Assembly (NCBI RefSeq): GCF_001854805.1
Contig: NZ_MBLO01000032.1
Location: 1,141 to 61,114 of the forward strand
Source: Pseudofrankia coriaricola
Lineage (GTDB): Bacteria > Actinomycetota > Actinomycetes > Frankiales > Frankiaceae
Direction of reading: 5' to 3'
DNA length: 59,974 nt
Shown here: positions 1 through 59,974 of the stretch, in pieces
How positions within the stretch are numbered: the first letter of the stretch is position 1
Layout of the letters: the number at the start of each line of letters is the position of its first letter
Translations under genes and position numbers: made by a program
The notes under the pieces: generated by a model
What the model was told of the DNA's origin: nothing
Database searches by the model: none
Seen by the model: the letters and a program-made list of their open reading frames with translations, nothing else

Positions 1-255
1 CCCGTCCTGGCTACAACCCGCGGAAACGAGCTGATTCACCGGCTCCTCGCGGGCGCATGCGAGATATGCGGGTCAGCGGATCAGGTGGAAGTCCACCACA
101 TCCGCCACCTCGCGGACCTCGACAAACCAGGACGACGCGAGAAGCCGACGTGGGTCCGGCTCATGGCCATGCGACGGCGCAAGACACTTGTCACCTGCCG
201 GCCATGCCACGAAGCCATCCACGCCGGACGACCTACCACGCAACCCACGGCATAA
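1..255 (+). CDS. Group II intron maturase, C-terminal HNH endonuclease part (partial)
   Basis: The reading frame is open from the window edge and ends in TAA, giving the last 84 residues of a larger protein. It shows an HNH nuclease: CEICG, then VEVHHIRHLADL, then LVTCRPCHEAIH, which is the zinc-binding CxxC/CxxC and histidine arrangement found at the C-terminus of many bacterial group II intron-encoded reverse transcriptases. The assignment to an intron maturase rather than a free HNH nuclease rests on the 34-nt domain V that begins nine bases after the stop. The reverse transcriptase and X domains lie outside the window. Confidence 0.85.
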   Translation, partial: PVLATTRGNELIHRLLAGACEICGSADQVEVHHIRHLADLDKPGRREKPTWVRLMAMRRRKTLVTCRPCHEAIHAGRPTTQPTA

Positions 256-355
256 CCACTGGAGAGCCCGTTGCGGTTAACGCCGCCCGGCGGGTTCGGC
301 GGGGGGCCGACGGAAAAGGACCCAACCAGGGCACCTCGCCGGCGGCCTACCCGAC
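256..355 (+). ncRNA. Group II intron 3' end: domains V and VI
   Basis: Bases 264-297 form a 34-nt domain V hairpin with closing arms GAGCCCG and CGGGTTC and the catalytic AGC triad near its 5' side. After a short linker, a GGCCG (305-309) / CGGCC (343-347) stem can form domain VI. An unpaired A at 349 lies seven bases from a candidate AC 3' terminus at 355, which matches the usual branch-point spacing and AY ending. The 3' splice position is inferred from these rules, and the 5' end of the intron is outside the window. Confidence 0.75.
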
Positions 356-1090
356 TCGGCGAGCGGCCGTGGGAAACGGGCCAGGGGTAACCCGGCACCG
401 CGCCCACGGCCGACTCAGCTGGGCCTTCTGTTCGTCGGTGAGGCCGGCCCCCTTGGGCTTCTTGAACGGGATCGCGAGCGGGCCGGCCTGGGTTCCCAAC
501 CCTTCGTAACCGAGGTCGAACAGGACCCTGCGCGCCTCGTCGGCTGTCCACTCCTCGAGTACCGGCAGCGCGCCCGAGGCGCGCAGCGCGGTGGTGTCGT
601 GCTCGCGGCCGGGGCGGACGTCGGAGACCCACAGCGGGAAGCCGTCGTCCGGGGCCGAGAGGACCTGGACGTTGCCGGCGTGGTTGTGGGCCTTCGCTGA
701 CCACCACAGGTCCACTCCCGTCGTCGGTCCGGGCATCGACAGCCGGTCGGTCTCGACCAGCGTCCCGTCGACGATCAGGTGGTCATAACCGGCCAGGCAG
801 GCCCGGGACAGTGCGCGACGCAGGTCAGGGGCCTGAAAGGCCAGCACCGCGATGCCCTCGTGCAGATAGCGGTAGCCCACCGACCGAGCCACTCCATGAT
901 CGGTGAACAGCTGGCGGGTCCGGGTGCCGTCACAGAACCAGCGCAGCACCATCACCGCCTGCTCCAGCGGCGACAGCGTCCGCGTGCCCGCCCGGGTACC
1001 GCGGCGCTGGCGCTCCGCGACCAGCAGGCCCGCCAGACGCAAGACGGTGTGATCGCCGAAGGGCAGCTCGGCGCAGTATGTGAAACTCAT
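356..1090 (-). pseudogene. IS5-family DDE transposase, C-terminus lost
   Basis: The start is taken at the ATG giving MSFTYCAELPFGD, because the residues upstream of it do not look coding. The N-terminal part has the helix-turn-helix region (residues ~30-75). Two catalytic aspartates follow, in LIVDGTLVE and in VSDVRPGREHDTTALR. After GLTDEQKAQL the frame turns into sequence unlike any transposase and then runs into the group II intron. The usual last ~50 residues, including the third acidic residue (Glu), are missing, so this copy cannot transpose by itself. Assignment to IS5 is by motif recognition. Confidence 0.7.
364..412. repeat. Perfect 10-bp inverted repeat just after the intron 3' end
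   Basis: CGGCCGTGGG at 364-373 pairs exactly with CCCACGGCCG at 403-412 around a 29-nt loop. It sits in the putative 3' exon, at the point where the opposing transposase frame stops looking like a transposase. It could be an element end, a terminator-like target structure of the kind some group II introns use, or chance in GC-rich DNA. Confidence 0.5.
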
Positions 1091-1486
1091 CGACGACGCG
1101 GGACTCTCGGAGAAGTGATCTGTGGAAGGACTACTTCCTACCGAGACCCCGCGTCGCCTCGTCTCCAGCCCCGCACAGACCCCCAGCTCCCTCACAGCCT
1201 GCGACGGTCACCCAACGCAACGACCCGTTGCCGGGAATGGCTCAATGGCTTGAGAGGGTGGGTCCGTAGACTTCCGTGCGTCTATGAACGAACGAACGTG
1301 TACTCGCCACCGAGGTCCAACCACCGTTCACCCATTGTCGCGCTGTTCGACCGTTGACCAGTCGTCCGCTCGCGAGCGCCCGCGGCGGGTTGCGAACCGA
1401 CGGCGCACCCGCGGAAGCGCTCGCGCCCATAAACCGAAGAACACGACGACGAACCCGCGCGACTCCTGCCTACGTCGAGACCGACG
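1091..1486. other. Non-coding stretch beside the IS remnant
   Basis: No convincing gene is seen here. Bases 1130-1150 may contain the outer end of the IS element. A short direct repeat of GAAC units occurs at about 1284-1296. No promoter or terminator can be supported. Confidence 0.4.
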
Positions 1487-2398
1487 TCAACTGAGACCAA
1501 GCACCCGGGCGACGTGGCCGAGCCCGTGAAGTTGCTCGGTCGGACTCCCAGCCACCGGTTGCAAAAGCACCTGGTCAGCGCCGCCGCTCCGGTGATCTTG
1601 GATTCTGGAGGCGACGTCCTCTGCGGTTCCCCAGACGACAAGCGCGTCCACGAGACAGTCCGATCCGCCGTGAATGATGTCGGATTCGTCAAAGCCGAGG
1701 GAACGCATCGACGCCTGGTAGTTCGGCTGTCCTAGATACCAATGAAGGTGCTCTCGTGCCGCCGCTCGGGCGACAGACGGTTCAGTAGACAGGACGAATC
1801 CTTGCTCGACGACGAGCAGTGGTTCGGGACCGAGGACGGCCCTGGCGTGGGCAGTGTGTTCGGGCGTCACGAGGTACGTGTGGGCGCCGTCGGCCTTCTC
1901 GGCCGCCAGCGCGAGCATCTTGTCGCGCAGCGCCGCGATCACTATTGGGGTGGGAGACACGGGCTTCGGCCCGTGGTAATCGACGGCGGCCAGCGTGGTC
2001 AGGTAGTTCTTCATCGTGGACAACGGCGTCGTGTAGGCCGCCCCGCGGGCTTCGGTAAGGACACGATGGCTGACACCCAGGCCGAGCACGAATCGACTGT
2101 CGTACGCCTCGGCCAGCGCCTCTGCTCCGTTGTGGGTCGCGATCGCGTCGCGGGCCCATACGCTGGCGATTCCCGTACCGACGACGAGGCGCTCCGTGGC
2201 ACTCAGGAGAAGTCCTGCGTGCACGAGTACCTCTTTCATGTAGGGGTTCTCCCCTATCCACAGCGCGGAATAGCCCAGCCGCTCGACCTCACGGGCGTAC
2301 GTTCGCTCGAGTTCTGCGGGCCACTCGCCCAGGGCCGCGTTCCACACACCCACTGCCGAGTTGTGCGCGCGCCATGCATCTACGTGTTCAACAAGCAT
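1487..2398 (-). CDS. F420-type luciferase-like monooxygenase family oxidoreductase
   Basis: This 303-residue protein belongs to the bacterial luciferase-like (LLM) TIM-barrel family. Actinobacterial members usually use F420H2 or FMNH2. Family signs are SALWIGENPY near residue 45, LVVGTGIASVWARD near 72-85 and RFVLGLGVSH near 103-112, followed by the typical C-terminal GTAEDVASRI segment. Length is normal for the family. It is the last gene of the leftward cluster after hyuA, hyuB and the zinc-ribbon gene, with 94 bases between it and the latter, so cotranscription is likely. Its substrate cannot be read from sequence; oxidation or reduction of a carbonyl or alcohol intermediate would suit the context. 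Confidence 0.85.
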   Translation of the reverse strand: MLVEHVDAWRAHNSAVGVWNAALGEWPAELERTYAREVERLGYSALWIGENPYMKEVLVHAGLLLSATERLVVGTGIASVWARDAIATHNGAEALAEAYDSRFVLGLGVSHRVLTEARGAAYTTPLSTMKNYLTTLAAVDYHGPKPVSPTPIVIAALRDKMLALAAEKADGAHTYLVTPEHTAHARAVLGPEPLLVVEQGFVLSTEPSVARAAAREHLHWYLGQPNYQASMRSLGFDESDIIHGGSDCLVDALVVWGTAEDVASRIQDHRSGGADQVLLQPVAGSPTEQLHGLGHVARVLGLS

Positions 2399-2492
2399 GT
2401 CGTGGTCCGTTCACAGCTAGTGCCCATCACATCGAAGAGATGTGACCGACAGCGTGGCGATCGCCCTACGGCACGGGCAGGCGGCGACGAGC

Positions 2493-2756
2493 TCAGCCCA
2501 AGCGGGACGCAGGCCAGTCGCGCGTGGCAGACCTCCACGGCGGCCAATGGTCGCTCGGCTCCGGGCGACCCACGGAGAGGTGAGTGAAGCAGTCCTGGCA
2601 TTTCGTGACCATTCGCGGTCCGAGGTAGTTGGCCACCGGGTAACGGGCCACGTTCGTGCCGTGGCAAGACGGACACTCGACGTCGTCGACGGGCAGGCGC
2701 TTGACGTAGATGCGTTCTGCGTCAGGACGGGGGAAAAGTAGACGGTCGATCGCCAC
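2493..2756 (-). CDS. Small zinc-ribbon protein, possible third subunit of HyuA/HyuB
   Basis: This is an 87-residue protein with GTG as the likely start, chosen because an AGGAG lies seven bases upstream. The start falls ten bases after the hyuB stop. Cysteines 28/31 (ECPSCHG) and 53/56 (KCQDC) form a CxxC-x21-CxxC zinc ribbon around a conserved YPVANYLGPR stretch. A second protein beside the hyuAB pair near 33 kb has exactly the same cysteine spacing. Acetone and acetophenone carboxylases carry small zinc-binding gamma subunits next to their HyuA/HyuB-like subunits, and I infer a similar structural role here. No enzymatic motif is visible. Confidence 0.75.
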   Translation of the reverse strand: MAIDRLLFPRPDAERIYVKRLPVDDVECPSCHGTNVARYPVANYLGPRMVTKCQDCFTHLSVGRPEPSDHWPPWRSATRDWPASRLG

Positions 2757-2766
2757 GATGCTGCTC

Positions 2767-4695
2767 CTAGAGAGACCACGTGAGAGGGTGCGCGACGGGT
2801 ACTGTCCATCCGTCGTCGTCGCGCCCTGCTCGCAGTTCCGCCCGCAGATCGTCGGTGGCCCGGACGTCGAGGCGCCCGCCGTCGATGACCACACCGAAGG
2901 CAATGCGGACGAAGGCTTCGGAGTAGAGCTGGTTGGCCACGTCGCTCTGGACCCGTTCGATGTCTCGCGACAGCGGGTCGCCCCAGCCTCCTCCGCCTCC
3001 GATCACGAGCCGAAGCGCGTCTCCGGGTTTGAGCGCCAGGCCCGAGATCTTGGCTGTGGTGAATCGGGTTCCGAGGCAGAAGTCTCCTCGCTCCGGATCG
3101 GGAACGCCATTCGAGTCGAACACGCCGAACAGCGGTTCGGCCCCTGCCAAATTGAGCGGGTCGTGGTGCATCGACGGGTTGAAATCCCGAATGTACCACC
3201 CGTACACCGGCATTCCCCTCCCCCCACCGGCCGTGCCTGGCGCGCCTGCCCGCACGCGGTCGCTGGTGATCGCCACCACCGTCTCGGACTGCGTCGTCAC
3301 TGTGTACACGGCGCCGAAGCCGCCGCGGAAACGACCGGCTCCCGCACTGTCCGGCATCATTTCGTGCTGAGTGACAATCAGCGGGGACTCGATCTCGGAA
3401 TGCTCCTGCACCGACGTACGGCAGTTTCCCTGCGGCGGAACGCAGAAGGAGACGCCGTCGCTCTTCCACGTGCCGCCCCATCCTCCGCCGGCGAGGGCGA
3501 ACCCGCCCCACGGATCGCCTTCGTGACCGCGGCGGGTGTCAATGCCACCCATGCTGACGACCAGCGATGTGCCCGAGTCGCACGCGATCGACCGTTGCTC
3601 CATGGCGTCGCCCAGCGCGCGCACCACCCCGTTCATCGTTCGTGAGCCGATGTCGGTGTGGTTCGAGCAACTCGACGGCGGCAAGACGCACACCACGCTT
3701 CCCGGCGGCAGCAGGACCTCGACAGGGCGCAGCGTGCCGCTGTTCACCGACGTGTGCGGATCAATCATCAACTTGACCGATTCGATGCAGCGGGTCGCTT
3801 CCGACCAGGCGGTTCCCACGTTGCCTAGAGGCTGCCGGCCGGTACCCGAATAGTCGATTTCCATCGAGTCGCCGCGCACCCGCAGGGTGACGACGACAGG
3901 AACCCTCTCGTCGGTGACTCCGTCGTCGTCGAGGAAGTCTTCGACGCGGTAGTCCCCGTCGGGGATACCGGCGATCCCCCTTCGCATGCTGGCCTCGGTC
4001 TCCTCGATGGCGTAGAGACCGGCTGACCGGACATTGTCGAGCCCACTACGGTCGATCATGGCGTGCAGCTGCCGCTCGCCCACGACGAGACAGCCGTGAA
4101 GCGCGCGGAGATCGCCCAGCACCATCGACGGGACGCGGTTGTTCTCCAGAATGAAGTTGAACAACGGGCGGACCGGCACGTCGTTGGCGTAGAGCAACGT
4201 CGGAGCGAACTTGAGCTGCTCCTCGAAGGAGGTCTGGACCCCGTTTGCGAACCCGCCGGCGATGGGTCCTCCGAGATCGACGAGATGGGAGGTCGAATGC
4301 AGCAGGAACTCGACGCGGTCGTTCACGAAGACTGGCCGGAGAAGATTGACGTCCGACTGGTGGATCGTCCCTCGCCAAGGGTCGTTCACCAAGATTACGT
4401 CACCGGGCTGCAGCGTGTCGACGTCCCACTCGTCCATGACGAAATTGACGATGTGCTGCGACGTGAAGGCGTGCTGCATGCAGCCCTCCCACTGGGCGAC
4501 CGTTTCCCAGGCGTCGCCGTTGCGCATGTGGATTCCGGTCGTGCAGTCTAGAATGTCCCGGCACACGGGCGAGAAAGCGCTGCGCATCAACGAGTCGTTC
4601 ATCTCGCGTGCGACCTCGATGAGCCCGTACCGAAGGATGTCGAGCTCGAAGTCGGCTGACACGTCCCGGACCTCGGTTTCGTTTGCGGTAGTCAC
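2767..4695 (-). CDS. hyuB: Hydantoinase B / oxoprolinase family subunit (copy 1)
   Basis: This 642-residue protein is a HyuB-type subunit of the N-methylhydantoinase/5-oxoprolinase/ketone carboxylase superfamily. Family signatures include GLIEVAREMNDSLMRSAFSP near the N-terminus, DVILVNDPWRGTIHQSD near 95-112, HLVDLGGPIAGGFANG, and a glycine-rich C-terminal GGGGGWGDPLSRD. The start is GTG with AGGAG nine bases upstream. It begins 12 bases after hyuA and is followed ten bases later by the zinc-ribbon gene, so the three are almost certainly one transcript and one complex. Whether it hydrolyses a cyclic amide or carboxylates a ketone cannot be decided from sequence. Confidence 0.9.
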   Translation of the reverse strand: MTTANETEVRDVSADFELDILRYGLIEVAREMNDSLMRSAFSPVCRDILDCTTGIHMRNGDAWETVAQWEGCMQHAFTSQHIVNFVMDEWDVDTLQPGDVILVNDPWRGTIHQSDVNLLRPVFVNDRVEFLLHSTSHLVDLGGPIAGGFANGVQTSFEEQLKFAPTLLYANDVPVRPLFNFILENNRVPSMVLGDLRALHGCLVVGERQLHAMIDRSGLDNVRSAGLYAIEETEASMRRGIAGIPDGDYRVEDFLDDDGVTDERVPVVVTLRVRGDSMEIDYSGTGRQPLGNVGTAWSEATRCIESVKLMIDPHTSVNSGTLRPVEVLLPPGSVVCVLPPSSCSNHTDIGSRTMNGVVRALGDAMEQRSIACDSGTSLVVSMGGIDTRRGHEGDPWGGFALAGGGWGGTWKSDGVSFCVPPQGNCRTSVQEHSEIESPLIVTQHEMMPDSAGAGRFRGGFGAVYTVTTQSETVVAITSDRVRAGAPGTAGGGRGMPVYGWYIRDFNPSMHHDPLNLAGAEPLFGVFDSNGVPDPERGDFCLGTRFTTAKISGLALKPGDALRLVIGGGGGWGDPLSRDIERVQSDVANQLYSEAFVRIAFGVVIDGGRLDVRATDDLRAELRAGRDDDGWTVPVAHPLTWSL

Positions 4696-4707
4696 GCCCT
4701 CGTGCTC

Positions 4708-6777
4708 CTAGCGCTGGTATTCGAGAATGAGCAGGTTGGAATCGTCGATGTAGGCCCGGCGGCCTGGGAGTACGAGTGTCGAGGCGTACTTCTCCGAGAC
4801 GAGCGCGGGACCGAGGACGATCACGTGAGGCCGCAGTCGTTCTCGTTTGTGTACGGGGACACACAAGGCGGTGGCAGATCCTGGCACCGTGAGATCGGCG
4901 GTCCTCAGCAGCGAGTCGCCCGAGTCGCCCACCGCGGTCGACGGCATCTTTCGTGCCCGAGGAATGACGGCAGTGACCTCGATGCTCGTCATGACGACGG
5001 GAATGTCCTCGGCCGAGAACCCGTAGGAGTCTTGGTAGAACCGGTGGAAGTCACGCACCAACGGGGGTATTTCATCGGAAGTGACGCTGGCCGTCGACAG
5101 CGGCATGCGATTGTCCCACGTCTGACCCTTGTACATGGCGAAGACAGCCCGGTCGAACGTCAGTTCCTCGACGCTCACGCCTTGGCTTTCGAGATCCTGG
5201 ATGATGTCGGTCTCCAACGCCTTGAAAGCGTTCTCGATACTCGCGGCGTTCGCGGGTTCGAGGGACAACATCGGAGATGCCGCGCGAGTGACCCGAAGGT
5301 CGCTTCGCAACAGGCCCATGGCCGAGAACTGTCCCGGCGAGGAAGGAACGATCACCCGTTCCACACCGAGGATCTCCCCGACCTTGTCGGCGAGCATGGG
5401 TCCTGCCGAGCCGAACGGAAGCAACGCGAAGTTTCGGATGTCGAGACCTCGGTAGACCGAGATCGACCGGATCTTCGCGGCGATGTCCTCGCACGCGACC
5501 TGGTAGGCCGCTGCGGCCAGGTCGATGTCGGAAAGTCCCCACTGACGGCCGGTCCGGTCGAGCGCCTCCAACGCCGCGTCGACGTCGAGCCGGAGCGACC
5601 CGTTGGCGAACAGGTCCGGCTGAAGGATGCCGAGCGCTGCGCACGCGTCCGTGAGCGTCGGTTCGGTCCCGCCGCGGCCGTAGCAGACCGGACCTGGGTT
5701 CGACCCCGCCGAGCGAGGGCCTACAGACACCTTCCCCAGCGCGTCCTGGCCGATGATGCTCCCTGCTCCGGATCCGACGCTCCCGACGTCGACGAGCGGC
5801 ATCGTCAGAGTGAGCCCCTGCTCGAGGGTCCACAGGTCAGTCAGCGGTGTCTTCGCTCCGACGATTGCCGCCACGTCGGTGCTGGTCCCGCCGACGTCCA
5901 TCGTGAGGAGGTTCTCCGCTCCGCAGTCGTTCGCGAGGTGGGTGGTCGCACTCACTCCGCCTACGGGGCCTGACACAAGTTGAAACACAGGAGCCTCGCA
6001 CGCCCCCTCGACGGTGGCCACTCCACCGTTCATCATCATGATCCATAAAGTTCCGGCGAACGACTCGGCGGCCAGAGCGACCTGGAGTCGATCCAGGTAG
6101 CCGCGTACCGCCGGGCCGACGTAGGCGTCGAGAGCCACCGTCGTGGTTCGCTCGTGTTCCTTCGTCACCGGATACAGGGCTGAGGTCTGGACGTAAGCGC
6201 CCGGCATGGTCTCGGCCACGATCTCCGCAGCACGTCGCTCGTGCATCGGGTTCACGTAGGAGTTCATGAAGCACACGGCCACCGACGTCACCCCTCGGCT
6301 CGCGAACGACCTGGCGGCGTCGCGGACCGCGTCTTCGTCCAGCGGGAGCAGGACCGAACCGTCAGAGGTGATGCGTTCGGGGATCCCGACGCGGTACTGG
6401 CGCTCGACGACAGGCCGTTGCTGGTGCGGTCGAAGCCACGTCGGGTCGTAGAAGTTCTCGCCGAAATCGCGGTTCATACGGCCGATGTCAAGCAGGTCGC
6501 GATGACCACGCGTCGCCAGCAGTCCAGTGGTCGCGCCAGCTCTGCTAAGCAGGGCGTTGATTCCCACCGTGTGGCCATGGACGATCTCCGCGACGTCCGC
6601 CACGGCGACGTCGATCGCGGTAAGCGCCTGCAGGACTCCGACTTCCTGTTCCTTCGTCGACAGCACCTTCCCGTCGCGGGTCTCGCCAGTGACGCGATTA
6701 AGCCCGATGACGTCGGTGAAGGTCCCCCCGACGTCAATGCCCACGATCCAGCCGTGAGCGGCACCCTTGTCACTCAT
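4708..6777 (-). CDS. hyuA: Hydantoinase A / oxoprolinase family ATP-binding subunit (copy 1)
   Basis: This 689-residue HyuA subunit is an ASKHA-fold ATPase that activates its substrate by phosphorylation in this superfamily. The N-terminal phosphate loop IVGIDVGGTFTDVIGL is present. VHGHTVGINALL and a second nucleotide-binding motif, LLTMDVGGTSTDVA (residues ~290-303), follow, then GSVGSGAGSI. The ATG has AAGGAG six bases upstream. It is followed by hyuB at 12 bases and preceded by decayed ABC transporter genes 87 bases upstream, which suggests that the locus once carried its own importer. Confidence 0.92.
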   Translation of the reverse strand: MSDKGAAHGWIVGIDVGGTFTDVIGLNRVTGETRDGKVLSTKEQEVGVLQALTAIDVAVADVAEIVHGHTVGINALLSRAGATTGLLATRGHRDLLDIGRMNRDFGENFYDPTWLRPHQQRPVVERQYRVGIPERITSDGSVLLPLDEDAVRDAARSFASRGVTSVAVCFMNSYVNPMHERRAAEIVAETMPGAYVQTSALYPVTKEHERTTTVALDAYVGPAVRGYLDRLQVALAAESFAGTLWIMMMNGGVATVEGACEAPVFQLVSGPVGGVSATTHLANDCGAENLLTMDVGGTSTDVAAIVGAKTPLTDLWTLEQGLTLTMPLVDVGSVGSGAGSIIGQDALGKVSVGPRSAGSNPGPVCYGRGGTEPTLTDACAALGILQPDLFANGSLRLDVDAALEALDRTGRQWGLSDIDLAAAAYQVACEDIAAKIRSISVYRGLDIRNFALLPFGSAGPMLADKVGEILGVERVIVPSSPGQFSAMGLLRSDLRVTRAASPMLSLEPANAASIENAFKALETDIIQDLESQGVSVEELTFDRAVFAMYKGQTWDNRMPLSTASVTSDEIPPLVRDFHRFYQDSYGFSAEDIPVVMTSIEVTAVIPRARKMPSTAVGDSGDSLLRTADLTVPGSATALCVPVHKRERLRPHVIVLGPALVSEKYASTLVLPGRRAYIDDSNLLILEYQR

Positions 6778-6864
6778 GCTGGTCTCCTTCGGTAGTCGCA
6801 GTCCAGTTGCAGCCGACGAGCTGGGATCGGGTACACGGTCGCCGGGCGAACGGTCCGGTCCGTC

Positions 6865-7362
6865 TCACCGGCGTGCCCTCCGGTGGAGCACGGTGGAGAC
6901 CGCTACCGCTGCCGCCAGGATGACGCCGTTCACCACGTCGGACCAGGAGAAAGGCACGCCGCCCGCGACCAGGCCTTGCCTGATCCACACGAGGACGACA
7001 CCGCCGACGACGGCCCCCCACACGTGGAACCGGCCAGCCGAGAGCACCACGGTGGACAGGAACGCCGCCGCGAATGCCGGGATCAGGAAGTTGTTGGCGA
7101 TGTCGGCGGTCGCGTGGACGAAACCCGCACGCGGGAGACCGGCCAAGTGGGCACGAGGTCGCCCGTCGAACTTCAGATCGCCGAAGTCCCGCCGCACGAC
7201 GCCTGCCAGAATCTTGATCAACGTCGATTTGCCGGCGCCGTTCGGCCCGAGGAGGCCGACGAACTCGCCACTGCCCACGGTGACACTCACGTCGCGCAGA
7301 ACGGTGGCGGGACCGTACTTCTTAGTGAAGTGCGCGATCTCCAGCAGCTTTCGGTCGCTCAT
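6865..7362 (-). pseudogene. In-frame chimera of ABC ATPase N-terminus and ABC permease C-terminus
   Basis: Residues 1-84 are the start of a sugar-type ABC ATPase. They include the Walker A GPNGAGKST (39-47) and AGFVH just before the place where the Q-loop should follow. From about residue 85, the frame continues as the end of an RbsC/XylH-like permease (NFLIPAFAAAFLSTVV, then hydrophobic helices to the stop). The intact operon near 43-45 kb contains both halves as separate genes, with closely matching sequence. A deletion of roughly 2.3 kb that kept frame explains this. The ribosome site (GGAGG) is intact, so a 165-residue hybrid could still be made. It lacks Walker B, the signature motif and most membrane helices, so it cannot be a working transporter. 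Confidence 0.88.
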
Positions 7363-7392
7363 CGCGCCTCCTCGAGCCGTTTCGATGGTCGG

Positions 7393-7617
7393 CTATCGCC
7401 AGTGCGAGGCGAACGTCTGTTCGAAGTCGACGAACGGGTACGAGGCGTCGAGGAACTCGCTGGCGTTCTCCACCGTCACCAGTGGAGCTGGAATGTCAGA
7501 CGCGTCCCAGGTCTCGGCACCGATCTTGGTACGGACCAGGTTGTCCACGGCGGCCCACGGCCGAGAGATCGGCGCCGACATCTTAGTCTTCGCTACGGCC
7601 GAGCCACCTGAAAGCAT
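7393..7617 (-). pseudogene. C-terminal fragment of an ABC substrate-binding protein
   Basis: The last ~55 residues, AAVDNLVRTKIGAETWDASD through FVDFEQTFASHWR, resemble the C-terminus of the sugar-binding lipoprotein encoded near 46 kb. The signal peptide and both ligand-binding lobes are missing. The frame happens to open with ATG overlapping the stop of the upstream SDR gene (ATGA), but the first ~20 residues are not homologous. Together with the chimera downstream, this marks a lost importer operon in the order binding protein, ATPase, permease. Confidence 0.75.
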
Positions 7618-8396
7618 CAGCTGATCATTACGCCACCGTCGGCGGTGACCACCGAGCCGGTCATGAAACTAGACTCGTCGGACGCGAGGAAGAGAGCCAC
7701 CTGCGCCATTTCTTCAGGTCTTCCGAGGCGCCCGAGCGGCGACCCCTTGGAATATTTTTCCGTCCATTCAGAATCACCCAGGATGTGAGAGACGAGAGGT
7801 GTCTCTATCAGACCGGGGCACAGTACGTTCGTTCGGACTCCGGCCGGACCGTAACCGAGCGCAAGCGCCCTCGACAGGCCGACGATGCCGGCTTTGGACG
7901 CACAGTAGGCGTGGTTCGTCGTCCCGACGTGGGCACCCGCGAGAGCGGAAACGTTGATGATCGATCCGCCGCCCTGCTTGACCATGTGCGGCAGGACGTA
8001 CTTGCTCATCAAGAAGACGCCCTTCAAATTGATCCCGAGAACCCGGTCGAACACCTCCTCGGTGATGTCACCGGTGAGACCGTCCTGGGTGTCGTCCCAC
8101 TCCCCCGCACTCCTGAGCGCTACCCCGGCGTTGTTGTACAGCACGTCGATGCGTCCGAACGCGGCCACGATCCCGGCTATCGCTTCCCGGACACTCGTGG
8201 AACTGGACACGTCGCAAGCAAAGGGCTTGACATTCGGGGAACCGATCGCCGCGGCGGCGCGGAAAACTCGGTCGCCGTCAATGTCCAGCATGGCCACACT
8301 CGCGCCTTCGGCAGCGAACACCTCCGAAGCCGCCGCGCCTTGGCCCGACGCCGCGCCCGTAATGACGGCGACTTTGCCGTCGAGCCGGCCCGCCAT
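7617..8396 (-). CDS. Short-chain dehydrogenase/reductase
   Basis: This is a 259-residue classical SDR. It has the nucleotide-binding motif TGAASGQGAA near the N-terminus, NNAGVAL, the catalytic serine in NVSALAG, and YCASKAGIVG with the Tyr/Lys pair. The start is the ATG that overlaps the stop of the upstream aldehyde dehydrogenase (ATGA), so the two are translationally coupled. An alcohol-to-ketone or ketone-to-alcohol step in the same pathway as the dehydrogenase is likely; the substrate is unknown. Confidence 0.88.
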   Translation of the reverse strand: MAGRLDGKVAVITGAASGQGAAASEVFAAEGASVAMLDIDGDRVFRAAAAIGSPNVKPFACDVSSSTSVREAIAGIVAAFGRIDVLYNNAGVALRSAGEWDDTQDGLTGDITEEVFDRVLGINLKGVFLMSKYVLPHMVKQGGGSIINVSALAGAHVGTTNHAYCASKAGIVGLSRALALGYGPAGVRTNVLCPGLIETPLVSHILGDSEWTEKYSKGSPLGRLGRPEEMAQVALFLASDESSFMTGSVVTADGGVMIS

Positions 8397-9889
8397 CAGG
8401 AAGCTCCGGAGAGCTGAGCGTACGGGTTGGGAATGTCGCCGTACGCCCATACCGTGGTTTTGCCTCGGGTGTAGGTCTTCAGGACCTCCGGCCCGTTCTC
8501 CCGACCGTAGCCGCTGTGTTTGTAGCCGCCGTACGGAGAACTCGGATGGATCGCCCGGTAGGTGTTCACCCAGACTGTGCCTGCCTCCAGCCGCCGGGCC
8601 ACGTAGTGGATGGTGGACGAGTCGTTTCCCCAGATCTGTGCGCTAAGTCCGAGGTCCAAGCCGTTGGCGCGGGAGACCACCTCGTCCACGTCGTCGTAGG
8701 TGAGCACCCCCACGACCGGACCGAAGATTTCCTCACGCGCGGCGACATTGCTGTCCATGAGGTCGGCGAGCACGGTCGGTTCGAAGAAGTGTCCGTGCTC
8801 GACGTCTGGGCGCCCGTGCGCTCGGTGGCCACCGGCCAGCCTCGTGGCGCCGGCGGCGGTGCCGCGGTTGACGAGGTCCTCGATGCGAGCAACTTGGGTC
8901 TCGCTGATGACTGCCCCCATGTCCGAGTCGGGAGAGAAGGGGTCGCCCGGCCGAAGGCGGCTGGCGGCGGCAGCCAACCGACCGGTCAACTCGTCAGCCA
9001 GCGGGCGCGGCACGAAGATCCTTGAGCCGGCCGCGCAGCTTTGGCCGCACTTGACGAAGTTGGAGTGCAGCAGGTGCGGCACTACTCGGTCGACGTCGAC
9101 GTCGTCGAGCAGGATGACGGCGTTCTTGCCACCAAGCTCCAGGCAGAGCGGAATCGCGTTCACCGCAGAGCTGCGAATCACCGCCTTCGCCGCGCCGAGA
9201 CCGCCTGTGAAGATTGCCATGCCGACGGCCGGGTGCCTCAGGAGCGCGTTCCCTGTCACCTGGCCGCGTCCGGTGATCACACTCACCACGCCTCGCGGGA
9301 TCCCCGCATCGATGGCGAGTTCAGCCATCCGAAACGACGAGAGCGGGGCGAGCTCCGGAGCCTTGAGCACGAGGCAGTTCCCGGCGGCCAGGGCGGGCGC
9401 CGCCTTGATCCCGAACATGAGGATGTTGCCGTTGAAGCTGTTCACCCCCGCGACGACGCCGAATGGCTCCCTCGTCACGTGCGCGACGCGATCGGGGTGC
9501 GCGTCCACCGCGTCACCCTCGATCTTGTCGGCCACACCCGCGAAGTACCGCAGCCATTTCGCGGCGTTGGCCACGTCTGCGGCCGACTCTCGGTAGAGGT
9601 GGCCGACGTCGGTGGACTCGATCCGGGCCAGTTCATCCTGGTGTTCCATCAGGACGTCCGCCCAGCGAACGAGCAAGCGGGCGCGATCCAGCGGACTCGT
9701 GCCTCGCCACTGCCGACGGAAAGTGTTTTGAGCACCGCTGACCACCTGGTCGACAAGTCCTTCGTCCGCTTCCCGCGCCTCGGCGAACACCTTGCCGGTA
9801 GCAGGATTCTCGAGAGCCAGGTAGTCGCCGTGGCTGACGTAGGTCTCGGCGGCGCCGACAGCCTCGACACGATGCATCTGATCAAGCAT
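8396..9889 (-). CDS. NAD(P)-dependent aldehyde dehydrogenase (active-site complete)
   Basis: This 497-residue member of the ALDH superfamily oxidises an aldehyde to a carboxylate. The general-base glutamate is present in LELGGKNA, and the catalytic cysteine in KCGQSCAAGSR. The C-terminal EEIFGPVVGV and YGGYKHSGYGREN are typical. The start is the ATG of MLDQMHRVEAVG, which overlaps the end of the preceding ALDH-like gene by eight bases, so the pair is translationally coupled. That upstream partner lacks both catalytic residues, so a complex of one working and one non-catalytic subunit is possible. Confidence 0.9.
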   Translation of the reverse strand: MLDQMHRVEAVGAAETYVSHGDYLALENPATGKVFAEAREADEGLVDQVVSGAQNTFRRQWRGTSPLDRARLLVRWADVLMEHQDELARIESTDVGHLYRESAADVANAAKWLRYFAGVADKIEGDAVDAHPDRVAHVTREPFGVVAGVNSFNGNILMFGIKAAPALAAGNCLVLKAPELAPLSSFRMAELAIDAGIPRGVVSVITGRGQVTGNALLRHPAVGMAIFTGGLGAAKAVIRSSAVNAIPLCLELGGKNAVILLDDVDVDRVVPHLLHSNFVKCGQSCAAGSRIFVPRPLADELTGRLAAAASRLRPGDPFSPDSDMGAVISETQVARIEDLVNRGTAAGATRLAGGHRAHGRPDVEHGHFFEPTVLADLMDSNVAAREEIFGPVVGVLTYDDVDEVVSRANGLDLGLSAQIWGNDSSTIHYVARRLEAGTVWVNTYRAIHPSSPYGGYKHSGYGRENGPEVLKTYTRGKTTVWAYGDIPNPYAQLSGAS

Positions 9890-11390
9890 TTGCAGCCCCT
9901 CCGACCTTGGTGGCGTGCGCGAGCTTCGCGAGCGAAGGCGCACGGTCTGACAGTGGAGTGAGGTCCCACATGATCGCTTTGGTACGAGTGAAGTAGTCCA
10001 GCGAGCTGACACCGCCCGTGGTCCCGTACCCGCTGCTCTTCCAACTCCCGATCGGGACCTCGGGAGACAGCCCGTCCGCCGTGTTGATCCAGATCGCGCC
10101 CGCCTCGAGCCTGTCCGAGACCGACTTGAGCGTTCGCACGTCGCGGCCCCAGACCTGCATCACCGCTCCGGACTGCGACGCGTTCGCTTGGGCGACGACC
10201 TGGTCCACATCGCCGAACGACGAGACCGTCAGAACAGGTCCGACCACCTCGTCGCGTCGCAGCGGGTTCGTCGGCGACGCGTCGACGACGACCGTCGGTG
10301 CGAAGTACGCGCCGTCGGGGAGGTCTGCCGGCGGTCGACCACCGGCAAGCACCCGTGCGCCGTCGGCCACTCCTGCCGCGAGCGCCGTCTCGAGGAGCTG
10401 ACGACGCTGTCGCGACAGCAACGGGCCCATCAACGAGTCGGGGTCGGACGCTGGACCGACCTTGATTCGGTCCGCCAAGGCCACGGCACGGGCCACGAAG
10501 TCCTCGAACAGACTCTCGTGCACGTACACGTGGGCGACGCCGAACCACTCCTGCCCGGCGCGGGAGAACCGCGAGTGCAGCACAGCCGGCACGACGGTAC
10601 TCAATGCGGCGTCGTCGAGCACCAGAGCCGCGTTCCTGGCGCCGAGACCCATCACCAGCGGCGTCACTTCCTTGACCGACCCTGCAATGACCTCTCGGCC
10701 AACGGGAGACCTGCCGGTGAACGCCAACAGACCTACGCCAGTGTGGGTCGACACGTACTCGCCGACCTGTGTCGAACCCGCGACCGCCGCGACCGGCTCC
10801 ACGCCGGCCGCCTGCGCCAGCTCGGCCATCATCAGCGGGGCGAGCGGAGCCTCCGCGTGAGCCTTGAAGAGGTAGCCGCTGCCACTGGCGAGGGACAGGC
10901 TCGCCTGCCCCGCGAACAGGGCGAGAGCTCCGACTGCCGCGTTGACGCCGGCCACCACGTCGTACGGCTCGCGCGCGGTGTAGCCAAACTGGCCAGGGAT
11001 GCCGCCGAAGACTCGACCGTCGACCTTGCCGACCAGTCCGGAGTAGTAGCGGATCCAGTCGACCGCGCGGTCGACCTCCAGCTCAGCCTCCGACCTCAAC
11101 GCACCCGCCTCTGCGGCGAGCAATTCCGCCAGCCTGCCCCGCTCGCCGTCGAGCGCTGCCGCCCAGTCGAGCATCGCGCGCACCCGGGAGTGCGCCGGCC
11201 TCGACCGCCAGCGGGCAGCAGCCGCTGTCACGGCGCGAACCAGCGAGTCGACGTCGCCCGGCGAGCACTCGTCGACCCGAGCGACCACCTCGCCAGCGCA
11301 GTCCCGGACGTCGAAGCCGGCGTCTTCCGCACGACCGCCGGAACCGCCGTCTACCGGGATGCCCGGCCCAACCACCGATGCGACTAGCAC
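9882..11390 (-). CDS. Aldehyde dehydrogenase-like protein lacking catalytic residues (pseudoenzyme)
   Basis: The GTG start is chosen because GGAGG sits eight bases upstream, giving 502 residues, normal ALDH length. The fold is recognisable throughout: FGYTAREPYDVVAGVN, LAFTGRSPVGREVIAG, VVGPVLTVSSF, and a C-terminal SWKSSGYGTTGG. The conserved E-L-G-G-K glutamate is Gly248 (VMGLGARNA), and the catalytic cysteine of G-Q-x-C is Trp282 (AGQEWFGVAH). It therefore cannot run ALDH chemistry. The frame is otherwise intact, without stops, and is coupled by an eight-base overlap to an active ALDH, which argues for a structural or regulatory subunit rather than simple decay. A fragment of a second copy lies near 28.2 kb. 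Confidence 0.85.
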   Translation of the reverse strand: MLVASVVGPGIPVDGGSGGRAEDAGFDVRDCAGEVVARVDECSPGDVDSLVRAVTAAAARWRSRPAHSRVRAMLDWAAALDGERGRLAELLAAEAGALRSEAELEVDRAVDWIRYYSGLVGKVDGRVFGGIPGQFGYTAREPYDVVAGVNAAVGALALFAGQASLSLASGSGYLFKAHAEAPLAPLMMAELAQAAGVEPVAAVAGSTQVGEYVSTHTGVGLLAFTGRSPVGREVIAGSVKEVTPLVMGLGARNAALVLDDAALSTVVPAVLHSRFSRAGQEWFGVAHVYVHESLFEDFVARAVALADRIKVGPASDPDSLMGPLLSRQRRQLLETALAAGVADGARVLAGGRPPADLPDGAYFAPTVVVDASPTNPLRRDEVVGPVLTVSSFGDVDQVVAQANASQSGAVMQVWGRDVRTLKSVSDRLEAGAIWINTADGLSPEVPIGSWKSSGYGTTGGVSSLDYFTRTKAIMWDLTPLSDRAPSLAKLAHATKVGGAANA

Positions 11391-11524
11391 TCGCGCTACC
11401 TCCGTCCGCGTGGCCGTCCGGCCCCTCGGGCACGTCCGGCGCCCCGCGTCGCAATACTCATATAATCGTCCTAATAGATATAGGTGTGTCAAGCGTCACC
11501 GCAAAATTGCTTGGCGCTCGGTCG

Positions 11525-11558
11525 GAAGCCGGTGCTGGCCAGCCGGCTTCGCACCGGC
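11525..11558. promoter_or_regulatory. Two mutually exclusive hairpins between divergent genes
   Basis: GAAGCCGG (11525-11532) can pair with CCGGCTTC (11543-11550). The overlapping GCCGGTGC (11528-11535) can instead pair with GCACCGGC (11551-11558). They share GCCGG, so only one stem can form. They lie in the 446-base gap between the divergent ALDH-like gene and the CoA-transferase gene. AT-rich stretches at 11459-11486 and 11769-11788 probably hold the leftward and rightward promoters. Nothing else is recognisable in this gap. Confidence 0.4.
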
Positions 11559-11768
11559 GTGGCCACGAGGGAGGTACTCGCAGCGCAGGTCAACCGCACC
11601 GACGGCGACCCGGAGTCGACACCCGCCAGCCGGGTGTCGCCGCGGCTGCGGGTTACCGCTGCTCGAACCCACCCGTCACGACATCGAGACGGCCACCACC
11701 GTCCCCGCCGCTCTCAGCCTGAGACGTTGGGGCGCCACGCCACCGCACGAGTCAGCCGGCGTCGCTTT

Positions 11769-11788
11769 TAATAGTATGATTATGACAG
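11769..11788 (+). promoter_or_regulatory. Promoter -10 region of the CoA-transferase gene
   Basis: TATGAT at 11775-11780 is followed by TATGACAG in otherwise GC-rich DNA, about 57 bases before the start codon. It belongs to the recurrent TATRAT-type element seen upstream of many genes in this window. Confidence 0.55.
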
Positions 11789-11836
11789 ATTTACTTGCCC
11801 GACGATCTCCGGCTCGACCACCGAGGTGACTCAGCC

Positions 11837-13102
11837 ATGACGCCGTCCCCCATCGAGGTCAGCCTGGAAGAGGCGGCAGCACTGGTGAAGTCGGGTGATC
11901 ACGTAGTCGTCGGGTGCCTAGCGGCCGAGCCAATCGGCCTCGTGAGAGCGGTGTGCGGGCGCGCGCACGAACTGCGCGACGTCACGATCACCGCTGGCGT
12001 CCTGCTCGACGGGTACCCGGTGCTCGACGCTCCTGAAGAGTCGTTCCGTTTCCGCACCTGGTTGATGCCTACCTCCTCGTCGCACCGCGTGGACCCATCC
12101 CGTGTCTCCTTCATGCCGTTCAGCTGGTCGCAGGCCGTCGACTGGCTCCGGCGTATCAAGATCGACGTGGCCATCGTGCAGGTCGCCCCCGGTCCGGACG
12201 GCAACTACTCCCTCGGAACCAGCGTGAGCTACGGCCGGGTCGCGGTTGACCACGCCGAAACGGTGATCGGCGTGGTCAACCCACTCATGCCCTACACCTT
12301 CGGCGACAGCGTCATCCCAGCCTCCGCGCTGGACGTCATCGTGCACGACGAGGCAGAACTTCCCGTGCTCACCAACCGGCCGGCCGGCCCTCGCGACCGA
12401 GCGCTGGCCATGTCCGTTGCCGAGACCATCCCCGACGGGGCCCTGCTTCAGGTGGGCGTCGGCGTGCTGCCGGACGCGGTGATCGCCGGACTCGTCGATC
12501 TCGGTCGCAGGAATCTACGGCAGTTCTCCATGCTCACAGACTCGTTCCTCGAACTCGTGAAGCATAGGGCGCTGACCGACGAAGGGCCGCAGGCCATCGT
12601 GGGCGAGATCGTCGGCTCGTCGGCCTTGTACGACTACGTCCGGGAAAACCGCCGCGTCACCATGGCGGACGGCCGGCGCACCCACGCTATGAAAGGGCTG
12701 CTCGAGCGGAAGGGGCTGGTGGTCCTCGGTTCGGCACTCGAGGTCGACCTCCTCGGACAAGCCAATCTGGAGGTCCGGGGCGGCGCGCAGTTCAGTGGCG
12801 TGGGCGGTGCCATGGACTTCGGCGTCGCCGCGGCGACGTCTCAGGCGACCGCGGACTCGGTCATCATGCTGCATTCGGCGACCGCCGACGGGACCAGTCG
12901 CATCGTCCCGCGACTGTCGGGAGGCATGGTCTCCCTCCCCCGAACGCTGGTACGCAGGGTCGTAACCGAACACGGTGCCGCGGTGCTGGACAGCGCGTCC
13001 GCTCGCGAACGCGCCGAGCGGCTCGTCGCGGTCGCCGACCCCGCGCACCGGGACGAGCTCGCCCGGCACCTTCGGGCTAACCCGGCGCTGTTCGGCGCGT
13101 GA
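11837..13102 (+). CDS. Acetyl-CoA hydrolase/transferase (4-hydroxybutyrate CoA-transferase type)
   Basis: This 421-residue protein moves CoA from an acyl-CoA donor to a carboxylic acid. Family features are the paired alpha/beta halves and a segment LEVDLLGQANLEVRGG around residues 304-320. The glycine-rich loop SGVGGAMDFGVAA and the C-terminal VVTEHGAAVLD follow. The ATG start is preceded by GAGGTG. A paralogue with the more standard LEIDLYGQLNSE and VTEYGVADLR is encoded near 39 kb, and a relic near 18.4 kb. The gene is followed 46 bases later by an enoyl-CoA hydratase gene, so the product thioester is probably processed next by that enzyme. Confidence 0.88.
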   Translation: MTPSPIEVSLEEAAALVKSGDHVVVGCLAAEPIGLVRAVCGRAHELRDVTITAGVLLDGYPVLDAPEESFRFRTWLMPTSSSHRVDPSRVSFMPFSWSQAVDWLRRIKIDVAIVQVAPGPDGNYSLGTSVSYGRVAVDHAETVIGVVNPLMPYTFGDSVIPASALDVIVHDEAELPVLTNRPAGPRDRALAMSVAETIPDGALLQVGVGVLPDAVIAGLVDLGRRNLRQFSMLTDSFLELVKHRALTDEGPQAIVGEIVGSSALYDYVRENRRVTMADGRRTHAMKGLLERKGLVVLGSALEVDLLGQANLEVRGGAQFSGVGGAMDFGVAAATSQATADSVIMLHSATADGTSRIVPRLSGGMVSLPRTLVRRVVTEHGAAVLDSASARERAERLVAVADPAHRDELARHLRANPALFGA

Positions 13103-13148
13103 CGGCGGCCCAGTACCCGGCGGCCGCGACCGGAAGGAGGCGCGACAG

Positions 13149-13913
13149 GTGGCGACAGGCGCCATCCTCGTCGAATCGAGGATCTCACATGTAATGCTCG
13201 TGACCTTGCGAAACCCGCCCGTCAACGCTCTGACGACGGCGATGTACCGCGAACTCGCCGAGGTCTTTCGGGCCGCGGGTTCGGGCGACGAACGCTGCGT
13301 CGTGCTGTACGCGGAAGGTCAACGAGCCTTCTGCGCCGGCGGGGACAAGAACGAGGTCGTCGACCTGTCTCCGACTACTGCGCTGGCGCGGGCGCGCATG
13401 GTGCGGGAGTGCTTCGCGGCCGTCCGTGACTGCGATCTGCCCGTGCTAGCCGCCGTCGGCGGTCCCGCACTCGGCGCCGGCGCCACCTTGGCCGCCTCAG
13501 CGGACATAGTTGTCGCCTCGGACAATGCCGTCTTCGGGTTGCCCGAAATCGACGTAGGCGTCATGGGAGGCAGCAAGCACATGAGCCGCCTCGTCCCGGC
13601 GACCGTACTGAGGTGGATGGCGCTCAGCCGTGAACGAATTCCGGCGGCGGAAGTGGCTCGATACGGCGGAGTTGTGCGAGTGACCTCCCGAGAGTCGTTG
13701 CTCGACGAATCCATCGCGATGGCTTCCCAGATCGCCCGGAAGGGGCCGCAGGCGGTGCGGCTCATGAAGGAGGTGCTCAACCTGACCGAAGACCGCGACC
13801 TCGCTTCCGGCCTTCACGTCGAGCAGCTCGGCACCGCGATCATGAGCGCTCTTCCCGAGTCGAAGGAGGCGGCCGCCGCCACCAGACAGCATCGGCGTCC
13901 CGACTTCAGTTGA
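13149..13913 (+). CDS. Enoyl-CoA hydratase/isomerase family protein
   Basis: This 254-residue crotonase-fold protein has its GTG start chosen for an AAGGAGG eight bases upstream. The oxyanion-hole segments are RAFCAGGDKNEV and the glycine pair in ALGAGATLAASADIVVA, and the glutamate-bearing FGLPEIDVGVMGG is present. Hydration of an enoyl-CoA or a related isomerisation is expected, but crotonase members also do decarboxylation and C-C cleavage. It forms a two-gene operon with the upstream CoA-transferase and converges on the GntR gene with 13 bases between. Confidence 0.87.
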   Translation: MATGAILVESRISHVMLVTLRNPPVNALTTAMYRELAEVFRAAGSGDERCVVLYAEGQRAFCAGGDKNEVVDLSPTTALARARMVRECFAAVRDCDLPVLAAVGGPALGAGATLAASADIVVASDNAVFGLPEIDVGVMGGSKHMSRLVPATVLRWMALSRERIPAAEVARYGGVVRVTSRESLLDESIAMASQIARKGPQAVRLMKEVLNLTEDRDLASGLHVEQLGTAIMSALPESKEAAAATRQHRRPDFS

Positions 13914-13926
13914 CGTCCAACCAGGT

Positions 13927-14667
13927 CTAGAGCCAGTCGACGACCTGGTCGACGATGTCTCCGTTCCGCTGCTCGAAGTCGCGGACGATTCCCTCGAGAT
14001 GCTTCCTCATGCTCGCCTCGGCACGGTCCTGGTCGCCGTCGATGATCGCGCGGGCGATGTTGCCGTGGGCGCGGAGATGGAGCTCGTTCTCACGCTCTGG
14101 CAGCGAGTTCAAGGAGTACATGTCGAAAATCTCGCCCATAGACCTATCGAACATCGCAAGCACCTGGTTGCCGCAAATACGTCCGATCATCTCGTGGAAC
14201 TCGAACGCGAGCCGCAGGCTCTCTTTCGGAGCGGCGACTTTGGCCATGGCCAGGTTATCTTCGAAGCCGGTCGCGTCCGCCGCAGTGCAGTTCCGGGCCG
14301 CCAGCCTAGCCATCATCGGCTCGACGACCAGGCGCGTCTGGACGAGGTCGCCGAACGTGGCTCCCATCGCACGGTAGTAGAACGTCGCCGTCCGGGCGAA
14401 CTCTCGCGCGGTGACCGCGGCGATACGAGGCCCTCCGCTCGGCCCCGGCTTGATCGTGATCAAGCCGTGAACCTCCAGAATGCGGAGCGCCTCTCGGAAC
14501 GTGCCGCGACTTACCTCGTACTCTTTGAGCATCACCGCCTCGGGCGGCAGCGGCGTTCCCGGCGGCAACTCGCGCTCGACCACGTCGGCTAGGATCTCGC
14601 GGGCGACGTGCTCGGCACGCTTCAGCGACCGGCCTGCGATCCGGCCCATCAGCACAGCCCGTTGCAT
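13927..14667 (-). CDS. GntR-family transcription regulator, FadR/FCD subgroup
   Basis: This 246-residue protein has an N-terminal winged helix-turn-helix (residues ~38-76, including EYEVSRGTFREALRILEVHG). An all-helical FCD ligand domain follows. Candidate metal ligands are His158 (FEFHEMIG), His201 (LRAHGNIA) and His223 (RKHLEGIV). FCD regulators usually sense small carboxylic acids or acyl compounds and bind short inverted repeats. A TGATTC-TCGAT-GAATCA repeat overlaps its own promoter, so it is probably autoregulated. It is the only regulator recognised here and may control many of the surrounding operons. Confidence 0.9.
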   Translation of the reverse strand: MQRAVLMGRIAGRSLKRAEHVAREILADVVERELPPGTPLPPEAVMLKEYEVSRGTFREALRILEVHGLITIKPGPSGGPRIAAVTAREFARTATFYYRAMGATFGDLVQTRLVVEPMMARLAARNCTAADATGFEDNLAMAKVAAPKESLRLAFEFHEMIGRICGNQVLAMFDRSMGEIFDMYSLNSLPERENELHLRAHGNIARAIIDGDQDRAEASMRKHLEGIVRDFEQRNGDIVDQVVDWL

Positions 14668-14684
14668 GCGGAGCCTCCCGTCCT

Positions 14685-14712
14685 TGATTCTCGATGAATC
14701 ATTATCCTAGTA
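14685..14712 (-). promoter_or_regulatory. gntR promoter with overlapping inverted repeat
   Basis: Leftward, GATAAT acts as a likely -10. The inverted repeat TGATTC (14685-14690) / GAATCA (14696-14701), with a five-base spacer, overlaps its downstream side. The 19 bases at 14687-14705 match the mmgE/prpD promoter region at 49587-49605 at 17 positions. This looks like an operator. Confidence 0.6.
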
Positions 14713-14880
14713 CTCCGGGCCGAATTTTGTGATCTTCTGGATCTGGCGGGCTGGGGTTGGGTGGCCGGGCTGGCCTGAGCGGCGCGTCGGTGTCCGAGCA
14801 TGAAGAGGCGACAGGTGATCATTGCGGGTTTGGGGCGATTCTCGAAGATCGGCCGGTGGTTGTACCACCCCAGCGTAGAC

Positions 14881-14997
14881 CTTGACAGGTGGCGATCAGA
14901 GGTCGAGGCCCTCGCAGCCCAGATCGATCGCTGTTTCTCCCGCGTCGAGTCCCGCGGGCGGGCGCGGTCGTTCCTGCACGGCCTGATGGCGCCGACC
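14881..14997 (+). mobile_element. Fragment of an IS701-like transposase N-terminus
   Basis: About 39 codons read LDRWRSEVEALAAQ, then FSRVESRGRARSFLHGL. This resembles the N-terminal region of IS701/IS4-type transposases. The frame then degenerates into proline/arginine-rich nonsense. No catalytic region or terminal repeats are visible. The rest of 14713-15383 shows no recognisable gene. Confidence 0.5.
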
Positions 14998-15383
14998 AGG
15001 CCCAGACTCCACCCAGACTCCGCCAGGCGCTACCCGCCCCCTACCAGGTCGACATCTAAATCGAGAACGCCCGCCTCGTCCCCGTATCCTGGGACATGGC
15101 ACAGATGTACAGGCCCCAGCGACGAAAGATCGCTAGACAGGTTAGCCTTGCCGGGTTGGTCTTTGCGAAGGTTGCCGCGCCAACACGTTCGACGCGGAGA
15201 CGTCTGACGCCACGCGCTTGACGGTGCGTCGGCCGACAGTGGTCGTGATCGAGAAGAGGGTCGGCGCTGCCGGCGATCAAGTCGGCCGCACCACCCGGCT
15301 CCCGCGTCGAGCGGTCCCGCGTCAGCCACGACACCACGGACCGGCTCGGCGCCAACCCTGTTCGTGGCCTGAACCTGGAGAAA

Positions 15384-16577
15384 TCAGTACGACTTCGGCA
15401 GACCCAGCTTGTTCTCGGCGAGGTAGGCGAGAATGAGTTGCGGCGTCACTGGCGCGATTCGGCACAACTTGACTTCCCGCCAGAGCCGCTCGACGTGGTA
15501 TTCGCGTGCGTAGCCGTACCCGCCGAGCGTCTGCATGGCTTCGTCCGCGGCTTTGAAGCCGTATTCGCCACCCAGGTACTTGGCTATGTTGGCCTCCGCA
15601 CCGCATTCTTGACCGGAGTCATAGAGCGCGGCGCCCCGCATCGCCATGAGCCACGCGGACTCCAACTCGGCGTAGACCTTCGCCAGTGGGAACTGGATCC
15701 CCTGGTTCTGGCCGATCGGCCGGTCGAAGACGATGCGTTCTTTGGCGTAGGAGACAGCCATCTGCAGGGCGCCGCGGCCGATGCCGATCGCCTCGCTGGC
15801 CACCAGGATGCGCTCGGGGTTCAGCCCGTCAAGCAGGCAGTGAAAGCCTCGGTCCACTTCGCCGACGCGATGGGAATCAGGGACGACCAGGTCATCGATG
15901 AACAGTTCGTTGGAGTCCACGGCGGCGCGTCCGGTCTTGTGGATCTCACGGACGTCGATCTTCGACCGGTCGAGGTCGGTGAAGAACAGGGTCAGACCGC
16001 GCGACTTCCGGGCGGGATCCCGTTCGCTGGTGCGGGTCAACAGCAGGATCTTGTCGGCGATCTGGGCGGTGCTTATCCACACTTTGCGTCCGCTGACGAC
16101 CCAGTCGCCGCCGCGCCGCACCGCCTTCGTCTTCAATCTGGTCGTGTCGAGCCCGACGTTCGGCTCGGTGACACCGAAGGCCACCTTCATCCGCCCGGAC
16201 GACACCTCGGGCAACACTTCGCGGCGCATCTGGTCGCTGCCGTGTTTGACCACGACGTTCGTTCCGAACACGTTCATGTGGATGGCACTGCTCGCGGTCA
16301 GTCCGCCGACTTTGGCAATTCCCTCCAGCATGACAGCGGCCTCGGAAATCCCCAGACCGGCGCCGCCGTACTCCTCTGGCATCGCGACACCGAGCCACCC
16401 CTGCGCGGCCGCGAACTCGAAAAATTGATGCGGGAATGTGGCCGTCTCGTCGCATTCGTGCCAGTAGTCGAGACCGAATTTCGTCATCCCCTCGGCCACT
16501 GCCGCACCGATCGCCTGCTGGTTCTCCGAAAGAGTCCACGAGGTTGCTTGCGTGGCCGTCTCACTCAACGCCGTCAT
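15384..16577 (-). CDS. Acyl-CoA dehydrogenase
   Basis: This 397-residue FAD flavoenzyme introduces a 2,3-double bond in an acyl-CoA. Family motifs are VAFGVTEPNVGLDTTR and KVWISTAQIAD in the middle. QTLGGYGYAREYHVERLWRE lies near the C-terminus and contains the usual catalytic glutamate region. Length matches short/medium-chain family members. It lies 62 bases downstream of a chimeric AACS/HMG-CoA lyase relic. The ancestral operon probably degraded a branched acyl-CoA through dehydrogenation toward an HMG-CoA-like intermediate. Confidence 0.9.
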   Translation of the reverse strand: MTALSETATQATSWTLSENQQAIGAAVAEGMTKFGLDYWHECDETATFPHQFFEFAAAQGWLGVAMPEEYGGAGLGISEAAVMLEGIAKVGGLTASSAIHMNVFGTNVVVKHGSDQMRREVLPEVSSGRMKVAFGVTEPNVGLDTTRLKTKAVRRGGDWVVSGRKVWISTAQIADKILLLTRTSERDPARKSRGLTLFFTDLDRSKIDVREIHKTGRAAVDSNELFIDDLVVPDSHRVGEVDRGFHCLLDGLNPERILVASEAIGIGRGALQMAVSYAKERIVFDRPIGQNQGIQFPLAKVYAELESAWLMAMRGAALYDSGQECGAEANIAKYLGGEYGFKAADEAMQTLGGYGYAREYHVERLWREVKLCRIAPVTPQLILAYLAENKLGLPKSY

Positions 16578-16639
16578 GCCCCTGTCCTGTCCCTTGAACG
16601 GTCACTGTTGTTGCTCGTTTGGAAACGCCAGCGCGCAGC

Positions 16640-17242
16640 TCACGTCGGCGCGCCGAGCCCGGACCCGGTGCGGAGAACCCGAGCTCTAGAGCTGACGCCC
16701 GTCATACGCTCCTGCAGGCGCCCGGCTTCCCGCAGAGCCGGGACATCGATCTCCGTGGCCACTCCGGCTCGCTCGAGCGCGACCACGAGGTCCTCGGTCG
16801 CGACGTTGCCGGTTTCCCCGGAGCGGTTCTGCTCAACGGCGCTGGGTTCCCCGCCGAGACCGCCGAGGCTGGCGTCGACCATGGAGGTCCCGCTCTCCAC
16901 GGCTGCCCACGTGTTGAGCGGGCCGGTGCCCCGCGTGTCGTCGTCGGTCCGTCCAGGCAGGCGCAGCACGGCCGCCGCGTAGTTCGTCGCCACCTCCGGG
17001 AACCAGATCGCCCCAGGCATCGTGTCCTCAACCAGCGCCCGGTGCAGCTCGGTCGAGGTCAGCAAGTCGAAGTGGCGCCAAGCCTCGAGCCAGAACTCGT
17101 CGAGGTTCTCGACCGACCAGGTGCGGAGCGCCTCGTAGTCGGGAAGATCGACACCCCGTCCTCTCAGTCGATCAGCGAACCTCGTGAGCTCCGACGTCGT
17201 CCCTGGTCGTGGCCGCCAGAGCACGTCCGGCGTCTGGGTCAT
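16640..17242 (-). pseudogene. In-frame chimera of acetoacetyl-CoA synthetase N-terminus and HMG-CoA lyase-like C-terminus
   Basis: Residues 1 to about 101 match the N-terminus of acetoacetyl-CoA synthetase (VLWRPRPG, LTRFADRLRGRGVDL, SVENLDEFWLEAW, MPGAIWFPEVATNYA). From about residue 103, the frame becomes the last ~98 residues of an HMG-CoA-lyase-like protein (TRGTGPLNTWAAVESG, SLGGLGGEPSAVEQ, GETGNVATEDLVVALERAG). This is nearly identical in type to the full lyase near 50 kb. The AMP-binding and CoA domains of the synthetase are missing, as are the lyase barrel and its metal-binding HxH. Frame is kept, so a 200-residue hybrid could be made, but neither activity is expected. Confidence 0.88.
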
Positions 17243-17286
17243 CCTGCGCCATCTCCATCCAGGGTGGGAAGCCGACGAGTGAGGTG

Positions 17287-17324
17287 AGCTGCGCCCGCGA
17301 GGGGCGGCCCTCGCGGGCGCAGCT
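17287..17324. repeat. Perfect 17-bp inverted repeat with 4-nt loop
   Basis: AGCTGCGCCCGCGAGGG (17287-17303) pairs with CCCTCGCGGGCGCAGCT (17308-17324) around GCGG. It lies between divergent genes, so it is not a terminator of either. It may be an operator, an insulator against antisense transcription, or a 5'-UTR stem for the leftward gene. Confidence 0.7.
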
Positions 17325-17327
17325 TGT

Positions 17328-17350
17328 ATTTAGTATTATCATTACGAGTG
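17328..17350. promoter_or_regulatory. AT-rich divergent promoter element
   Basis: TTTAGTATTATCATTACG stands out from the GC-rich surroundings and fits the recurrent element. Leftward it reads CGTAATGATAATACTA; rightward, TATTAT is a possible -10 for the enoyl-CoA hydratase gene about 105 bases downstream. Confidence 0.45.
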
Positions 17351-17455
17351 AATTCGTCAACGTGTGCGGCCACGCAAGCGGTGCCAGGTGCACCCGTGTG
17401 GTGCGTCAGGCGGCTCCGTGAGCCGAACCCGTTGCCACGTCTGCGAGGAGGCAGC

Positions 17456-18256
17456 ATGACCGACCCGCTCCAGGAACTTCCGCCCGACGTGCTCTACCAG
17501 GTCAGCGGGCACGTCGCGCGTGTGACGATCAATCGAGAGCCCAAACGAAACGCGATGTCATTCGGCACCATCCGAAACCTGCGTGAGGCGTTTCGGCAGG
17601 CGGACGAAGATCCGGGGGTACGGGTCGTCGTGCTCGGCGGTGCCGGCGACACGGCATTCTGCTCCGGGGCGGACCTCGGCGGGCTCAGAGGCGCCAAGGA
17701 CGGTGCCGAGGCCGCACACGCCGGACGCGGTCATCTCGCCTCGCTGTTCACCGAGATGTACGAGCTCGGCAAACCGACCGTCGCGCGCGTGCAAGGGTAC
17801 GCTCTCGCCGGCGGCTTCGGCCTGGCCCTCGCCTGCGACTTCGTCGTCGCCTCCGAACGCGCCACGTTCGGGGCGCCAGAGGTGAACATCGGACTGTGGC
17901 CCTACATGATCTCAGTTCCGCTGGTCAGGTCGATGCGACCCAAAGACGCCCTCGACCTCATCCTCACCGGCCGTCGAGTGACGGCGGCCGAGGGCCGTGA
18001 GCTGGGTTTCGTGAGCCGGCTGACGTCTGAAGACGGCCTCGACGCGACGGTCGACGAACTGGCGGCGCGGCTGGCCACCCGCTCACCAGGGGCCATTCGG
18101 CTGGGACGGCCCGCGTTCTACCGGATGCTCGACCAGACCTCGGCCCAGGCGCTACCGGAGCTGCAGGCCATGCTCACGGTCGCGACGTCGTTGCCCGACG
18201 CCGCCGAAGGCGTCGCCGCCTTCCACGAGAGGCGCGAGCCTGTCTGGACCGAGTGA
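17456..18256 (+). CDS. Enoyl-CoA hydratase/isomerase family protein
   Basis: This is a 266-residue crotonase-fold enzyme; the ATG follows GAGGAGGCAGC. Oxyanion-hole elements are TAFCSGADLGGLRG and [20 protein letters not shown], and the glutamate region is [14 protein letters not shown]. The divergent partner is the AACS/HMG-CoA lyase chimera. A truncated close relative of this gene lies in the same divergent position beside the intact lyase near 50.9 kb. It likely hydrates an unsaturated acyl-CoA made by the neighbouring acyl-CoA dehydrogenase. Confidence 0.88.
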   Translation: MTDPLQELPPDVLYQVSGHVARVTINREPKRNAMSFGTIRNLREAFRQADEDPGVRVVVLGGAGDTAFCSGADLGGLRGAKDGAEAAHAGRGHLASLFTEMYELGKPTVARVQGYALAGGFGLALACDFVVASERATFGAPEVNIGLWPYMISVPLVRSMRPKDALDLILTGRRVTAAEGRELGFVSRLTSEDGLDATVDELAARLATRSPGAIRLGRPAFYRMLDQTSAQALPELQAMLTVATSLPDAAEGVAAFHERREPVWTE

Positions 18257-18596
18257 CGGCGCGGGCCCGGCTGGCGTCGTCCTCCGCACGACGCCACTGG
18301 GTCGCGAGCTCCGCACGGTGGTCCGGGTGCGCCACCTCGAGGAGGCGGTCGGCATGTTCCCGCGCGGTGCACCCTCGAAGGTCGGCGATCCCGTACTCGG
18401 TGACGACAACGCAGAAAGCGCGTGGGTCACGTTGCCCGGCGCCATCTGAACCGACGGATTGCCGTCGACGAACTCGTAGAGGCTGGCGCCGCCGATGATC
18501 TCTCCGACGAGTGCCGGCCTTCCGGCGGCACCGTTGCGCCGTACCAGGTCGAGTCCGCCCTCGGTCAGGATCGAGTGGAGTGTGATGCGGCCTCAA
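18241..18596 (-). pseudogene. CoA-transferase relic with internal deletion and frameshift
   Basis: Reading leftward, one frame gives LTEGGLDLVRRNGAAGRPAL, then VGEIIGGASLYEFVDGNPSV and MAPGNVTHAL. This matches the middle of the acetyl-CoA hydrolase/transferase genes elsewhere in the window. The sequence then jumps, in another frame, to VVTEYGIADLRGCTAREHAD and VAHPDHRAELATQW, the C-terminal part. The joining segment (about 100 codons with the active-site loop) is deleted and the frame is broken. Its tail overlaps the end of the convergent enoyl-CoA hydratase gene. Confidence 0.82.
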
Positions 18597-18617
18597 TTTG
18601 TTATGATGATTCTATTT
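18597..18617 (+). promoter_or_regulatory. Promoter of the L-2-hydroxyglutarate oxidase gene
   Basis: TATGAT at 18602-18607 is followed by GATTCTAT, a clear example of the recurrent element. It lies about 48 bases before the GTG start. The leftward complement, TAGAATCATCATAAC, matches the mmgE/prpD element at 14 of 15 positions. Confidence 0.6.
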
Positions 18618-18654
18618 GATAGAGCCTGTTGAGGCCGGACGTCGAGGAGCGAAA

Positions 18655-19851
18655 GTGGCCGAGTACGACGTGGCCGTGGTGGGCGCAGGGATCGTTGGTC
18701 TGGCGGTCGCGCTGGAGGTCTCGAACCGCAGAGCCGACGCGTCGATCGTGGTCGTCGAGCGCGAAGCCGACGTGGCCGCGCACCAGACGGGGCACAACTC
18801 CGGGGTCATCCACGGGGGGATCTACTACGAGCCTGGTTCGCTGAAAGCCAAACTGTGCGTTGAGGGCGCGGCGTTGATGTACGAGTTCGCCCAGGAGCAA
18901 GGCATCGCGCACGAGAGGTGCGGCAAGTTGATCGTCGCGGTGCGACCGGACGAGCTACCCCGACTCGACGAACTCGAACGGCGCGGAGCGGCGAACGGCG
19001 TACCCGGCCTTCGTCGTGTCTCCGGCGACGAGATCCGGGACATCGAACCCAACGCGACCGGCATCGCCGCGCTGCACGCCCCGAACACCGGCATCATCGA
19101 CTACACCGACGTGTCCCGGGCGATCCGCAAAGAACTCGAAGGCAAGGGCGTCGACTTCCGCTTCGGCGAGCAGGTCCGTGAGATCACCCAAGGCACTGAA
19201 TGCCGCCTGCGCCTGCCGCACGGCACGGTGACCGCCAAGCAAGTGATCGTCTGTGCGGGGCTATGGTCGGACCGGCTGGCCCGACGGTCGGGTGCACCTG
19301 CGAACCCGCGCGTCGTCCCGTTCCGAGGGGTCTACCTCCGCCTCAAGCAGACCGACCGTCCGGTCGTCAACGGGATGGTATACCCGGTCCCGGACCCGAC
19401 GCTGCCGTTCCTCGGCGTACATGTAACGAAGCACGTCCACGGCGACGTGATGCTGGGCCCCACCGCCATGCTCGTGCCGTCGCGCGACGGCTACCTGTTC
19501 CGCCGGGCACGACCCCGTGACATCTGGGACACCGTCAGCTGGCCAGGCACCTGGCACGTGGCACGCACCTACTGGCGCACCGGGATCGACGAGATCCGGA
19601 TGGCGACCAGCAAGCGAGCGTATGTCCGGGCGGCAGCGCAGTACGTCCCGTCGTTGACCCGGTCCTCGATCGACGACTCGTTCCACTCCGGAGTACGCGC
19701 CCAGGCAGTCGACCGCGACGGCACGCTCGTCGACGACTTCGCGATCTCTCGGACCGGGGCGGTGTCGCATGTGCGCAACGCGCCCTCGCCCGCCGCCACC
19801 TCCGCGTTCGCCCTGGCCCGCGAACTCGTGGACCGCATCGACCGCTCGTGA
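18655..19851 (+). CDS. lhgO: L-2-hydroxyglutarate oxidase-like FAD enzyme
   Basis: This is a 398-residue FAD-dependent oxidase of the DAO/LhgO family. The GTG start is chosen for GGAGC five bases upstream. The FAD-binding motif VAVVGAGIVGLAVALE is at the N-terminus. The LhgO hallmark HNSGVIHGGIYYEPGSLKA, RCGKLIVA, APNTGIIDY, and FLGVHVTKHVHGDVMLGPTA follow. The expected reaction is (S)-2-hydroxyglutarate to 2-oxoglutarate, passing electrons to the quinone pool. It has its own promoter and ends at a strong bidirectional terminator. Confidence 0.88.
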   Translation: MAEYDVAVVGAGIVGLAVALEVSNRRADASIVVVEREADVAAHQTGHNSGVIHGGIYYEPGSLKAKLCVEGAALMYEFAQEQGIAHERCGKLIVAVRPDELPRLDELERRGAANGVPGLRRVSGDEIRDIEPNATGIAALHAPNTGIIDYTDVSRAIRKELEGKGVDFRFGEQVREITQGTECRLRLPHGTVTAKQVIVCAGLWSDRLARRSGAPANPRVVPFRGVYLRLKQTDRPVVNGMVYPVPDPTLPFLGVHVTKHVHGDVMLGPTAMLVPSRDGYLFRRARPRDIWDTVSWPGTWHVARTYWRTGIDEIRMATSKRAYVRAAAQYVPSLTRSSIDDSFHSGVRAQAVDRDGTLVDDFAISRTGAVSHVRNAPSPAATSAFALARELVDRIDRS

Positions 19852-19902
19852 TCCGGCGCCTCGACCGCGACCGAGCGACTGTCACAAAGCGTCCTTCATG
19901 AC

Positions 19903-19939
19903 GCACGGCCCCAGCCGACCAAGTCGGCTGGGGCCGTGC
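19903..19939. terminator. Bidirectional hairpin terminator
   Basis: A perfect 17-bp stem (GCACGGCCCCAGCCGAC and its complement) with loop CAA lies between convergent genes, 51 bases after the lhgO stop and 11 bases after the SDR stop. No U-tract follows, which is usual for actinobacterial terminators. Confidence 0.85.
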
Positions 19940-19950
19940 AACGAGGTTGC

Positions 19951-20703
19951 CTAGGAAGCTAGCCAGCCGCCGTCCACGACAATCTGCTGACCGGTCACGT
20001 ACGACGACGCGTCCGACAGCAGAAAGATGGTCGCGCCACCCAGTTCCGCTGGTCTGCCCAGCCTCCGCATCGGGATGCGACCTTCGATCCGGCTCAGTTC
20101 GTCGGGCTGGTCGAGGAGATCGGCCGTCAACGCCGTGCGGAAGTAGCCAGGCGAGATCGCGTTGACGCGGACCCCCGAGGTGGCCCACTCGGCGGCGAGT
20201 GTACGAACCACCCCAAGGACACCGGCTTTGGACGCGACGTAGGCCAATGCGCGCGGAAGGCCGATCGAACTGCCGAGCGAGCCGACGAACACGTGACTGG
20301 ACGGCACGTCATCTGCGCGGTGCCGCATCAGTTCGCGTGACAGGACGATCGGCGCCTCGAGGTTGACCGTCAGCACGCGCCGCAACACTTCGTCGTCGAA
20401 GTCGCGCGCGTCCGCACGGTGAGTGACCCCTGCCGCGTGCACCACACCATGCACCTGCCCGGTGCTAAGTTCCCGGGCGAGGTCAGCAACGGCGTCGAGG
20501 TCGGACAAATCCGCACGACGCACGCACGCCGTCCCCCCGGCGTGCTCGACTGCCGCGGCCGATTCGGCTAGCTGCGACTCGCTACGCGCCACCAGCGTCA
20601 CGCGAGCACCTGCTGCCGCTACCGCCTCGGCCATCGCCCGCCCGAGCCCGCGGCCCGCGCCGGTGACGACGACGTGTCGGCCCGCGAGGTCGAACAGGTT
20701 CAC
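19951..20703 (-). CDS. Short-chain dehydrogenase/reductase
   Basis: This 250-residue classical SDR has TGAGRGLGRAMAEA for cofactor binding, HAAGVTH, VFVGSLGSS with the catalytic serine, and YVASKAGVLGV with Tyr/Lys. The C-terminal SSYVTGQQIVVDGGWLAS is typical. The ATG overlaps the stop of the upstream aldehyde dehydrogenase (ATGA). It is the last gene of a three-gene operon with an Fe-alcohol dehydrogenase and an ALDH. Confidence 0.9.
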   Translation of the reverse strand: MNLFDLAGRHVVVTGAGRGLGRAMAEAVAAAGARVTLVARSESQLAESAAAVEHAGGTACVRRADLSDLDAVADLARELSTGQVHGVVHAAGVTHRADARDFDDEVLRRVLTVNLEAPIVLSRELMRHRADDVPSSHVFVGSLGSSIGLPRALAYVASKAGVLGVVRTLAAEWATSGVRVNAISPGYFRTALTADLLDQPDELSRIEGRIPMRRLGRPAELGGATIFLLSDASSYVTGQQIVVDGGWLAS

Positions 20704-22154
20704 AACGCACGCACTGCGCAGGTCTTCGTCCGCGTGTAGAAGGCCAACGCACCGAGGCCCTGCTCCTTAAAAGGGGAACCGGACAACTTGAATCCCCCGA
20801 ATGGGTGATGAACGTCCCAGCCAGAAGTGGGTAGGTTGACGGCCGCCTGCCCCGCGTCGATGTCCCGCAGGAAGGTGTTCGCGGCGGACATGCTCTTGGT
20901 GAACAGCGCGGCCGAAAGCCCGTACTCCGAGGCGTTGGCGAGTTCGACCGCTTCGTCGAGAGACGAAACGGCCAGCACGGCGACGACGGGGCCGAACACC
21001 TCCGTCCGCCAGATGGTCATGTCGGCTGTCACGTCGTCCAAGACCGTGGGCAGGACGTAACACCCCTTTTGGAGGACCTCGCCCGCGCCGACGGTGCCGC
21101 CTGCGGCGATCGTGGCGCCCTCTGCGCTCGCAGTCGCGACGTGCCCGATGACGTCGGACTGCTGGCGACGGCTCACCATCGGCCCGACGACAGTGCTCGG
21201 GTCCAGGCTCGGGCCGGCGGCGTAGGAGTTGGCTACCGCGACCAGACGCTCGACGAAACTGTCCTTGACGGAGGCCTCCACCAGGACCCGACTCGTCGCC
21301 GTGCACCGCTGGCCGGCTTGGGCGAACCCGGCGGCGGCGATCGTCTCGGCCGCGAGGTCGAGGTCGGCGTCGGCAAGGACGATGGCCGCGTTCTTGCCGC
21401 CCATCTCACACTGGACTCGGATGTTGCGTCCGGCGACCTTCCGCTGAAGATCGAGACCGACGCCCGTGGACCCGGTGAACGTGATCGCGTCGATTTCTGG
21501 CGAACCGACGAGGTCCTCGCCGATCTCGCCGATCCGACCGGTGACGGTTGTGATCGCCTCTGGCGGCAGGCCAGCGTCCACCAGTGCCCGGGTCAGCTCG
21601 AGCGCTATCGTCGGCGTGTCGGACGCCGGTTTGAGAACCACTGCATTGCCCGCGGCGAACGCCGGCGCAAGCTTGCGCGACGGGGTGAGCAACGGGTCGT
21701 TCCACGGAGTGATCGCGAGCACCACGCCGACGGGCTCGTGCCAGACGCTTGTGGTGGTGTCCGGCCGTGCGTCGTGGATCAGGTCGCCGTAGGGCAGCCG
21801 CGCGACCCCAGCGTAGAACTCGAAGAACTCGGCGGATTTCCCGACCTCGCCCGTGGCTTCGGCCAAGGTCTTGCCGTTCTCCTGGGCAAGGAGTCTCGCG
21901 AGCTCGCTCGCCCGGTCGCGCAGGATGGCGGCGGCCCGAAACAGAACGCGCCCACGCTCGAGCGCATTGGTACGACCCCAGATCCGGGCGCCCTCGCGAG
22001 CCGTCTTGTAACCCTCACGGACGACGTCCGCTCCGAGTGCGGGCACCCGCGCCACGACCGTGTCCCAGTCGGACGGGTCGTGCACGTCGAGGAGGGTACC
22101 GGATCCTTCCCAACGCCCGCCCACGTGGGCGTTGTAGGAGCGGGTCTCGGTCAT
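20700..22154 (-). CDS. NAD(P)-dependent aldehyde dehydrogenase (semialdehyde type)
   Basis: This 484-residue ALDH has the glutamate in CEMGGKNAAIV, the cysteine in GQRCTATSRV, and the ITPWNDPLLTPSRK substrate/cofactor segment. It resembles succinate or 2-oxoglutarate semialdehyde dehydrogenases, but specificity is inferred. The stop overlaps the downstream SDR start, and its own ATG overlaps the stop of the Fe-alcohol dehydrogenase, so all three are translationally coupled. Oxidation of an alcohol to the aldehyde and then the acid is the natural reading. Confidence 0.88.
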   Translation of the reverse strand: MTETRSYNAHVGGRWEGSGTLLDVHDPSDWDTVVARVPALGADVVREGYKTAREGARIWGRTNALERGRVLFRAAAILRDRASELARLLAQENGKTLAEATGEVGKSAEFFEFYAGVARLPYGDLIHDARPDTTTSVWHEPVGVVLAITPWNDPLLTPSRKLAPAFAAGNAVVLKPASDTPTIALELTRALVDAGLPPEAITTVTGRIGEIGEDLVGSPEIDAITFTGSTGVGLDLQRKVAGRNIRVQCEMGGKNAAIVLADADLDLAAETIAAAGFAQAGQRCTATSRVLVEASVKDSFVERLVAVANSYAAGPSLDPSTVVGPMVSRRQQSDVIGHVATASAEGATIAAGGTVGAGEVLQKGCYVLPTVLDDVTADMTIWRTEVFGPVVAVLAVSSLDEAVELANASEYGLSAALFTKSMSAANTFLRDIDAGQAAVNLPTSGWDVHHPFGGFKLSGSPFKEQGLGALAFYTRTKTCAVRAL

Positions 22155-23332
22155 GCGAGCTCTCCCATCGCAGTCCAGGCGCCGCGGAGGTCTCCGGTGC
22201 GCAGGTGTTCGAGCAGGACGCCGAGCCGGACCGACTCAAGAGGAACAGGGTTGGTCGGTCGCGGGTAGTCACGGACGACGGACTGGGCGAGGAAGGGAAT
22301 CTCCTCAGCGGCGGTGCCGTAGGCATCGAGGTCGGTCGGCAGGTCGACGAGCTCGGTCAGCGCCCGCACCGCCTCGGCGACGTCGCGCAACGTGGCGTCG
22401 GACTGGCCGAGCACGCTTTCGGCCAGGGATTTTCCGTCACGGGCCGACATCGTCTGGTTATAGGCGAGGCAGTACGGAAGCGCGATCGCGCAACCGACCC
22501 CGTGCGGCAGGTGGTGCCGAGCCGCGAGGACGTAGCTCAGCGAATGGCCGAGCACCACGCCCGCGTTGAGCGAGACACCGGCCAAGAACGAGGCGTACAG
22601 AAGCTCGGACCGCGCCTTCGGGTCGCCTTTGTGACCCGCGGGGAGGGCGGCGAAGATCCGTCGCGCGGCCTCGCCCGAGAAGAACCACGTCAATTCGTTC
22701 GACGTACTCGACATCATGGACTCGACGGAGTGGGCCAACGCGTCGAGCGCCGTCGCCGCCACGACCGGAGCGGGCAGTCGTTGCACGAGGGCGTCGTCCA
22801 GGACCGCGAGCTCCGGTACGAACTGACGGGACAACACCGCGCGCTTGGCTCCGTCTACCGCGAACATGGCGACGCGAGTCGCTTCCGCGCCGGTGCCGAC
22901 CGTGGTTGGCACCATCACCAGCGGGCCGAGCCCCGGCACCAGTGGCGCCGGACCTTTCAGGTCCCGCAGCGGTGTGCCGGATGCGACGCTGTAGGCAACT
23001 AGCTTGACCGTGTCCAGAGCACTGCCGCCTCCGATTCCGACGAAGGCGACGGGGTTGGTGGCTGCGGCGGCGACCGCAGCCCGTGTGACGACATCGACGT
23101 CGGGCTCGCCGATGACGTCCGCGAACACCTGGGGCTCGTAACCAGCTTTGGCAAGGCCTTCCAGTAGATCGGCGGTCAGACCGTTGGCATGCACGATGCT
23201 GTCCGCCACCACGCATATCGCGCCCGTCGGTACGCCCCGGGCGCACAGCAGGTCGCCGACGTCACCTGAAGCACCGGCGTACCGGGTGAGCTGGCCCGGG
23301 AAGAGGAACTCTGAGATGTCGGATCGCGTCAC
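22151..23332 (-). CDS. Iron-containing alcohol dehydrogenase
   Basis: This 393-residue group III (Fe-ADH/maleylacetate reductase/4-hydroxybutyrate dehydrogenase) enzyme has its GTG start chosen with GAGGAAGG upstream; a TTG seven codons earlier is an alternative. Motifs are GIGGGSALDTVKL for the nucleotide, PTTVGTGAEAT, and the metal-ligand helix ALDALAHSVESM. A further histidine occurs in LGHSLSYVLAARHHLPHG. It opens the operon, and the -10 region is so close that the transcript leader is only about 17 bases. Confidence 0.88.
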   Translation of the reverse strand: MTRSDISEFLFPGQLTRYAGASGDVGDLLCARGVPTGAICVVADSIVHANGLTADLLEGLAKAGYEPQVFADVIGEPDVDVVTRAAVAAAATNPVAFVGIGGGSALDTVKLVAYSVASGTPLRDLKGPAPLVPGLGPLVMVPTTVGTGAEATRVAMFAVDGAKRAVLSRQFVPELAVLDDALVQRLPAPVVAATALDALAHSVESMMSSTSNELTWFFSGEAARRIFAALPAGHKGDPKARSELLYASFLAGVSLNAGVVLGHSLSYVLAARHHLPHGVGCAIALPYCLAYNQTMSARDGKSLAESVLGQSDATLRDVAEAVRALTELVDLPTDLDAYGTAAEEIPFLAQSVVRDYPRPTNPVPLESVRLGVLLEHLRTGDLRGAWTAMGELA

Positions 23333-23352
23333 CGTAGCACAACCCTTCCTCA

Positions 23353-23370
23353 ACCATCATAATAGTAATC
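23353..23370 (-). promoter_or_regulatory. Promoter of the Fe-alcohol dehydrogenase operon
   Basis: Leftward, TATGAT (23361-23356) is followed by GGTTGAGG, an instance of the recurrent TATRATGRTT element. The start codon follows about 24 bases downstream. Confidence 0.5.
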
Positions 23371-23847
23371 TTTTTACTACCTGGCCGACCGTTACCGAGC
23401 CATCGCGACCCCACCGTCCGGCCGACCGAATTCGCCGAGCGACCGGCCTGGGAGCCGCTGCGGCGGATGCGGCGCCCCTGCGAGCACGGCGTAGCGCTCC
23501 TCGGCGACCGCTCAGCTGCCGTCGTGTCACCGTCAGCCACGACCGGCAGGTGCGGACAGTCGGACGGCGCACCGTCGGATGCACTCCCTCACGCCAGGTG
23601 CGGAGACTCGTGTCGGGTACGAAGACGAAGCCAATCTCTCATATTAGTTAGACTCTTTGCAAGGTCTCCGCGGCTGACCGCTTCAGGACGTCGTGCACGT
23701 GGCGAGTCGTGCCCACCCGTGGGCCGTCAGGGCGGGCGACGCCAAGAGCAGACTCCGCCGGCTCGGGCAGTCTCCGGCGGCGACAGGGGGCTGGGCTGGC
23801 AGCGGCCACGACGCCGTTGGCGGCGCGGCCGCGCTTGCCGATGTACC

Positions 23848-23997
23848 GGCGAGAACTTCCGGCGCAACCTGGCCATCGTCGACGCCGTCACGGCGATCGG
23901 CGCGGAGATCGGCGCGACCCCTGCGCAGACCGCCCTAGCCTGGATTCTCACCCGCGGCGACGACATCGCACCCATTCCCGGCACCCGCCGTGTCGCC
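23848..23997 (+). pseudogene. Aldo/keto reductase fragment
   Basis: Fifty codons reading ENFRRNLAIVDAVTAIGAEI, then TPAQTALAWILTRGDDIAPI and PGTRRV, are typical of the C-terminal third of aldo/keto reductases. No start, no catalytic Tyr/Lys/His region and no C-terminus are present. It is joined in frame to an IS110 fragment. Bases 23371-23847 upstream hold no recognisable gene. Confidence 0.8.
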
Positions 23998-24009
23998 CGC
24001 GGCGTGGAC

Positions 24010-24366
24010 GTGGCCTACCTGCCCGGCCTGGCGATGCGCCGCATCGCCGACCTGCATCCCGGCGAATCGAAGACCGACGCCCGCCACGACTACGTGATCG
24101 CGGACGCGGCACGAACGCTGCCCCACACTCTGCGCCGGGTCGGCACCGACGACGACGCGCTCGCCGGGCTGACCGTGCTCGTCGGCTACGACAGCGACCT
24201 GGCCGCCGACGCGACCCAGCTGTCCAACCGGCTCCGCGACGCCCTCCTTCACATCCACACGGCCGGCGAACGCCTGCTGGGCAGCCACATCCACCGGCCC
24301 GGCGTCCTCGGGCTGCTGGCCGCCGCCCTGACCCCGGCCGACTGGTCCCGGCTCGGCTCGGGGTAG
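24010..24366 (+). mobile_element. IS110-family transposase fragment
   Basis: YLPGLAMRRIADLHPGESKT, VIADAARTLPHTLRRV and LSNRLRDALLHIH match the N-terminal RuvC-like and middle part of IS110 transposases. The first catalytic segment and the C-terminal serine domain are missing. KTDARHDY shows the expected KTDARDA-type acidic motif with the second aspartate replaced by histidine. The frame is continuous with the aldo/keto reductase relic, so insertion and deletion fused them. Confidence 0.82.
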
Positions 24367-24440
24367 CACGTTCGGGCTCAGCGCAAAGCCACGCTGACGC
24401 GGCCCGCGCCGCACCCAGGACAGTGCGGCTTCACACTATG

Positions 24441-24462
24441 CTGATATCTATCAGTATGAATA
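24441..24462 (+). promoter_or_regulatory. Palindrome and promoter before the second F420-type oxidoreductase
   Basis: CTGATA-TC-TATCAG is a 6+2+6 inverted repeat at 24441-24454, directly followed by TATGAA as a weak -10. The start codon is about 25 bases downstream. It looks like an operator but differs from the recurrent element. Confidence 0.45.
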
Positions 24463-24484
24463 GCAATCAGCTCCTGGAGGCGTG

Positions 24485-25318
24485 ATGGAGATCGGCATCT
24501 CGGTGTTCCCCACCGATCGGACGATCGGGGTCATAGAACTCGCCGAGCAGGTCGAACAGCGCGGCTTCGAGTCGCTCTGGTTGACCGAGCACACCCACAT
24601 CCCGGTCTTCCGGGATCCGGACAGCCCTGCCGGGGGAGATATCGCGGAGCACTACAAGCGCACCCTCGACCCGTTCGTGGGGCTCACCGCCGCCGCCATG
24701 GTCACCAATACCCTGCGCCTCGGGTTCGGCATCCTGTTGCTCGTCCAGCGCGATCCGATCACCACTGCCAAAGCTGTCGCGAGCCTCGACCAGGTGTCCG
24801 GCGGCCGACTCATGTGCGGTGTGGGCGCCGGATGGATCCCTGAGGAGATCGCCAACCACGGCACCGTTGCCAGGACCCGGTTCAGACTGATGCACGAGCG
24901 AGTGCTCGCGATGCGCCGGCTATGGACCGACGACGAAGCCGAGTTCCACGGCGAGTTCGTGTCCTTCGACCCCGTCTGGCAGTGGCCCAAGCCCGTTCAG
25001 CATCCGTTCCCCTTGTACATCGCCGGAAACACGACGAACAGCATGGAGCGCGTGGTCGAGGCAGGCGAGGGCTGGTTCCCGGTGGGCAACAAGTGGTCGG
25101 AACGTGCCCGTCTGGTCCAACAGGTCGCGGAGTTCCGCGACCTGTGCGAGGTCCGGGGGCGCGATCGCCTGCCGGTCTCAGTCTACTCACCGGATCCCGC
25201 ACCCGATCCACTCGACGAGTTGCGTCAGGCAGGGGTCGATCGCGTCGTCCTCACGATCAGCCAGGAGTCACGGGAGGCCGCGCTGAGGGACCTCGACCTG
25301 TACCAGTCGCTTCTCTGA
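24485..25318 (+). CDS. F420-type luciferase-like oxidoreductase
   Basis: This is a 277-residue LLM-family protein. The ATG is preferred over the GTG one codon earlier because it sits at workable distance from GGAGG. Motifs are FESLWLTEHTHIPV, TNTLRLGFGILLLVQRDPI, and SGGRLMCGVGAGWIPEEIANHG, the usual flavin/F420 contact loops. The C-terminus has GVDRVVLTIS. Its last 51 bases overlap the end of the convergent exporter gene. The substrate is unknown; monooxygenation or carbonyl reduction is possible. Confidence 0.87.
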   Translation: MEIGISVFPTDRTIGVIELAEQVEQRGFESLWLTEHTHIPVFRDPDSPAGGDIAEHYKRTLDPFVGLTAAAMVTNTLRLGFGILLLVQRDPITTAKAVASLDQVSGGRLMCGVGAGWIPEEIANHGTVARTRFRLMHERVLAMRRLWTDDEAEFHGEFVSFDPVWQWPKPVQHPFPLYIAGNTTNSMERVVEAGEGWFPVGNKWSERARLVQQVAEFRDLCEVRGRDRLPVSVYSPDPAPDPLDELRQAGVDRVVLTISQESREAALRDLDLYQSLL

Positions 25319-26734
25319 ACGACTGTCGCGCCGTGGAAGGAAGAGCAGGCAGAGCGCGACGACCAGCAGCAGACCGCCGGCGTCGAGGGCCACCGAGGCC
25401 CGGCGCGTGAGCAACTCGGCGGGCGTCCGCCCCGATGCGTGCACCTGTCCCGAGATCGCGACCAGTGCAGCGAGCCCCACCGACCCACCGAGCTGGTGGG
25501 CTACGTTGACGAGCCCGGACGCAGCGCCAAAGTTCTCACTGCCTACGCCGTCCATGGCCATAACGGTCAGCGGGGCCAGGGCTAGCCCCTGCCCAGCTCC
25601 AACGCAGAGGATCGGCAGCGCGATCGCCGTCAGGTACGGCTCAGAGGGCTCCAACCGGCTGAGCCAGAACATGCCCGTCGCAGTGATGGCGAGGCCAACC
25701 GAGAGCACACATGTGTTGCCCCACCACTTCGTCAGGCGCGGCACAGCGAGCGCCGTCACGATGTTGATCAGAGTCATGGGTAGAAAGGCGAGGCCTGCGG
25801 CCAGAGCGGAGTAGCCCAGGACGTCCTGCAGGTAACGCGAGACGAAGAACCAGAAGCCGAGCATGGCTCCGAGATACAGGAAACGACCCGCGTACGCCAC
25901 GGAGCGTTGCCGGCTGCGGAACAGCGCGAGCGGGATGATGGGCTCCGACACCCGCTCCTCATTGACCAGCGTGGCCGTCAGCAGGAGCACCCCGGCGACC
26001 AGGGCGCCGAGCGTTAATGGGTCGGACCACCCCGAGCCGGCGGCACGTACCAGCCCCAGCACGAGCGCGGACATGCCGGCCGTCGATGCGAGCGAGCCTG
26101 CGAGGTCGAAGTCGCCCGGTCGGCGCGCCGTCTCGTCGATGCTCCGGAATGTCGCGGCGACCAGGACCAGCCCTATCGGCACGTTGAAGAAGAAGCCCGC
26201 CCTCCAGCCGACGGTGTCTGTCAGGAGTCCCCCGGCGACGAGCCCGAGCGTCGCCCCGAAGCCGGCGACGGATCCGTAGTACGCGACCGCTCTCGTCCGC
26301 GGTCGTCCTTCCGGGAAACCGACGGCGAGCAGGGCGAGGGTCGAGGGCGCAATCAACGCAGCTGCGACCCCCTGCAGAGCGCGTCCGGCGAGGAGTAGGG
26401 TCGGCGTCCCCGCGAGGCCGACGATCGGCGACGCGGCGACGAAGCAGAGAAGGCCCGCCACGAGGACGCGACGACGGCCGAGGATGTCTCCGGCACGAGC
26501 CCCGAGGAGCAACAGCCCGCCGAATGCCAAGGTATACGCCGACTGGACCCACGCTAGTCCGGCGGTGGTGAAACGCAGATCGCTGTGGATGCGGGGCAGT
26601 GCCGTGACGACAAGCGCCACGTTCATCACGATCATCAGGTAGCTGATCAGGATGATCGCGAGGAGTGCTCGCGGACGCGCTCCTGTTCCGGCGACGGAGG
26701 ATGCGGGCGCGACGCGCGACGGGTCCGGTGTCAC
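25268..26734 (-). CDS. MFS drug/solute exporter, DHA2 (14-helix) type
   Basis: This is a roughly 488-residue membrane protein with 13-14 predicted hydrophobic helices. It has the family A-motif ARAGDILGRRRVLVAGLL and the antiporter motif C-like GPxxGG equivalent, GATLGLVAGGLLTDTVGWR. The GTG start overlaps the stop of the upstream stress-protein gene (GTGA); an ATG nine codons earlier is also possible. Family members export hydrophobic compounds with proton antiport. At the end of the BKACE operon, it may remove a toxic intermediate or bring substrate across. Confidence 0.85.
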   Translation of the reverse strand: MTPDPSRVAPASSVAGTGARPRALLAIILISYLMIVMNVALVVTALPRIHSDLRFTTAGLAWVQSAYTLAFGGLLLLGARAGDILGRRRVLVAGLLCFVAASPIVGLAGTPTLLLAGRALQGVAAALIAPSTLALLAVGFPEGRPRTRAVAYYGSVAGFGATLGLVAGGLLTDTVGWRAGFFFNVPIGLVLVAATFRSIDETARRPGDFDLAGSLASTAGMSALVLGLVRAAGSGWSDPLTLGALVAGVLLLTATLVNEERVSEPIIPLALFRSRQRSVAYAGRFLYLGAMLGFWFFVSRYLQDVLGYSALAAGLAFLPMTLINIVTALAVPRLTKWWGNTCVLSVGLAITATGMFWLSRLEPSEPYLTAIALPILCVGAGQGLALAPLTVMAMDGVGSENFGAASGLVNVAHQLGGSVGLAALVAISGQVHASGRTPAELLTRRASVALDAGGLLLVVALCLLFLPRRDSRSEKRLVQVEVPQRGLP

Positions 26735-27135
26735 TGAGCCTTGACGGCGAGAACCGGACACGTAGCACCGAGCAGGATGCGCTGGGCATTGCTTCCCAGG
26801 ATTAGCTTCCCCACCGGCGTTCGGTTACGGAGGCCGGTGCCCAGGTCGGCGTCCACCTCCGCGGCGATCGAGACCACGTCCTCGGGGACACTTCCACCGG
26901 CGGTCAGGGGTCGAACCCCGAACCGGACACCCGAGTCCTGTAGCAGGCGGGCAACAGGGTCCATGGCCTCATCGACCTCGACACCGTCGACGACGACGGA
27001 GCCACCGTCGGGCTTCGGGAAGACCACGAGGAGGAGGGCATCACGATGCCGGGCCTCCACGATCCCTCGCGCCAGTGTCGCCGCACCTTGCGGCGTGGGG
27101 ACGTAACCGACCACGACCGGATTGCCGATGCTCAC
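26731..27135 (-). CDS. Universal stress protein family
   Basis: This 134-residue UspA-type protein has an N-terminal NPVVVGYVPTPQGAATL and a C-terminal ATP-binding G-x2-G-x9-G-S pattern in GKLILGSNAQRILLGATCPV. One residue appears missing in the strand before this motif compared with most relatives (DADLGTGLRNR). It sits between the BKACE and exporter genes in one leftward operon and probably has a regulatory role under energy or starvation stress. Confidence 0.85.
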   Translation of the reverse strand: MSIGNPVVVGYVPTPQGAATLARGIVEARHRDALLLVVFPKPDGGSVVVDGVEVDEAMDPVARLLQDSGVRFGVRPLTAGGSVPEDVVSIAAEVDADLGTGLRNRTPVGKLILGSNAQRILLGATCPVLAVKAQ

Positions 27136-27174
27136 GTCGTTCCTCCCTCTCCAGACGGCCTCGATCGCTTGCCG

Positions 27175-28110
27175 CTACACCTTGATGGAGTCGCTGCCCT
27201 TGAGCTCCAGCATCTGGCGAGCATCGTCGGGCGTCGCGATGTCGTGGCCGAGTTCGTCGAGGAGTCGCGCGACCTTTGCGACCTGCTCGGCGTTGCTCTC
27301 CGCAAGCCTTCCCTGGGTCAGGTAGAGGCTGTCCTCCAGCCCCACACGGACGTTTCCGCCGAGGAGAGCGGAGGCCGTCGCGAAGGTCATCTGATGCCGT
27401 CCCGCACCGAACGCCGACAGGTAGTAGTCGTCGCCGAACAGCTTGTCGGCGATGCTCACCATGTGGGTCAGGTTGTCCACGTCGGGACCGATCCCACCGA
27501 GGATCCCGAAGACCGCCTGGATGAAGAACGGTGGCTCGGCCAGCCCTTTGTTGACGACGTGCGCGAGGTTGTAGAGGTGGCCCACGTCGTAGCACTCGAA
27601 CTCGAAGCGGGTCCCGCGCTCTTTGCCCAGGCGGAGCAGGCTCGTCTCGATCTGGGCGAACGTGTTGACGAAGATGCTGTCTGCCGACCCCAGGACGTAC
27701 GGCTTCTCCCAGTCGTAGCGCCACTCGCGCTCGCGCTCGGCGGCGCCGGCGAAGTTGAAGTTGATCGAACCCATGTTGAGTGATGCCACTTCGGGTTCGA
27801 AGACCAGCGCAGCCTCGAGTCTCTGCTCGACCGTCATGGTCATCGCCCCACCGGTGGTGATGTTGATGACGGCGTCGGTGTCGCGCGCCAGCGCCGTGAC
27901 GAACGGACGGTAGACCTCCGGATCCGAAGCGGGGCGCCCGTCGACCGGATCGCGAGCGTGGACGTGGAGGATCGCCGCGCCGGCCGACACCGCCGCCAGT
28001 CCCTGCTCGATCATCTCGTCGGCGGTGACCGGGAGGCCGGGCGACATCGACGGGGTGTGCACCGACCCGGTCAACGCACAAGAAATGATGGTCTTGTGGC
28101 TTCGCCTCAT
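27175..28110 (-). CDS. Beta-keto acid cleavage enzyme (BKACE, DUF849 family)
   Basis: This 311-residue TIM-barrel zinc enzyme condenses a beta-keto acid with acetyl-CoA, releasing acetoacetate and a new acyl-CoA in characterised relatives. The zinc histidines lie in AAILHVHARDP, and family signatures NITTGGAM and GVFGILGGIGPDVDNLTHM-like segments are present (here AVFGILGGIGPDVDNL). The ATG is chosen because the conserved start KTIISCALTGS follows directly. It has its own promoter and heads a BKACE-Usp-exporter operon immediately downstream of the hyuAB/zinc-ribbon/SDR operon. This suggests that it processes the beta-keto acid a ketone carboxylase would make. Confidence 0.9.
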   Translation of the reverse strand: MRRSHKTIISCALTGSVHTPSMSPGLPVTADEMIEQGLAAVSAGAAILHVHARDPVDGRPASDPEVYRPFVTALARDTDAVINITTGGAMTMTVEQRLEAALVFEPEVASLNMGSINFNFAGAAEREREWRYDWEKPYVLGSADSIFVNTFAQIETSLLRLGKERGTRFEFECYDVGHLYNLAHVVNKGLAEPPFFIQAVFGILGGIGPDVDNLTHMVSIADKLFGDDYYLSAFGAGRHQMTFATASALLGGNVRVGLEDSLYLTQGRLAESNAEQVAKVARLLDELGHDIATPDDARQMLELKGSDSIKV

Positions 28111-28180
28111 GCTGCCCGTCCTCGCTCCATCGCCGGCAGGTGGTCGTGGTCGACGCGAACCTCGAACGCGCCGACTATCT

Positions 28181-28198
28181 CTGATTATCATAGAAATG
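28181..28198 (-). promoter_or_regulatory. Promoter of the BKACE operon
   Basis: Leftward, TATGAT (28192-28187) is followed by AATCAGAGATAG, one of the recurrent elements. It is about 77 bases upstream of the BKACE start codon. Confidence 0.55.
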
Positions 28199-28201
28199 AA
28201 C

Positions 28202-28330
28202 TCACGCGTCGCGGGCGACCACTACGCCGTAAGGCTCGCGCGCCGTGTAGCCGAACTGCCCCGGAATACCTCCCAGCACCCGGCCTTCGCCCTTTCCGAC
28301 GTGGCCCTCGTGGTACCAGGGATTCCCTTT
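28202..28330 (-). pseudogene. 43-codon relic of a second ALDH-like pseudoenzyme gene
   Basis: The leftward frame gives GRVLGGIPGQFGYTAREPYG, which matches GRVFGGIPGQFGYTAREPYD of the non-catalytic ALDH-like protein near 10-11 kb. WYHEGHVGKGEG before it corresponds to IRYYSGLVGKVDG. Everything before and after is gone, and the frame ends in TGA soon after. The rest of the gap between the SDR and BKACE genes is promoter. Confidence 0.8.
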
Positions 28331-28351
28331 GACGCAACAGACGTGACGGAA

Positions 28352-29254
28352 TCACGCACCCAGCGACGGAACCTGCTGCTGGAGCTCCCACAACCGCGTT
28401 CCCACGAACGGAGTGATCCCCGGAGGCTGGATGCTGGTCCCCGCATCCACCGGCAACGCGATACCGGTCACGTACTTCGCCTCCTCCGATGCCAGGTAGA
28501 GGACGGCACTCGCCACCGCCTCCGGTTCGATCCATGGAACCGGCAGGAGGTTGAGCGACGTGGCCGGCCACTCCATGTCCTCGATAGTCTTCGTCGGGTC
28601 GTCACCGCAGAACGCCCTGACGTGGTGCGGGTTCAGGAACAGCGGCGTTGCGACCGCGCACGGACAGACGGCGTTCGCACGGATCCAGTAGTGCGCCAGT
28701 TCAGCAGCCAAGGTCTTGACCATGCCGATGAGTCCCCACTTCGCCGAGACGTATGCAGCCTGGTTGAACAGGCCGGTCAAGGCCGCGGACGAGGCAGTGA
28801 CGGTGATCGACCCGCCGTTGTCGCGCAGGTGAGGGACGGCCGCCCGAGCCGTGCGCCAGACGCCCGACAGGTTGGTGTCGATGATCAGATCCCAGATGGC
28901 GTCCTCCGCCTCCGGACCCTCGACGGTGTGCGGAATGGTGATGCCGTGGTTGATGACGACCGTGTCGATGTGGCCGAGTTCGGCGACGGTGTCGGCCATG
29001 ACGGCCCGCATCGCGGCAGGGTCGCGGGCGTCGGCCTTGAAGCTGAGGCAGCGCCGTCCAAGCGCCTCGACGGCCGCCACCGTCTCGGCGAGCTCGTCGA
29101 CGGTACCCATGGGATAGGGAACGTCGGGGTACTGGGCGCAAGCATCGGTGATGGCGATCTCGGCACCCTCCGCCGCCAGGCGGACGGCATGCGCTCGGCC
29201 CTGACCGCGAGCACCGCCGGTGATCACGGCCACCTTTCCCGACATCCGATCCAT
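28352..29254 (-). CDS. SDR family oxidoreductase, mycofactocin-associated type
   Basis: This is a 300-residue SDR; the ATG is chosen for AAGGAG seven bases upstream. Motifs are GKVAVITGGARGQGRAHAVR, the insertion YPMGTVDELAETVAAVEALG, VINHGITI, TASSAALTG, and YVSAKWGLIGMVKTL. The insertion after the second beta strand and the GARGQGRxHA pattern are characteristic of actinobacterial SDRs that hold NAD tightly and use mycofactocin as electron carrier. This functional point is inference from the subgroup. It follows hyuB by 81 bases and would supply the ketone (or oxidise an alcohol) for that complex. Confidence 0.87.
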   Translation of the reverse strand: MDRMSGKVAVITGGARGQGRAHAVRLAAEGAEIAITDACAQYPDVPYPMGTVDELAETVAAVEALGRRCLSFKADARDPAAMRAVMADTVAELGHIDTVVINHGITIPHTVEGPEAEDAIWDLIIDTNLSGVWRTARAAVPHLRDNGGSITVTASSAALTGLFNQAAYVSAKWGLIGMVKTLAAELAHYWIRANAVCPCAVATPLFLNPHHVRAFCGDDPTKTIEDMEWPATSLNLLPVPWIEPEAVASAVLYLASEEAKYVTGIALPVDAGTSIQPPGITPFVGTRLWELQQQVPSLGA

Positions 29255-29335
29255 CGCACATCTCCTTCCATCGCAGTTCAGACACCCGCGGCGCGGGCCG
29301 CGAAGCAGGGACCGGCGTCGCCGCACCTGGGGTCC

Positions 29336-31279
29336 TCAGCTGAGCCTGGTCGTGCCCGCCTCGAGCTCGGCGCGCAGTGCCGCCGTGGCGCGGACGTCGA
29401 CCTTCACGCCCTCGGGGTCGGTCTGCGGATCCCCCACCACGACGACGCCGTAGTCCCGCGCGGCTCCCGCGATCGACACGTACTCGTCCCGGACGTCCCG
29501 GGCCACACGCTCCGGGTCCCTCGTCAGTGCGGCACCCCAGCCGCCGCCGCCGTTGGTGCGATAGCGGAACATGGCTCCCGGCCCGGTTTTCCAGGTCGCG
29601 ACACGCCCGAAGTAGGCGTACACCCCGTCCGGAGTCGGGAGGCGAGTGTCCGGATGGACGACGCCCGCAAGTGCGGTGGATCCCAGGTAGGACGAGTCCT
29701 CGATGCCCGGGAACGCGATATCCGCGGTTCCCTCCTGGTCGAGGATCCACACGCCGCCCATCCGGCCGGCATCACCACCGTTGACGCCTGTCCCAGAGGG
29801 AGCCTTGAACCGCAGCGGAGTCGTGTAGTGCTCGGCGTCGTCCAGGTAACGGACGTCCTTGATCGTCCCGGAACCGCCTCGGTGCCGTCCCGGGCCTCCG
29901 GTGTCCGGCACGTACTCCTTGCGCGCGATGACGACCGGCACGGAAGCCTCGATCCCCTCAGTGGCTGGTGACATTGTGTTCACGAAGTAGAGCGCGTTGT
30001 AGCCGTCTCCGTCGCCCTCACGGCTCGCGCCCCAGGCACCCCACTCACCGCCGCATTCGGACAGGCTCTGCCAGGTGGTGCCGTCGCCGCGCGTGCCCTG
30101 GGCGTTGTGCGTGCTCGTGGAGCCGTAGTCCCCCCCGATACTCCGGTCACCGAGCACGTCCTTGAGCGCCACGATGATGGCGGCGAGGATGGCGGACGAC
30201 ACCTCCCAGTAGAAGAAGATGGCGCCATCCGGGGGAAGCGCACTCGCGACCGTGCCAGGAGGGATCACCACATCGATGTGCCGGAAGCTTCCCGAGGTGA
30301 AGGGCGATCTGACACCGGTGGCCATGTTGAGCCCCACGCCGACCGCCGTCTTCGCGTCGAGGGCGCCGGCGTTGATGCAGGTCTGCGCCTGCCGGGACGA
30401 GCCGCTCAGGTCGACCTCGACCCGCGCACCCCGTTTGATCACCTTGACGACCACGTCGTACTGCTCGTCCGTGGCGTTGTCCGCGTCGAGGATGGCGGTC
30501 CCCGTGTAGTCACCGTCCGCAACGCTCGCGAGCGCGTCCGCGATCTCTTCGGCCGACCGGTCCGTGGCGAACCGCATCGATCCGAGCATCGCCGCGCGGC
30601 CGTAGCGCTCCACGCTCTCGCGGAACATCGACAGTCCTAGTGCACAGCTCTCGTTGATGGTGCGGATGTCAGGCAGGAGCAGCTGCCCCCAGCGCGCGTT
30701 GTCGAAGATGAGGCTGAAAGTGGACCGCACAGGCGTTCCCTGCGAGTACAGCAGGATGGGCGGGAGAACGAGACCGTTCTCGTACGAGTCGGTCTTCTTG
30801 GCGCCGAAGCCCCCCGGCACCGAGCCACCCATGTCGAGCTGATGGGCACGGATGACGATGAATCCGCTGATTCTGTTCTCGAAGAACGCCGGCGCAACGA
30901 ACATCAGATCGTTCACGTGGCAGCCGGCGCGGTTCGGGTCGTTGGCTATCAGGAGGTCGCCGACGCGGAGGTTCTCGGGCCCGTACTCCTCCACCGTGTT
31001 GCGGACCGCGTCCGAAAGTGTGCCCAGGAAGAGGGCGAGCCCGTTGTTGACCGCGGGCATCGGGTAGTCCAGCTCCGGCGGTCCGACGACCGCCGTCGCG
31101 AAGTCGCTCATATACGAGATGATCGGAGAGAAGGCCTTGTGCAGAAGACCCGTCGCCATGTGCCCGCAGATGTAGCGCAGCCGGTTGCTGAGCACCGACG
31201 CGGTGAACCGGTCGCACCCGTAGGACTCCTGGAACTGCTCATCCTTGAGGTCGCGCAGGGCGACTGACGTGGTCGTCAT
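29336..31279 (-). CDS. hyuB: Hydantoinase B / oxoprolinase family subunit (copy 2)
   Basis: This is a 647-residue HyuB-type subunit. It shows LRVGDLLIANDPNRAGCHVN, HQLDMGGSVPGGFGAKKTDS, SGTGVNGGDAGRMGG and YRTNGGGGWGAALTRDPERV. Divergence from copy 1 is high (for example NDPNRAGCH versus NDPWRGTIH), which points to a different substrate rather than a recent duplication. It lies 15 bases after hyuA and ends without the C-terminal extension seen in copy 3. Confidence 0.9.
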   Translation of the reverse strand: MTTTSVALRDLKDEQFQESYGCDRFTASVLSNRLRYICGHMATGLLHKAFSPIISYMSDFATAVVGPPELDYPMPAVNNGLALFLGTLSDAVRNTVEEYGPENLRVGDLLIANDPNRAGCHVNDLMFVAPAFFENRISGFIVIRAHQLDMGGSVPGGFGAKKTDSYENGLVLPPILLYSQGTPVRSTFSLIFDNARWGQLLLPDIRTINESCALGLSMFRESVERYGRAAMLGSMRFATDRSAEEIADALASVADGDYTGTAILDADNATDEQYDVVVKVIKRGARVEVDLSGSSRQAQTCINAGALDAKTAVGVGLNMATGVRSPFTSGSFRHIDVVIPPGTVASALPPDGAIFFYWEVSSAILAAIIVALKDVLGDRSIGGDYGSTSTHNAQGTRGDGTTWQSLSECGGEWGAWGASREGDGDGYNALYFVNTMSPATEGIEASVPVVIARKEYVPDTGGPGRHRGGSGTIKDVRYLDDAEHYTTPLRFKAPSGTGVNGGDAGRMGGVWILDQEGTADIAFPGIEDSSYLGSTALAGVVHPDTRLPTPDGVYAYFGRVATWKTGPGAMFRYRTNGGGGWGAALTRDPERVARDVRDEYVSIAGAARDYGVVVVGDPQTDPEGVKVDVRATAALRAELEAGTTRLS

Positions 31280-31294
31280 GTGGGAGGAGTCCTC

Positions 31295-33328
31295 TCACCG
31301 CTCGCTGTTCGTATCAGAGGTGATGACGATTTCGCCGTACCGGCCCACCGTGGCCAGTTGCCCCTGGTGGACGTGGACGGTGCCGAGCCTCTCGCGGACG
31401 ATGGCGGGTCCCCGGAAGGCGTCCCCGGCCCGCAGATCGGTGCGCTCGTACACGTCCGCAAGCTGTTCCTCGTCACCGATGAAACGCAACGGGGTGCTCG
31501 CGCGAGGCACGAGCGCCGCTCCCTCCCGGCGCGGCAGCACCGGATACTGAACCTTGGGTGTCGGCAGGATCGCGCTGACGCGATAGGTGGCGCCCTGGAC
31601 CGGGATGGCCTCAAAGCGAGCGCCGGACCGTTCGGCGTACACGTCATGGAAGCCGGCCACCATCGCGGCGATCCCCTTGACGCCGAGTGTCCCGTCAGGA
31701 ACGGGGATGAAGGGGGTCTCCCACGCCTGACCGAGCAGCCGTCCGTCGAAAGAACGCACGATGGTCGCGGTGTCGGCCTCGGCACCCAGGCGACTCCGCA
31801 GGGCGCTCTCGAGCTCCAGGTAGATCGCGTCGATTCCATCGGCGGCGGATTCGTCCAGCACCGTGTAGTGGCTACGGCTGTCGGTGAAGACCCGGTCCGC
31901 GGATAGCAGCCCCAGAGCGGAGAAGAGGCCGGCGTGCGGAGGCACGATGACGCTTCGGGCGTGGACGAGCTCGAGGATCGCGGGAAGCAGCATCGGTCCT
32001 GCCGCGCCGTACGCCACCAGGTCGTAGTCGCGGGGATCCACTCCCGCACGCACGATCTGGTTGAAGACGCCCTCGGCGATGTTGTGGACCGCGATCCCGT
32101 AGGCGTGTGCGATCCGCTGCTCCACGGGACTGTGCGTGTCCAGTTTCTCGAAGGCGCGCCAGGAGGCGTCACGATCCAGGAAGCCGGAGGCGAATCGGTC
32201 CGGGTCGATGATCCCTACGAGAAGGCAGGTGTCCGTGGTCGTGGGCTGGACTCCGCCTTTGCCGTAGCACGCGGGACCCGGATCCGCCCCGGCGCTCGCC
32301 GGCCCGACCACGATCTCTCCCGTGGGGCCGACCGAGACGATGCTGCCGCCGCCCGCTCCGATCGCGTGCACCTGGCTGGAGAGCGTGTTCACGACGAGGT
32401 CGTGCTCGATTTCGAAGGTCGTGTCGACGGTCGGTGAACCGTTGCGGACGATGCTGATGTCGCAGGAGGTCCCGCCGATGTCGGCACAGACGAGGTCGGA
32501 CCTGCCGATCAGGCTGCCGAAGTACGCGGCGGAGACGGCCCCGGCAGCAGGGCCGGAGAAGACGATCCGGCTGGGCACGTTCATGGCGTCATCCACCGGG
32601 GACAGCTGGGCGGCACAGTCCGCGAAGTTCATCTGTCCCCGGAAGCCGACCTTCTCCAGGCCGTCCTGGAGCAGCTTGGTGTACGGCCCGTAGACGATCT
32701 TCATCGTGACGTCGATGACCGTGGTGGACGCGCGAGGGTACTCGCGGGCGAGTGGAGAGACCCTGCTCGAGACCGAGACCGGGATGTCTCCCAGGACGGC
32801 GCGGACGAGTTCCGCCAGGCGCTCCTCGTGCGCGCCGTTCACGTACGAGTTGATCAGGCAGATGGCGATCCCACGGACGCCGCAGCGACCAAGCAGCTCG
32901 ATCTCGCGACGTGCCTGGTCCTCGTCGAGGTCCTGGTAGACCCGCCCGTCGGCCAGCGTCCGCTCGCTGGCTCCCCGGCGCAGGTAGCGCGGCACGACCG
33001 GTGCGGTCGAGTCGCCGAAGGACCGCCGCCAGTGCGCGTCTGTGACCGCGTCATTCGGCCGCCAGCTCTGCGCCATGTCCAGCACGTCACGATGGCCGGC
33101 CGTGGTCAGGAATCCGACCTTGGGTAAGTTCCTGGTGAGGATGGCGTTGAGTCCATGGGTGCTGGCGTGGTTGAACACCGGCGCCTCCGGCACGTTGACC
33201 AGGTCTGCGCTGGCCAGCACGGACAGGTGCGTGTCACGCACGTTCGTCGGCACCTTGTAGGCCCGGATCTCGCCGTCCTCGACGGCGATGATGTCCGTGA
33301 AGGTGCCGCCGACGTCGATGCCGATCAT
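31295..33328 (-). CDS. hyuA: Hydantoinase A / oxoprolinase family ATP-binding subunit (copy 2)
   Basis: This 677-residue protein starts directly at the phosphate loop MIGIDVGGTFTDIIAVEDG, with GAGGAGG upstream. NHASTHGLNAIL, the second motif VCADIGGTSCDISI, and the C-terminal GPAIVRERLGTVHV follow. It is the ATP-using subunit paired with the next gene. It follows a zinc-ribbon gene by nine bases, so the gene order zinc ribbon-hyuA-hyuB differs from copy 1, where the zinc ribbon is last. Confidence 0.91.
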   Translation of the reverse strand: MIGIDVGGTFTDIIAVEDGEIRAYKVPTNVRDTHLSVLASADLVNVPEAPVFNHASTHGLNAILTRNLPKVGFLTTAGHRDVLDMAQSWRPNDAVTDAHWRRSFGDSTAPVVPRYLRRGASERTLADGRVYQDLDEDQARREIELLGRCGVRGIAICLINSYVNGAHEERLAELVRAVLGDIPVSVSSRVSPLAREYPRASTTVIDVTMKIVYGPYTKLLQDGLEKVGFRGQMNFADCAAQLSPVDDAMNVPSRIVFSGPAAGAVSAAYFGSLIGRSDLVCADIGGTSCDISIVRNGSPTVDTTFEIEHDLVVNTLSSQVHAIGAGGGSIVSVGPTGEIVVGPASAGADPGPACYGKGGVQPTTTDTCLLVGIIDPDRFASGFLDRDASWRAFEKLDTHSPVEQRIAHAYGIAVHNIAEGVFNQIVRAGVDPRDYDLVAYGAAGPMLLPAILELVHARSVIVPPHAGLFSALGLLSADRVFTDSRSHYTVLDESAADGIDAIYLELESALRSRLGAEADTATIVRSFDGRLLGQAWETPFIPVPDGTLGVKGIAAMVAGFHDVYAERSGARFEAIPVQGATYRVSAILPTPKVQYPVLPRREGAALVPRASTPLRFIGDEEQLADVYERTDLRAGDAFRGPAIVRERLGTVHVHQGQLATVGRYGEIVITSDTNSER

Positions 33329-33337
33329 TTTGCCTCC

Positions 33338-33562
33338 TCAGACCGTGTCGGACAGCAGCTGGATGTAGCCGAGCAACGGACCCCGCTCGCGGGCCACCGA
33401 GTGCAGGCAGGCCTGGCACTTGACGACGTCGAACCACCCGCGCTCCTCGAGCACCGGGTACGACGCGAGCTCGGCTGCCCCGCACGCGGGACACGTCCCT
33501 GGGGCCGGGGTGCGGTCGACACTCAGGTGGGTCTGCTGCGGTCGAGGATGTGCAACGGTCAT
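33338..33562 (-). CDS. Small zinc-ribbon protein, possible third subunit of HyuA/HyuB
   Basis: This is a 74-residue protein starting at the ATG with GGAGAG six bases upstream. Cysteines 24/27 (TCPACGA) and 49/52 (KCQACL) have the same CxxC-x21-CxxC spacing as the protein next to hyuB copy 1. YPVLEERGWFDVV between them parallels YPVANYLGPRMVT. It lies nine bases before hyuA and 50 bases after the upstream ALDH gene. I infer a zinc-binding small subunit like those of ketone carboxylases; no catalytic role is visible. Confidence 0.78.
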   Translation of the reverse strand: MTVAHPRPQQTHLSVDRTPAPGTCPACGAAELASYPVLEERGWFDVVKCQACLHSVARERGPLLGYIQLLSDTV

Positions 33563-33611
33563 GGCGAACTCTCCCTGGGACAGAACGGGCGCACGAGCAA
33601 GGGAACGCCTC

Positions 33612-35099
33612 TCATGACGAGAGGTCGATGTAGACGCACTTCTCGTAGAGGAAGGCGTCAACGTGCCCCGGGCCGCCCTTCACGCCGTAGCCGCTCATGC
33701 GGTGGCCGTTCATGCCCACGGTCATGTCGAGCAGGCCGTAGCAGTTGACCCAGACGCTGCCGGAACGGATCCCGTTCACCATCGTCATGACGGTCGTCGT
33801 GTCACGGGTCCACACGGCTCCACCGAGGCCGAAGGGCGTGTCGTTTGCGAGTACCAGCGCCTCCTCGACGTCGTCGAACGGCAGCACCGACACCACAGGG
33901 CCGAAGATCTCCTCGCGAGCGATGGTCATGTCCGGCGTCACGTCAGAGAAGACGGTCGGCTGCACGAAGAACCCGTCCGCCAGGTCGCCGCCCAGCCGAG
34001 CCCCGCCCGCGGCCAGCGTCGCCCCCTCGGGCCCCGCCCCCTCGACATAGCCCAGGACGCGGTCGAGCTGGGCCTGCGACGCGACAGGCCCCATCTGGAC
34101 GTCCGGGTCGATGCCGTTGCCGACGCGCAGGGACGCCGAGAAGTCCACCAGGCGCGAGACGAACTCGTCATGGACGCTGCGTTGCACGAGCAGACGGGTG
34201 CCGGCGGTGCAGATCTGCCCGGAGTTGTTGAACACCCCCATCGCGGCCCCCGGGACGGCGCGGTCGAGGTCCGCGTCCGCGAAGACGATGTCGGGTGATT
34301 TTCCGCCCAGTTCGACCTGGACCCGCTTCATGTTGCTCACCGACGCCTCGACCACACGCCGTCCGGTCTCGACGGAACCGGTGAACACGACGCGGTCGAC
34401 ATCGGGGTGCGCCGCCAGCGCACCCCCCGCCGCACCGTGACCGGTCACGACGTTGACCACGCCCGGTGGCACGCCTGCCTCCTCGAGCAGACGGGCCATG
34501 TAGAGCACCGAGAGGGACGTGTACTCGCCGGGCTTCAGCACGACAGTGCAGCCGGTCGCGAGAGCACCGCCGACCGTGAACCACTCCCCGACCAGAGGGC
34601 TGTTCCAGGCCAGGATCCCGCCCACCACTCCGAGCGGCGCCTTGATCGTCATTGTCATCACGTCGCCGGCGAGATTGTTCGGCAGGGTCGAGCCACCGAC
34701 ATTCACCGTCTGCGCCCCGAAGTACGCGATGGTCTGCAGGACGAAGCTCTTGAGCCCCCGCGAACGTGTGATCGGCGAGCCCAGGTCGAGTGTTTCGAGA
34801 AGAGCCATCTCATCGAAGCGCTGGTCGACGAGGTCGTGGATCCGCATCAGCAACGCTTGGCGCTCATAGGGCTTCCAGCGCGACCAAGGGCCCTCGAACG
34901 CCCGACGGGCCGCCCGCACCGCACGATCGACGTCCTCGTGATCTCCGTCCGCGAGATGAGTCAGGACCTGCCCCGTCGCGGGATTGAGGGTGGGGAAGGT
35001 CTTGCCTGAGGCGGAGTCGACGACGGCGCCGCCGATCACGTGCCCGAGGCGCGAGGCCAGGAACGAGTGCGGTGCCGTGTTCTCCTTCATGGAGGTCAT
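33612..35099 (-). CDS. NAD(P)-dependent aldehyde dehydrogenase
   Basis: This 495-residue ALDH has complete catalytic residues: VELGGKSPDIV, SGQICTAGTR, ILAWNSPLVGEW and EEIFGPVVSVLP. It is the first gene of the leftward operon that continues with the zinc ribbon, hyuA, hyuB and SDR. A recurrent-type promoter lies 120-140 bases upstream. It may clear an aldehyde formed earlier in the same route; specificity is unknown. Confidence 0.9.
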   Translation of the reverse strand: MTSMKENTAPHSFLASRLGHVIGGAVVDSASGKTFPTLNPATGQVLTHLADGDHEDVDRAVRAARRAFEGPWSRWKPYERQALLMRIHDLVDQRFDEMALLETLDLGSPITRSRGLKSFVLQTIAYFGAQTVNVGGSTLPNNLAGDVMTMTIKAPLGVVGGILAWNSPLVGEWFTVGGALATGCTVVLKPGEYTSLSVLYMARLLEEAGVPPGVVNVVTGHGAAGGALAAHPDVDRVVFTGSVETGRRVVEASVSNMKRVQVELGGKSPDIVFADADLDRAVPGAAMGVFNNSGQICTAGTRLLVQRSVHDEFVSRLVDFSASLRVGNGIDPDVQMGPVASQAQLDRVLGYVEGAGPEGATLAAGGARLGGDLADGFFVQPTVFSDVTPDMTIAREEIFGPVVSVLPFDDVEEALVLANDTPFGLGGAVWTRDTTTVMTMVNGIRSGSVWVNCYGLLDMTVGMNGHRMSGYGVKGGPGHVDAFLYEKCVYIDLSS

Positions 35100-35222
35100 G
35101 AGTCCATCCTTGGTACCAGCGCGCTCGGCGCAGAACTGCGATCCGGTGACAGGTCGCCGTCAGCGGGGCCGCACACCTCCGCCATCGATCACTACGGATG
35201 TGAGAGGCCCTCCCGATAATCT

Positions 35223-35238
35223 CTCATTATAATTGGCC
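35223..35238 (-). promoter_or_regulatory. Promoter of the ALDH-zinc ribbon-hyuAB operon
   Basis: Leftward, TATAAT (35231-35226) is followed by GAGAGATTATC, a recurrent-type element. It lies between the end of the 3-hydroxyisobutyrate dehydrogenase-like gene and the ALDH gene, and marks the break between two operons. Confidence 0.55.
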
Positions 35239-35251
35239 TAAATGCAAGGGA

Positions 35252-36196
35252 TTATTTGCCAGCAGGACGCGAGGCCTTCAGAACGGCGTCCAGCCGCTCC
35301 GGGTCGACGGCGATCTCCACGCCCGCCCGCTCGAGCTGAAGCGTGAGGAACACCCGGGCGTCCAGATCGCCGAGGCCGCGCTGGATCGCCGCCGCCATCT
35401 CGTCGCGCGTCATCTCCGCCATCCTCATCGGGACGTCGTGGTCGGTCCCTAGCGCGGCGCCCAGCGAGAGGTCCTTGTGGGCCAGCTTGAGCGGCATCGC
35501 CGGTGGGTCAAACTTGCCCGGCAGGAACTGCTTGGTGAGCATGTCGAGGGGCGACCGCTTCCCGACGACCCCCAGCCGGATGGACTCCCAGAGGTCCAGC
35601 GGGTCGACCCCCGCCTTGACGGCGACGGAGAACGTCTCGGCCAGTGCGAGCTGGATGATGGAACCGAGCATGTTGTGGCAGAGCTTGGTCACCGTCCCGG
35701 CACCGGATGCGCCGACATAGTGGGTTTTGTCCCCCATTGTCGTCAGGACGGGCAAGCAGCGTTCGTACACCGCACGGTCACCACCGACCCAGATCGCCAG
35801 GTCACCCGAGGCCGCACCCGCCGGACCTCCGCTCACCGGGGCATCCAGGAACGAGAGGTCGCGGCGCAGGCACTCGTCGTGGATCTCCTTCTGGAGCGAC
35901 AACGAGTTCGTCGACAGGTCCGCCAGGATCGTGCCCGGCCGAGCGTTCTCGACCAGGCCACCCGAGCCCAGGAAGACCGCCTGCGCCTCCGGCGGACCGG
36001 GCAGCGACGCGAAGATCACGTCGCAACGACGAGCGACCTCGGCGATGTCCGAGGCGGGCGTCGCGCCTGCGGCAGCGAGCAGGTCCACGGGCTCCGCGCT
36101 GGTGTCGAAGACGAGCACCTGACGTCCGGACCGCCGCACCAGGTTCGTGGCCATGCCCTGACCCATCCGGCCCAGGCCGATGAATCCGATCGCCAT
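35252..36196 (-). CDS. 3-hydroxyisobutyrate dehydrogenase family (beta-hydroxyacid dehydrogenase)
   Basis: This 314-residue NAD(P)-dependent beta-hydroxyacid dehydrogenase has its ATG start following AGGAGGAG. The Rossmann loop MAIGFIGLGRMGQGMATNL is at the N-terminus. The substrate signature LDAPVSGGPAGAASGDLAIW and the catalytic lysine region AGTVTKLCHNMLG follow. It oxidises 3-hydroxyisobutyrate-like acids to semialdehydes, or works in reverse. It is the last gene of the six-gene operon that begins with enoyl-CoA hydratase and CoA-transferases, so valine-type or related branched hydroxyacids are plausible substrates. Confidence 0.88.
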   Translation of the reverse strand: MAIGFIGLGRMGQGMATNLVRRSGRQVLVFDTSAEPVDLLAAAGATPASDIAEVARRCDVIFASLPGPPEAQAVFLGSGGLVENARPGTILADLSTNSLSLQKEIHDECLRRDLSFLDAPVSGGPAGAASGDLAIWVGGDRAVYERCLPVLTTMGDKTHYVGASGAGTVTKLCHNMLGSIIQLALAETFSVAVKAGVDPLDLWESIRLGVVGKRSPLDMLTKQFLPGKFDPPAMPLKLAHKDLSLGAALGTDHDVPMRMAEMTRDEMAAAIQRGLGDLDARVFLTLQLERAGVEIAVDPERLDAVLKASRPAGK

Positions 36197-36272
36197 GCTG
36201 GTCTCCTCCTGCGGGTCGGCCGTGGGCGCCTCGTCCCGAGGCCGCGGCGCGGGTGTCGGAACCGCGTACACG

Positions 36273-36647
36273 TCAGATGTCGAGTTCCTCGAAGACCTTG
36301 CTGGCGATCGCGAACGAGGAGAGTCCGGCCGGCATGCCGGCGTACACGGCCACCTGCAACAGACATTCGCGAATCTCGGCCTTGCTGAGACCGTTCGTGA
36401 TCCCGCTCCGTACGTGCCCGGCCAGCTGGTCGGGTCGGTTGAGGGCGGCGAGCATCCCGATGTTGAGAATGCTCCGGCTGCGGCGGTCCAGCTCGGGCCG
36501 GGTCCAGACGGTGCCCCAGCAGAACTCCGTGAGGATGTCCTGCATGGGCTTGTTGAAGTCGTCCGCGTTCCTCGCCGCGTCGACCACCGCGTTGCCCGCA
36601 ACCTCGCGCCGAACGGCCTCGCCTGCTGAGTAGGTGCTCTCGTCCAT
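36273..36647 (-). CDS. Carboxymuconolactone decarboxylase family protein
   Basis: This 124-residue all-helical CMD-fold protein shows DILTEFCWGTVWTRPELDRR, SRSILNIGMLAAL, ELAGH-like QLAGHVRSGITNGLSKAEI and RECLLQVAVYAGMPAG. It lacks the CxxC of AhpD-type peroxidases. It is closer to 4-carboxymuconolactone decarboxylase proteins, though similar genes in acyl-CoA clusters have no proven reaction. It lies between ALDH and the hydroxyacid dehydrogenase in the same operon. Confidence 0.83.
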   Translation of the reverse strand: MDESTYSAGEAVRREVAGNAVVDAARNADDFNKPMQDILTEFCWGTVWTRPELDRRSRSILNIGMLAALNRPDQLAGHVRSGITNGLSKAEIRECLLQVAVYAGMPAGLSSFAIASKVFEELDI

Positions 36648-36728
36648 GGAGTTCTTCCGCCTTTGCTGGAGGCTTGTCGCTCGGAGTGGGCGTAGCGCGT
36701 GAGCGGTCGGAGGCTGCCTCGCGCCTCG

Positions 36729-38180
36729 TCAGTGTGCAGTGTGGATAGTCTGGATCTGGGTGAACTCGTGCATGCCCCAGATGCCGTTCTCGATCCCGAT
36801 GCCACTCCACTTCGCACCTGCGAATGGCGCGGAGGGGGTAGTGATGGCGTGGGTGTTAACCCAGGCGGTGCCGACCTCGAGACGCGCCGCGACGTCGCGG
36901 CCGCGGTCCTCGTCGGAGGTCCAGACCGAGCCCCCCAGCCCGTACGGGCCACGATTGGCCCGCCCGAGTGCGTCATCCAGGTGGGTGTAGGCCAGCACCG
37001 GAAGCACCGGACCGAACTGCTCCTGATCGACCACCGCCATCCCGTCCTCGACGCCGGTGAGGATCGTCGGCGGGTAGAAGTAGCCCGGACTCTCGATCGG
37101 CGTCCCGCCCGTGACCGCTCGGGCACCACGGCTGAGCGCGTCGTCGACGAGACTCGTGACGATCTCGAGCTGCGCTCGATTGTTGAGCGGCCCGAACTCT
37201 GTCCCGGGTTCCATACCGTTGCCGACCACACTGTTGCGGGCATACCCGGCCAAGGAGTCGACGACGTCGTCGAAGAGCCGCTCGTGTACGTACACGCGCT
37301 TGATCGCCGCGCAGGTCTGACCACAGTTCACGAACGCCCGGTCGAACAGACCCTGCCCGATCAAGGCCGGATCGGCATCGTCGAGCACGATCGCCGGATC
37401 GTTGCCGCCCAACTCCAACGTCGCCCGCTTCAGGTCCGGCGCCACCGCCGCCGCAACAAGTTTTCCGGTCGCGGTCGACCCGGTGAACGTCACCTTGCGC
37501 GTCAACGGGTGCGAGGTCAGCCAACCCCCCAGCTCGGAGCCGCCACCACTCACTGCGCTGACCACACCCGGCGGAAAGACCGACTGCAGCACCTCCACCG
37601 CCTTCAGCGTGGCAAAAGGGGTGTACGGCGAAGGCTTGATCACCAACGTGTTGCCTGGACGCAGCGCCTGCGCCGCCTTCTTCATCGCCATCTGGATCGG
37701 GAAGTTCCAGGCACAGATCGCTACCGCCACCCCCAGGGGCCGGCGGTGCACAGTCACCGTACGTTCGGTGCCGTCCTCGACCATCTCGGGCGCGGACAGG
37801 TCCAGATCGGCGTACCAGCGCAACCAGGTCGCACTGGTCGACACCTCTGCCAAGGACCCCGAGAACGGCTTGCCCTGCTCCGCGGTCAGCAGCAGTGCCA
37901 GTTCCGAGGCCGACGCCTCCAGCGCATCCGCCGCCGCACGCAACGCCGCACACCGCGCCGCATCGTCGGCACGCCAGGAAACGAAGGCCCGCGCCGCCGA
38001 CTCCATGACCGCGTCGACCTGCGCCCGTGACGCGTCCGGCGCATCGGCAAACCGCTCCCCCGTCGCCGGGTTCACCACCTCGAACGTCCCCGCGCCCGGC
38101 ACCGGACGACCATCGACGGTCAGCGACACACCCGCGGCCAGCCCGGTCAACGCGCCTGTCGAAACCCCTACGATCGACAT
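36729..38180 (-). CDS. NAD(P)-dependent aldehyde dehydrogenase
   Basis: This 483-residue ALDH has TLELGGNDPAIVLDD with the general-base glutamate, CGQTCAAIKRVYV with the catalytic cysteine, and ICAWNFPIQMAMKK with the oxyanion asparagine. The C-terminus SGIGIENGIWGMHEFTQIQT is normal. It lies 76 bases downstream of the CoA-transferase and 81 bases upstream of the CMD gene. Oxidation of a semialdehyde made by the beta-hydroxyacid dehydrogenase encoded downstream is a sensible reading. Confidence 0.9.
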   Translation of the reverse strand: MSIVGVSTGALTGLAAGVSLTVDGRPVPGAGTFEVVNPATGERFADAPDASRAQVDAVMESAARAFVSWRADDAARCAALRAAADALEASASELALLLTAEQGKPFSGSLAEVSTSATWLRWYADLDLSAPEMVEDGTERTVTVHRRPLGVAVAICAWNFPIQMAMKKAAQALRPGNTLVIKPSPYTPFATLKAVEVLQSVFPPGVVSAVSGGGSELGGWLTSHPLTRKVTFTGSTATGKLVAAAVAPDLKRATLELGGNDPAIVLDDADPALIGQGLFDRAFVNCGQTCAAIKRVYVHERLFDDVVDSLAGYARNSVVGNGMEPGTEFGPLNNRAQLEIVTSLVDDALSRGARAVTGGTPIESPGYFYPPTILTGVEDGMAVVDQEQFGPVLPVLAYTHLDDALGRANRGPYGLGGSVWTSDEDRGRDVAARLEVGTAWVNTHAITTPSAPFAGAKWSGIGIENGIWGMHEFTQIQTIHTAH

Positions 38181-38256
38181 GACGAACCCCTCTCCTCAGG
38201 ACGCGCTGCAGCAGCGGACCGCGAACGTTCGTGTTGCTGGTCTTCAGATGGACGGC

Positions 38257-39519
38257 TTAGTGGGTGCGGGGCAGCTTCTTGGCCGCCGCGAAGAGTCCCT
38301 CACGGTGGTCCGGGTGACTGATTCCGGCCAGTGCCTCGGCGCGCTCACCGGCGGACAGGAAGCGCAGATCCGCCACGCCGTACTCGGTGACGACGTGCTG
38401 CACGAGTGTTCGCGGCACGGTCACCAATCCCTTTGAGAGGACCGGCACGATGCGCGATGCCCCGCGGACGGTGGTCGAAGGAAGGGCGACGATCGACATG
38501 TTGCCGGCCAACTGCGCGCCGAGCATGAAGTCGACGCTGCCACCGATGCCACCGGCCTGCCCGCCCCGGAGCACCTCGGAGTTGAGCTGGCCGTACAGAT
38601 CGATCTCGAGGGTGGAGTTGATCGAGACGAACCTCTCCCACCTGGCCAACGCCTCCAGGCTGTGCGTGTGCAGGCCGTTCTGGAGATTCACGGCGGGGTT
38701 GCGGTCCACCCACCGATAGAGGTCCGGCGAACCGACGACCTCACCGACCACGGCCGCAGGGCCGTCCGACATGCAGCGCCCGGACTCGATCAGCGCTCGC
38801 CCTCCGTCGGTGAGCATGCCCGTGATCCGGAGATCCGTGCGGTCGGTGTCGACGAGCGTCTGGCACACGGCCTCCGGCACCGTTCCGATGCCGCACTGGA
38901 TGGTCGCGCCGTTCGGGATGAGGTCGGCGACGAGACAGCCGATCTCTGCGTCCAGAGGGCCCGGCGTCCGATGCGGGTACGCCCGCAACGGTGCCTCATG
39001 CATGACCACGAAGTCGATCTCGGACTCATGAATGAGCGAATCGCCCAAGGTGAAAGGCATCCGGGGGTTGACATGTGCGATGACCACGGTCGCCCGCCTC
39101 GCCAGCAGCGGGGTGAGACTCGAACTGATCCCGAAGCTGTGGTTGCCGTCGGCGTCCGCCGGCGACACCTGCACAAGTGCCACGTCGATGTCCGCGCCCT
39201 CGACGTAACGACAGGTCTGCGACCACGACATCGGGAGGAAGTCCACGGCCGGCCCCATCTCGGCGTCGACGTTCGACGTGCCTGGCATGAACCATGTGTT
39301 CAGCCGCACGGACGCCCCGAGCTCCGGTGCCATGGCGCGATAACCGTCGAGGAGCATGCCTCCCAGCAGTGTCAGCGCGCCCACCGAGCGGGCGCGCTGC
39401 GCCAGCGCCTCGAGGAGCACAACCGGCTCGGAGCTCAGTGAGCCGGTGGCGACGAGCATTCCGGACTGCACGGCGCGCATGGCCTCGTCCGCCGAGACGA
39501 CCTGGGGTGAATCCGACAT
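38257..39519 (-). CDS. Acetyl-CoA hydrolase/transferase (4-hydroxybutyrate CoA-transferase type)
   Basis: This 420-residue protein has the standard family features TLEIDLYGQLNSEVLRGG, GGIGGSVDFMLGA and VVTEYGVADLRFLSAGERAE. The first includes the glutamate that forms the CoA thioester in characterised members. It is a clear paralogue of the gene near 12 kb. It lies between the type III CoA-transferase gene and the ALDH gene in the same operon, so this pathway has two alternative ways to activate a carboxylic acid. Confidence 0.9.
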   Translation of the reverse strand: MSDSPQVVSADEAMRAVQSGMLVATGSLSSEPVVLLEALAQRARSVGALTLLGGMLLDGYRAMAPELGASVRLNTWFMPGTSNVDAEMGPAVDFLPMSWSQTCRYVEGADIDVALVQVSPADADGNHSFGISSSLTPLLARRATVVIAHVNPRMPFTLGDSLIHESEIDFVVMHEAPLRAYPHRTPGPLDAEIGCLVADLIPNGATIQCGIGTVPEAVCQTLVDTDRTDLRITGMLTDGGRALIESGRCMSDGPAAVVGEVVGSPDLYRWVDRNPAVNLQNGLHTHSLEALARWERFVSINSTLEIDLYGQLNSEVLRGGQAGGIGGSVDFMLGAQLAGNMSIVALPSTTVRGASRIVPVLSKGLVTVPRTLVQHVVTEYGVADLRFLSAGERAEALAGISHPDHREGLFAAAKKLPRTH

Positions 39520-39586
39520 GTTCCATCCCTCATTGCATCGGTGCTGATTGAAGGGCGCAGCAGCGCGCCAAGAGACAAAGGCGCGC

Positions 39587-40756
39587 TCAGGCCTCGCGGC
39601 CGAGCCACTCCTTCAAGACGTCTGCGGTGTCAGCACCGAGCAGCGGCGCCGGCGCCGGCCGCTCGCCCGACATCAGGCTGGACCGGATCGGGTTGCCCGC
39701 GACGGTCATCTCGCCCCAGGCGGGGTCGTCAACCGCGACGATCATGCCCCGCTCCCGCGCATATGCGAGGCGTACGACGGAGTCGACGTTCCATACCGGC
39801 GCAGCAGGAACGTCGCACGATCCCAGCGCAGCGAGGACCTCTTCGGTGGTCCGTGCGGCCATCCAGGCATTGATGACGGGATCCAGCGTGTCCCGGTGCT
39901 GATGCCGCAGGATCCCGCTGGCGTATTCGGGTACGTCCACCAGGTCCGGGCGACCGATGGCTTCCGCGAACCTGACCCACACGGGATTCCCCAGGACGCC
40001 GAGCACGACCTGGCCGTCGGATGCGGAATAGGCCCCGAAAGGCGCACCCAGCGCGTGGACACCGGGCGGGGGGATCGTCCCGAAGGTCGTGTACATGATG
40101 ATCGCCAGTTCGTTCAGGGCGATCGCACCGTCGAACATCGCGACGTCGATGTATGCGCCTTCACCGGTACGCTCTCGGTTGTACAGTGCCTGGTAGATCG
40201 CGGACTGCGCGTTGGCTGCGGCAAAGATGTCCGCGAGTGGGTAGCCCGGGTACACGGCACCCGACTCCGCGCCTTCCGGTCGCAACATGAGGCCGGCCAT
40301 GGCCTGCGCGACGATGTCGAACGCGGTGAGGTACGGCAGGTCTCCCTTGTTGAACTCCGGGACGCCGAAACCCGACACCGCGGCGTAGATCAGCCGAGGA
40401 TTGACCTTGCTCAGCTGCCCGTAGTTCAGCCCGAGGGCGGATAATGACGCAGGGCGGGCGTTCTCCAGGAATACGTCCGCCTCCCGGATCAGTTCGAGGA
40501 ATGTCGCACGATCCGCTTCGTCCTTGAGGTCGAGCACCACGCTGCGCTTGTTCCGGTTCGCGCGGACGAACGAGAGACTCTGCGCCCCGTCCCCATCGCC
40601 CTTGATCGGTGGCACCGTGCGGGCGCGGTCGCCGCCCCGCGGCGGCTCGATCTTGACGACCTCGGCACCCGCGTCGGCCAGCCACATCGTCGCCATGGGG
40701 CCGGCGATGAAGGTCTCCACCGCAACGACCCGGATGCCGTTCAGCGGGCCTTTCAC
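39587..40756 (-). CDS. CaiB/BaiF family (type III) CoA-transferase
   Basis: This is a 389-residue protein; its GTG start overlaps the stop of the enoyl-CoA hydratase gene (GTGA). Family motifs are LNGIRVVAVETFIAGPMATM, ADAGAEVVKIEPPRGGDRAR, FVRANRNKRSVVLDLKD and YPLADIFAAANAQ. The last contains the catalytic aspartate that forms the acyl anhydride. EGAYIDVAMFDGAI is also typical. It transfers CoA to a hydroxy- or dicarboxylic acid in related enzymes. Confidence 0.9.
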   Translation of the reverse strand: MKGPLNGIRVVAVETFIAGPMATMWLADAGAEVVKIEPPRGGDRARTVPPIKGDGDGAQSLSFVRANRNKRSVVLDLKDEADRATFLELIREADVFLENARPASLSALGLNYGQLSKVNPRLIYAAVSGFGVPEFNKGDLPYLTAFDIVAQAMAGLMLRPEGAESGAVYPGYPLADIFAAANAQSAIYQALYNRERTGEGAYIDVAMFDGAIALNELAIIMYTTFGTIPPPGVHALGAPFGAYSASDGQVVLGVLGNPVWVRFAEAIGRPDLVDVPEYASGILRHQHRDTLDPVINAWMAARTTEEVLAALGSCDVPAAPVWNVDSVVRLAYARERGMIVAVDDPAWGEMTVAGNPIRSSLMSGERPAPAPLLGADTADVLKEWLGREA

Positions 40757-41589
40757 TTGCGCCACTCCGGCGTCTGGGTGCCCGGCCAGAACTCGTCGAG
40801 GCCGAGGGTGTGCAGCGAGCGTTCCTGGCCGAAGACTGCTGGACGCTTCTCGTCGAAGGACGCGAACCCCTCGAGCGCGTCCGCGGTGTGGAAGCTGCGC
40901 TTGGTGACCGCCTCCTCCCACTCCAGGGCCTCGTCCCAGCCCAGATCCAGATTGTCGTAGGCAAGTCGCTTCGTGGCCTGCACTGCGCCCGGGCTGAAGG
41001 ACGCGATCGTGGTGGCGATATCCATGGCTTCGGCCATCGCCCCGCCAGGTTCGGTCAACCGTTGGGCCAGCCCGATGCGATGTGCCTCGGCACCGTCGAC
41101 GTACTTCGAGAGCAGCAGGATCTCGATCGCGTTGCCCACGCCTACGAGCCGGCTGAGCCGGGTCGCCTGGGTGGCCCCGTTGGCGACTCCACGCTTGAGT
41201 CCGGACGGCCCCATTCTGGACGACGTCGAAACGACCCGGATGTCGCAGTAGAGGGCCAGGCTGAACCCTCCACCGACGGCGAACCCGTCGATGGCGGCGA
41301 TGACCGGTTTGTAGAATCGCCAAGGCTTGTGCAGGGCTGTGCGGTCCTTCGTGGCGCCTGCCCCGACCACGCTGTCGGCCACGTAGTCCGGGATGTAACC
41401 GCCCGCACAGAAGGCTTTGTCGCCGGCGCCCGTGATGACGAGCACCCGCACGTCGTCATTGGAGACGACATCGGCGTAGGCGTCGAGAAGCTGCGTCGAC
41501 ATCTCCGGGTCCACGGCGTTCCGTTTCTCGGGGTTGTTGATGACGATCGTCGCGACGTGATCGCTGACGCCGTAGTCGATCTGACCCAC
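40753..41589 (-). CDS. Enoyl-CoA hydratase/isomerase family protein
   Basis: This 278-residue crotonase-fold protein starts at the GTG with AGGAGG six bases upstream. Oxyanion-hole segments are KAFCAGGYIPDYV and GFAVGGGFSLALYCDIRVV. The usual glutamate position reads SGLKRGVANGATQA, unlike FGAPEVNIG in the other hydratases here. It may therefore be an isomerase, dehalogenase-like or C-C bond enzyme rather than a hydratase. It heads the six-gene leftward operon and is coupled to the CaiB gene. Confidence 0.85.
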   Translation of the reverse strand: MGQIDYGVSDHVATIVINNPEKRNAVDPEMSTQLLDAYADVVSNDDVRVLVITGAGDKAFCAGGYIPDYVADSVVGAGATKDRTALHKPWRFYKPVIAAIDGFAVGGGFSLALYCDIRVVSTSSRMGPSGLKRGVANGATQATRLSRLVGVGNAIEILLLSKYVDGAEAHRIGLAQRLTEPGGAMAEAMDIATTIASFSPGAVQATKRLAYDNLDLGWDEALEWEEAVTKRSFHTADALEGFASFDEKRPAVFGQERSLHTLGLDEFWPGTQTPEWRK

Positions 41590-41734
41590 TGCGATCCTCC
41601 TGTTCCCACGGTTTCGCGGGATCCGACTCCCCGCCCATTGGTGTCTCGACCGCGCAGCCTGGCGATCTGCAAACTCGCTCGTCCATGGACGCGTCGTCTG
41701 CGGTGGAGTGCCCGGCAGATGCCGCATCTCCCAT

Positions 41735-41750
41735 TTCTCTTATACTAGAT
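41735..41750 (-). promoter_or_regulatory. Promoter of the six-gene acyl-CoA operon
   Basis: Leftward, AGTATAAGAGAAAT gives TATAAG as the -10, followed by AGAGA as in several other promoters of the window. It is about 150 bases upstream of the enoyl-CoA hydratase start codon. Confidence 0.45.
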
Positions 41751-41828
41751 GTTCGACGCGCCGCAGTCGCCTGCGTCCCACATCCCGGAAGCGTTCTCGA
41801 GTCGGTTGCGTACGGTCGCCTCTGCAGA

Positions 41829-42674
41829 TCAGGCGCTGACATAGCCTAGAGAGAGGGAGAGGTCGCGCAGCGCGTCGACCTCCTGCATCAGGAGGGCGGC
41901 CTGGCCCTCGGCCAGCCCGATGGCATCCGCACCGGCGACGAACCGCCTGGGCGGCGGATTCATGCCGCAGATCTCGACCATCGCCGCCGCCAGTTTCTCC
42001 GGATCTCCTGGCTGCTGTCCGTTCTTGGTGCGCCAACTGACGACCTGTCGCGATCGCCGGTCGGCGTAGTCGGGCACCGGACTCCCCGTAGGGGCATCCG
42101 CGGCGTGCGCCAGGAAATCGGTCCTGAATGATCCGGGATTCACGATCGTGGTGTGGATCCCCAGCGGCTCGACCTCGCGTCCCAGCGCCTGCATCCATCC
42201 CTCGAGCCCGAACTTGGCGGCGTTGTAGGACGACCAGTACTCGAAGCCGACCAGGCCCGCGGAGGACGAGACGGACACGATGTGGCCGGAGCCTTGGGCC
42301 CGCATGACGGGAAGCGCTGCGCGGGTGATGTTCATGGGGCCGAGCAGCCCTGTGGCCAACTGCTGCTCGATCTGCTCCGGGAGCAACTCTTCGAAGTAGC
42401 CGGCCACGAATGTCCCGGCGTTGTTCACCAGGACATCGAGGCGCCCGAAGCTGTCGGCCACCTCTGCGACGGCGCTTCGCGACTCCGCGTCGCTGGTGAT
42501 GTCGAGGCGGACGCCGAGGAGCCGGCCGGAGGTAGCTCCCAGCACCCCGGTGATCGCTTCAGGATCGCGCCCTGACGCGACGACACGATGCCCGGCGGCG
42601 AGTGCGGCGCGGACGATGCACGCCCCCAGGCCACGACCGGCGCCGGTCACGAGCCAGACCTTGCTCTCGTCCAT
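41829..42674 (-). CDS. Short-chain dehydrogenase/reductase
   Basis: This is a 281-residue SDR; an ATG four codons earlier is also possible. It has VWLVTGAGRGLGACIVRAAL, NNAGTFVAGYFEELL, VSVSSSAGLVG and YNAAKFGLEGWMQALG. The length and the C-terminal extension resemble SDRs acting on larger or sterol-like substrates. It follows the ABC permease gene by 40-52 bases and appears to be the last gene of the transporter operon. Confidence 0.86.
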   Translation of the reverse strand: MDESKVWLVTGAGRGLGACIVRAALAAGHRVVASGRDPEAITGVLGATSGRLLGVRLDITSDAESRSAVAEVADSFGRLDVLVNNAGTFVAGYFEELLPEQIEQQLATGLLGPMNITRAALPVMRAQGSGHIVSVSSSAGLVGFEYWSSYNAAKFGLEGWMQALGREVEPLGIHTTIVNPGSFRTDFLAHAADAPTGSPVPDYADRRSRQVVSWRTKNGQQPGDPEKLAAAMVEICGMNPPPRRFVAGADAIGLAEGQAALLMQEVDALRDLSLSLGYVSA

Positions 42675-42726
42675 CCGCTGCTCCATATCTTCCGCCCCGC
42701 TCGACGCGCCGGTTCGGCGACGAGCG

Positions 42727-43938
42727 CTAACGTCGCGTCCTGGTGGCCGTGGACAGTGCGACGGCTCCGATGAGAACCAGACCGTTGATGACGTTCACGT
42801 AGGTCGGCTGGAGCCCCGCGACGATGAGTCCCAGGCCGACCCACGTCACGAAGACCCCGCCGACGACGGTGCCCGGCGCCGAGAACCTGCCGTCGGACAG
42901 CACCACCGTGGACAGGAATGCAGCAGCGAAGGCTGGGAGCAGGAAGCTCGCGGCGATGTCCGGAGACGCGGAGCCCTGACCGGCGGCGAGGCAGATCCCT
43001 GCGGTCGCCGCCAAGAGACCGCCGATGACGTACGACTTGATGACCTGCTTTCGCACCTTCACCCCGGCCAGCTGTGCGGCAGCGCGGTTGGACCCCACTG
43101 CCTGCACCTGACGACCGAACGTCGTGTACTGCATGAGGACCCACAGGGCGAGCGTGGCGATCAGCAAGAAGGCGATCATCCACGACAGGTTCCGGATCCA
43201 CTCCCAGATGCGGACGACGAACACCAGCAGAGCGGCGACGACGACCAGCGTCGCCACCTTGGCGACCAGCCAGCGGCGACCGTCCCAGCCGACCGGGCGG
43301 ACCCGATCGAGCCCGGTGGAGAAGGAGGCGAAGAGAGCCAATGCGGCCAAAGTGACCAGCCACGTCGGTGCCTTGTTGGCGAACGACCCGAACGAGACGA
43401 ACCATGCCGGCAGTTGCGTGCCGCCGGGGAGAGGACCGACGTAGGAACCGCCGGAGTACACCGACGCCAGGCCCGTGCAGACGGCCCCGGTGCCGAGCGT
43501 GGCAATGAAGGCGTTCACCTTCAACCACTCGACCAGGCACCCGTTGACGAAGCCGACGACGACACCGATCGCCAAGGCCGCGAGCAGGGCCACCGGGAAG
43601 GATAGTCCCTGATTGACGGTGAGGCCGATGGTGAAGAAGCAGGACAAGGTGGCGTTCCCTGCGACGGACAAGTCGAACAGGCCCGCTATCAGCGTCACGA
43701 GGACGGCGAGCCCGAGAAGCAGGACCGGCACGCTCTGGTGCACGTCCAGCAGGCGCCCCGCCACGTTGAGGAACTGTCCGCCGAGGAACACCCCGAAGGC
43801 TGCGAAAATGAGCAGGAAAACCAGGAGGGTGATCGAGTTCTCGATCAACCTCCTGCGGACGACCCGCGACTGGACGACCGCGGCCTGACGCACCTTGACG
43901 ACCTCGGGCGTGTCTTCGTTGATCGCCTGCACCATCAC
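42727..43938 (-). CDS. ABC sugar-type importer, permease subunit
   Basis: This 403-residue RbsC/XylH-like membrane protein has 10 or more hydrophobic helices, including LLVFLLIFAAFGVFLGGQFL and a long LVTLIAGLFDLSVAGNATL. The coupling region TTFGRQVQAVGSNRAAAQLA and the final PAFAAAFLSTVVLSDGRF are typical. The GTG start overlaps the ATPase stop; an ATG one codon later would overlap it as TGATG. Its C-terminus is the same part that survives in the chimera near 7 kb. Imported substrates of this family include sugars, polyols and autoinducer-like molecules. Confidence 0.9.
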   Translation of the reverse strand: MMVQAINEDTPEVVKVRQAAVVQSRVVRRRLIENSITLLVFLLIFAAFGVFLGGQFLNVAGRLLDVHQSVPVLLLGLAVLVTLIAGLFDLSVAGNATLSCFFTIGLTVNQGLSFPVALLAALAIGVVVGFVNGCLVEWLKVNAFIATLGTGAVCTGLASVYSGGSYVGPLPGGTQLPAWFVSFGSFANKAPTWLVTLAALALFASFSTGLDRVRPVGWDGRRWLVAKVATLVVVAALLVFVVRIWEWIRNLSWMIAFLLIATLALWVLMQYTTFGRQVQAVGSNRAAAQLAGVKVRKQVIKSYVIGGLLAATAGICLAAGQGSASPDIAASFLLPAFAAAFLSTVVLSDGRFSAPGTVVGGVFVTWVGLGLIVAGLQPTYVNVINGLVLIGAVALSTATRTRR

Positions 43939-45407
43939 ACCATCAGCTCCAGTTCAGAGGCGGTCATCTCGGTGACCTGCCGCAGCCGTTGCAGGCGACC
44001 GTCGACGACGAGCGCGACGCGGTCGCACACGGAGAACAGATCTTCCGCGTCAGAGCTCGCGACGAGGACCGCAGCACCGCTGGCGGCCATCTCGCGGATC
44101 AGTCGATAGATCTCGGATCGAGTTCCGACGTCGACACCGCGCGTCGGCTCGCATAACACGTACAGATGCGGTTGGGCGAGGAGCGCCCGCCCGAAGATCA
44201 CCTTCTGCTTGTTGCCGCCGGACAGCGTGTCGAACGGGACGTCCATCGGCCGCGGTCGCACGGACAGGTCGGCCGCGATCTTGGCGCAGTCCCGCAGCTC
44301 GCGCCGGGGCGAGAGAAGCCGCGCTCCTCGCCGGCGCCACCGCCACAGCGAGGACACCGACAAGTTCTCGCGGACGCTGAGCGCACCGAAGCCTCCCTGG
44401 CTCTCGCGGTACGGGGGCACGAGCGCCCGCTTGAGGCCTTGGCGGTGAGCGACGACCTCGCCGCGCTCAGGCTTCAGGCTGCCGTTCACGAGAAAGGCGA
44501 TGTCGTGCAGTCCCGACCCAGGCAGTCCGCTGATGCCGATGACCTCACCCGCATTGAGGCGCAGGTTGATCGGGCCGAGCTTGCCCACGCACACGTCGTG
44601 GAGCTCCAGCACGCACATTGGTTCCTCACCTGCCGCGGCGCGTGTGTTGATCTCGCGGGCGTCGCTTTCGTGCTGCATCAGCATCTCGACCAGCGCGGCC
44701 CGGTCGAGGCCCGCGGTCGGAGCGTCCTGCACGAGCTCGCCGTCGATGATCACGACGACACGATCGGTCGCGTTGAGGATCTCGGACAGCTTGTGGGTCA
44801 CCATGATGACCGTCGCGCCCGATCGAGCAGCGAGCGCAAGGGACTCGATCACGCGGCCGGCGTCGGCCGGCGGCAGCGCCGACGTGGTCTCGTCGATGAC
44901 CAGGATGTTCGCCCCGCGCCCCATCACTCGTGCGACGGCGACCAGCGTCTTCTCCCCGGGTGTCAGGTCGGAGAGGTAGGTGTCAACGCTCATGCTCAAA
45001 CCCACCAGGCGCAGGGCTTGGGCCGCTTCTGCACGCTCGGCCCGCTTGTCGAGAACGGGACCGAGCCGCCGCTTCGGTGGTTGAGCCAGGCTGAGGTTAT
45101 CGGAGATCGTCAGACCGTCGATGAGACCCAGGTCCTGGTGGATGAAGCCGACGTCCGAGCTGCTCGCCAGGGAGCGGACCGGCTTTCCACCGAGCCGGAT
45201 CTCGCCGCTCGTGGCCTCGTAGACCCCTGCGAGAATTTTGATCAAGGTCGATTTCCCGGCGCCGTTCGGGCCCATCAGGCCGACGAACTCTCCCCCGCGG
45301 ATCTGCAGGTCGACGCCTTTCAGAACCTTGTTGGCGCCGAAGGACTTCACGAGCTGCGAGACCTCAAGGGCGAACGCAGACCCGGCGTTCGTCGCGGATG
45401 TCGTCAC
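43935..45407 (-). CDS. ABC sugar-type importer, two-domain ATP-binding subunit
   Basis: This is a 490-residue RbsA-like protein with two nucleotide-binding domains; the GTG start is chosen for AGGAG five bases upstream. Domain 1 has Walker A GPNGAGKST, FIHQDLGLIDG (Q-loop), LTPGEKTLVAVAR (signature-like) and ILVIDETTSALPPAD (Walker B). Domain 2 has the degenerate SGLPGSGLHDIA, FDTLSGGNKQKVIFGRAL and LYVLCEPTRGVDVGTR. An unequal pair of sites is normal for this subfamily. Confidence 0.92.
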   Translation of the reverse strand: MTTSATNAGSAFALEVSQLVKSFGANKVLKGVDLQIRGGEFVGLMGPNGAGKSTLIKILAGVYEATSGEIRLGGKPVRSLASSSDVGFIHQDLGLIDGLTISDNLSLAQPPKRRLGPVLDKRAERAEAAQALRLVGLSMSVDTYLSDLTPGEKTLVAVARVMGRGANILVIDETTSALPPADAGRVIESLALAARSGATVIMVTHKLSEILNATDRVVVIIDGELVQDAPTAGLDRAALVEMLMQHESDAREINTRAAAGEEPMCVLELHDVCVGKLGPINLRLNAGEVIGISGLPGSGLHDIAFLVNGSLKPERGEVVAHRQGLKRALVPPYRESQGGFGALSVRENLSVSSLWRWRRRGARLLSPRRELRDCAKIAADLSVRPRPMDVPFDTLSGGNKQKVIFGRALLAQPHLYVLCEPTRGVDVGTRSEIYRLIREMAASGAAVLVASSDAEDLFSVCDRVALVVDGRLQRLRQVTEMTASELELMV

Positions 45408-45464
45408 GGGAGCTCCTGTCGCGGCAGTGCGATCGGTCGAAGGTCGTCGAAGGTCGAGGAAGTG

Positions 45465-45512
45465 GTGCGGGGACGCGTGCGACGTCGGAGCCCGGCGCAC
45501 GCGTCCCCGCAC
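45465..45512 (-). promoter_or_regulatory. Perfect 17-bp intercistronic hairpin between binding-protein and ATPase genes
   Basis: GTGCGGGGACGCGTGCG (45465-45481) pairs with CGCACGCGTCCCCGCAC (45496-45512) around a 14-nt loop. It begins five bases after the binding-protein gene ends and lies 57 bases before the ATPase start. Such stems usually stabilise the upstream mRNA or partly terminate, so that the binding protein outnumbers the membrane subunits. Confidence 0.8.
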
Positions 45513-45517
45513 AGAAC

Positions 45518-46669
45518 TCAGGCCGAACCCCAGAGCTTCTTGAAGTTCTCCTCGTAGCCCTCGGGGGCGGGGAACACGTCGGGCTTCTTGTTGACGTACT
45601 CCTTGACGTTATTCTGCGTAATGAGCGTGCTGGGCATCGCGTCGTATCCGGTCCACGACGGGGCGCCGACCTTGATGCGTGCCATCAGGTCCGCGGCGGC
45701 CCATTCCTCGTAGGTGAAGGGATCGGCGACGTCGAAGTCGTTCGGCGGGTTGTCGCCTGCGAGCGAGGCGATACCGTCCGGGCTGCCGTCATAAGAGCCG
45801 ATCTTGAAGTCCAGTCGACCGGCGTTCTTTGCGGTATTGGACATCTGCACGCCCAGCCCGTCGTAGTGCCCGATCACGTAGTCGAGCGTGCCCTTCGGAT
45901 GCGACGCCAGGAGCGCTGTGAACGACGGAGGCCCGGGCTTGGAGAGGTCCGCCGCGGCAAAGTGCGTCAGGGTGAACTCGCAGTCCGGGCAGTTGCTCTC
46001 GATGGTCTTCTTGAAGGACTGCTGACGCAGCACGGCGGAGGCAAACTGCGGGTCGTCGAACGCTGCGATCCTCGCTTTGGGACCGGCGTTGGCCAGGACC
46101 TGCCAGGCTGCGATCTCGCCCTGCTCGGCGAAGTCGACGGTGACGTCGTAGACCTTGCCCTGCCACTGCGGACCCGACACGCACTGGGTGCACATGATCG
46201 TCAAGCCCGCGGCGGCGGCCCGCTCCACCGACGCCTTGATCGTGTTGACGTTGACGGCGACCAGAACGACACCGTCCAGCTTGTTGGCGACGGCACGGTC
46301 GAGGAACGCGGCCTCCACCTGCGGGGAGAACTGGCCATCGACGGGAGGCGGTGCGTCCCAGCCCATAGTCTTCAGCGCGGTCACGGCGACCTGCGACTGA
46401 GAGGCGCAGACCGGCGCACCGAACCCGCAGGCGAGCACTTCTGCCTTGCCGGTGCCCGGGTCGAACGCCTCGGTCGGCCCGGGGTAGGTCGAGGGCCCCT
46501 TCTCGTACTCCGCGACCTTGGTCTTCGCCGTCGCCTGGACATCCCCCGCGGCGGCAGCGGAATCACCGGGTCCCCCGGAGCCTAACGCGGTCGAGCCGCC
46601 GCATGCGCTGAGCACCGCGGCGCTCACCACGAGCGCAGCCACCACGCCCACGAGCCTCTTGCCGGTCAT
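45518..46669 (-). CDS. ABC sugar-type importer, substrate-binding lipoprotein
   Basis: This is a 383-residue secreted lipoprotein; the ATG follows AAGGAG by eight bases. The signal peptide RLVGVVAALVVSAAVLSACGG ends in the lipobox LSAC. The mature protein has the periplasmic-binding-protein type 1 fold, with VLVAVNVNTIKASVERAAAA, IAAFDDPQFAS, and GSYDGSPDGIASLAGD before the C-terminal segment. It opens the importer operon. Only its C-terminal ~55 residues have a counterpart in the relic near 7.4 kb. Confidence 0.9.
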   Translation of the reverse strand: MTGKRLVGVVAALVVSAAVLSACGGSTALGSGGPGDSAAAAGDVQATAKTKVAEYEKGPSTYPGPTEAFDPGTGKAEVLACGFGAPVCASQSQVAVTALKTMGWDAPPPVDGQFSPQVEAAFLDRAVANKLDGVVLVAVNVNTIKASVERAAAAGLTIMCTQCVSGPQWQGKVYDVTVDFAEQGEIAAWQVLANAGPKARIAAFDDPQFASAVLRQQSFKKTIESNCPDCEFTLTHFAAADLSKPGPPSFTALLASHPKGTLDYVIGHYDGLGVQMSNTAKNAGRLDFKIGSYDGSPDGIASLAGDNPPNDFDVADPFTYEEWAAADLMARIKVGAPSWTGYDAMPSTLITQNNVKEYVNKKPDVFPAPEGYEENFKKLWGSA

Positions 46670-46770
46670 CTGTTGATCTCCTTGGCCGGTCGACGGTCGT
46701 CTCGTCCGTCGACGTGAGTGCGTCACCGCCGCCAGCTGGCTCGTGTCGTAACCCGGTATTCTCTCGCAAC

Positions 46771-46789
46771 GATTACCATAGTTTGTGGT
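46771..46789 (-). promoter_or_regulatory. Promoter of the ABC importer operon
   Basis: Leftward, TATGGT (46780-46775) is followed by AATCGTTGCGAGAGAAT, a recurrent-type element with the AGAGAAT tail. It is about 106 bases upstream of the start codon. A longer than average leader leaves space for regulation. Confidence 0.5.
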
Positions 46790-46812
46790 GACGCACGCCA
46801 CTTGTCAATGGC

Positions 46813-47325
46813 TCAGAGACGAGCGGCCGGAGATTCCTGGAGCCCGTACAACCAGCGCACCTGGGGAGCCGGGCTCGACAGCGCCGCGATCCGCCTCTCA
46901 AGCTCCCGGTCCGACACCACGAGGCGATGCTTCAGGTGGCGCTCGTACTCCTGCCACGACCCGAGCGCGTAACGGGACGAGATCCGGGACGAGCGACTGG
47001 AAGGGAGTGAGGGTCAGTGCGTTGCTCACGCCGAGGAGGCAGGTAAGCACGAGCACCCAGGACGCTTCGAGCGCCCCGAACCAGGCCAACCCGGCCAATG
47101 CGGCACAGGTGATCATGGCGGCGCCATGCACGCCGATCAGGAGGCGGCGCCGATCCGTCGCATCGGCGAGCACACCGGCGGGAAGCGCGAGCACGGCGAC
47201 CGGGAGAGTGATCGCAGTCTGGACCAGGGAAGCATCGCGGAGGAGGCGAACGCGATCGCGAGGTACCGGAAGGCGCGGTGACGCAGTGGCCCGGCAGGTC
47301 TCCGACGGTCGGTAGAACAGCTCTC
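46813..47325 (-). pseudogene. MFS exporter relic with frameshift and internal deletion
   Basis: Leftward, one frame gives DASLVQTAITLPVAVLALPA, GVLADATDRRRLLIGVHGAA and LTPFQSLVPDLVP, typical of the first helices of MFS_3-type exporters. After a jump, SWQEYERHLKHRLVVSDREL and RRIAALSSPAPQVRWLYG match the cytoplasmic C-terminus of the same family. The middle (about 350 residues) is deleted, and an earlier stretch is in another frame. It cannot be a transporter. Confidence 0.78.
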
Positions 47326-47346
47326 AATCAGGCTTGAGCGAGGACG

Positions 47347-48117
47347 TCAGTGAGCGACGAAGCCCCCGTCGACAGGCAGGGCTACGCCAATGACGAAGGA
47401 GGACGCGGGGCTCGACAGCCAGAGCACCGCATTGGCGACCTCGTCGGCGCGGCCGAGGCGACCGATCGGCTGATCGCGCAGGATTTCTTCGAGGATCTCC
47501 CCGTGCGACTGGGTCAGACCTTCCGACATGGGCGTCTGGATCACACCCGGGCAGACGGCGTTGACCCGGATACCGTGGGAGGCGTAGTCCATCGCCACGC
47601 TCTTCGTCAGCCCGATCACCCCGTGCTTGGCCGCGTGATAGGTCGCCCGGTTGGGCAGACCTACGAGGCCGCCGAGCGACGAGGTGTTGACGATGACGCC
47701 GTTGCCCTGCCGGCGCATCTGGAGCAATTCGTACTTCATGCAGGCCCACACGCCGCGGAGATTCACCGCGGACACCTGGTCGAAGGTCTCGATCGGCTCG
47801 TCCGCCATCTCGCCGGTGTAGCCGAGCACTCCGGCGTTGTTGAAGGCGATGTCCAGCTTGCCGAACTCGGCGACGGTGCGCTCGACGGCCGCCGCGACCT
47901 GCTGCTCGTCGGTGACGTCGCAGGGCAGTCCCAGCACCTGGTGGCCGGCGGCGGACAGCTTCTCCGTCGCCGGTCGCAGGGTGGTCTCGTTGACGTCCAC
48001 AATCACGACGGCGGCACCGGCCTCCGCGAAGCCCGTCACACTGGCGAGACCGATGCCGGAGCTTCCGCCGGTGACGAGGACGACCTGGTCGCGAAAATCG
48101 TAGACAGGGTGCTGCAT
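47347..48117 (-). CDS. Short-chain dehydrogenase/reductase
   Basis: This 256-residue classical SDR has VVLVTGGSSGIGLASVTGFA, FNNAGVLGYTGEM, VNTSSLGGLVG, YHAAKHGVIGLTKSVA and SFVIGVALPVDGGFVAH. It lies 35 bases after the MmgE/PrpD gene and is likely cotranscribed with it. It probably oxidises a secondary alcohol or reduces a ketone; the substrate is unknown. Confidence 0.9.
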   Translation of the reverse strand: MQHPVYDFRDQVVLVTGGSSGIGLASVTGFAEAGAAVVIVDVNETTLRPATEKLSAAGHQVLGLPCDVTDEQQVAAAVERTVAEFGKLDIAFNNAGVLGYTGEMADEPIETFDQVSAVNLRGVWACMKYELLQMRRQGNGVIVNTSSLGGLVGLPNRATYHAAKHGVIGLTKSVAMDYASHGIRVNAVCPGVIQTPMSEGLTQSHGEILEEILRDQPIGRLGRADEVANAVLWLSSPASSFVIGVALPVDGGFVAH

Positions 48118-48152
48118 GCGGGGATTCCCTGTACTTCCTGTCGGGGCCTGGG

Positions 48153-49541
48153 CTAGTTGGCGGGCGGCGGAGCGAGGATGTCGCTGAGGCTGCGCGCGTC
48201 CTCGAGGTTGGCGATGCCACGCACCGCGGCGATCAGCGCGTCCGCGTCGATCGGCACGATCGCGTGCGCGGCGCAGGCGCGCACCTTCGCGTCGATGTCG
48301 TCGCCGCTCATCGGCCGGTCCGGGCTTCCCAGGACGTCCGACGCTAGGTACTCCTGCGTCTTCCCCGTCGTGGTCGTCAGCACAGCTCGCACCGGGGCGA
48401 CGGCCGTGGCCGGCAACGCCTCGTCGACGAGGACCCGCACCCTCTCCCGCGCGAAGGAGACCAGGGCGTCGTCACTGCGCCGGGAGGGCGCGAAGTCGTC
48501 GAGACCCACGTTGCCCCCGTCGATCGCGACGGTCGCCGTGTAGGCGGCGCTGAACTGGGCATCAACCTCGGACATCGGGGTCTGTCCCACTGGGCGGCCC
48601 ACCACGCTGGCCATGAAGGATGAGCCGTGGATCTCCAGGCTCGCGATGTCCGTGAGTTTGTGGCCGGTGGAGATCTCTCGCCCGATATCGATGACGGGAT
48701 GGGTGAAGCGGCAACACGGATAGGGCTTGAGCGACAGTTCGACGCAGCCGTAGCGGTCCCCGAGACCGTCGAGGACGACGTTCCGGTCGTAGCGGTCGTC
48801 CTGGTAGAGGTGGAAGTACCCCATGGAGCCCTCGAGCGCCTCGTGGGGACCGGTGATGCCGGCCTCGGCCAGACGGGCGGAGATCACCCCGCTCTTCGCC
48901 GCGAACGCCGGCGAGATGCGTTTGGCCAGTGTCGCTTCGATCAGCGCCTGCGTCGTGCCCGAGGTCTGGCAGAGCTGAAGTCCGAACGCGTTCGCCGTCC
49001 TCTCGGCGTCCAGGCGGAGCATCCGGGATGCAGCCGCGACCGCGCCCCATCCCGCGCAGAGCGCGGTGCTGTTCCATCCGCGCGCGGACTTCGGACCGCC
49101 GGCGCGGCCGATCCGTGAGGCCACCTCGAGTCCGATCACCACCGTTTCGAGGAAGACCCGACCGGGAACCGGTTCCTCGGAGGAGTCCAGGATCGCCCAG
49201 GCCGCCGGGAGCACCCCCGAGTAGGCATGGAGCGGCACGGCGTCGTCGGTGTCGTCGTAGTCGCGACCGTGCAGCATGGCGCTGTTGGCGAAGGCTGCCC
49301 ACGGTTCCGCCAGCCGCTCACCCGTGACCCATGCCCGGCTGCGTGAGTTGCCGCCCCAGGCGTTCAGCACCCCCAGCACCTCGGGCACACCGGTGGCCGT
49401 GCTGCCGGCCAGGGACCCCCCGATGGCGTCAAGCAGGGATGCTGCGACTACCGCCAGGACCTCGTCCGGGACCGAACCCATGGGTGTGTTCGCGACGAAG
49501 TCGCTGAGCGCCAACGTGACGTCGGTCTTCTGCGTCGTCAT
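48153..49541 (-). CDS. MmgE/PrpD family dehydratase/isomerase-like protein
   Basis: This is a 462-residue protein of the 2-methylcitrate dehydratase (PrpD)/cis-aconitate decarboxylase fold family. Signatures are DAIGGSLAGSTATGVPEVLG, SAMLHGRDYDDTDDAVPLHA, LCAGWGAVAAASRMLRLD and LKPYPCCRFTHPVIDIG. The family acts on tricarboxylic or branched dicarboxylic acids by dehydration, decarboxylation or isomerisation. No citrate synthase or PrpB partner is nearby, so the classical propionate route is unlikely; a hydroxy-diacid step next to the lyase-like enzyme is more probable. The promoter shares a long element with gntR. Confidence 0.88.
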   Translation of the reverse strand: MTTQKTDVTLALSDFVANTPMGSVPDEVLAVVAASLLDAIGGSLAGSTATGVPEVLGVLNAWGGNSRSRAWVTGERLAEPWAAFANSAMLHGRDYDDTDDAVPLHAYSGVLPAAWAILDSSEEPVPGRVFLETVVIGLEVASRIGRAGGPKSARGWNSTALCAGWGAVAAASRMLRLDAERTANAFGLQLCQTSGTTQALIEATLAKRISPAFAAKSGVISARLAEAGITGPHEALEGSMGYFHLYQDDRYDRNVVLDGLGDRYGCVELSLKPYPCCRFTHPVIDIGREISTGHKLTDIASLEIHGSSFMASVVGRPVGQTPMSEVDAQFSAAYTATVAIDGGNVGLDDFAPSRRSDDALVSFARERVRVLVDEALPATAVAPVRAVLTTTTGKTQEYLASDVLGSPDRPMSGDDIDAKVRACAAHAIVPIDADALIAAVRGIANLEDARSLSDILAPPPAN

Positions 49542-49586
49542 CCAGTGCTCCCCAGATACGAGTGGCGGACGCGGAGTTCCGGACCC

Positions 49587-49608
49587 ATTCTCTAAGAATC
49601 ATTATAAC
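49587..49608 (-). promoter_or_regulatory. Promoter/operator of the MmgE/PrpD-SDR operon
   Basis: Leftward, TATAAT (49606-49601) is followed by GATTCTTAGAGAAT. It shares 17 of 19 positions with the gntR promoter region, and has an ATTC-N5-GAAT inverted repeat. This is the clearest link between the regulator and a distant operon. Confidence 0.6.
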
Positions 49609-49796
49609 TCTACGGCGCCAATGGAGGCGCGACAAGGTCTCAGCGACGTAACTTCATGGGCTCGAAGCAGCGGGAGAGGCGCGCCCGGCATCACAAGCTC
49701 AGTGCGGCCTGCTTACAGGAACGGCGGCTCGGCGAACAGCGGCACCGCAGCACCAGCGCCAGGGACTCGCGCCGGCCCAGGGCGAGTTCAGGTCAG

Positions 49797-51051
<1,255 letters not shown>

Positions 51052-51166
51052 TGATCGCGGTGGCCTTCGCCACCATGTCGAGATCCGGTTCCCCGGCCAC
51101 CTTCGCGTACATCCGGGTCGTGTGGAAAAGCCCTACCGCGGCGGGAGATCGTCGACCTTGTCCACC

Positions 51167-51565
51167 TCAGCGACCGAGCACCGAGCGCAGGCCGTCGGGG
51201 ATCGGCGCCTTGCCCTTGACAGCGGCGTCGACGATCACGTAGGTGATCGACGCGGTTGCCCGCGTCCGCCCTTGGACGTTCACCGAGAATCCGAGGGCGA
51301 AGCTCGTTGTCCCGACGCGCTGCGCGGTCACGCCGATGTCGACCTCATCCCCGTAGCGGACGGCCGCCGTCCAGTCGATCTCGACGTGCACGACCTGGAT
51401 GTCGTGACCGGATACGAGCAGGTCTTTGAGCGAGTACCCCTGCGCCGCCAGGTACCCGTTGCGCGCCTGCTCCAGGAAGGCGAGATACCACATGTTGAAG
51501 GCGACGCCTTGCTGGTCGAAGTGGTGATAGTGCGTCTCGATCGGAACGTTCACGACGGCGGGCAT
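51167..51565 (-). CDS. Acyl-CoA thioesterase, 4-hydroxybenzoyl-CoA thioesterase family
   Basis: This is a 132-residue hot-dog-fold protein. The start is taken at MPAVVNVPIETHYHHFDQQG, where homology begins. The catalytic-type motif is YHHFDQQGVAFNMWYLAFLE, with aspartate in the usual DxxGxxxxxxY pattern. VVHVEIDWTAAVRYGDEVDI and FALGFSVNVQGRTRA strands follow. It hydrolyses small or aromatic acyl-CoAs and could release CoA when intermediates accumulate. It has its own promoter and a stem-loop near the predicted mRNA 5' end. Confidence 0.87.
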   Translation of the reverse strand: MPAVVNVPIETHYHHFDQQGVAFNMWYLAFLEQARNGYLAAQGYSLKDLLVSGHDIQVVHVEIDWTAAVRYGDEVDIGVTAQRVGTTSFALGFSVNVQGRTRATASITYVIVDAAVKGKAPIPDGLRSVLGR

Positions 51566-51630
51566 CTCGATCCTTGCCTCGGCGGGGGCCTGGCGGCACC
51601 GCCGCCGTGTCCTGCCGAGGCCGCGCCGCC

Positions 51631-51658
51631 AGTGTCGAGAGCTGTGGCTCTCGACACT
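51631..51658 (-). promoter_or_regulatory. 11-bp stem-loop at the predicted 5' end of the thioesterase mRNA
   Basis: AGTGTCGAGAG (51631-51641) pairs perfectly with CTCTCGACACT (51648-51658) around CTGTGG. With the -10 at 51671-51666, the transcript should start about where the stem begins. It could protect the mRNA, act as a protein-binding operator, or serve the divergent alcohol dehydrogenase promoter. Confidence 0.6.
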
Positions 51659-51659
51659 T

Positions 51660-51679
51660 AGAACCATTATACTTGATTC
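51660..51679 (-). promoter_or_regulatory. Promoter of the thioesterase gene
   Basis: Leftward, AGTATAATGGTTCTAAGTG contains a consensus TATAAT (51671-51666) followed by GGTTCTAA, one of the best matches to the recurrent element. Confidence 0.62.
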
Positions 51680-51754
51680 AGGTTTGGCGAGTCAGGCTCG
51701 GCCGCGGGCGCGGTACCGCCCCGCGCCCGACGCCCCAGCCGAAGGAGCCAACGA

Positions 51755-52801
51755 ATGCGCGCAGCGGTGTACCGCGGCCAGCGGCAAGTCGAGGTCGAGG
51801 ACGTCCCGGACCCCTCGACAGGCGACGGGCAGGTCAAGGTCCGGGTCAGCCGCAACGGGATCTGCGGGACGGACGTCCACGAGTACTACGCCGGCCCGCT
51901 GTTCATCCCCCGCAGCCCCCATCCGCTCACGGGACAGCAGCTCCCTCTCACACTGGGGCACGAGTTCTCGGGCACCGTGACCGAGGTGGGACGGGGCGTC
52001 ACTGAGATCTACGAAGGCGACCGCGTGGTCATCGAGCCGACCTACCGCTGCGGTGAGTGCCGGGCTTGTCGCTCGGGCCACTACAACCTCTGCCGCCTGA
52101 TCGGCTTCCCCGGACTCAGCGGGGACGGCGGCATGGCCGAGTACGCGGTTCTCCCGCAGATCATGATCCACAAGCTGCCGGACGCGGTGCGGTTAGACAT
52201 GGCGGCCCTCGTCGAGCCGATGGCCGTGGCCTACCACGCCGCAGCCTTGGGGGCGGTGAAGGATCAGGAACGCGCGCTGATCTTCGGCGCCGGCCCGATC
52301 GGGATCGGGTTGTGGTTCGCGTTGCGCGCTGACGGCGTGACCGAGATCGACGTGGTGGAGCCGTCCGCCTCCCGCCGGGCCGCGATCGAAGGCCTCGGCG
52401 CGCGCATCCTCGATCCGACGACAGAGGACGTCACCGCGATCGTCCTGGAGCGGACCCGGGGCGAGGGCGTCGACGCGGTGTACGACGCAGCAGGCGTGGC
52501 GAGCGTCGTACAGACTGCACTCGACTGCCTCGCCGAACGGCGCACGCTGGTCTGCGTGGCGGTCTACGACGAGCCCGTCGCGACCTCCCTTTTAGACGTG
52601 ATGATGCGTGAGAAGAGCATCAAAGGGGCGGTCAGCTTCAAGTCCGGCGACTTTCCGGCGGTGATCGACCTGATGGCGAAGGGCTACTACGACACCACGG
52701 GATGGGTCGAGACGATCCCGATGACCGCCGTGGTGAGCGAGGGGTTCGAGGAACTGCGGGCGGGCCGCAAGATGAAGCTCCTGATCGACCCCACACTCTG
52801 A
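51755..52801 (+). CDS. Zinc-dependent alcohol dehydrogenase, 2,3-butanediol dehydrogenase-like
   Basis: This 348-residue medium-chain dehydrogenase has catalytic zinc ligands in NGICGTDVHEYY and LTLGHEFSGTV. The structural zinc four-cysteine lobe is CGECRACRSGHYNLC, and the NAD motif is LIFGAGPIGIG. It resembles butanediol or sorbitol dehydrogenases acting on vicinal diols or secondary alcohols. It runs rightward toward the third hyuAB locus, separated by an SDR relic, and would make a ketone that the HyuA/HyuB pair could accept. Confidence 0.9.
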   Translation: MRAAVYRGQRQVEVEDVPDPSTGDGQVKVRVSRNGICGTDVHEYYAGPLFIPRSPHPLTGQQLPLTLGHEFSGTVTEVGRGVTEIYEGDRVVIEPTYRCGECRACRSGHYNLCRLIGFPGLSGDGGMAEYAVLPQIMIHKLPDAVRLDMAALVEPMAVAYHAAALGAVKDQERALIFGAGPIGIGLWFALRADGVTEIDVVEPSASRRAAIEGLGARILDPTTEDVTAIVLERTRGEGVDAVYDAAGVASVVQTALDCLAERRTLVCVAVYDEPVATSLLDVMMREKSIKGAVSFKSGDFPAVIDLMAKGYYDTTGWVETIPMTAVVSEGFEELRAGRKMKLLIDPTL

Positions 52802-52802
52802 T

Positions 52803-53110
52803 GGCCGGCTGACTTACCGGCGAGGTTGCCCTCGTCTCGGGCGGTGCGCGGGCTGGGTGCAGCGCATGTCGAACTCTTCGCACGGGAAGGCGCATCCGTC
52901 GTCTTCGGCGGCGTCCTCGACGAGGAGGCCGGCCGGCTCAAGCAGGCGCTCCGCGAACAGGGCCCGCAGGAGACCTTCTGTCACCTCGACGTCACGCAGC
53001 CCGAAAAGTGGGACGCAGCCGTCGCGCTGGCTCGCTCGACATATGGAAACCTAACCACGCTACGTGACCGGCACCGAACTTGTCGTCGACGGGGACTGGC
53101 CGCGCACTAG
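52803..53110 (+). pseudogene. SDR relic with frameshift and internal deletion
   Basis: TGEVALVSGGAR is read in one frame and GLGAAHVELFAREGASVVF in the next, so the cofactor motif is frameshifted by one base. The frame continues through EEAGRLKQALREQG and TFCHLDVTQPEKWDAAVALA, then jumps to YVTGTELVVDGDWPRTS, the usual SDR C-terminus. The catalytic Ser-Tyr-Lys region (about 110 residues) is deleted. The gene is dead. Confidence 0.85.
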
Positions 53111-53193
53111 CCGGAAGAACGGCGACCGGAACGACGCCGCGAGACACCCATTGACGTCTCGGACACGTGTGATTACGCTGACACCCCGTTCGC

Positions 53194-53215
53194 AATCTCT
53201 TATGACAATCGCACT
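53194..53215 (+). promoter_or_regulatory. Possible promoter of the third hyuAB operon
   Basis: TTATGACAATCGCACTAG contains TATGAC (53201-53206) in an AT-richer patch, preceded by AATCTC as in several other elements. The leader would be about 145 bases. Confidence 0.4.
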
Positions 53216-53356
53216 AGATCGCCGATCTGGCGGTGGCGTAGTCGTTCCGGATATCCGGAGCGACCGACCCCGCCGACGGACGCTGCGGGCGCCGCAGCGT
53301 CGCGCGGGAGCCGGTTGCCGGCGACCGGACCTCGACCCGGAGAGGCAGCTGAGACC

Positions 53357-55411
53357 GTGATCGACATCGGCATCGACGTCGGCGGCACGTTCACCGACTT
53401 TGTCTTCATGCATGAGGACGGTCGTGGCGAGGTCGCCAAGGTGTCGACCGACCCTGACGACCTGGCCGGCGCCGTGGTGCGTGGCCTCGAAAGGACCGAC
53501 CTGGCCCAGGTCTCCACGATCGTCCACGGCACGACCGCGGCGCTCAACGCGATCCTGCAGGGCAAGGGAGCGCCGACGGCCATCGTGACGTCCGTGGGCT
53601 TTCGCGACCAGATCGAGATCGGAGACACCAAGCGCTACACCGGCGGTCTCTTCGATCATCGTTGGGTCAGGACGCGCCCGTACCCCGTCCCGCACGACCG
53701 GCGGTTCGAGATCCGGGAGAGGGTTTCGGCGGATGGCCAGATCCTCGCGGCGCCCGACCCGGCCGAGCTTGGATCCGTCGCCGACAGGCTGAGGGAGGCC
53801 GATGTCGGGTCGGTGGCCATCTGCTTCATCAACTCCTACCTGAACCCGGCGAACGAGCAGGTCGCCTTCGACCACCTGTCGGGGCAGCTGCCGGGCGTCC
53901 ACATCATCAAGTCCGCGACGAACCCCGAGTTCCGCGAGTACCCGCGCTGGATCACCGCTGTGCTCAACGCGTCGCTCTCGCCACTGTTGACCGAGTACGT
54001 GACGTCGCTGGGTGCAGCTCTCAAGGACCGCGGGTACGCCGGTGAGGTGATGTGGATGACCTCCTCAGGTGGCCTGATCAACGAGGCGGTCGTCCGGCAG
54101 GAGCCGCTCCGGCTGCTGATGGGTGGCCTCGCCGGCGGTGTCACCGCCTCTGCCTTCCTGGCGGAACGCATCGACGCCCCGCACGTCGCGACGTTCGACA
54201 TGGGCGGCACCAGCAGCGACGTCGGCTTCATCAAGAACTTCCGGACCCACGTCGTACCGAACGCCGTGGTCGAGGCCTTCCCGATCGCGTTGCCCGACCT
54301 GGAGGTGAAATCGATCGGCGCCGGCGGCGGCAGCATCGCGTGGCTGACGGACGAGGGTGTTGTGAAGGTCGGTCCGCAGAGTGCGGGAGCCTCGCCCGGC
54401 CCCGCGGCGTACGGCGCCGGGGGAACCGAGCTCACGGTGACGGACGCCAATCTGGTCCTCGGCCGCTTAGGCGCCAAGTCGCTTCTCAACGGCGACCTCG
54501 TGCTCGACGGCGCGCTCGCGTACGCCGCCGCAGAGCGCCTTGCCGAGGCCGCACAGGTTGACGACGTCCACGAGCTCGCCTCCGGCGTCGTCGAGATCGC
54601 CGTCACCAACATGTACGGCGCCATCCGCGAGGTGTCGGTGGAACGCGGCGGCGATCCCGAGGAGATGGTGCTCGTCTCCTTCGGCGGTGCCGGGGGTCTG
54701 CACGGTGCGTTGATCGCCGAGCGGCTGGGCATGTCGTGCGTGGTGGTGCCCCGCGACGCAGGCAACTTCTCCGCGTTCGGGATGCTTGTGGCAGATCGTC
54801 GCTTCGACTACGTCAGCAGCTACATCCGCGGTCTTCCGAGGGCCGACCTCGACGACGTGCGGAACCGGTTGAGGGGCCTGGGCCAGGAGGGTCGCGAGCG
54901 GCTGCTCGGTGACGGCGTGGCCGAGGGCGACATCGACATCACCTACAAGATCGGCATGCGGTACGTGGGCCAGACGTGGGAAGAAGAGGTCATTCTCAGC
55001 GATCTGGAGTTCACGCTGGAGGATCTCGGCCGTTGGTTCGGCGACCTCTACGAGGAGCGCTACGAGTTCAAGCGCGAGCCCGAAGCGTCCGAGCTCGTCA
55101 ACCTCCGGGTCGTGGCCACCGGACGCAGCGGGCACCGTGCGGTCCGGCGCGAGGTGGCCAACGGCGGCGCCGTTCTCGCCACCGGATCTGCTGGTGCGGC
55201 CGGCGCGGTCAAAGAGAGGCGTCCGGTCTACCTCGACGGAGCCTTCATCGACACCCCCGTCCTCGACCGGGCGCGCCTGGACCCGGGCGCAATCGTCGCT
55301 GGACCAGCCGTCGTCGAGGAGTACGACTCCACGACTCTCGTGCCCGTCGCCTGGACGGCGACGGTCGACGACGACCGCAACCTCGTTCTTCGCCGCGCCA
55401 GCCGGTCCTGA
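53357..55411 (+). CDS. hyuA: Hydantoinase A / oxoprolinase family ATP-binding subunit (copy 3)
   Basis: This 684-residue protein has a GTG start chosen because the phosphate loop IDIGIDVGGTFTDFVFMHED begins directly after it; the ribosome site (GAGAGG) is rather distant. TIVHGTTAALNAILQGKGAP, the second motif VATFDMGGTSSDVGFI, SIGAGGGSIAWL, and a C-terminal GPAVVEEYDSTTLVP are present. It pairs with the next gene 33 bases downstream. No zinc-ribbon gene accompanies this copy. Confidence 0.92.
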   Translation: MIDIGIDVGGTFTDFVFMHEDGRGEVAKVSTDPDDLAGAVVRGLERTDLAQVSTIVHGTTAALNAILQGKGAPTAIVTSVGFRDQIEIGDTKRYTGGLFDHRWVRTRPYPVPHDRRFEIRERVSADGQILAAPDPAELGSVADRLREADVGSVAICFINSYLNPANEQVAFDHLSGQLPGVHIIKSATNPEFREYPRWITAVLNASLSPLLTEYVTSLGAALKDRGYAGEVMWMTSSGGLINEAVVRQEPLRLLMGGLAGGVTASAFLAERIDAPHVATFDMGGTSSDVGFIKNFRTHVVPNAVVEAFPIALPDLEVKSIGAGGGSIAWLTDEGVVKVGPQSAGASPGPAAYGAGGTELTVTDANLVLGRLGAKSLLNGDLVLDGALAYAAAERLAEAAQVDDVHELASGVVEIAVTNMYGAIREVSVERGGDPEEMVLVSFGGAGGLHGALIAERLGMSCVVVPRDAGNFSAFGMLVADRRFDYVSSYIRGLPRADLDDVRNRLRGLGQEGRERLLGDGVAEGDIDITYKIGMRYVGQTWEEEVILSDLEFTLEDLGRWFGDLYEERYEFKREPEASELVNLRVVATGRSGHRAVRREVANGGAVLATGSAGAAGAVKERRPVYLDGAFIDTPVLDRARLDPGAIVAGPAVVEEYDSTTLVPVAWTATVDDDRNLVLRRASRS

Positions 55412-55444
55412 CCCAGCCACCGTTCGCGAGAAGGGGGCACACCC

Positions 55445-57535
55445 GTGTCCGACACATCGACCCTTCCCCGGATCAGCGCAATCACCCTCGAGGTGATCGA
55501 CGCCCACCTGACCTACGCGGTGCGCGAGATGCGCAGCACGCTGATCAAGATGGCGTACTCGCCGATCATCACTGAGACCCACGACTTCGCCACGGCCATC
55601 TGCACCGCCGAGGGCGAGATCATTGCGATGAACGACGACATCGTGATGCACATGTACGACATACGTGACGCTGTGTCGGCGGCGCTGCGCAAGTACGGCG
55701 ACACGATCGCGCCCGGCGACCGGTTCCTGGTCAACGACCCGTGGGAGTGCGGTTCGCACCTCAACGACGTGAGCCTGATCTCGCCGTACTTCCAGAACGG
55801 CAAGCTCATGCTGTGGCTGGCGACCACGGTGCATTGGGGAGATGTGGGCGGAGCTGTGCCGGGCAGCGTGAACGGTGGCGCGACCGACGTGTTCCAGGAA
55901 GGCATCCGATTCCCGCTGACCCGGGTCACTCCGGAACTACTGGAGGTCCTGCTCGCGAACTTCCGCCAGCCCTTCGAGATCGAAGGCATGTACTCGGCAC
56001 AGTCGACCTGCATGAAGACTGCAACGAAGCGTCTCGACGAGACGTGCGAGCACTTCGGGGTCGCGGTCATCGAGGACGCCGTCGAGAGGATCCTGGCCAA
56101 CGAGGCGAGCAAGGCCGCCTCGCGGATCGCCGACCTTGCCGACGGCGTCTACTACTTCGAGGACTACCTGGAGAACGCCGGCTCCGCGCACCCGTTGCCG
56201 GTCCGGATCGCCTGCGCGATGACGATCGACGGCGACCGGCTGACCTTTGACTTCGAGGGATCCTCACCCCAGGCGAACGGCGTGGCGAACTGCACCATCA
56301 CCGACCTGCACGCCGGTGTCTTCGAGATCCTCGTGCCGTTCCTGTCCCCCGGCCACGTCTCGAACTCGGGTGCGGCGCGGTGCTGGTCGATCTCCGGCCC
56401 GAAGGGTTCCGTCGTGAACTCGTCGTTCCCGGCGGCGAACGGCGCGTACGCGAACGTGATGTTCGGGGCCGTGCACGCCTGCGTCATCGGGTGCCTCTCG
56501 CAGGTGCTCGATGACGTGCCGGGCATCAGCACCGGGAGCTCGAACAACATGAACGTCGCGGGGCGGTGGCCGGAGGAGCGAGAGGGCGACCCGTACTGGC
56601 TGATGTTCGAGTACCCGCCGGGTGGCTGGGGCGCCACGCGACACAACGACGGTTCTCTGTTGGCATGGTCCTTCTTCATGGGTGATCTCCCGGTGATGTG
56701 GCCGACCGAGCGGATCGAGGCCCTCAACCCGATCCAGATCCACTTCAACGAGCTCTACGTCGACAGCGGCGGCCCCGGGAAGATGCGTGGCGGCCTCGGA
56801 GTGCGCCGCGCTTTCGAGGTTCTCCTGCCCGGCACGTTCACGATCCTCGGCACCGACGGGGTCCTCCCGCGTCCGGGGATGGCCGGCGGCTTCGCGGGAG
56901 CCTTGAACCGTGTGGAGGTGATCCGAGGCGGCAAACCTGTTGTGACCGATGCACTTCCACTCAAGACCGGCGGCTTCCCGATCATCCCGGGAGACATCAT
57001 CTTGTACCTCGTGTCAGGCGGCGGCGGGTGGGGCGACCCGCTCGAGCGCGATGAAGACGCGGTGCTCGCCGACTTCCACGACGGGTACGTGAGCATCGAC
57101 GGCGCGCGCGAGGACTACGGCGTCGTGCTGGGCGACGGCACCGTGGACCACGATGCCACGGCCGAGCTGCGTCGGACGCTCCGCGAGGCCCGGCAGCACG
57201 TCGAGGTACTCGCCGCGGAGGAGGACGAGCTGGACGGCTCGAAGCGGGTGGCGCGGATCAGCGCCGGCCTGGCGGACCGGTTGGGTGTCGGCGAGGACGA
57301 CCTGCTGGAGTACGTCAACCCGCGCGGTGGCCACGTCCGGGCGTGGGTCCGGATCGATCCGTCCCTCGAAGGCGACTCGTCCCCGATAGGCCCACGTCTG
57401 CGCAGCATCTGCTCGGTGACGTCCGGCGACCGTGTCCACGTGCGGAGCCCGTTCACGTACGTGCACAGGCGGCAGGACGCCGACATGGTCGCCGCGCCTC
57501 CGCTCGGCCGGCTCTTCACGGAGATCTCTGCATGA
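55445..57535 (+). CDS. hyuB: Hydantoinase B / oxoprolinase family subunit (copy 3) with C-terminal extension
   Basis: This 696-residue HyuB has EVIDAHLTYAVREMRSTLIK, DRFLVNDPWECGSHLNDVSL, HWGDVGGAVPGSVNGGATD and SGGGGWGDPLERDEDAV. It is about 50 residues longer than copies 1 and 2. Residues ~599-696 (RVARISAGLADRLGVGEDD onward, VNPRGGHVRAWVRID, GPRLRSICSVTSGDRVHVRS) form an extra beta-rich tail. By pattern it recalls a double-psi barrel, but this is unproven. The tail might replace the separate zinc-ribbon subunit of the other loci. Confidence 0.9.
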   Translation: MSDTSTLPRISAITLEVIDAHLTYAVREMRSTLIKMAYSPIITETHDFATAICTAEGEIIAMNDDIVMHMYDIRDAVSAALRKYGDTIAPGDRFLVNDPWECGSHLNDVSLISPYFQNGKLMLWLATTVHWGDVGGAVPGSVNGGATDVFQEGIRFPLTRVTPELLEVLLANFRQPFEIEGMYSAQSTCMKTATKRLDETCEHFGVAVIEDAVERILANEASKAASRIADLADGVYYFEDYLENAGSAHPLPVRIACAMTIDGDRLTFDFEGSSPQANGVANCTITDLHAGVFEILVPFLSPGHVSNSGAARCWSISGPKGSVVNSSFPAANGAYANVMFGAVHACVIGCLSQVLDDVPGISTGSSNNMNVAGRWPEEREGDPYWLMFEYPPGGWGATRHNDGSLLAWSFFMGDLPVMWPTERIEALNPIQIHFNELYVDSGGPGKMRGGLGVRRAFEVLLPGTFTILGTDGVLPRPGMAGGFAGALNRVEVIRGGKPVVTDALPLKTGGFPIIPGDIILYLVSGGGGWGDPLERDEDAVLADFHDGYVSIDGAREDYGVVLGDGTVDHDATAELRRTLREARQHVEVLAAEEDELDGSKRVARISAGLADRLGVGEDDLLEYVNPRGGHVRAWVRIDPSLEGDSSPIGPRLRSICSVTSGDRVHVRSPFTYVHRRQDADMVAAPPLGRLFTEISA

Positions 57536-57584
57536 GTTCCCGATACGTGCCCTCGTCCCCAGATCGACCGGAAGGACATTGACC

Positions 57585-58649
57585 ATGCGCGGTGTCGTCT
57601 TCGAGGGCGAACGCACGATCGACGTCGCCACCTTCGACGACCCTGTTGCCAGGCCCGGTGAGGTCGTGGTGGAAATCAAGGCGTCCGGGATGTGCGGTAG
57701 CGACCTGAAGTCTTACCGGCTGGGGAGCAAGGCCGCCCTCGCGTCGTACGGACTCGGACCGGACGCCCTCGACGAGGGTGCGCGGATCATCGCGGGCCAC
57801 GAGCCCTGCGGTGTCGTCGCAGCTGTCGGACCAGGAGTGGACTGCCTTTCCACCCGGGTGGGCGATCGTGTGATGGTCTTCCACTACACGGGTTGCGGGA
57901 TGTGTCGGGAGTGCCGGACCGGCTGGACGCAGCTGTGCGAGCGTGAGACGGGCCTGATCGGGACGACGGTCCACGGTGGTCACGCGGACTTCCTCAAGGT
58001 TCCCGCTTCGACCCTCGTCCCGCTACCGGACGAACTCACGTTCAGCGCGGGCGCGGCCATCAGCTGCGGGACGGGCACCGCATTCGGCGGCCTCGTGCGG
58101 ATGGGCCTCTCGGCACGCGACACGGTCGCAGTCTTCGGGCTCGGTCCGGTCGGACTTGCCGGCGTGCAACTCGCGTCGGCTATGGGCGCCGAGGTCATCG
58201 GCGTCGACATCGCTGCCGATCGCGTGGCCGTGGCGCAGGACTTCGGCGCTGCGCACGTCATCGATTCCAGCACCGTCGACCCTGTGGCCGCCATTCGAGA
58301 CCTCACCCGAGGACGCGGCGTCACCTGCGCGCTCGAAGCCTCGGGAGCCGCCAGCGCACGGCAGGCCTCCGTGAACGGTGCCGCGACCTGGGGGCGTGTG
58401 GCATTCGTGGGCCACGGGCCGTCCGAGACGCCGTTGGACATCAGCCGTCAGGTCATCCGCAAGCAGCTCACCCTGATCGGGTCCTACACCTTCTCGATCG
58501 TCGGCCAGGCCGACTGCGCGCGGTTCGTGGTCGACCACGGCGTGGACGTCGACCAGGTGTTCTCGAATCGCTGGACGATCGACCAGGCAGCTGAGGCATA
58601 CGTCGACTTCGACAAGCAGACCGGCGGCAAGGCGCTGATCGAGTTCTGA
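57585..58649 (+). CDS. Zinc-dependent alcohol dehydrogenase (MDR family)
   Basis: This is a 354-residue medium-chain dehydrogenase; the ATG follows GGAAGGA. Catalytic zinc ligands lie in SGMCGSDLKSYR and IIAGHEPCGVVAAVG. The structural zinc lobe is CGMCRECRTGWTQLC, and the NAD loop is VAVFGLGPVGLAGVQ. Its N-terminal zinc-ligand region carries an insertion (LGSKAALASYGLGPDALDEG) compared with the dehydrogenase near 52 kb. It is cotranscribed with hyuA and hyuB copy 3 and closes the operon at a terminator. Confidence 0.9.
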   Translation: MRGVVFEGERTIDVATFDDPVARPGEVVVEIKASGMCGSDLKSYRLGSKAALASYGLGPDALDEGARIIAGHEPCGVVAAVGPGVDCLSTRVGDRVMVFHYTGCGMCRECRTGWTQLCERETGLIGTTVHGGHADFLKVPASTLVPLPDELTFSAGAAISCGTGTAFGGLVRMGLSARDTVAVFGLGPVGLAGVQLASAMGAEVIGVDIAADRVAVAQDFGAAHVIDSSTVDPVAAIRDLTRGRGVTCALEASGAASARQASVNGAATWGRVAFVGHGPSETPLDISRQVIRKQLTLIGSYTFSIVGQADCARFVVDHGVDVDQVFSNRWTIDQAAEAYVDFDKQTGGKALIEF

Positions 58650-58692
58650 CCTGACTTCCCTCACGTTGATCGTCTCGTCAAGATCGAAAGTC

Positions 58693-58730
58693 TCTGGCCT
58701 GCGGAATCGTCCGCAGGGGTGCCAGATTTT
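58693..58730 (+). terminator. Rho-independent terminator of the hyuAB-adh operon
   Basis: An inner stem CTGCGGA (58699-58705) / TCCGCAG (58710-58716) is extended by TCTGGC (58693-58698) / GCCAGA (58721-58726), with a GGGT bulge, and followed by TTTTGTG. It starts 44 bases after the dehydrogenase stop. Confidence 0.8.
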
Positions 58731-58767
58731 GTGCACTAAGCCGCGCCCTATCCTGGGGTCTAGGGCC

Positions 58768-59091
58768 TATGTGCGCACCGTGAAGACCGCGTCGGGGGCG
58801 ACCGCGGTGCAGATCGTGTACTCGAACCGGCGCGGGTCGCGGGCGATGGACCACATCGGGTCCGCACACGACGAGGCGGAGCTGGCGGCGCTGCGGGCAG
58901 TCGCGAACCAGCGGCTCGCAGCCGGGCAGGGAGAACTCGACCTCGGGCTGGACACGGTCGGCGCGGCGGGCGCCCCGCTGCCGATCGTCGCCTCGCGGAT
59001 GGGGCATCTGTGGGACGGGTTGTGCCGCGCCTACGACTCGCCGGGGCTACTGGCGGACCCGATCTCACGGCAGAGGTACGCCCAGTGTTGA
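58768..59091 (+). mobile_element. IS1634-family transposase N-terminal fragment
   Basis: YVRTVKTASGATAVQIVYSN, GSRAMDHIGSAHDEAELAAL, AAGQGELDLGLDT and SRMGHLWDGLCRAYD match the conserved N-terminus of IS1634-type (IS4-related) transposases in actinobacteria. The sequence turns unrelated at about 59040, before the DDE core. It is a remnant. Confidence 0.8.
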
Positions 59092-59264
59092 CAGTCATCG
59101 AGCACGGTAGCCACCGGAGTGGCCTCCCACCGGGCCGTATGGGTCGCGACACCATCGTCGATGGTCTCGCGCACCTGGGCAGCGCTGCCCACGCCGGCCG
59201 TCACGAAGGCCACCGGGACGACGGCCCCCGCCCACGGCAGGGCACGGCGGTGCGGCCGGTCCAT
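59031..59264 (-). CDS. Small membrane protein, probably truncated
   Basis: This is a 77-residue frame starting four bases after the DUF2637 gene stop. It has a basic N-terminus (MDRPHRRALPW) and one hydrophobic segment, AGAVVPVAFVTAGVGSAA, followed by a soluble tail. Its 3' end merges with the IS1634 fragment, so the true C-terminus is likely lost. The position next to an SpdB-like gene suggests another plasmid-spread protein, but no family was recognised. Confidence 0.45.
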   Translation of the reverse strand: MDRPHRRALPWAGAVVPVAFVTAGVGSAAQVRETIDDGVATHTARWEATPVATVLDDCQHWAYLCREIGSASSPGES

Positions 59265-59268
59265 ACTG

Positions 59269-59787
59269 TCAATGTGCCAGCGGGTCGAGGACCTCGATGC
59301 CCAGCGGGGGTGGGCCGGCCAGAGCTGTGAACGCAGAGCGGCCCTGCGCGTCAGCGACTGGTTGGCGCATGGCTTGGAGGAGGCCCGGGCCAACTTCGCT
59401 CCACCCGATCAGGAGCAGAGGTCCGACGGCGTCGAACGCCGCCTTGCCGTAGTCCTGTGCGATGAGGGATTCGGCGATGTTGAGCGCGAGGGTCACCGTG
59501 CTCGAGAAGATCAACAGCCGACGCGCAGGCCGTAACAGCTCGGGCTGAGCGCCGTGGAGAGCCAAATGCCTGATCGCGAGAAGGAGCCCGACAACGGAGA
59601 GATCGACTGCGGGCGCGACCAGCGGCGCGATGAAGATCGGCACACCCAGCCGCAGACCGAGAGCAAGAGAGTTCCCGAACCCGAACAGAAACGTGAAAGC
59701 GACAACTGCCGCCATGATCAGCGTGACAAGCCTAACGGTCGCGTCCTGACCTGCGGCGGAGGTGTCGATGTCGGATGCGCCCGCCAT
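59269..59787 (-). CDS. DUF2637 / SpdB-like membrane protein
   Basis: This 172-residue protein has about four hydrophobic segments: TLIMAAVVAFTFLFGFG, VPIFIAPLVAPAVDLSVVGL, LLIFSSTVTLALNIAESLIA, and DAVGPLLLIGWSEVGPGLLQ. The block VAPAVDLSVVGL and the motif AFDAVGPLLLIGWSEVG are hallmarks of the DUF2637 family. These genes occur in actinomycete conjugative plasmids and integrative elements. The ATG is preceded by AGGAG. It usually carries a longer C-terminal tail, so it may be shortened here. Confidence 0.82.
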   Translation of the reverse strand: MAGASDIDTSAAGQDATVRLVTLIMAAVVAFTFLFGFGNSLALGLRLGVPIFIAPLVAPAVDLSVVGLLLAIRHLALHGAQPELLRPARRLLIFSSTVTLALNIAESLIAQDYGKAAFDAVGPLLLIGWSEVGPGLLQAMRQPVADAQGRSAFTALAGPPPLGIEVLDPLAH

Positions 59788-59974
59788 CACCGTTCTCCTG
59801 CTGGTCGAAGAACAGGCAGCAGATTGCTCTGATCGAAAGCGTGTGCGTAGTGTCCGACTCCCCCCTCGGACACTCTCCCTCGTACATGATCGCCGGAGGC
59901 TTGGCCTCGGCGATCACTCGGTGTGCTCCTGGTTCGTAGGTGAGCTGGAGTCCGAGCTGGGCGTAGATCTCGGC
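59732..59974 (-). CDS. C-terminal end of a site-specific recombinase (partial, frame uncertain)
   Basis: From the window edge, the leftward frame reads AEIYAQLGLQLTYEPGAHRV, IAEAKPPAIMYEGECPRG and on to a stop inside the DUF2637 start region. AEIYAQLGLxLTYxPGxxxVxAEA is the usual C-terminus of large serine recombinases of actinobacterial elements. The true protein probably ended near CPRGES, and the readthrough tail seems non-homologous. The catalytic domain lies outside the window. Confidence 0.55.
   Translation of the reverse strand, partial: AEIYAQLGLQLTYEPGAHRVIAEAKPPAIMYEGECPRGESDTTHTLSIRAICCLFFDQQENGDGGRIRHRHLRRRSGRDR
59849..59874. repeat. 9-bp inverted repeat near the recombinase end
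   Basis: AGTGTCCGA (59849-59857) and TCGGACACT (59866-59874) flank the loop CTCCCCCC. In this position next to a recombinase gene, it could be part of an attachment site or the terminator of the recombinase gene. Confidence 0.45.

Follow-up and report, generated by a model that had tools for sequence, protein, structure and literature searches.

Whether a HyuAB pair set in one gene row with a zinc ribbon, a mycofactocin-type SDR and BKACE (DUF849) takes part in ketone degradation is the question raised by a locus of Pseudofrankia coriaricola. HyuAB pairs are common, and few of them have been characterised. In the window, the whole 59,974-nucleotide stretch of DNA that was analysed, the leftward order ALDH, zinc ribbon, HyuA, HyuB, SDR, BKACE, stress protein and exporter given by the initial annotation was found in full on the minus strand. 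A ketone-degrading route is plausible from this gene row, and we tentatively regard as most likely that HyuAB is a ketone carboxylase, receiving a ketone from the SDR and passing a beta-keto acid to BKACE.

The row, in which every feature, like all those located below, lies on the minus strand, starts with an aldehyde dehydrogenase (ALDH_1; 33612-35099; 495 aa; Pfam Aldedh, 517.9 bits), for which no NCBIfam model reached its cut-off among the 25 of 45 listed. It continues with the 74-aa zinc ribbon gamma (33338-33562; CxxC-x21-CxxC), the proposed third subunit of HyuAB, with the alpha or ATP-binding subunit HyuA (31295-33328; 677 aa; Pfam Hydantoinase_A, 210.5 bits, and Hydant_A_N, 122.7 bits) and with the beta or metal-site subunit HyuB (29336-31279; 647 aa; Pfam Hydantoinase_B, 367.2 bits). 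The mycofactocin-coupled SDR (28352-29254; 300 aa; TIGR03971, 329.4 bits against a cut-off of 300) is followed by BKACE (27175-28110; 311 aa; PF05853, 332.4 bits; NF053538, 491.7 bits against a cut-off of 430), a universal stress protein family gene, Usp (26731-27135; Pfam Usp, 40.8 bits), and a DHA2/EmrB-like MFS transporter (25268-26761; Pfam MFS_1, 155.6 bits; TIGR00711, 200.5 bits, under its cut-off of 230.2), which overlaps Usp and extends beyond the boundary initially stated for the row. From ALDH to MFS, the coordinates give intergenic gaps of 49, 9, 15, 81, 241, 39 and -31 bases, and G+C is similar over the whole row (0.65-0.70). Because the 241-base gap precedes BKACE, transcription of the row as one unit is uncertain; scanning this gap for consensus sites found no promoter- or terminator-like site, which is weak evidence, and an Rfam scan gave nothing useful.

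The row closes a longer array on the same strand, from about 46.8 to 25.3 kb. Its head (40753-46801) holds an enoyl-CoA hydratase, an SDR and an ABC importer (permease, ATPase and Peripla_BP_4), recognised by Pfam except for the SDR, which was found by tblastn only. Downstream lie an open frame with a putative start for a CaiB-type CoA transferase (39587-40798; 36% identity by tblastn with a CaiB panel), an acetyl-CoA hydrolase/transferase family gene (38257-39519; Pfam AcetylCoA_hyd_C, 148.2 bits), whose product could activate acetoacetate or acyl groups, a second aldehyde dehydrogenase (36729-38180; NCBIfam ALDH models, none over its cut-off among the 25 of 43 listed), a carboxymuconolactone decarboxylase family gene (36273-36647; Pfam CMD, 64.9 bits) and, upstream of the row, a 3-hydroxyisobutyrate-dehydrogenase-like gene (35252-36196; 314 aa; Pfam NAD_binding_2 and NAD_binding_11). 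Three HyuAB pairs lie within the 60 kb, and a transposase-like gene is at the window's edge.

The zinc-ribbon, HyuA and HyuB genes form a conserved unit. HyuA belongs to a compact clade (52-60% identity, against 37% for the next best), and in all 15 testable loci of this clade gamma stands upstream of hyuA, its four cysteines being kept in 11 (the window included) and lost in four. Against 70 distant HyuA loci, the gamma profile found nothing at E < 1 except L036, a member of the sister clade. Gamma may be a physical subunit, in contact with its partners and binding zinc. Acetone and acetophenone carboxylases are reported to possess a small subunit with four cysteines that hydantoinases are said to lack (PMC5214803), and for this reason carboxylation is favoured. 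Identity of gamma with the Apc or Acx gamma subunit was considered and is unsupported: no kinship with the Acx gamma family PF08882 was detectable, no PDB chain matched at E up to 10, and the only family matches, Pfam DUF6510 and a few NCBIfam models, were all under cut-off. The predicted structure (mean pLDDT 79.5) had no fold match better than E 0.18, with neither an Apc nor an Acx chain among the 50 of 152 fold matches listed. This lack of kinship counts against carboxylation, as do the lost cysteines and the presence elsewhere in the genome of an acetone-carboxylase gamma gene, the sole match to PF08882 at E up to 1 (contig C271, 103.2 bits).

The larger subunits retain the motifs of their family. 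HyuA has intact ATP motifs (DVGGTFTD at 5, DIGGTSCD at 283 and GADPGP at 347), which are not decisive for a carboxylase because hydantoinases share them, and the metal motif of HyuB is intact, with D59, H121, D124 and H146 aligned in all 16 HyuB compared. The metal and ATP residues were accordingly rejected as a means of separating carboxylases from hydrolases, the motifs being common to both. In a 47-row HyuA tree, where a single ApcC and a single AcxA served as the carboxylase references, the clade falls within a 39-row hydantoinase-like group that includes N-methylhydantoinase (support 100/100), and ApcC and AcxA pair away from it (100/99), AcxA on a long branch whose placement the program flagged as unsure. 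N-methylhydantoinase is likewise the nearest solved relative of HyuA (300.7 bits), ahead of ApcC (223.6 bits). Both results count against the carboxylation route, and the first speaks for its main rival, which is possible though rather unlikely: HyuAB, with gamma, would be an ATP-dependent ring-opening hydrolase yielding a beta-hydroxy acid, which the SDR would oxidise to the beta-keto acid that BKACE cuts. The known lactamases of the family are, however, reported without a small zinc subunit (PMC5214803, PMC8453981), and none of the annotated genes of the array was recognised as handling nitrogen.

Subunit composition also bears on this choice. Hydantoinases and caprolactamase (HyuAB, CapAB) share the ATP and metal motifs with the row, but are described as two-subunit enzymes with a shorter HyuB (564-594 aa in a table of PMC8453981) and no reported zinc ribbon, whereas the clade has a three-gene unit and a HyuB of 644-656 aa (11 of 16 members measured). 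This length, greater than that of CapB (581 aa) and less than that of ApcD (684 aa; PMC8453981), was counted for carboxylation; the same source portrays Apc and Acx as exceeding CapAB and related lactamases in complexity, which was counted likewise. Acetone carboxylase, AcxABC, resembles the row in its three-part alpha-beta-gamma composition and differs in its PF08882 gamma, unmatched here, in a HyuB-type subunit of 776 aa against 647 aa and, as described, in gene order. Closer in layout is Apc of Aromatoleum, reported with HyuA- and HyuB-type subunits, a small four-cysteine subunit and the order gamma-alpha-beta, as well as a beta-keto acid product, which for the row is a proposal. Unlike in Apc, no alpha' subunit was recognised in the row, the gammas share no detectable sequence kinship, HyuA stands apart from ApcC, and the window lineage has BKACE rather than a ligase.

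Among the clade's other members the downstream partner changes. The proposed check by co-occurrence of hyuAB, zinc ribbon and DUF849 was borne out for the zinc ribbon and failed for BKACE, which adjoins this HyuAB in one of 16 loci, the window's row itself; a conserved HyuAB-BKACE system was rejected for this clade. An acyl-CoA (AMP-forming) ligase occurs in six of the 16 loci, all among the other 15, compared with 3 of 70 distant HyuA loci, a comparison biased by a query panel partly taken from the clade's own loci. The ligases were counted for the carboxylation route; the Apc operon includes a benzoylacetate-CoA ligase (PMC5214803). For deoxyribonate, mutant fitness data have led to the proposal that a CoA-synthetase route is used instead of BKACE (PMC6365646), which was also counted for carboxylation. 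At genome level, BKACE was found in six of six clade genomes, one of four plasmid records and 10 of 20 relatives of the window genome. We did not use this presence as support because the genes are sited elsewhere where examined and are confounded by lifestyle: HyuAB was found in none of 8 BKACE regions examined (of 11) in the six clade genomes, a result that counts against the coupled route, and the sole plasmid match (30 bits) lies on the GD02 plasmid, far from the GD02 HyuAB.

The single BKACE locus and the 241-base gap, both counted against the coupled route, also suit a reading that we consider doubtful, that the neighbours serve separate pathways, gamma-HyuAB acting on one substrate and an SDR-BKACE-Usp-MFS unit having arrived when a catabolic island was rearranged. 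The nearest BKACE homologues (76% and 73%) have ABC transporter genes of the branched-chain type nearby but no HyuAB, and the crowding of HyuAB pairs and the transposase-like gene point the same way. Against it stand the shared strand, the HyuB-SDR gap of 81 bases and the similar G+C. HyuAB, BKACE and SDR moreover recur together in Niveispirillum and Mesorhizobium, in the latter with 4-base overlaps, and their HyuAB are outside the clade; this recurrence in two further lineages also counts for the carboxylation route. Of 1216 plasmid records hit by a joined BKACE and HyuA query, only two, both Mesorhizobium, matched 80% or more of the query in one place (Niveispirillum reached 76%), and a joined HyuB and BKACE query gave three of 1166, all Mesorhizobium.

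BKACE has intact HxH (HVHARD at 49) and RxGLED (RVGLED at 255) motifs, which we take to be catalytic. Of the models compared, that for the 3,5-dioxohexanoate type (NF053538) scores over its curated cut-off, and the lysine-type and 3-oxoadipate-type models score under theirs. The family is described as promiscuous, with reported activity on benzoylacetate and beta-ketohexanoate (PMC4922564), which was counted for carboxylation because these are product types of ketone carboxylation. Its substrates are given as free beta-keto acids (PMC6365646), which argues against a highly improbable reading in which HyuAB acts on CoA thioesters, or on free acids, made by the nearby CaiB and CoA transferase, rather than on free ketones, as would resemble the Aromatoleum indoleacetate gamma-lactamase. 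Although CaiB and a CoA transferase are in the array and the family includes a reported CoA-ester lactamase (PMC5214803), CaiB is only mildly commoner in the clade (6 of 16 loci) than in controls (16 of 70).

On the ring-opening reading, the SDR step would fall between HyuAB and BKACE, matching the gene order, and in four of six regions fetched around the nearest class homologues of BKACE an SDR lies within 2 kb, HyuAB being in none of the six. Oxidation of a beta-hydroxy acid is the simpler meaning proposed for such an SDR (PMC6365646), and HyuA-HyuB-SDR-BKACE-Usp-MFS resembles a putative operon in P. simiae made up of a lactonase, an SDR, BKACE and two MFS genes; oxidation of deoxyribonate by its SDR has been demonstrated, and cleavage by BKACE was proposed from mutants (PMC6365646). 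The phloroglucinol route similarly runs through a cyclohydrolase, a dehydrogenase and a BKACE-type triacetate lyase (PMC10470551). Both pathways combine dehydrogenase and BKACE and yield acetoacetate and acyl-CoA, but open the ring by lactonase or cyclohydrolase, and the excerpts of these sources name no HyuAB.

Mycofactocin SDRs are usually alcohol dehydrogenases, which speaks against ring opening, and the SDR here is assigned to them by its TIGR03971 score together with a maturase gene in the genome (601.5 bits against a cut-off of 265). In eight of the other 15 clade loci, an SDR is moreover present without BKACE.

The initial proposal is thus partly supported, the ribbon, ligase, maturase and BKACE substrate evidence speaking for the preferred carboxylation route. 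The SDR would turn a secondary alcohol into a ketone. The three-part core would carboxylate it with bicarbonate to a beta-keto acid, HyuA phosphorylating the carbonyl oxygen with ATP and the metal site of HyuB hosting the second step, roles that their families, motifs and conservation indicate. In the window lineage, BKACE would convert this acid and acetyl-CoA into acetoacetate and acyl-CoA; in relatives with no BKACE nearby, the acyl-CoA ligase may process it instead. The CoA transferases of the array may recycle acetoacetate, and ALDH may handle a side or upstream aldehyde. The Hpe/Acv pathway for hydroxyphenylethanones likewise carboxylates a ketone and then processes the beta-keto acid, but is described as using kinase phosphorylation and a biotin carboxylase and ending with a ligase and hydrolase (HpeE, HpeF) or VceA/VceB.

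A bolder and improbable form of this proposal would add an ATP-dependent ketone carboxylase of a third kind, which would have emerged on the hydantoinase side, separately from Apc and Acx, by acquiring a zinc-ribbon subunit of its own. Its coupling to BKACE here would let a ketone be turned into acyl-CoA with expenditure of bicarbonate, ATP and acetyl-CoA but with no need for a CoA ligase. For a BKACE of the NF053538 type, acetylacetone would be the simplest case, carboxylated to 3,5-dioxohexanoate and cleaved to acetoacetate and acetoacetyl-CoA.

A conserved zinc-ribbon gene marking one supported HyuA clade is in any case a testable sign that the hydantoinase side includes an enzyme of three parts. 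Were ketone carboxylation true, it would have arisen more than once in the HyuAB family and would provide a further biotin-free entry to ketone catabolism, needing no CoA ligase where BKACE is present; were ring opening true, the enzyme would be a so far unassigned hydrolase that uses ATP and supplies BKACE with its substrate. Either outcome would assign a function to genes on Rhodococcus plasmids, among them a plasmid of strain GD02, which degrades lignin-derived ketones.

The window holds a sister system, HyuAB_2, recognised by Pfam (HyuB_2, 2767-4695; HyuA_2, 4708-6777; together 2767-6777), beside which a second zinc ribbon, gamma-2 (2493-2750, start approximate), was found with the gamma profile (E 6.3e-9). 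In the tree, HyuA_2 groups with the clade of the row's HyuA (support 100/98), and in Actinomycetospora three ligases, also counted for the carboxylation route, surround HyuAB_2.

The leftward gene row described in the initial annotation, comprising ALDH, a zinc ribbon, HyuA, HyuB, a mycofactocin-type SDR, the beta-keto acid cleavage enzyme (BKACE, DUF849), Usp and an MFS gene, is borne out, with the family of each gene confirmed. It is part of a longer array on the same strand that also carries an importer, CoA transferases, an enoyl-CoA hydratase, a CMD gene and a second ALDH. The ribbon (gamma, 74 aa) is encoded upstream of hyuA, from which it is separated by 9 bases. The draft genome (11.2 Mb) contains five HyuB matches, three of them in the window, where a third HyuAB pair (698 and 696 aa; 53315-57535, plus strand) is flanked on both sides by zinc-type alcohol dehydrogenase genes. 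A DDE transposase-like gene at the window edge (347-1195) and a partial ABC ATPase (6865-7362) are possible signs of rearrangement.

Close relatives of this HyuA are sharply set apart. Among the best 40 of 734 records from a tblastn search of 72,556 plasmids, the top four stood at 58-59% and the next at 34%. Two peptide patterns scanned across genome contigs yielded, among the best 80 matches, at least ten loci at 52-60%, followed by matches at 29-37%. In the same family, 2 of 35 genomes were positive, the window's own included, the other carrying a 55% homologue; in a class-wide sample (E up to 1e-150, no more than three scored candidates per genome listed), relatives were found in 2/393 genomes, again counting the window's own. 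The resulting clade of 16 loci, the window counted in, is a lower bound, as further members may exist beyond the best 80 pattern-scan matches. Its hosts include Burkholderia (one plasmid), Rhodococcus (three plasmids), Actinomycetospora, Gordonia, Conexibacter, Amycolatopsis, Ramlibacter and proteobacterial bins. In R. opacus, an IS1182 transposase lies near a hyuA fragment (L010, 5409-5942) that shares 80-82% identity with the other Rhodococcus clade copies.

A zinc ribbon lies upstream of hyuA in all 15 clade loci that include the DNA preceding this gene, the remaining locus (L020) starting within hyuA. All four cysteines are kept in 11 of these ribbons and lost in four (three Rhodococcus and Gordonia), whose motif is otherwise retained (SEGGWY, VVK or VIK). 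A profile built from the 15 ribbons was run over open stretches from the window, from the clade loci, from 70 distant HyuA loci and from further regions; outside the clade, only two matches stand out, gamma-2 in the window (E 6.3e-9) and a ribbon in L036 (E 3.6e-11), every other match in these regions having an E value of at least 1.3. Gamma-2 belongs to a second zinc-ribbon system (HyuA_2, HyuB_2 and gamma-2; 2493-6777, minus strand), sister to the clade, and L036 is a locus carrying a 56% relative of this HyuAB_2. The Actinomycetospora genome also encodes HyuAB_2 with its own ribbon (E 2e-16); its copy of the system under study lies roughly 7 kb away.

A HyuA tree of 47 rows was built from four references, 14 of the 16 clade members, 25 hand-picked loci of the 70 distant ones, HyuA_2, HyuA_3 and two plasmid rows. 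The clade groups with HyuA_2 and L036 (support 100/98) inside a 39-row group (100/100) that includes N-methylhydantoinase, and ApcC of acetophenone carboxylase (Apc) and AcxA of acetone carboxylase (Acx) pair apart from it (100/99). The tree is midpoint-rooted, represents Apc and Acx by a single reference each, leaves 14 of its 44 inner branches open and has long branches for AcxA and the Niveispirillum row. Within the sample compared, the ribbon thus marks one clade on the hydantoinase side of the HyuA family.

In the portions of the sources available, Apc and Acx are described as having a small subunit in which four cysteines are conserved, and hydantoinases as being without one (PMC5214803), and the subunit compositions in papers on caprolactamase and acetone carboxylase agree (PMC8453981, PMC5543143). 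By this small-subunit sign, the enzyme appears carboxylase-like, and with gamma as its putative third part it is a new variant within the HyuAB family. The likeness to Apc and Acx lies in the small four-cysteine partner, whereas no sequence match to the Acx gamma subunit is detectable: a PF08882 search matched only another contig, and not the window's ribbon. The ribbon had no match in the PDB, and none of the 15 ribbons exceeded an NCBIfam cut-off, the best hit (E 0.003) being VdcD, the small subunit of hydroxyarylic acid decarboxylases. A fold model (mean pLDDT 79.5) best matched RNA polymerase complex chains (E 0.18). In the text available, the Apc structure paper places the small subunit at a distance from the active site, with a direct role in the reaction unlikely (PMC5214803), so the presence of the ribbon is a marker rather than a mechanism. 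The metal and ATP residues of HyuAB are intact, yet common to all branches compared.

The window BKACE scores above the cut-off of NF053538, a model named for 3,5-dioxohexanoate. As far as the accessible text goes, a BKACE-family enzyme has been demonstrated to cleave triacetate in phloroglucinol degradation (PMC10470551), and members of this highly promiscuous family accept benzoylacetate and beta-ketohexanoate (PMC4922564). The co-occurrence check proposed in the initial annotation holds for hyuAB and the ribbon at every testable clade locus but fails for BKACE, which adjoins HyuAB in only 1/16, the window itself; four of the 16 are short contigs of 5 to 9 kb, where a distant BKACE would escape detection. 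None of the 70 distant HyuA loci has a BKACE, a looser search giving one weak match at the edge of L029. All six searchable clade genomes encode BKACE (11 matches), with no HyuAB in the eight regions examined, and in six other class-sample genomes (BKACE E up to 1e-90) HyuAB was not found within about 9 kb of BKACE; an SDR lies within 2 kb of it in four of these six. The proposed pathway stands as a real gene row and a plausible route, but not as a conserved system, and that the genes are chance neighbours is unlikely, though a reading to be reckoned with.

A HyuAB-BKACE-SDR set has been assembled more than once, but rarely. In Niveispirillum cyanobacteriorum, BKACE (58% identical to the window's), HyuA, HyuB and SDR stand in a row (L115, 14935-21158), where the gamma profile had zero matches; by eye, this row also contains a CMD-like protein and adjoins apparent protocatechuate/gallate 4,5-cleavage lower pathway genes. 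On Mesorhizobium pMLa, HyuA, HyuB, BKACE (29% identity) and SDR, with 4-base overlaps among them, are followed by a branched-chain ABC transporter (L128, 7992-18530). Both rows use another HyuA (32-33% identical to the window's).

Tentatively, we favour a gamma-HyuAB that carboxylates a ketone, giving the beta-keto acid for BKACE. Somewhat less probably, HyuAB opens a ring and the SDR makes the beta-keto acid that BKACE cuts. The available part of PMC6365646 describes a putative operon with a lactonase, an SDR, BKACE and two MFS genes, where the beta-keto acid is the product of the SDR; for a ring-opening HyuAB, the window order HyuAB, SDR, BKACE, Usp, MFS would be a good match to it. Ketone carboxylation followed by beta-keto acid processing is already known, in the text seen, with biotin carboxylase and other enzymes (PMC9618137, PMC13101465). 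The initial annotation did not know the route as a described system. The literature searched, from which most subscription journals were absent so that absence is unproven, yielded in its listings and available text no HyuAB-BKACE route, no link of DUF849 to hydantoinase or of acetylacetone to acetone carboxylase, no pairing of KCE with hydantoinase, Acx or Apc, and no hydantoinase together with a zinc ribbon.

Clade and distant loci also differ in their neighbours, a contrast inflated by a panel drawn in part from the clade's own loci: AMP-forming ligase in 6/16 (three Rhodococcus, Gordonia, Actinomycetospora and Amycolatopsis) vs 3/70, SDR in 9/16 vs 10/70 and CaiB in 6/16 vs 16/70. That HyuAB is itself a CoA-ester enzyme is very improbable. 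In the parts available, the apc operon includes a benzoylacetate-CoA ligase (PMC5214803), and a CoA synthetase and thiolase are proposed to serve one bacterium on deoxyribonate where three others use BKACE (PMC6365646); under ketone carboxylation, BKACE may have replaced the ligase in the window's lineage by the same swap.

The clade HyuAB on the plasmid of R. rhodochrous GD02, an acetovanillone degrader, adjoins a CoA ligase and a nitronate-monooxygenase-like gene (L009, 11654-16020); its ribbon is without the cysteines, and no gene across the 26 kb viewed bears an hpe or acp annotation label. In Pleomorphomonas (L116, 2910-9782), genes labelled apc3/apc4 adjoin genes labelled 6-hydroxynicotinate reductase and NicR, and because of these neighbours the acetophenone label looks doubtful.
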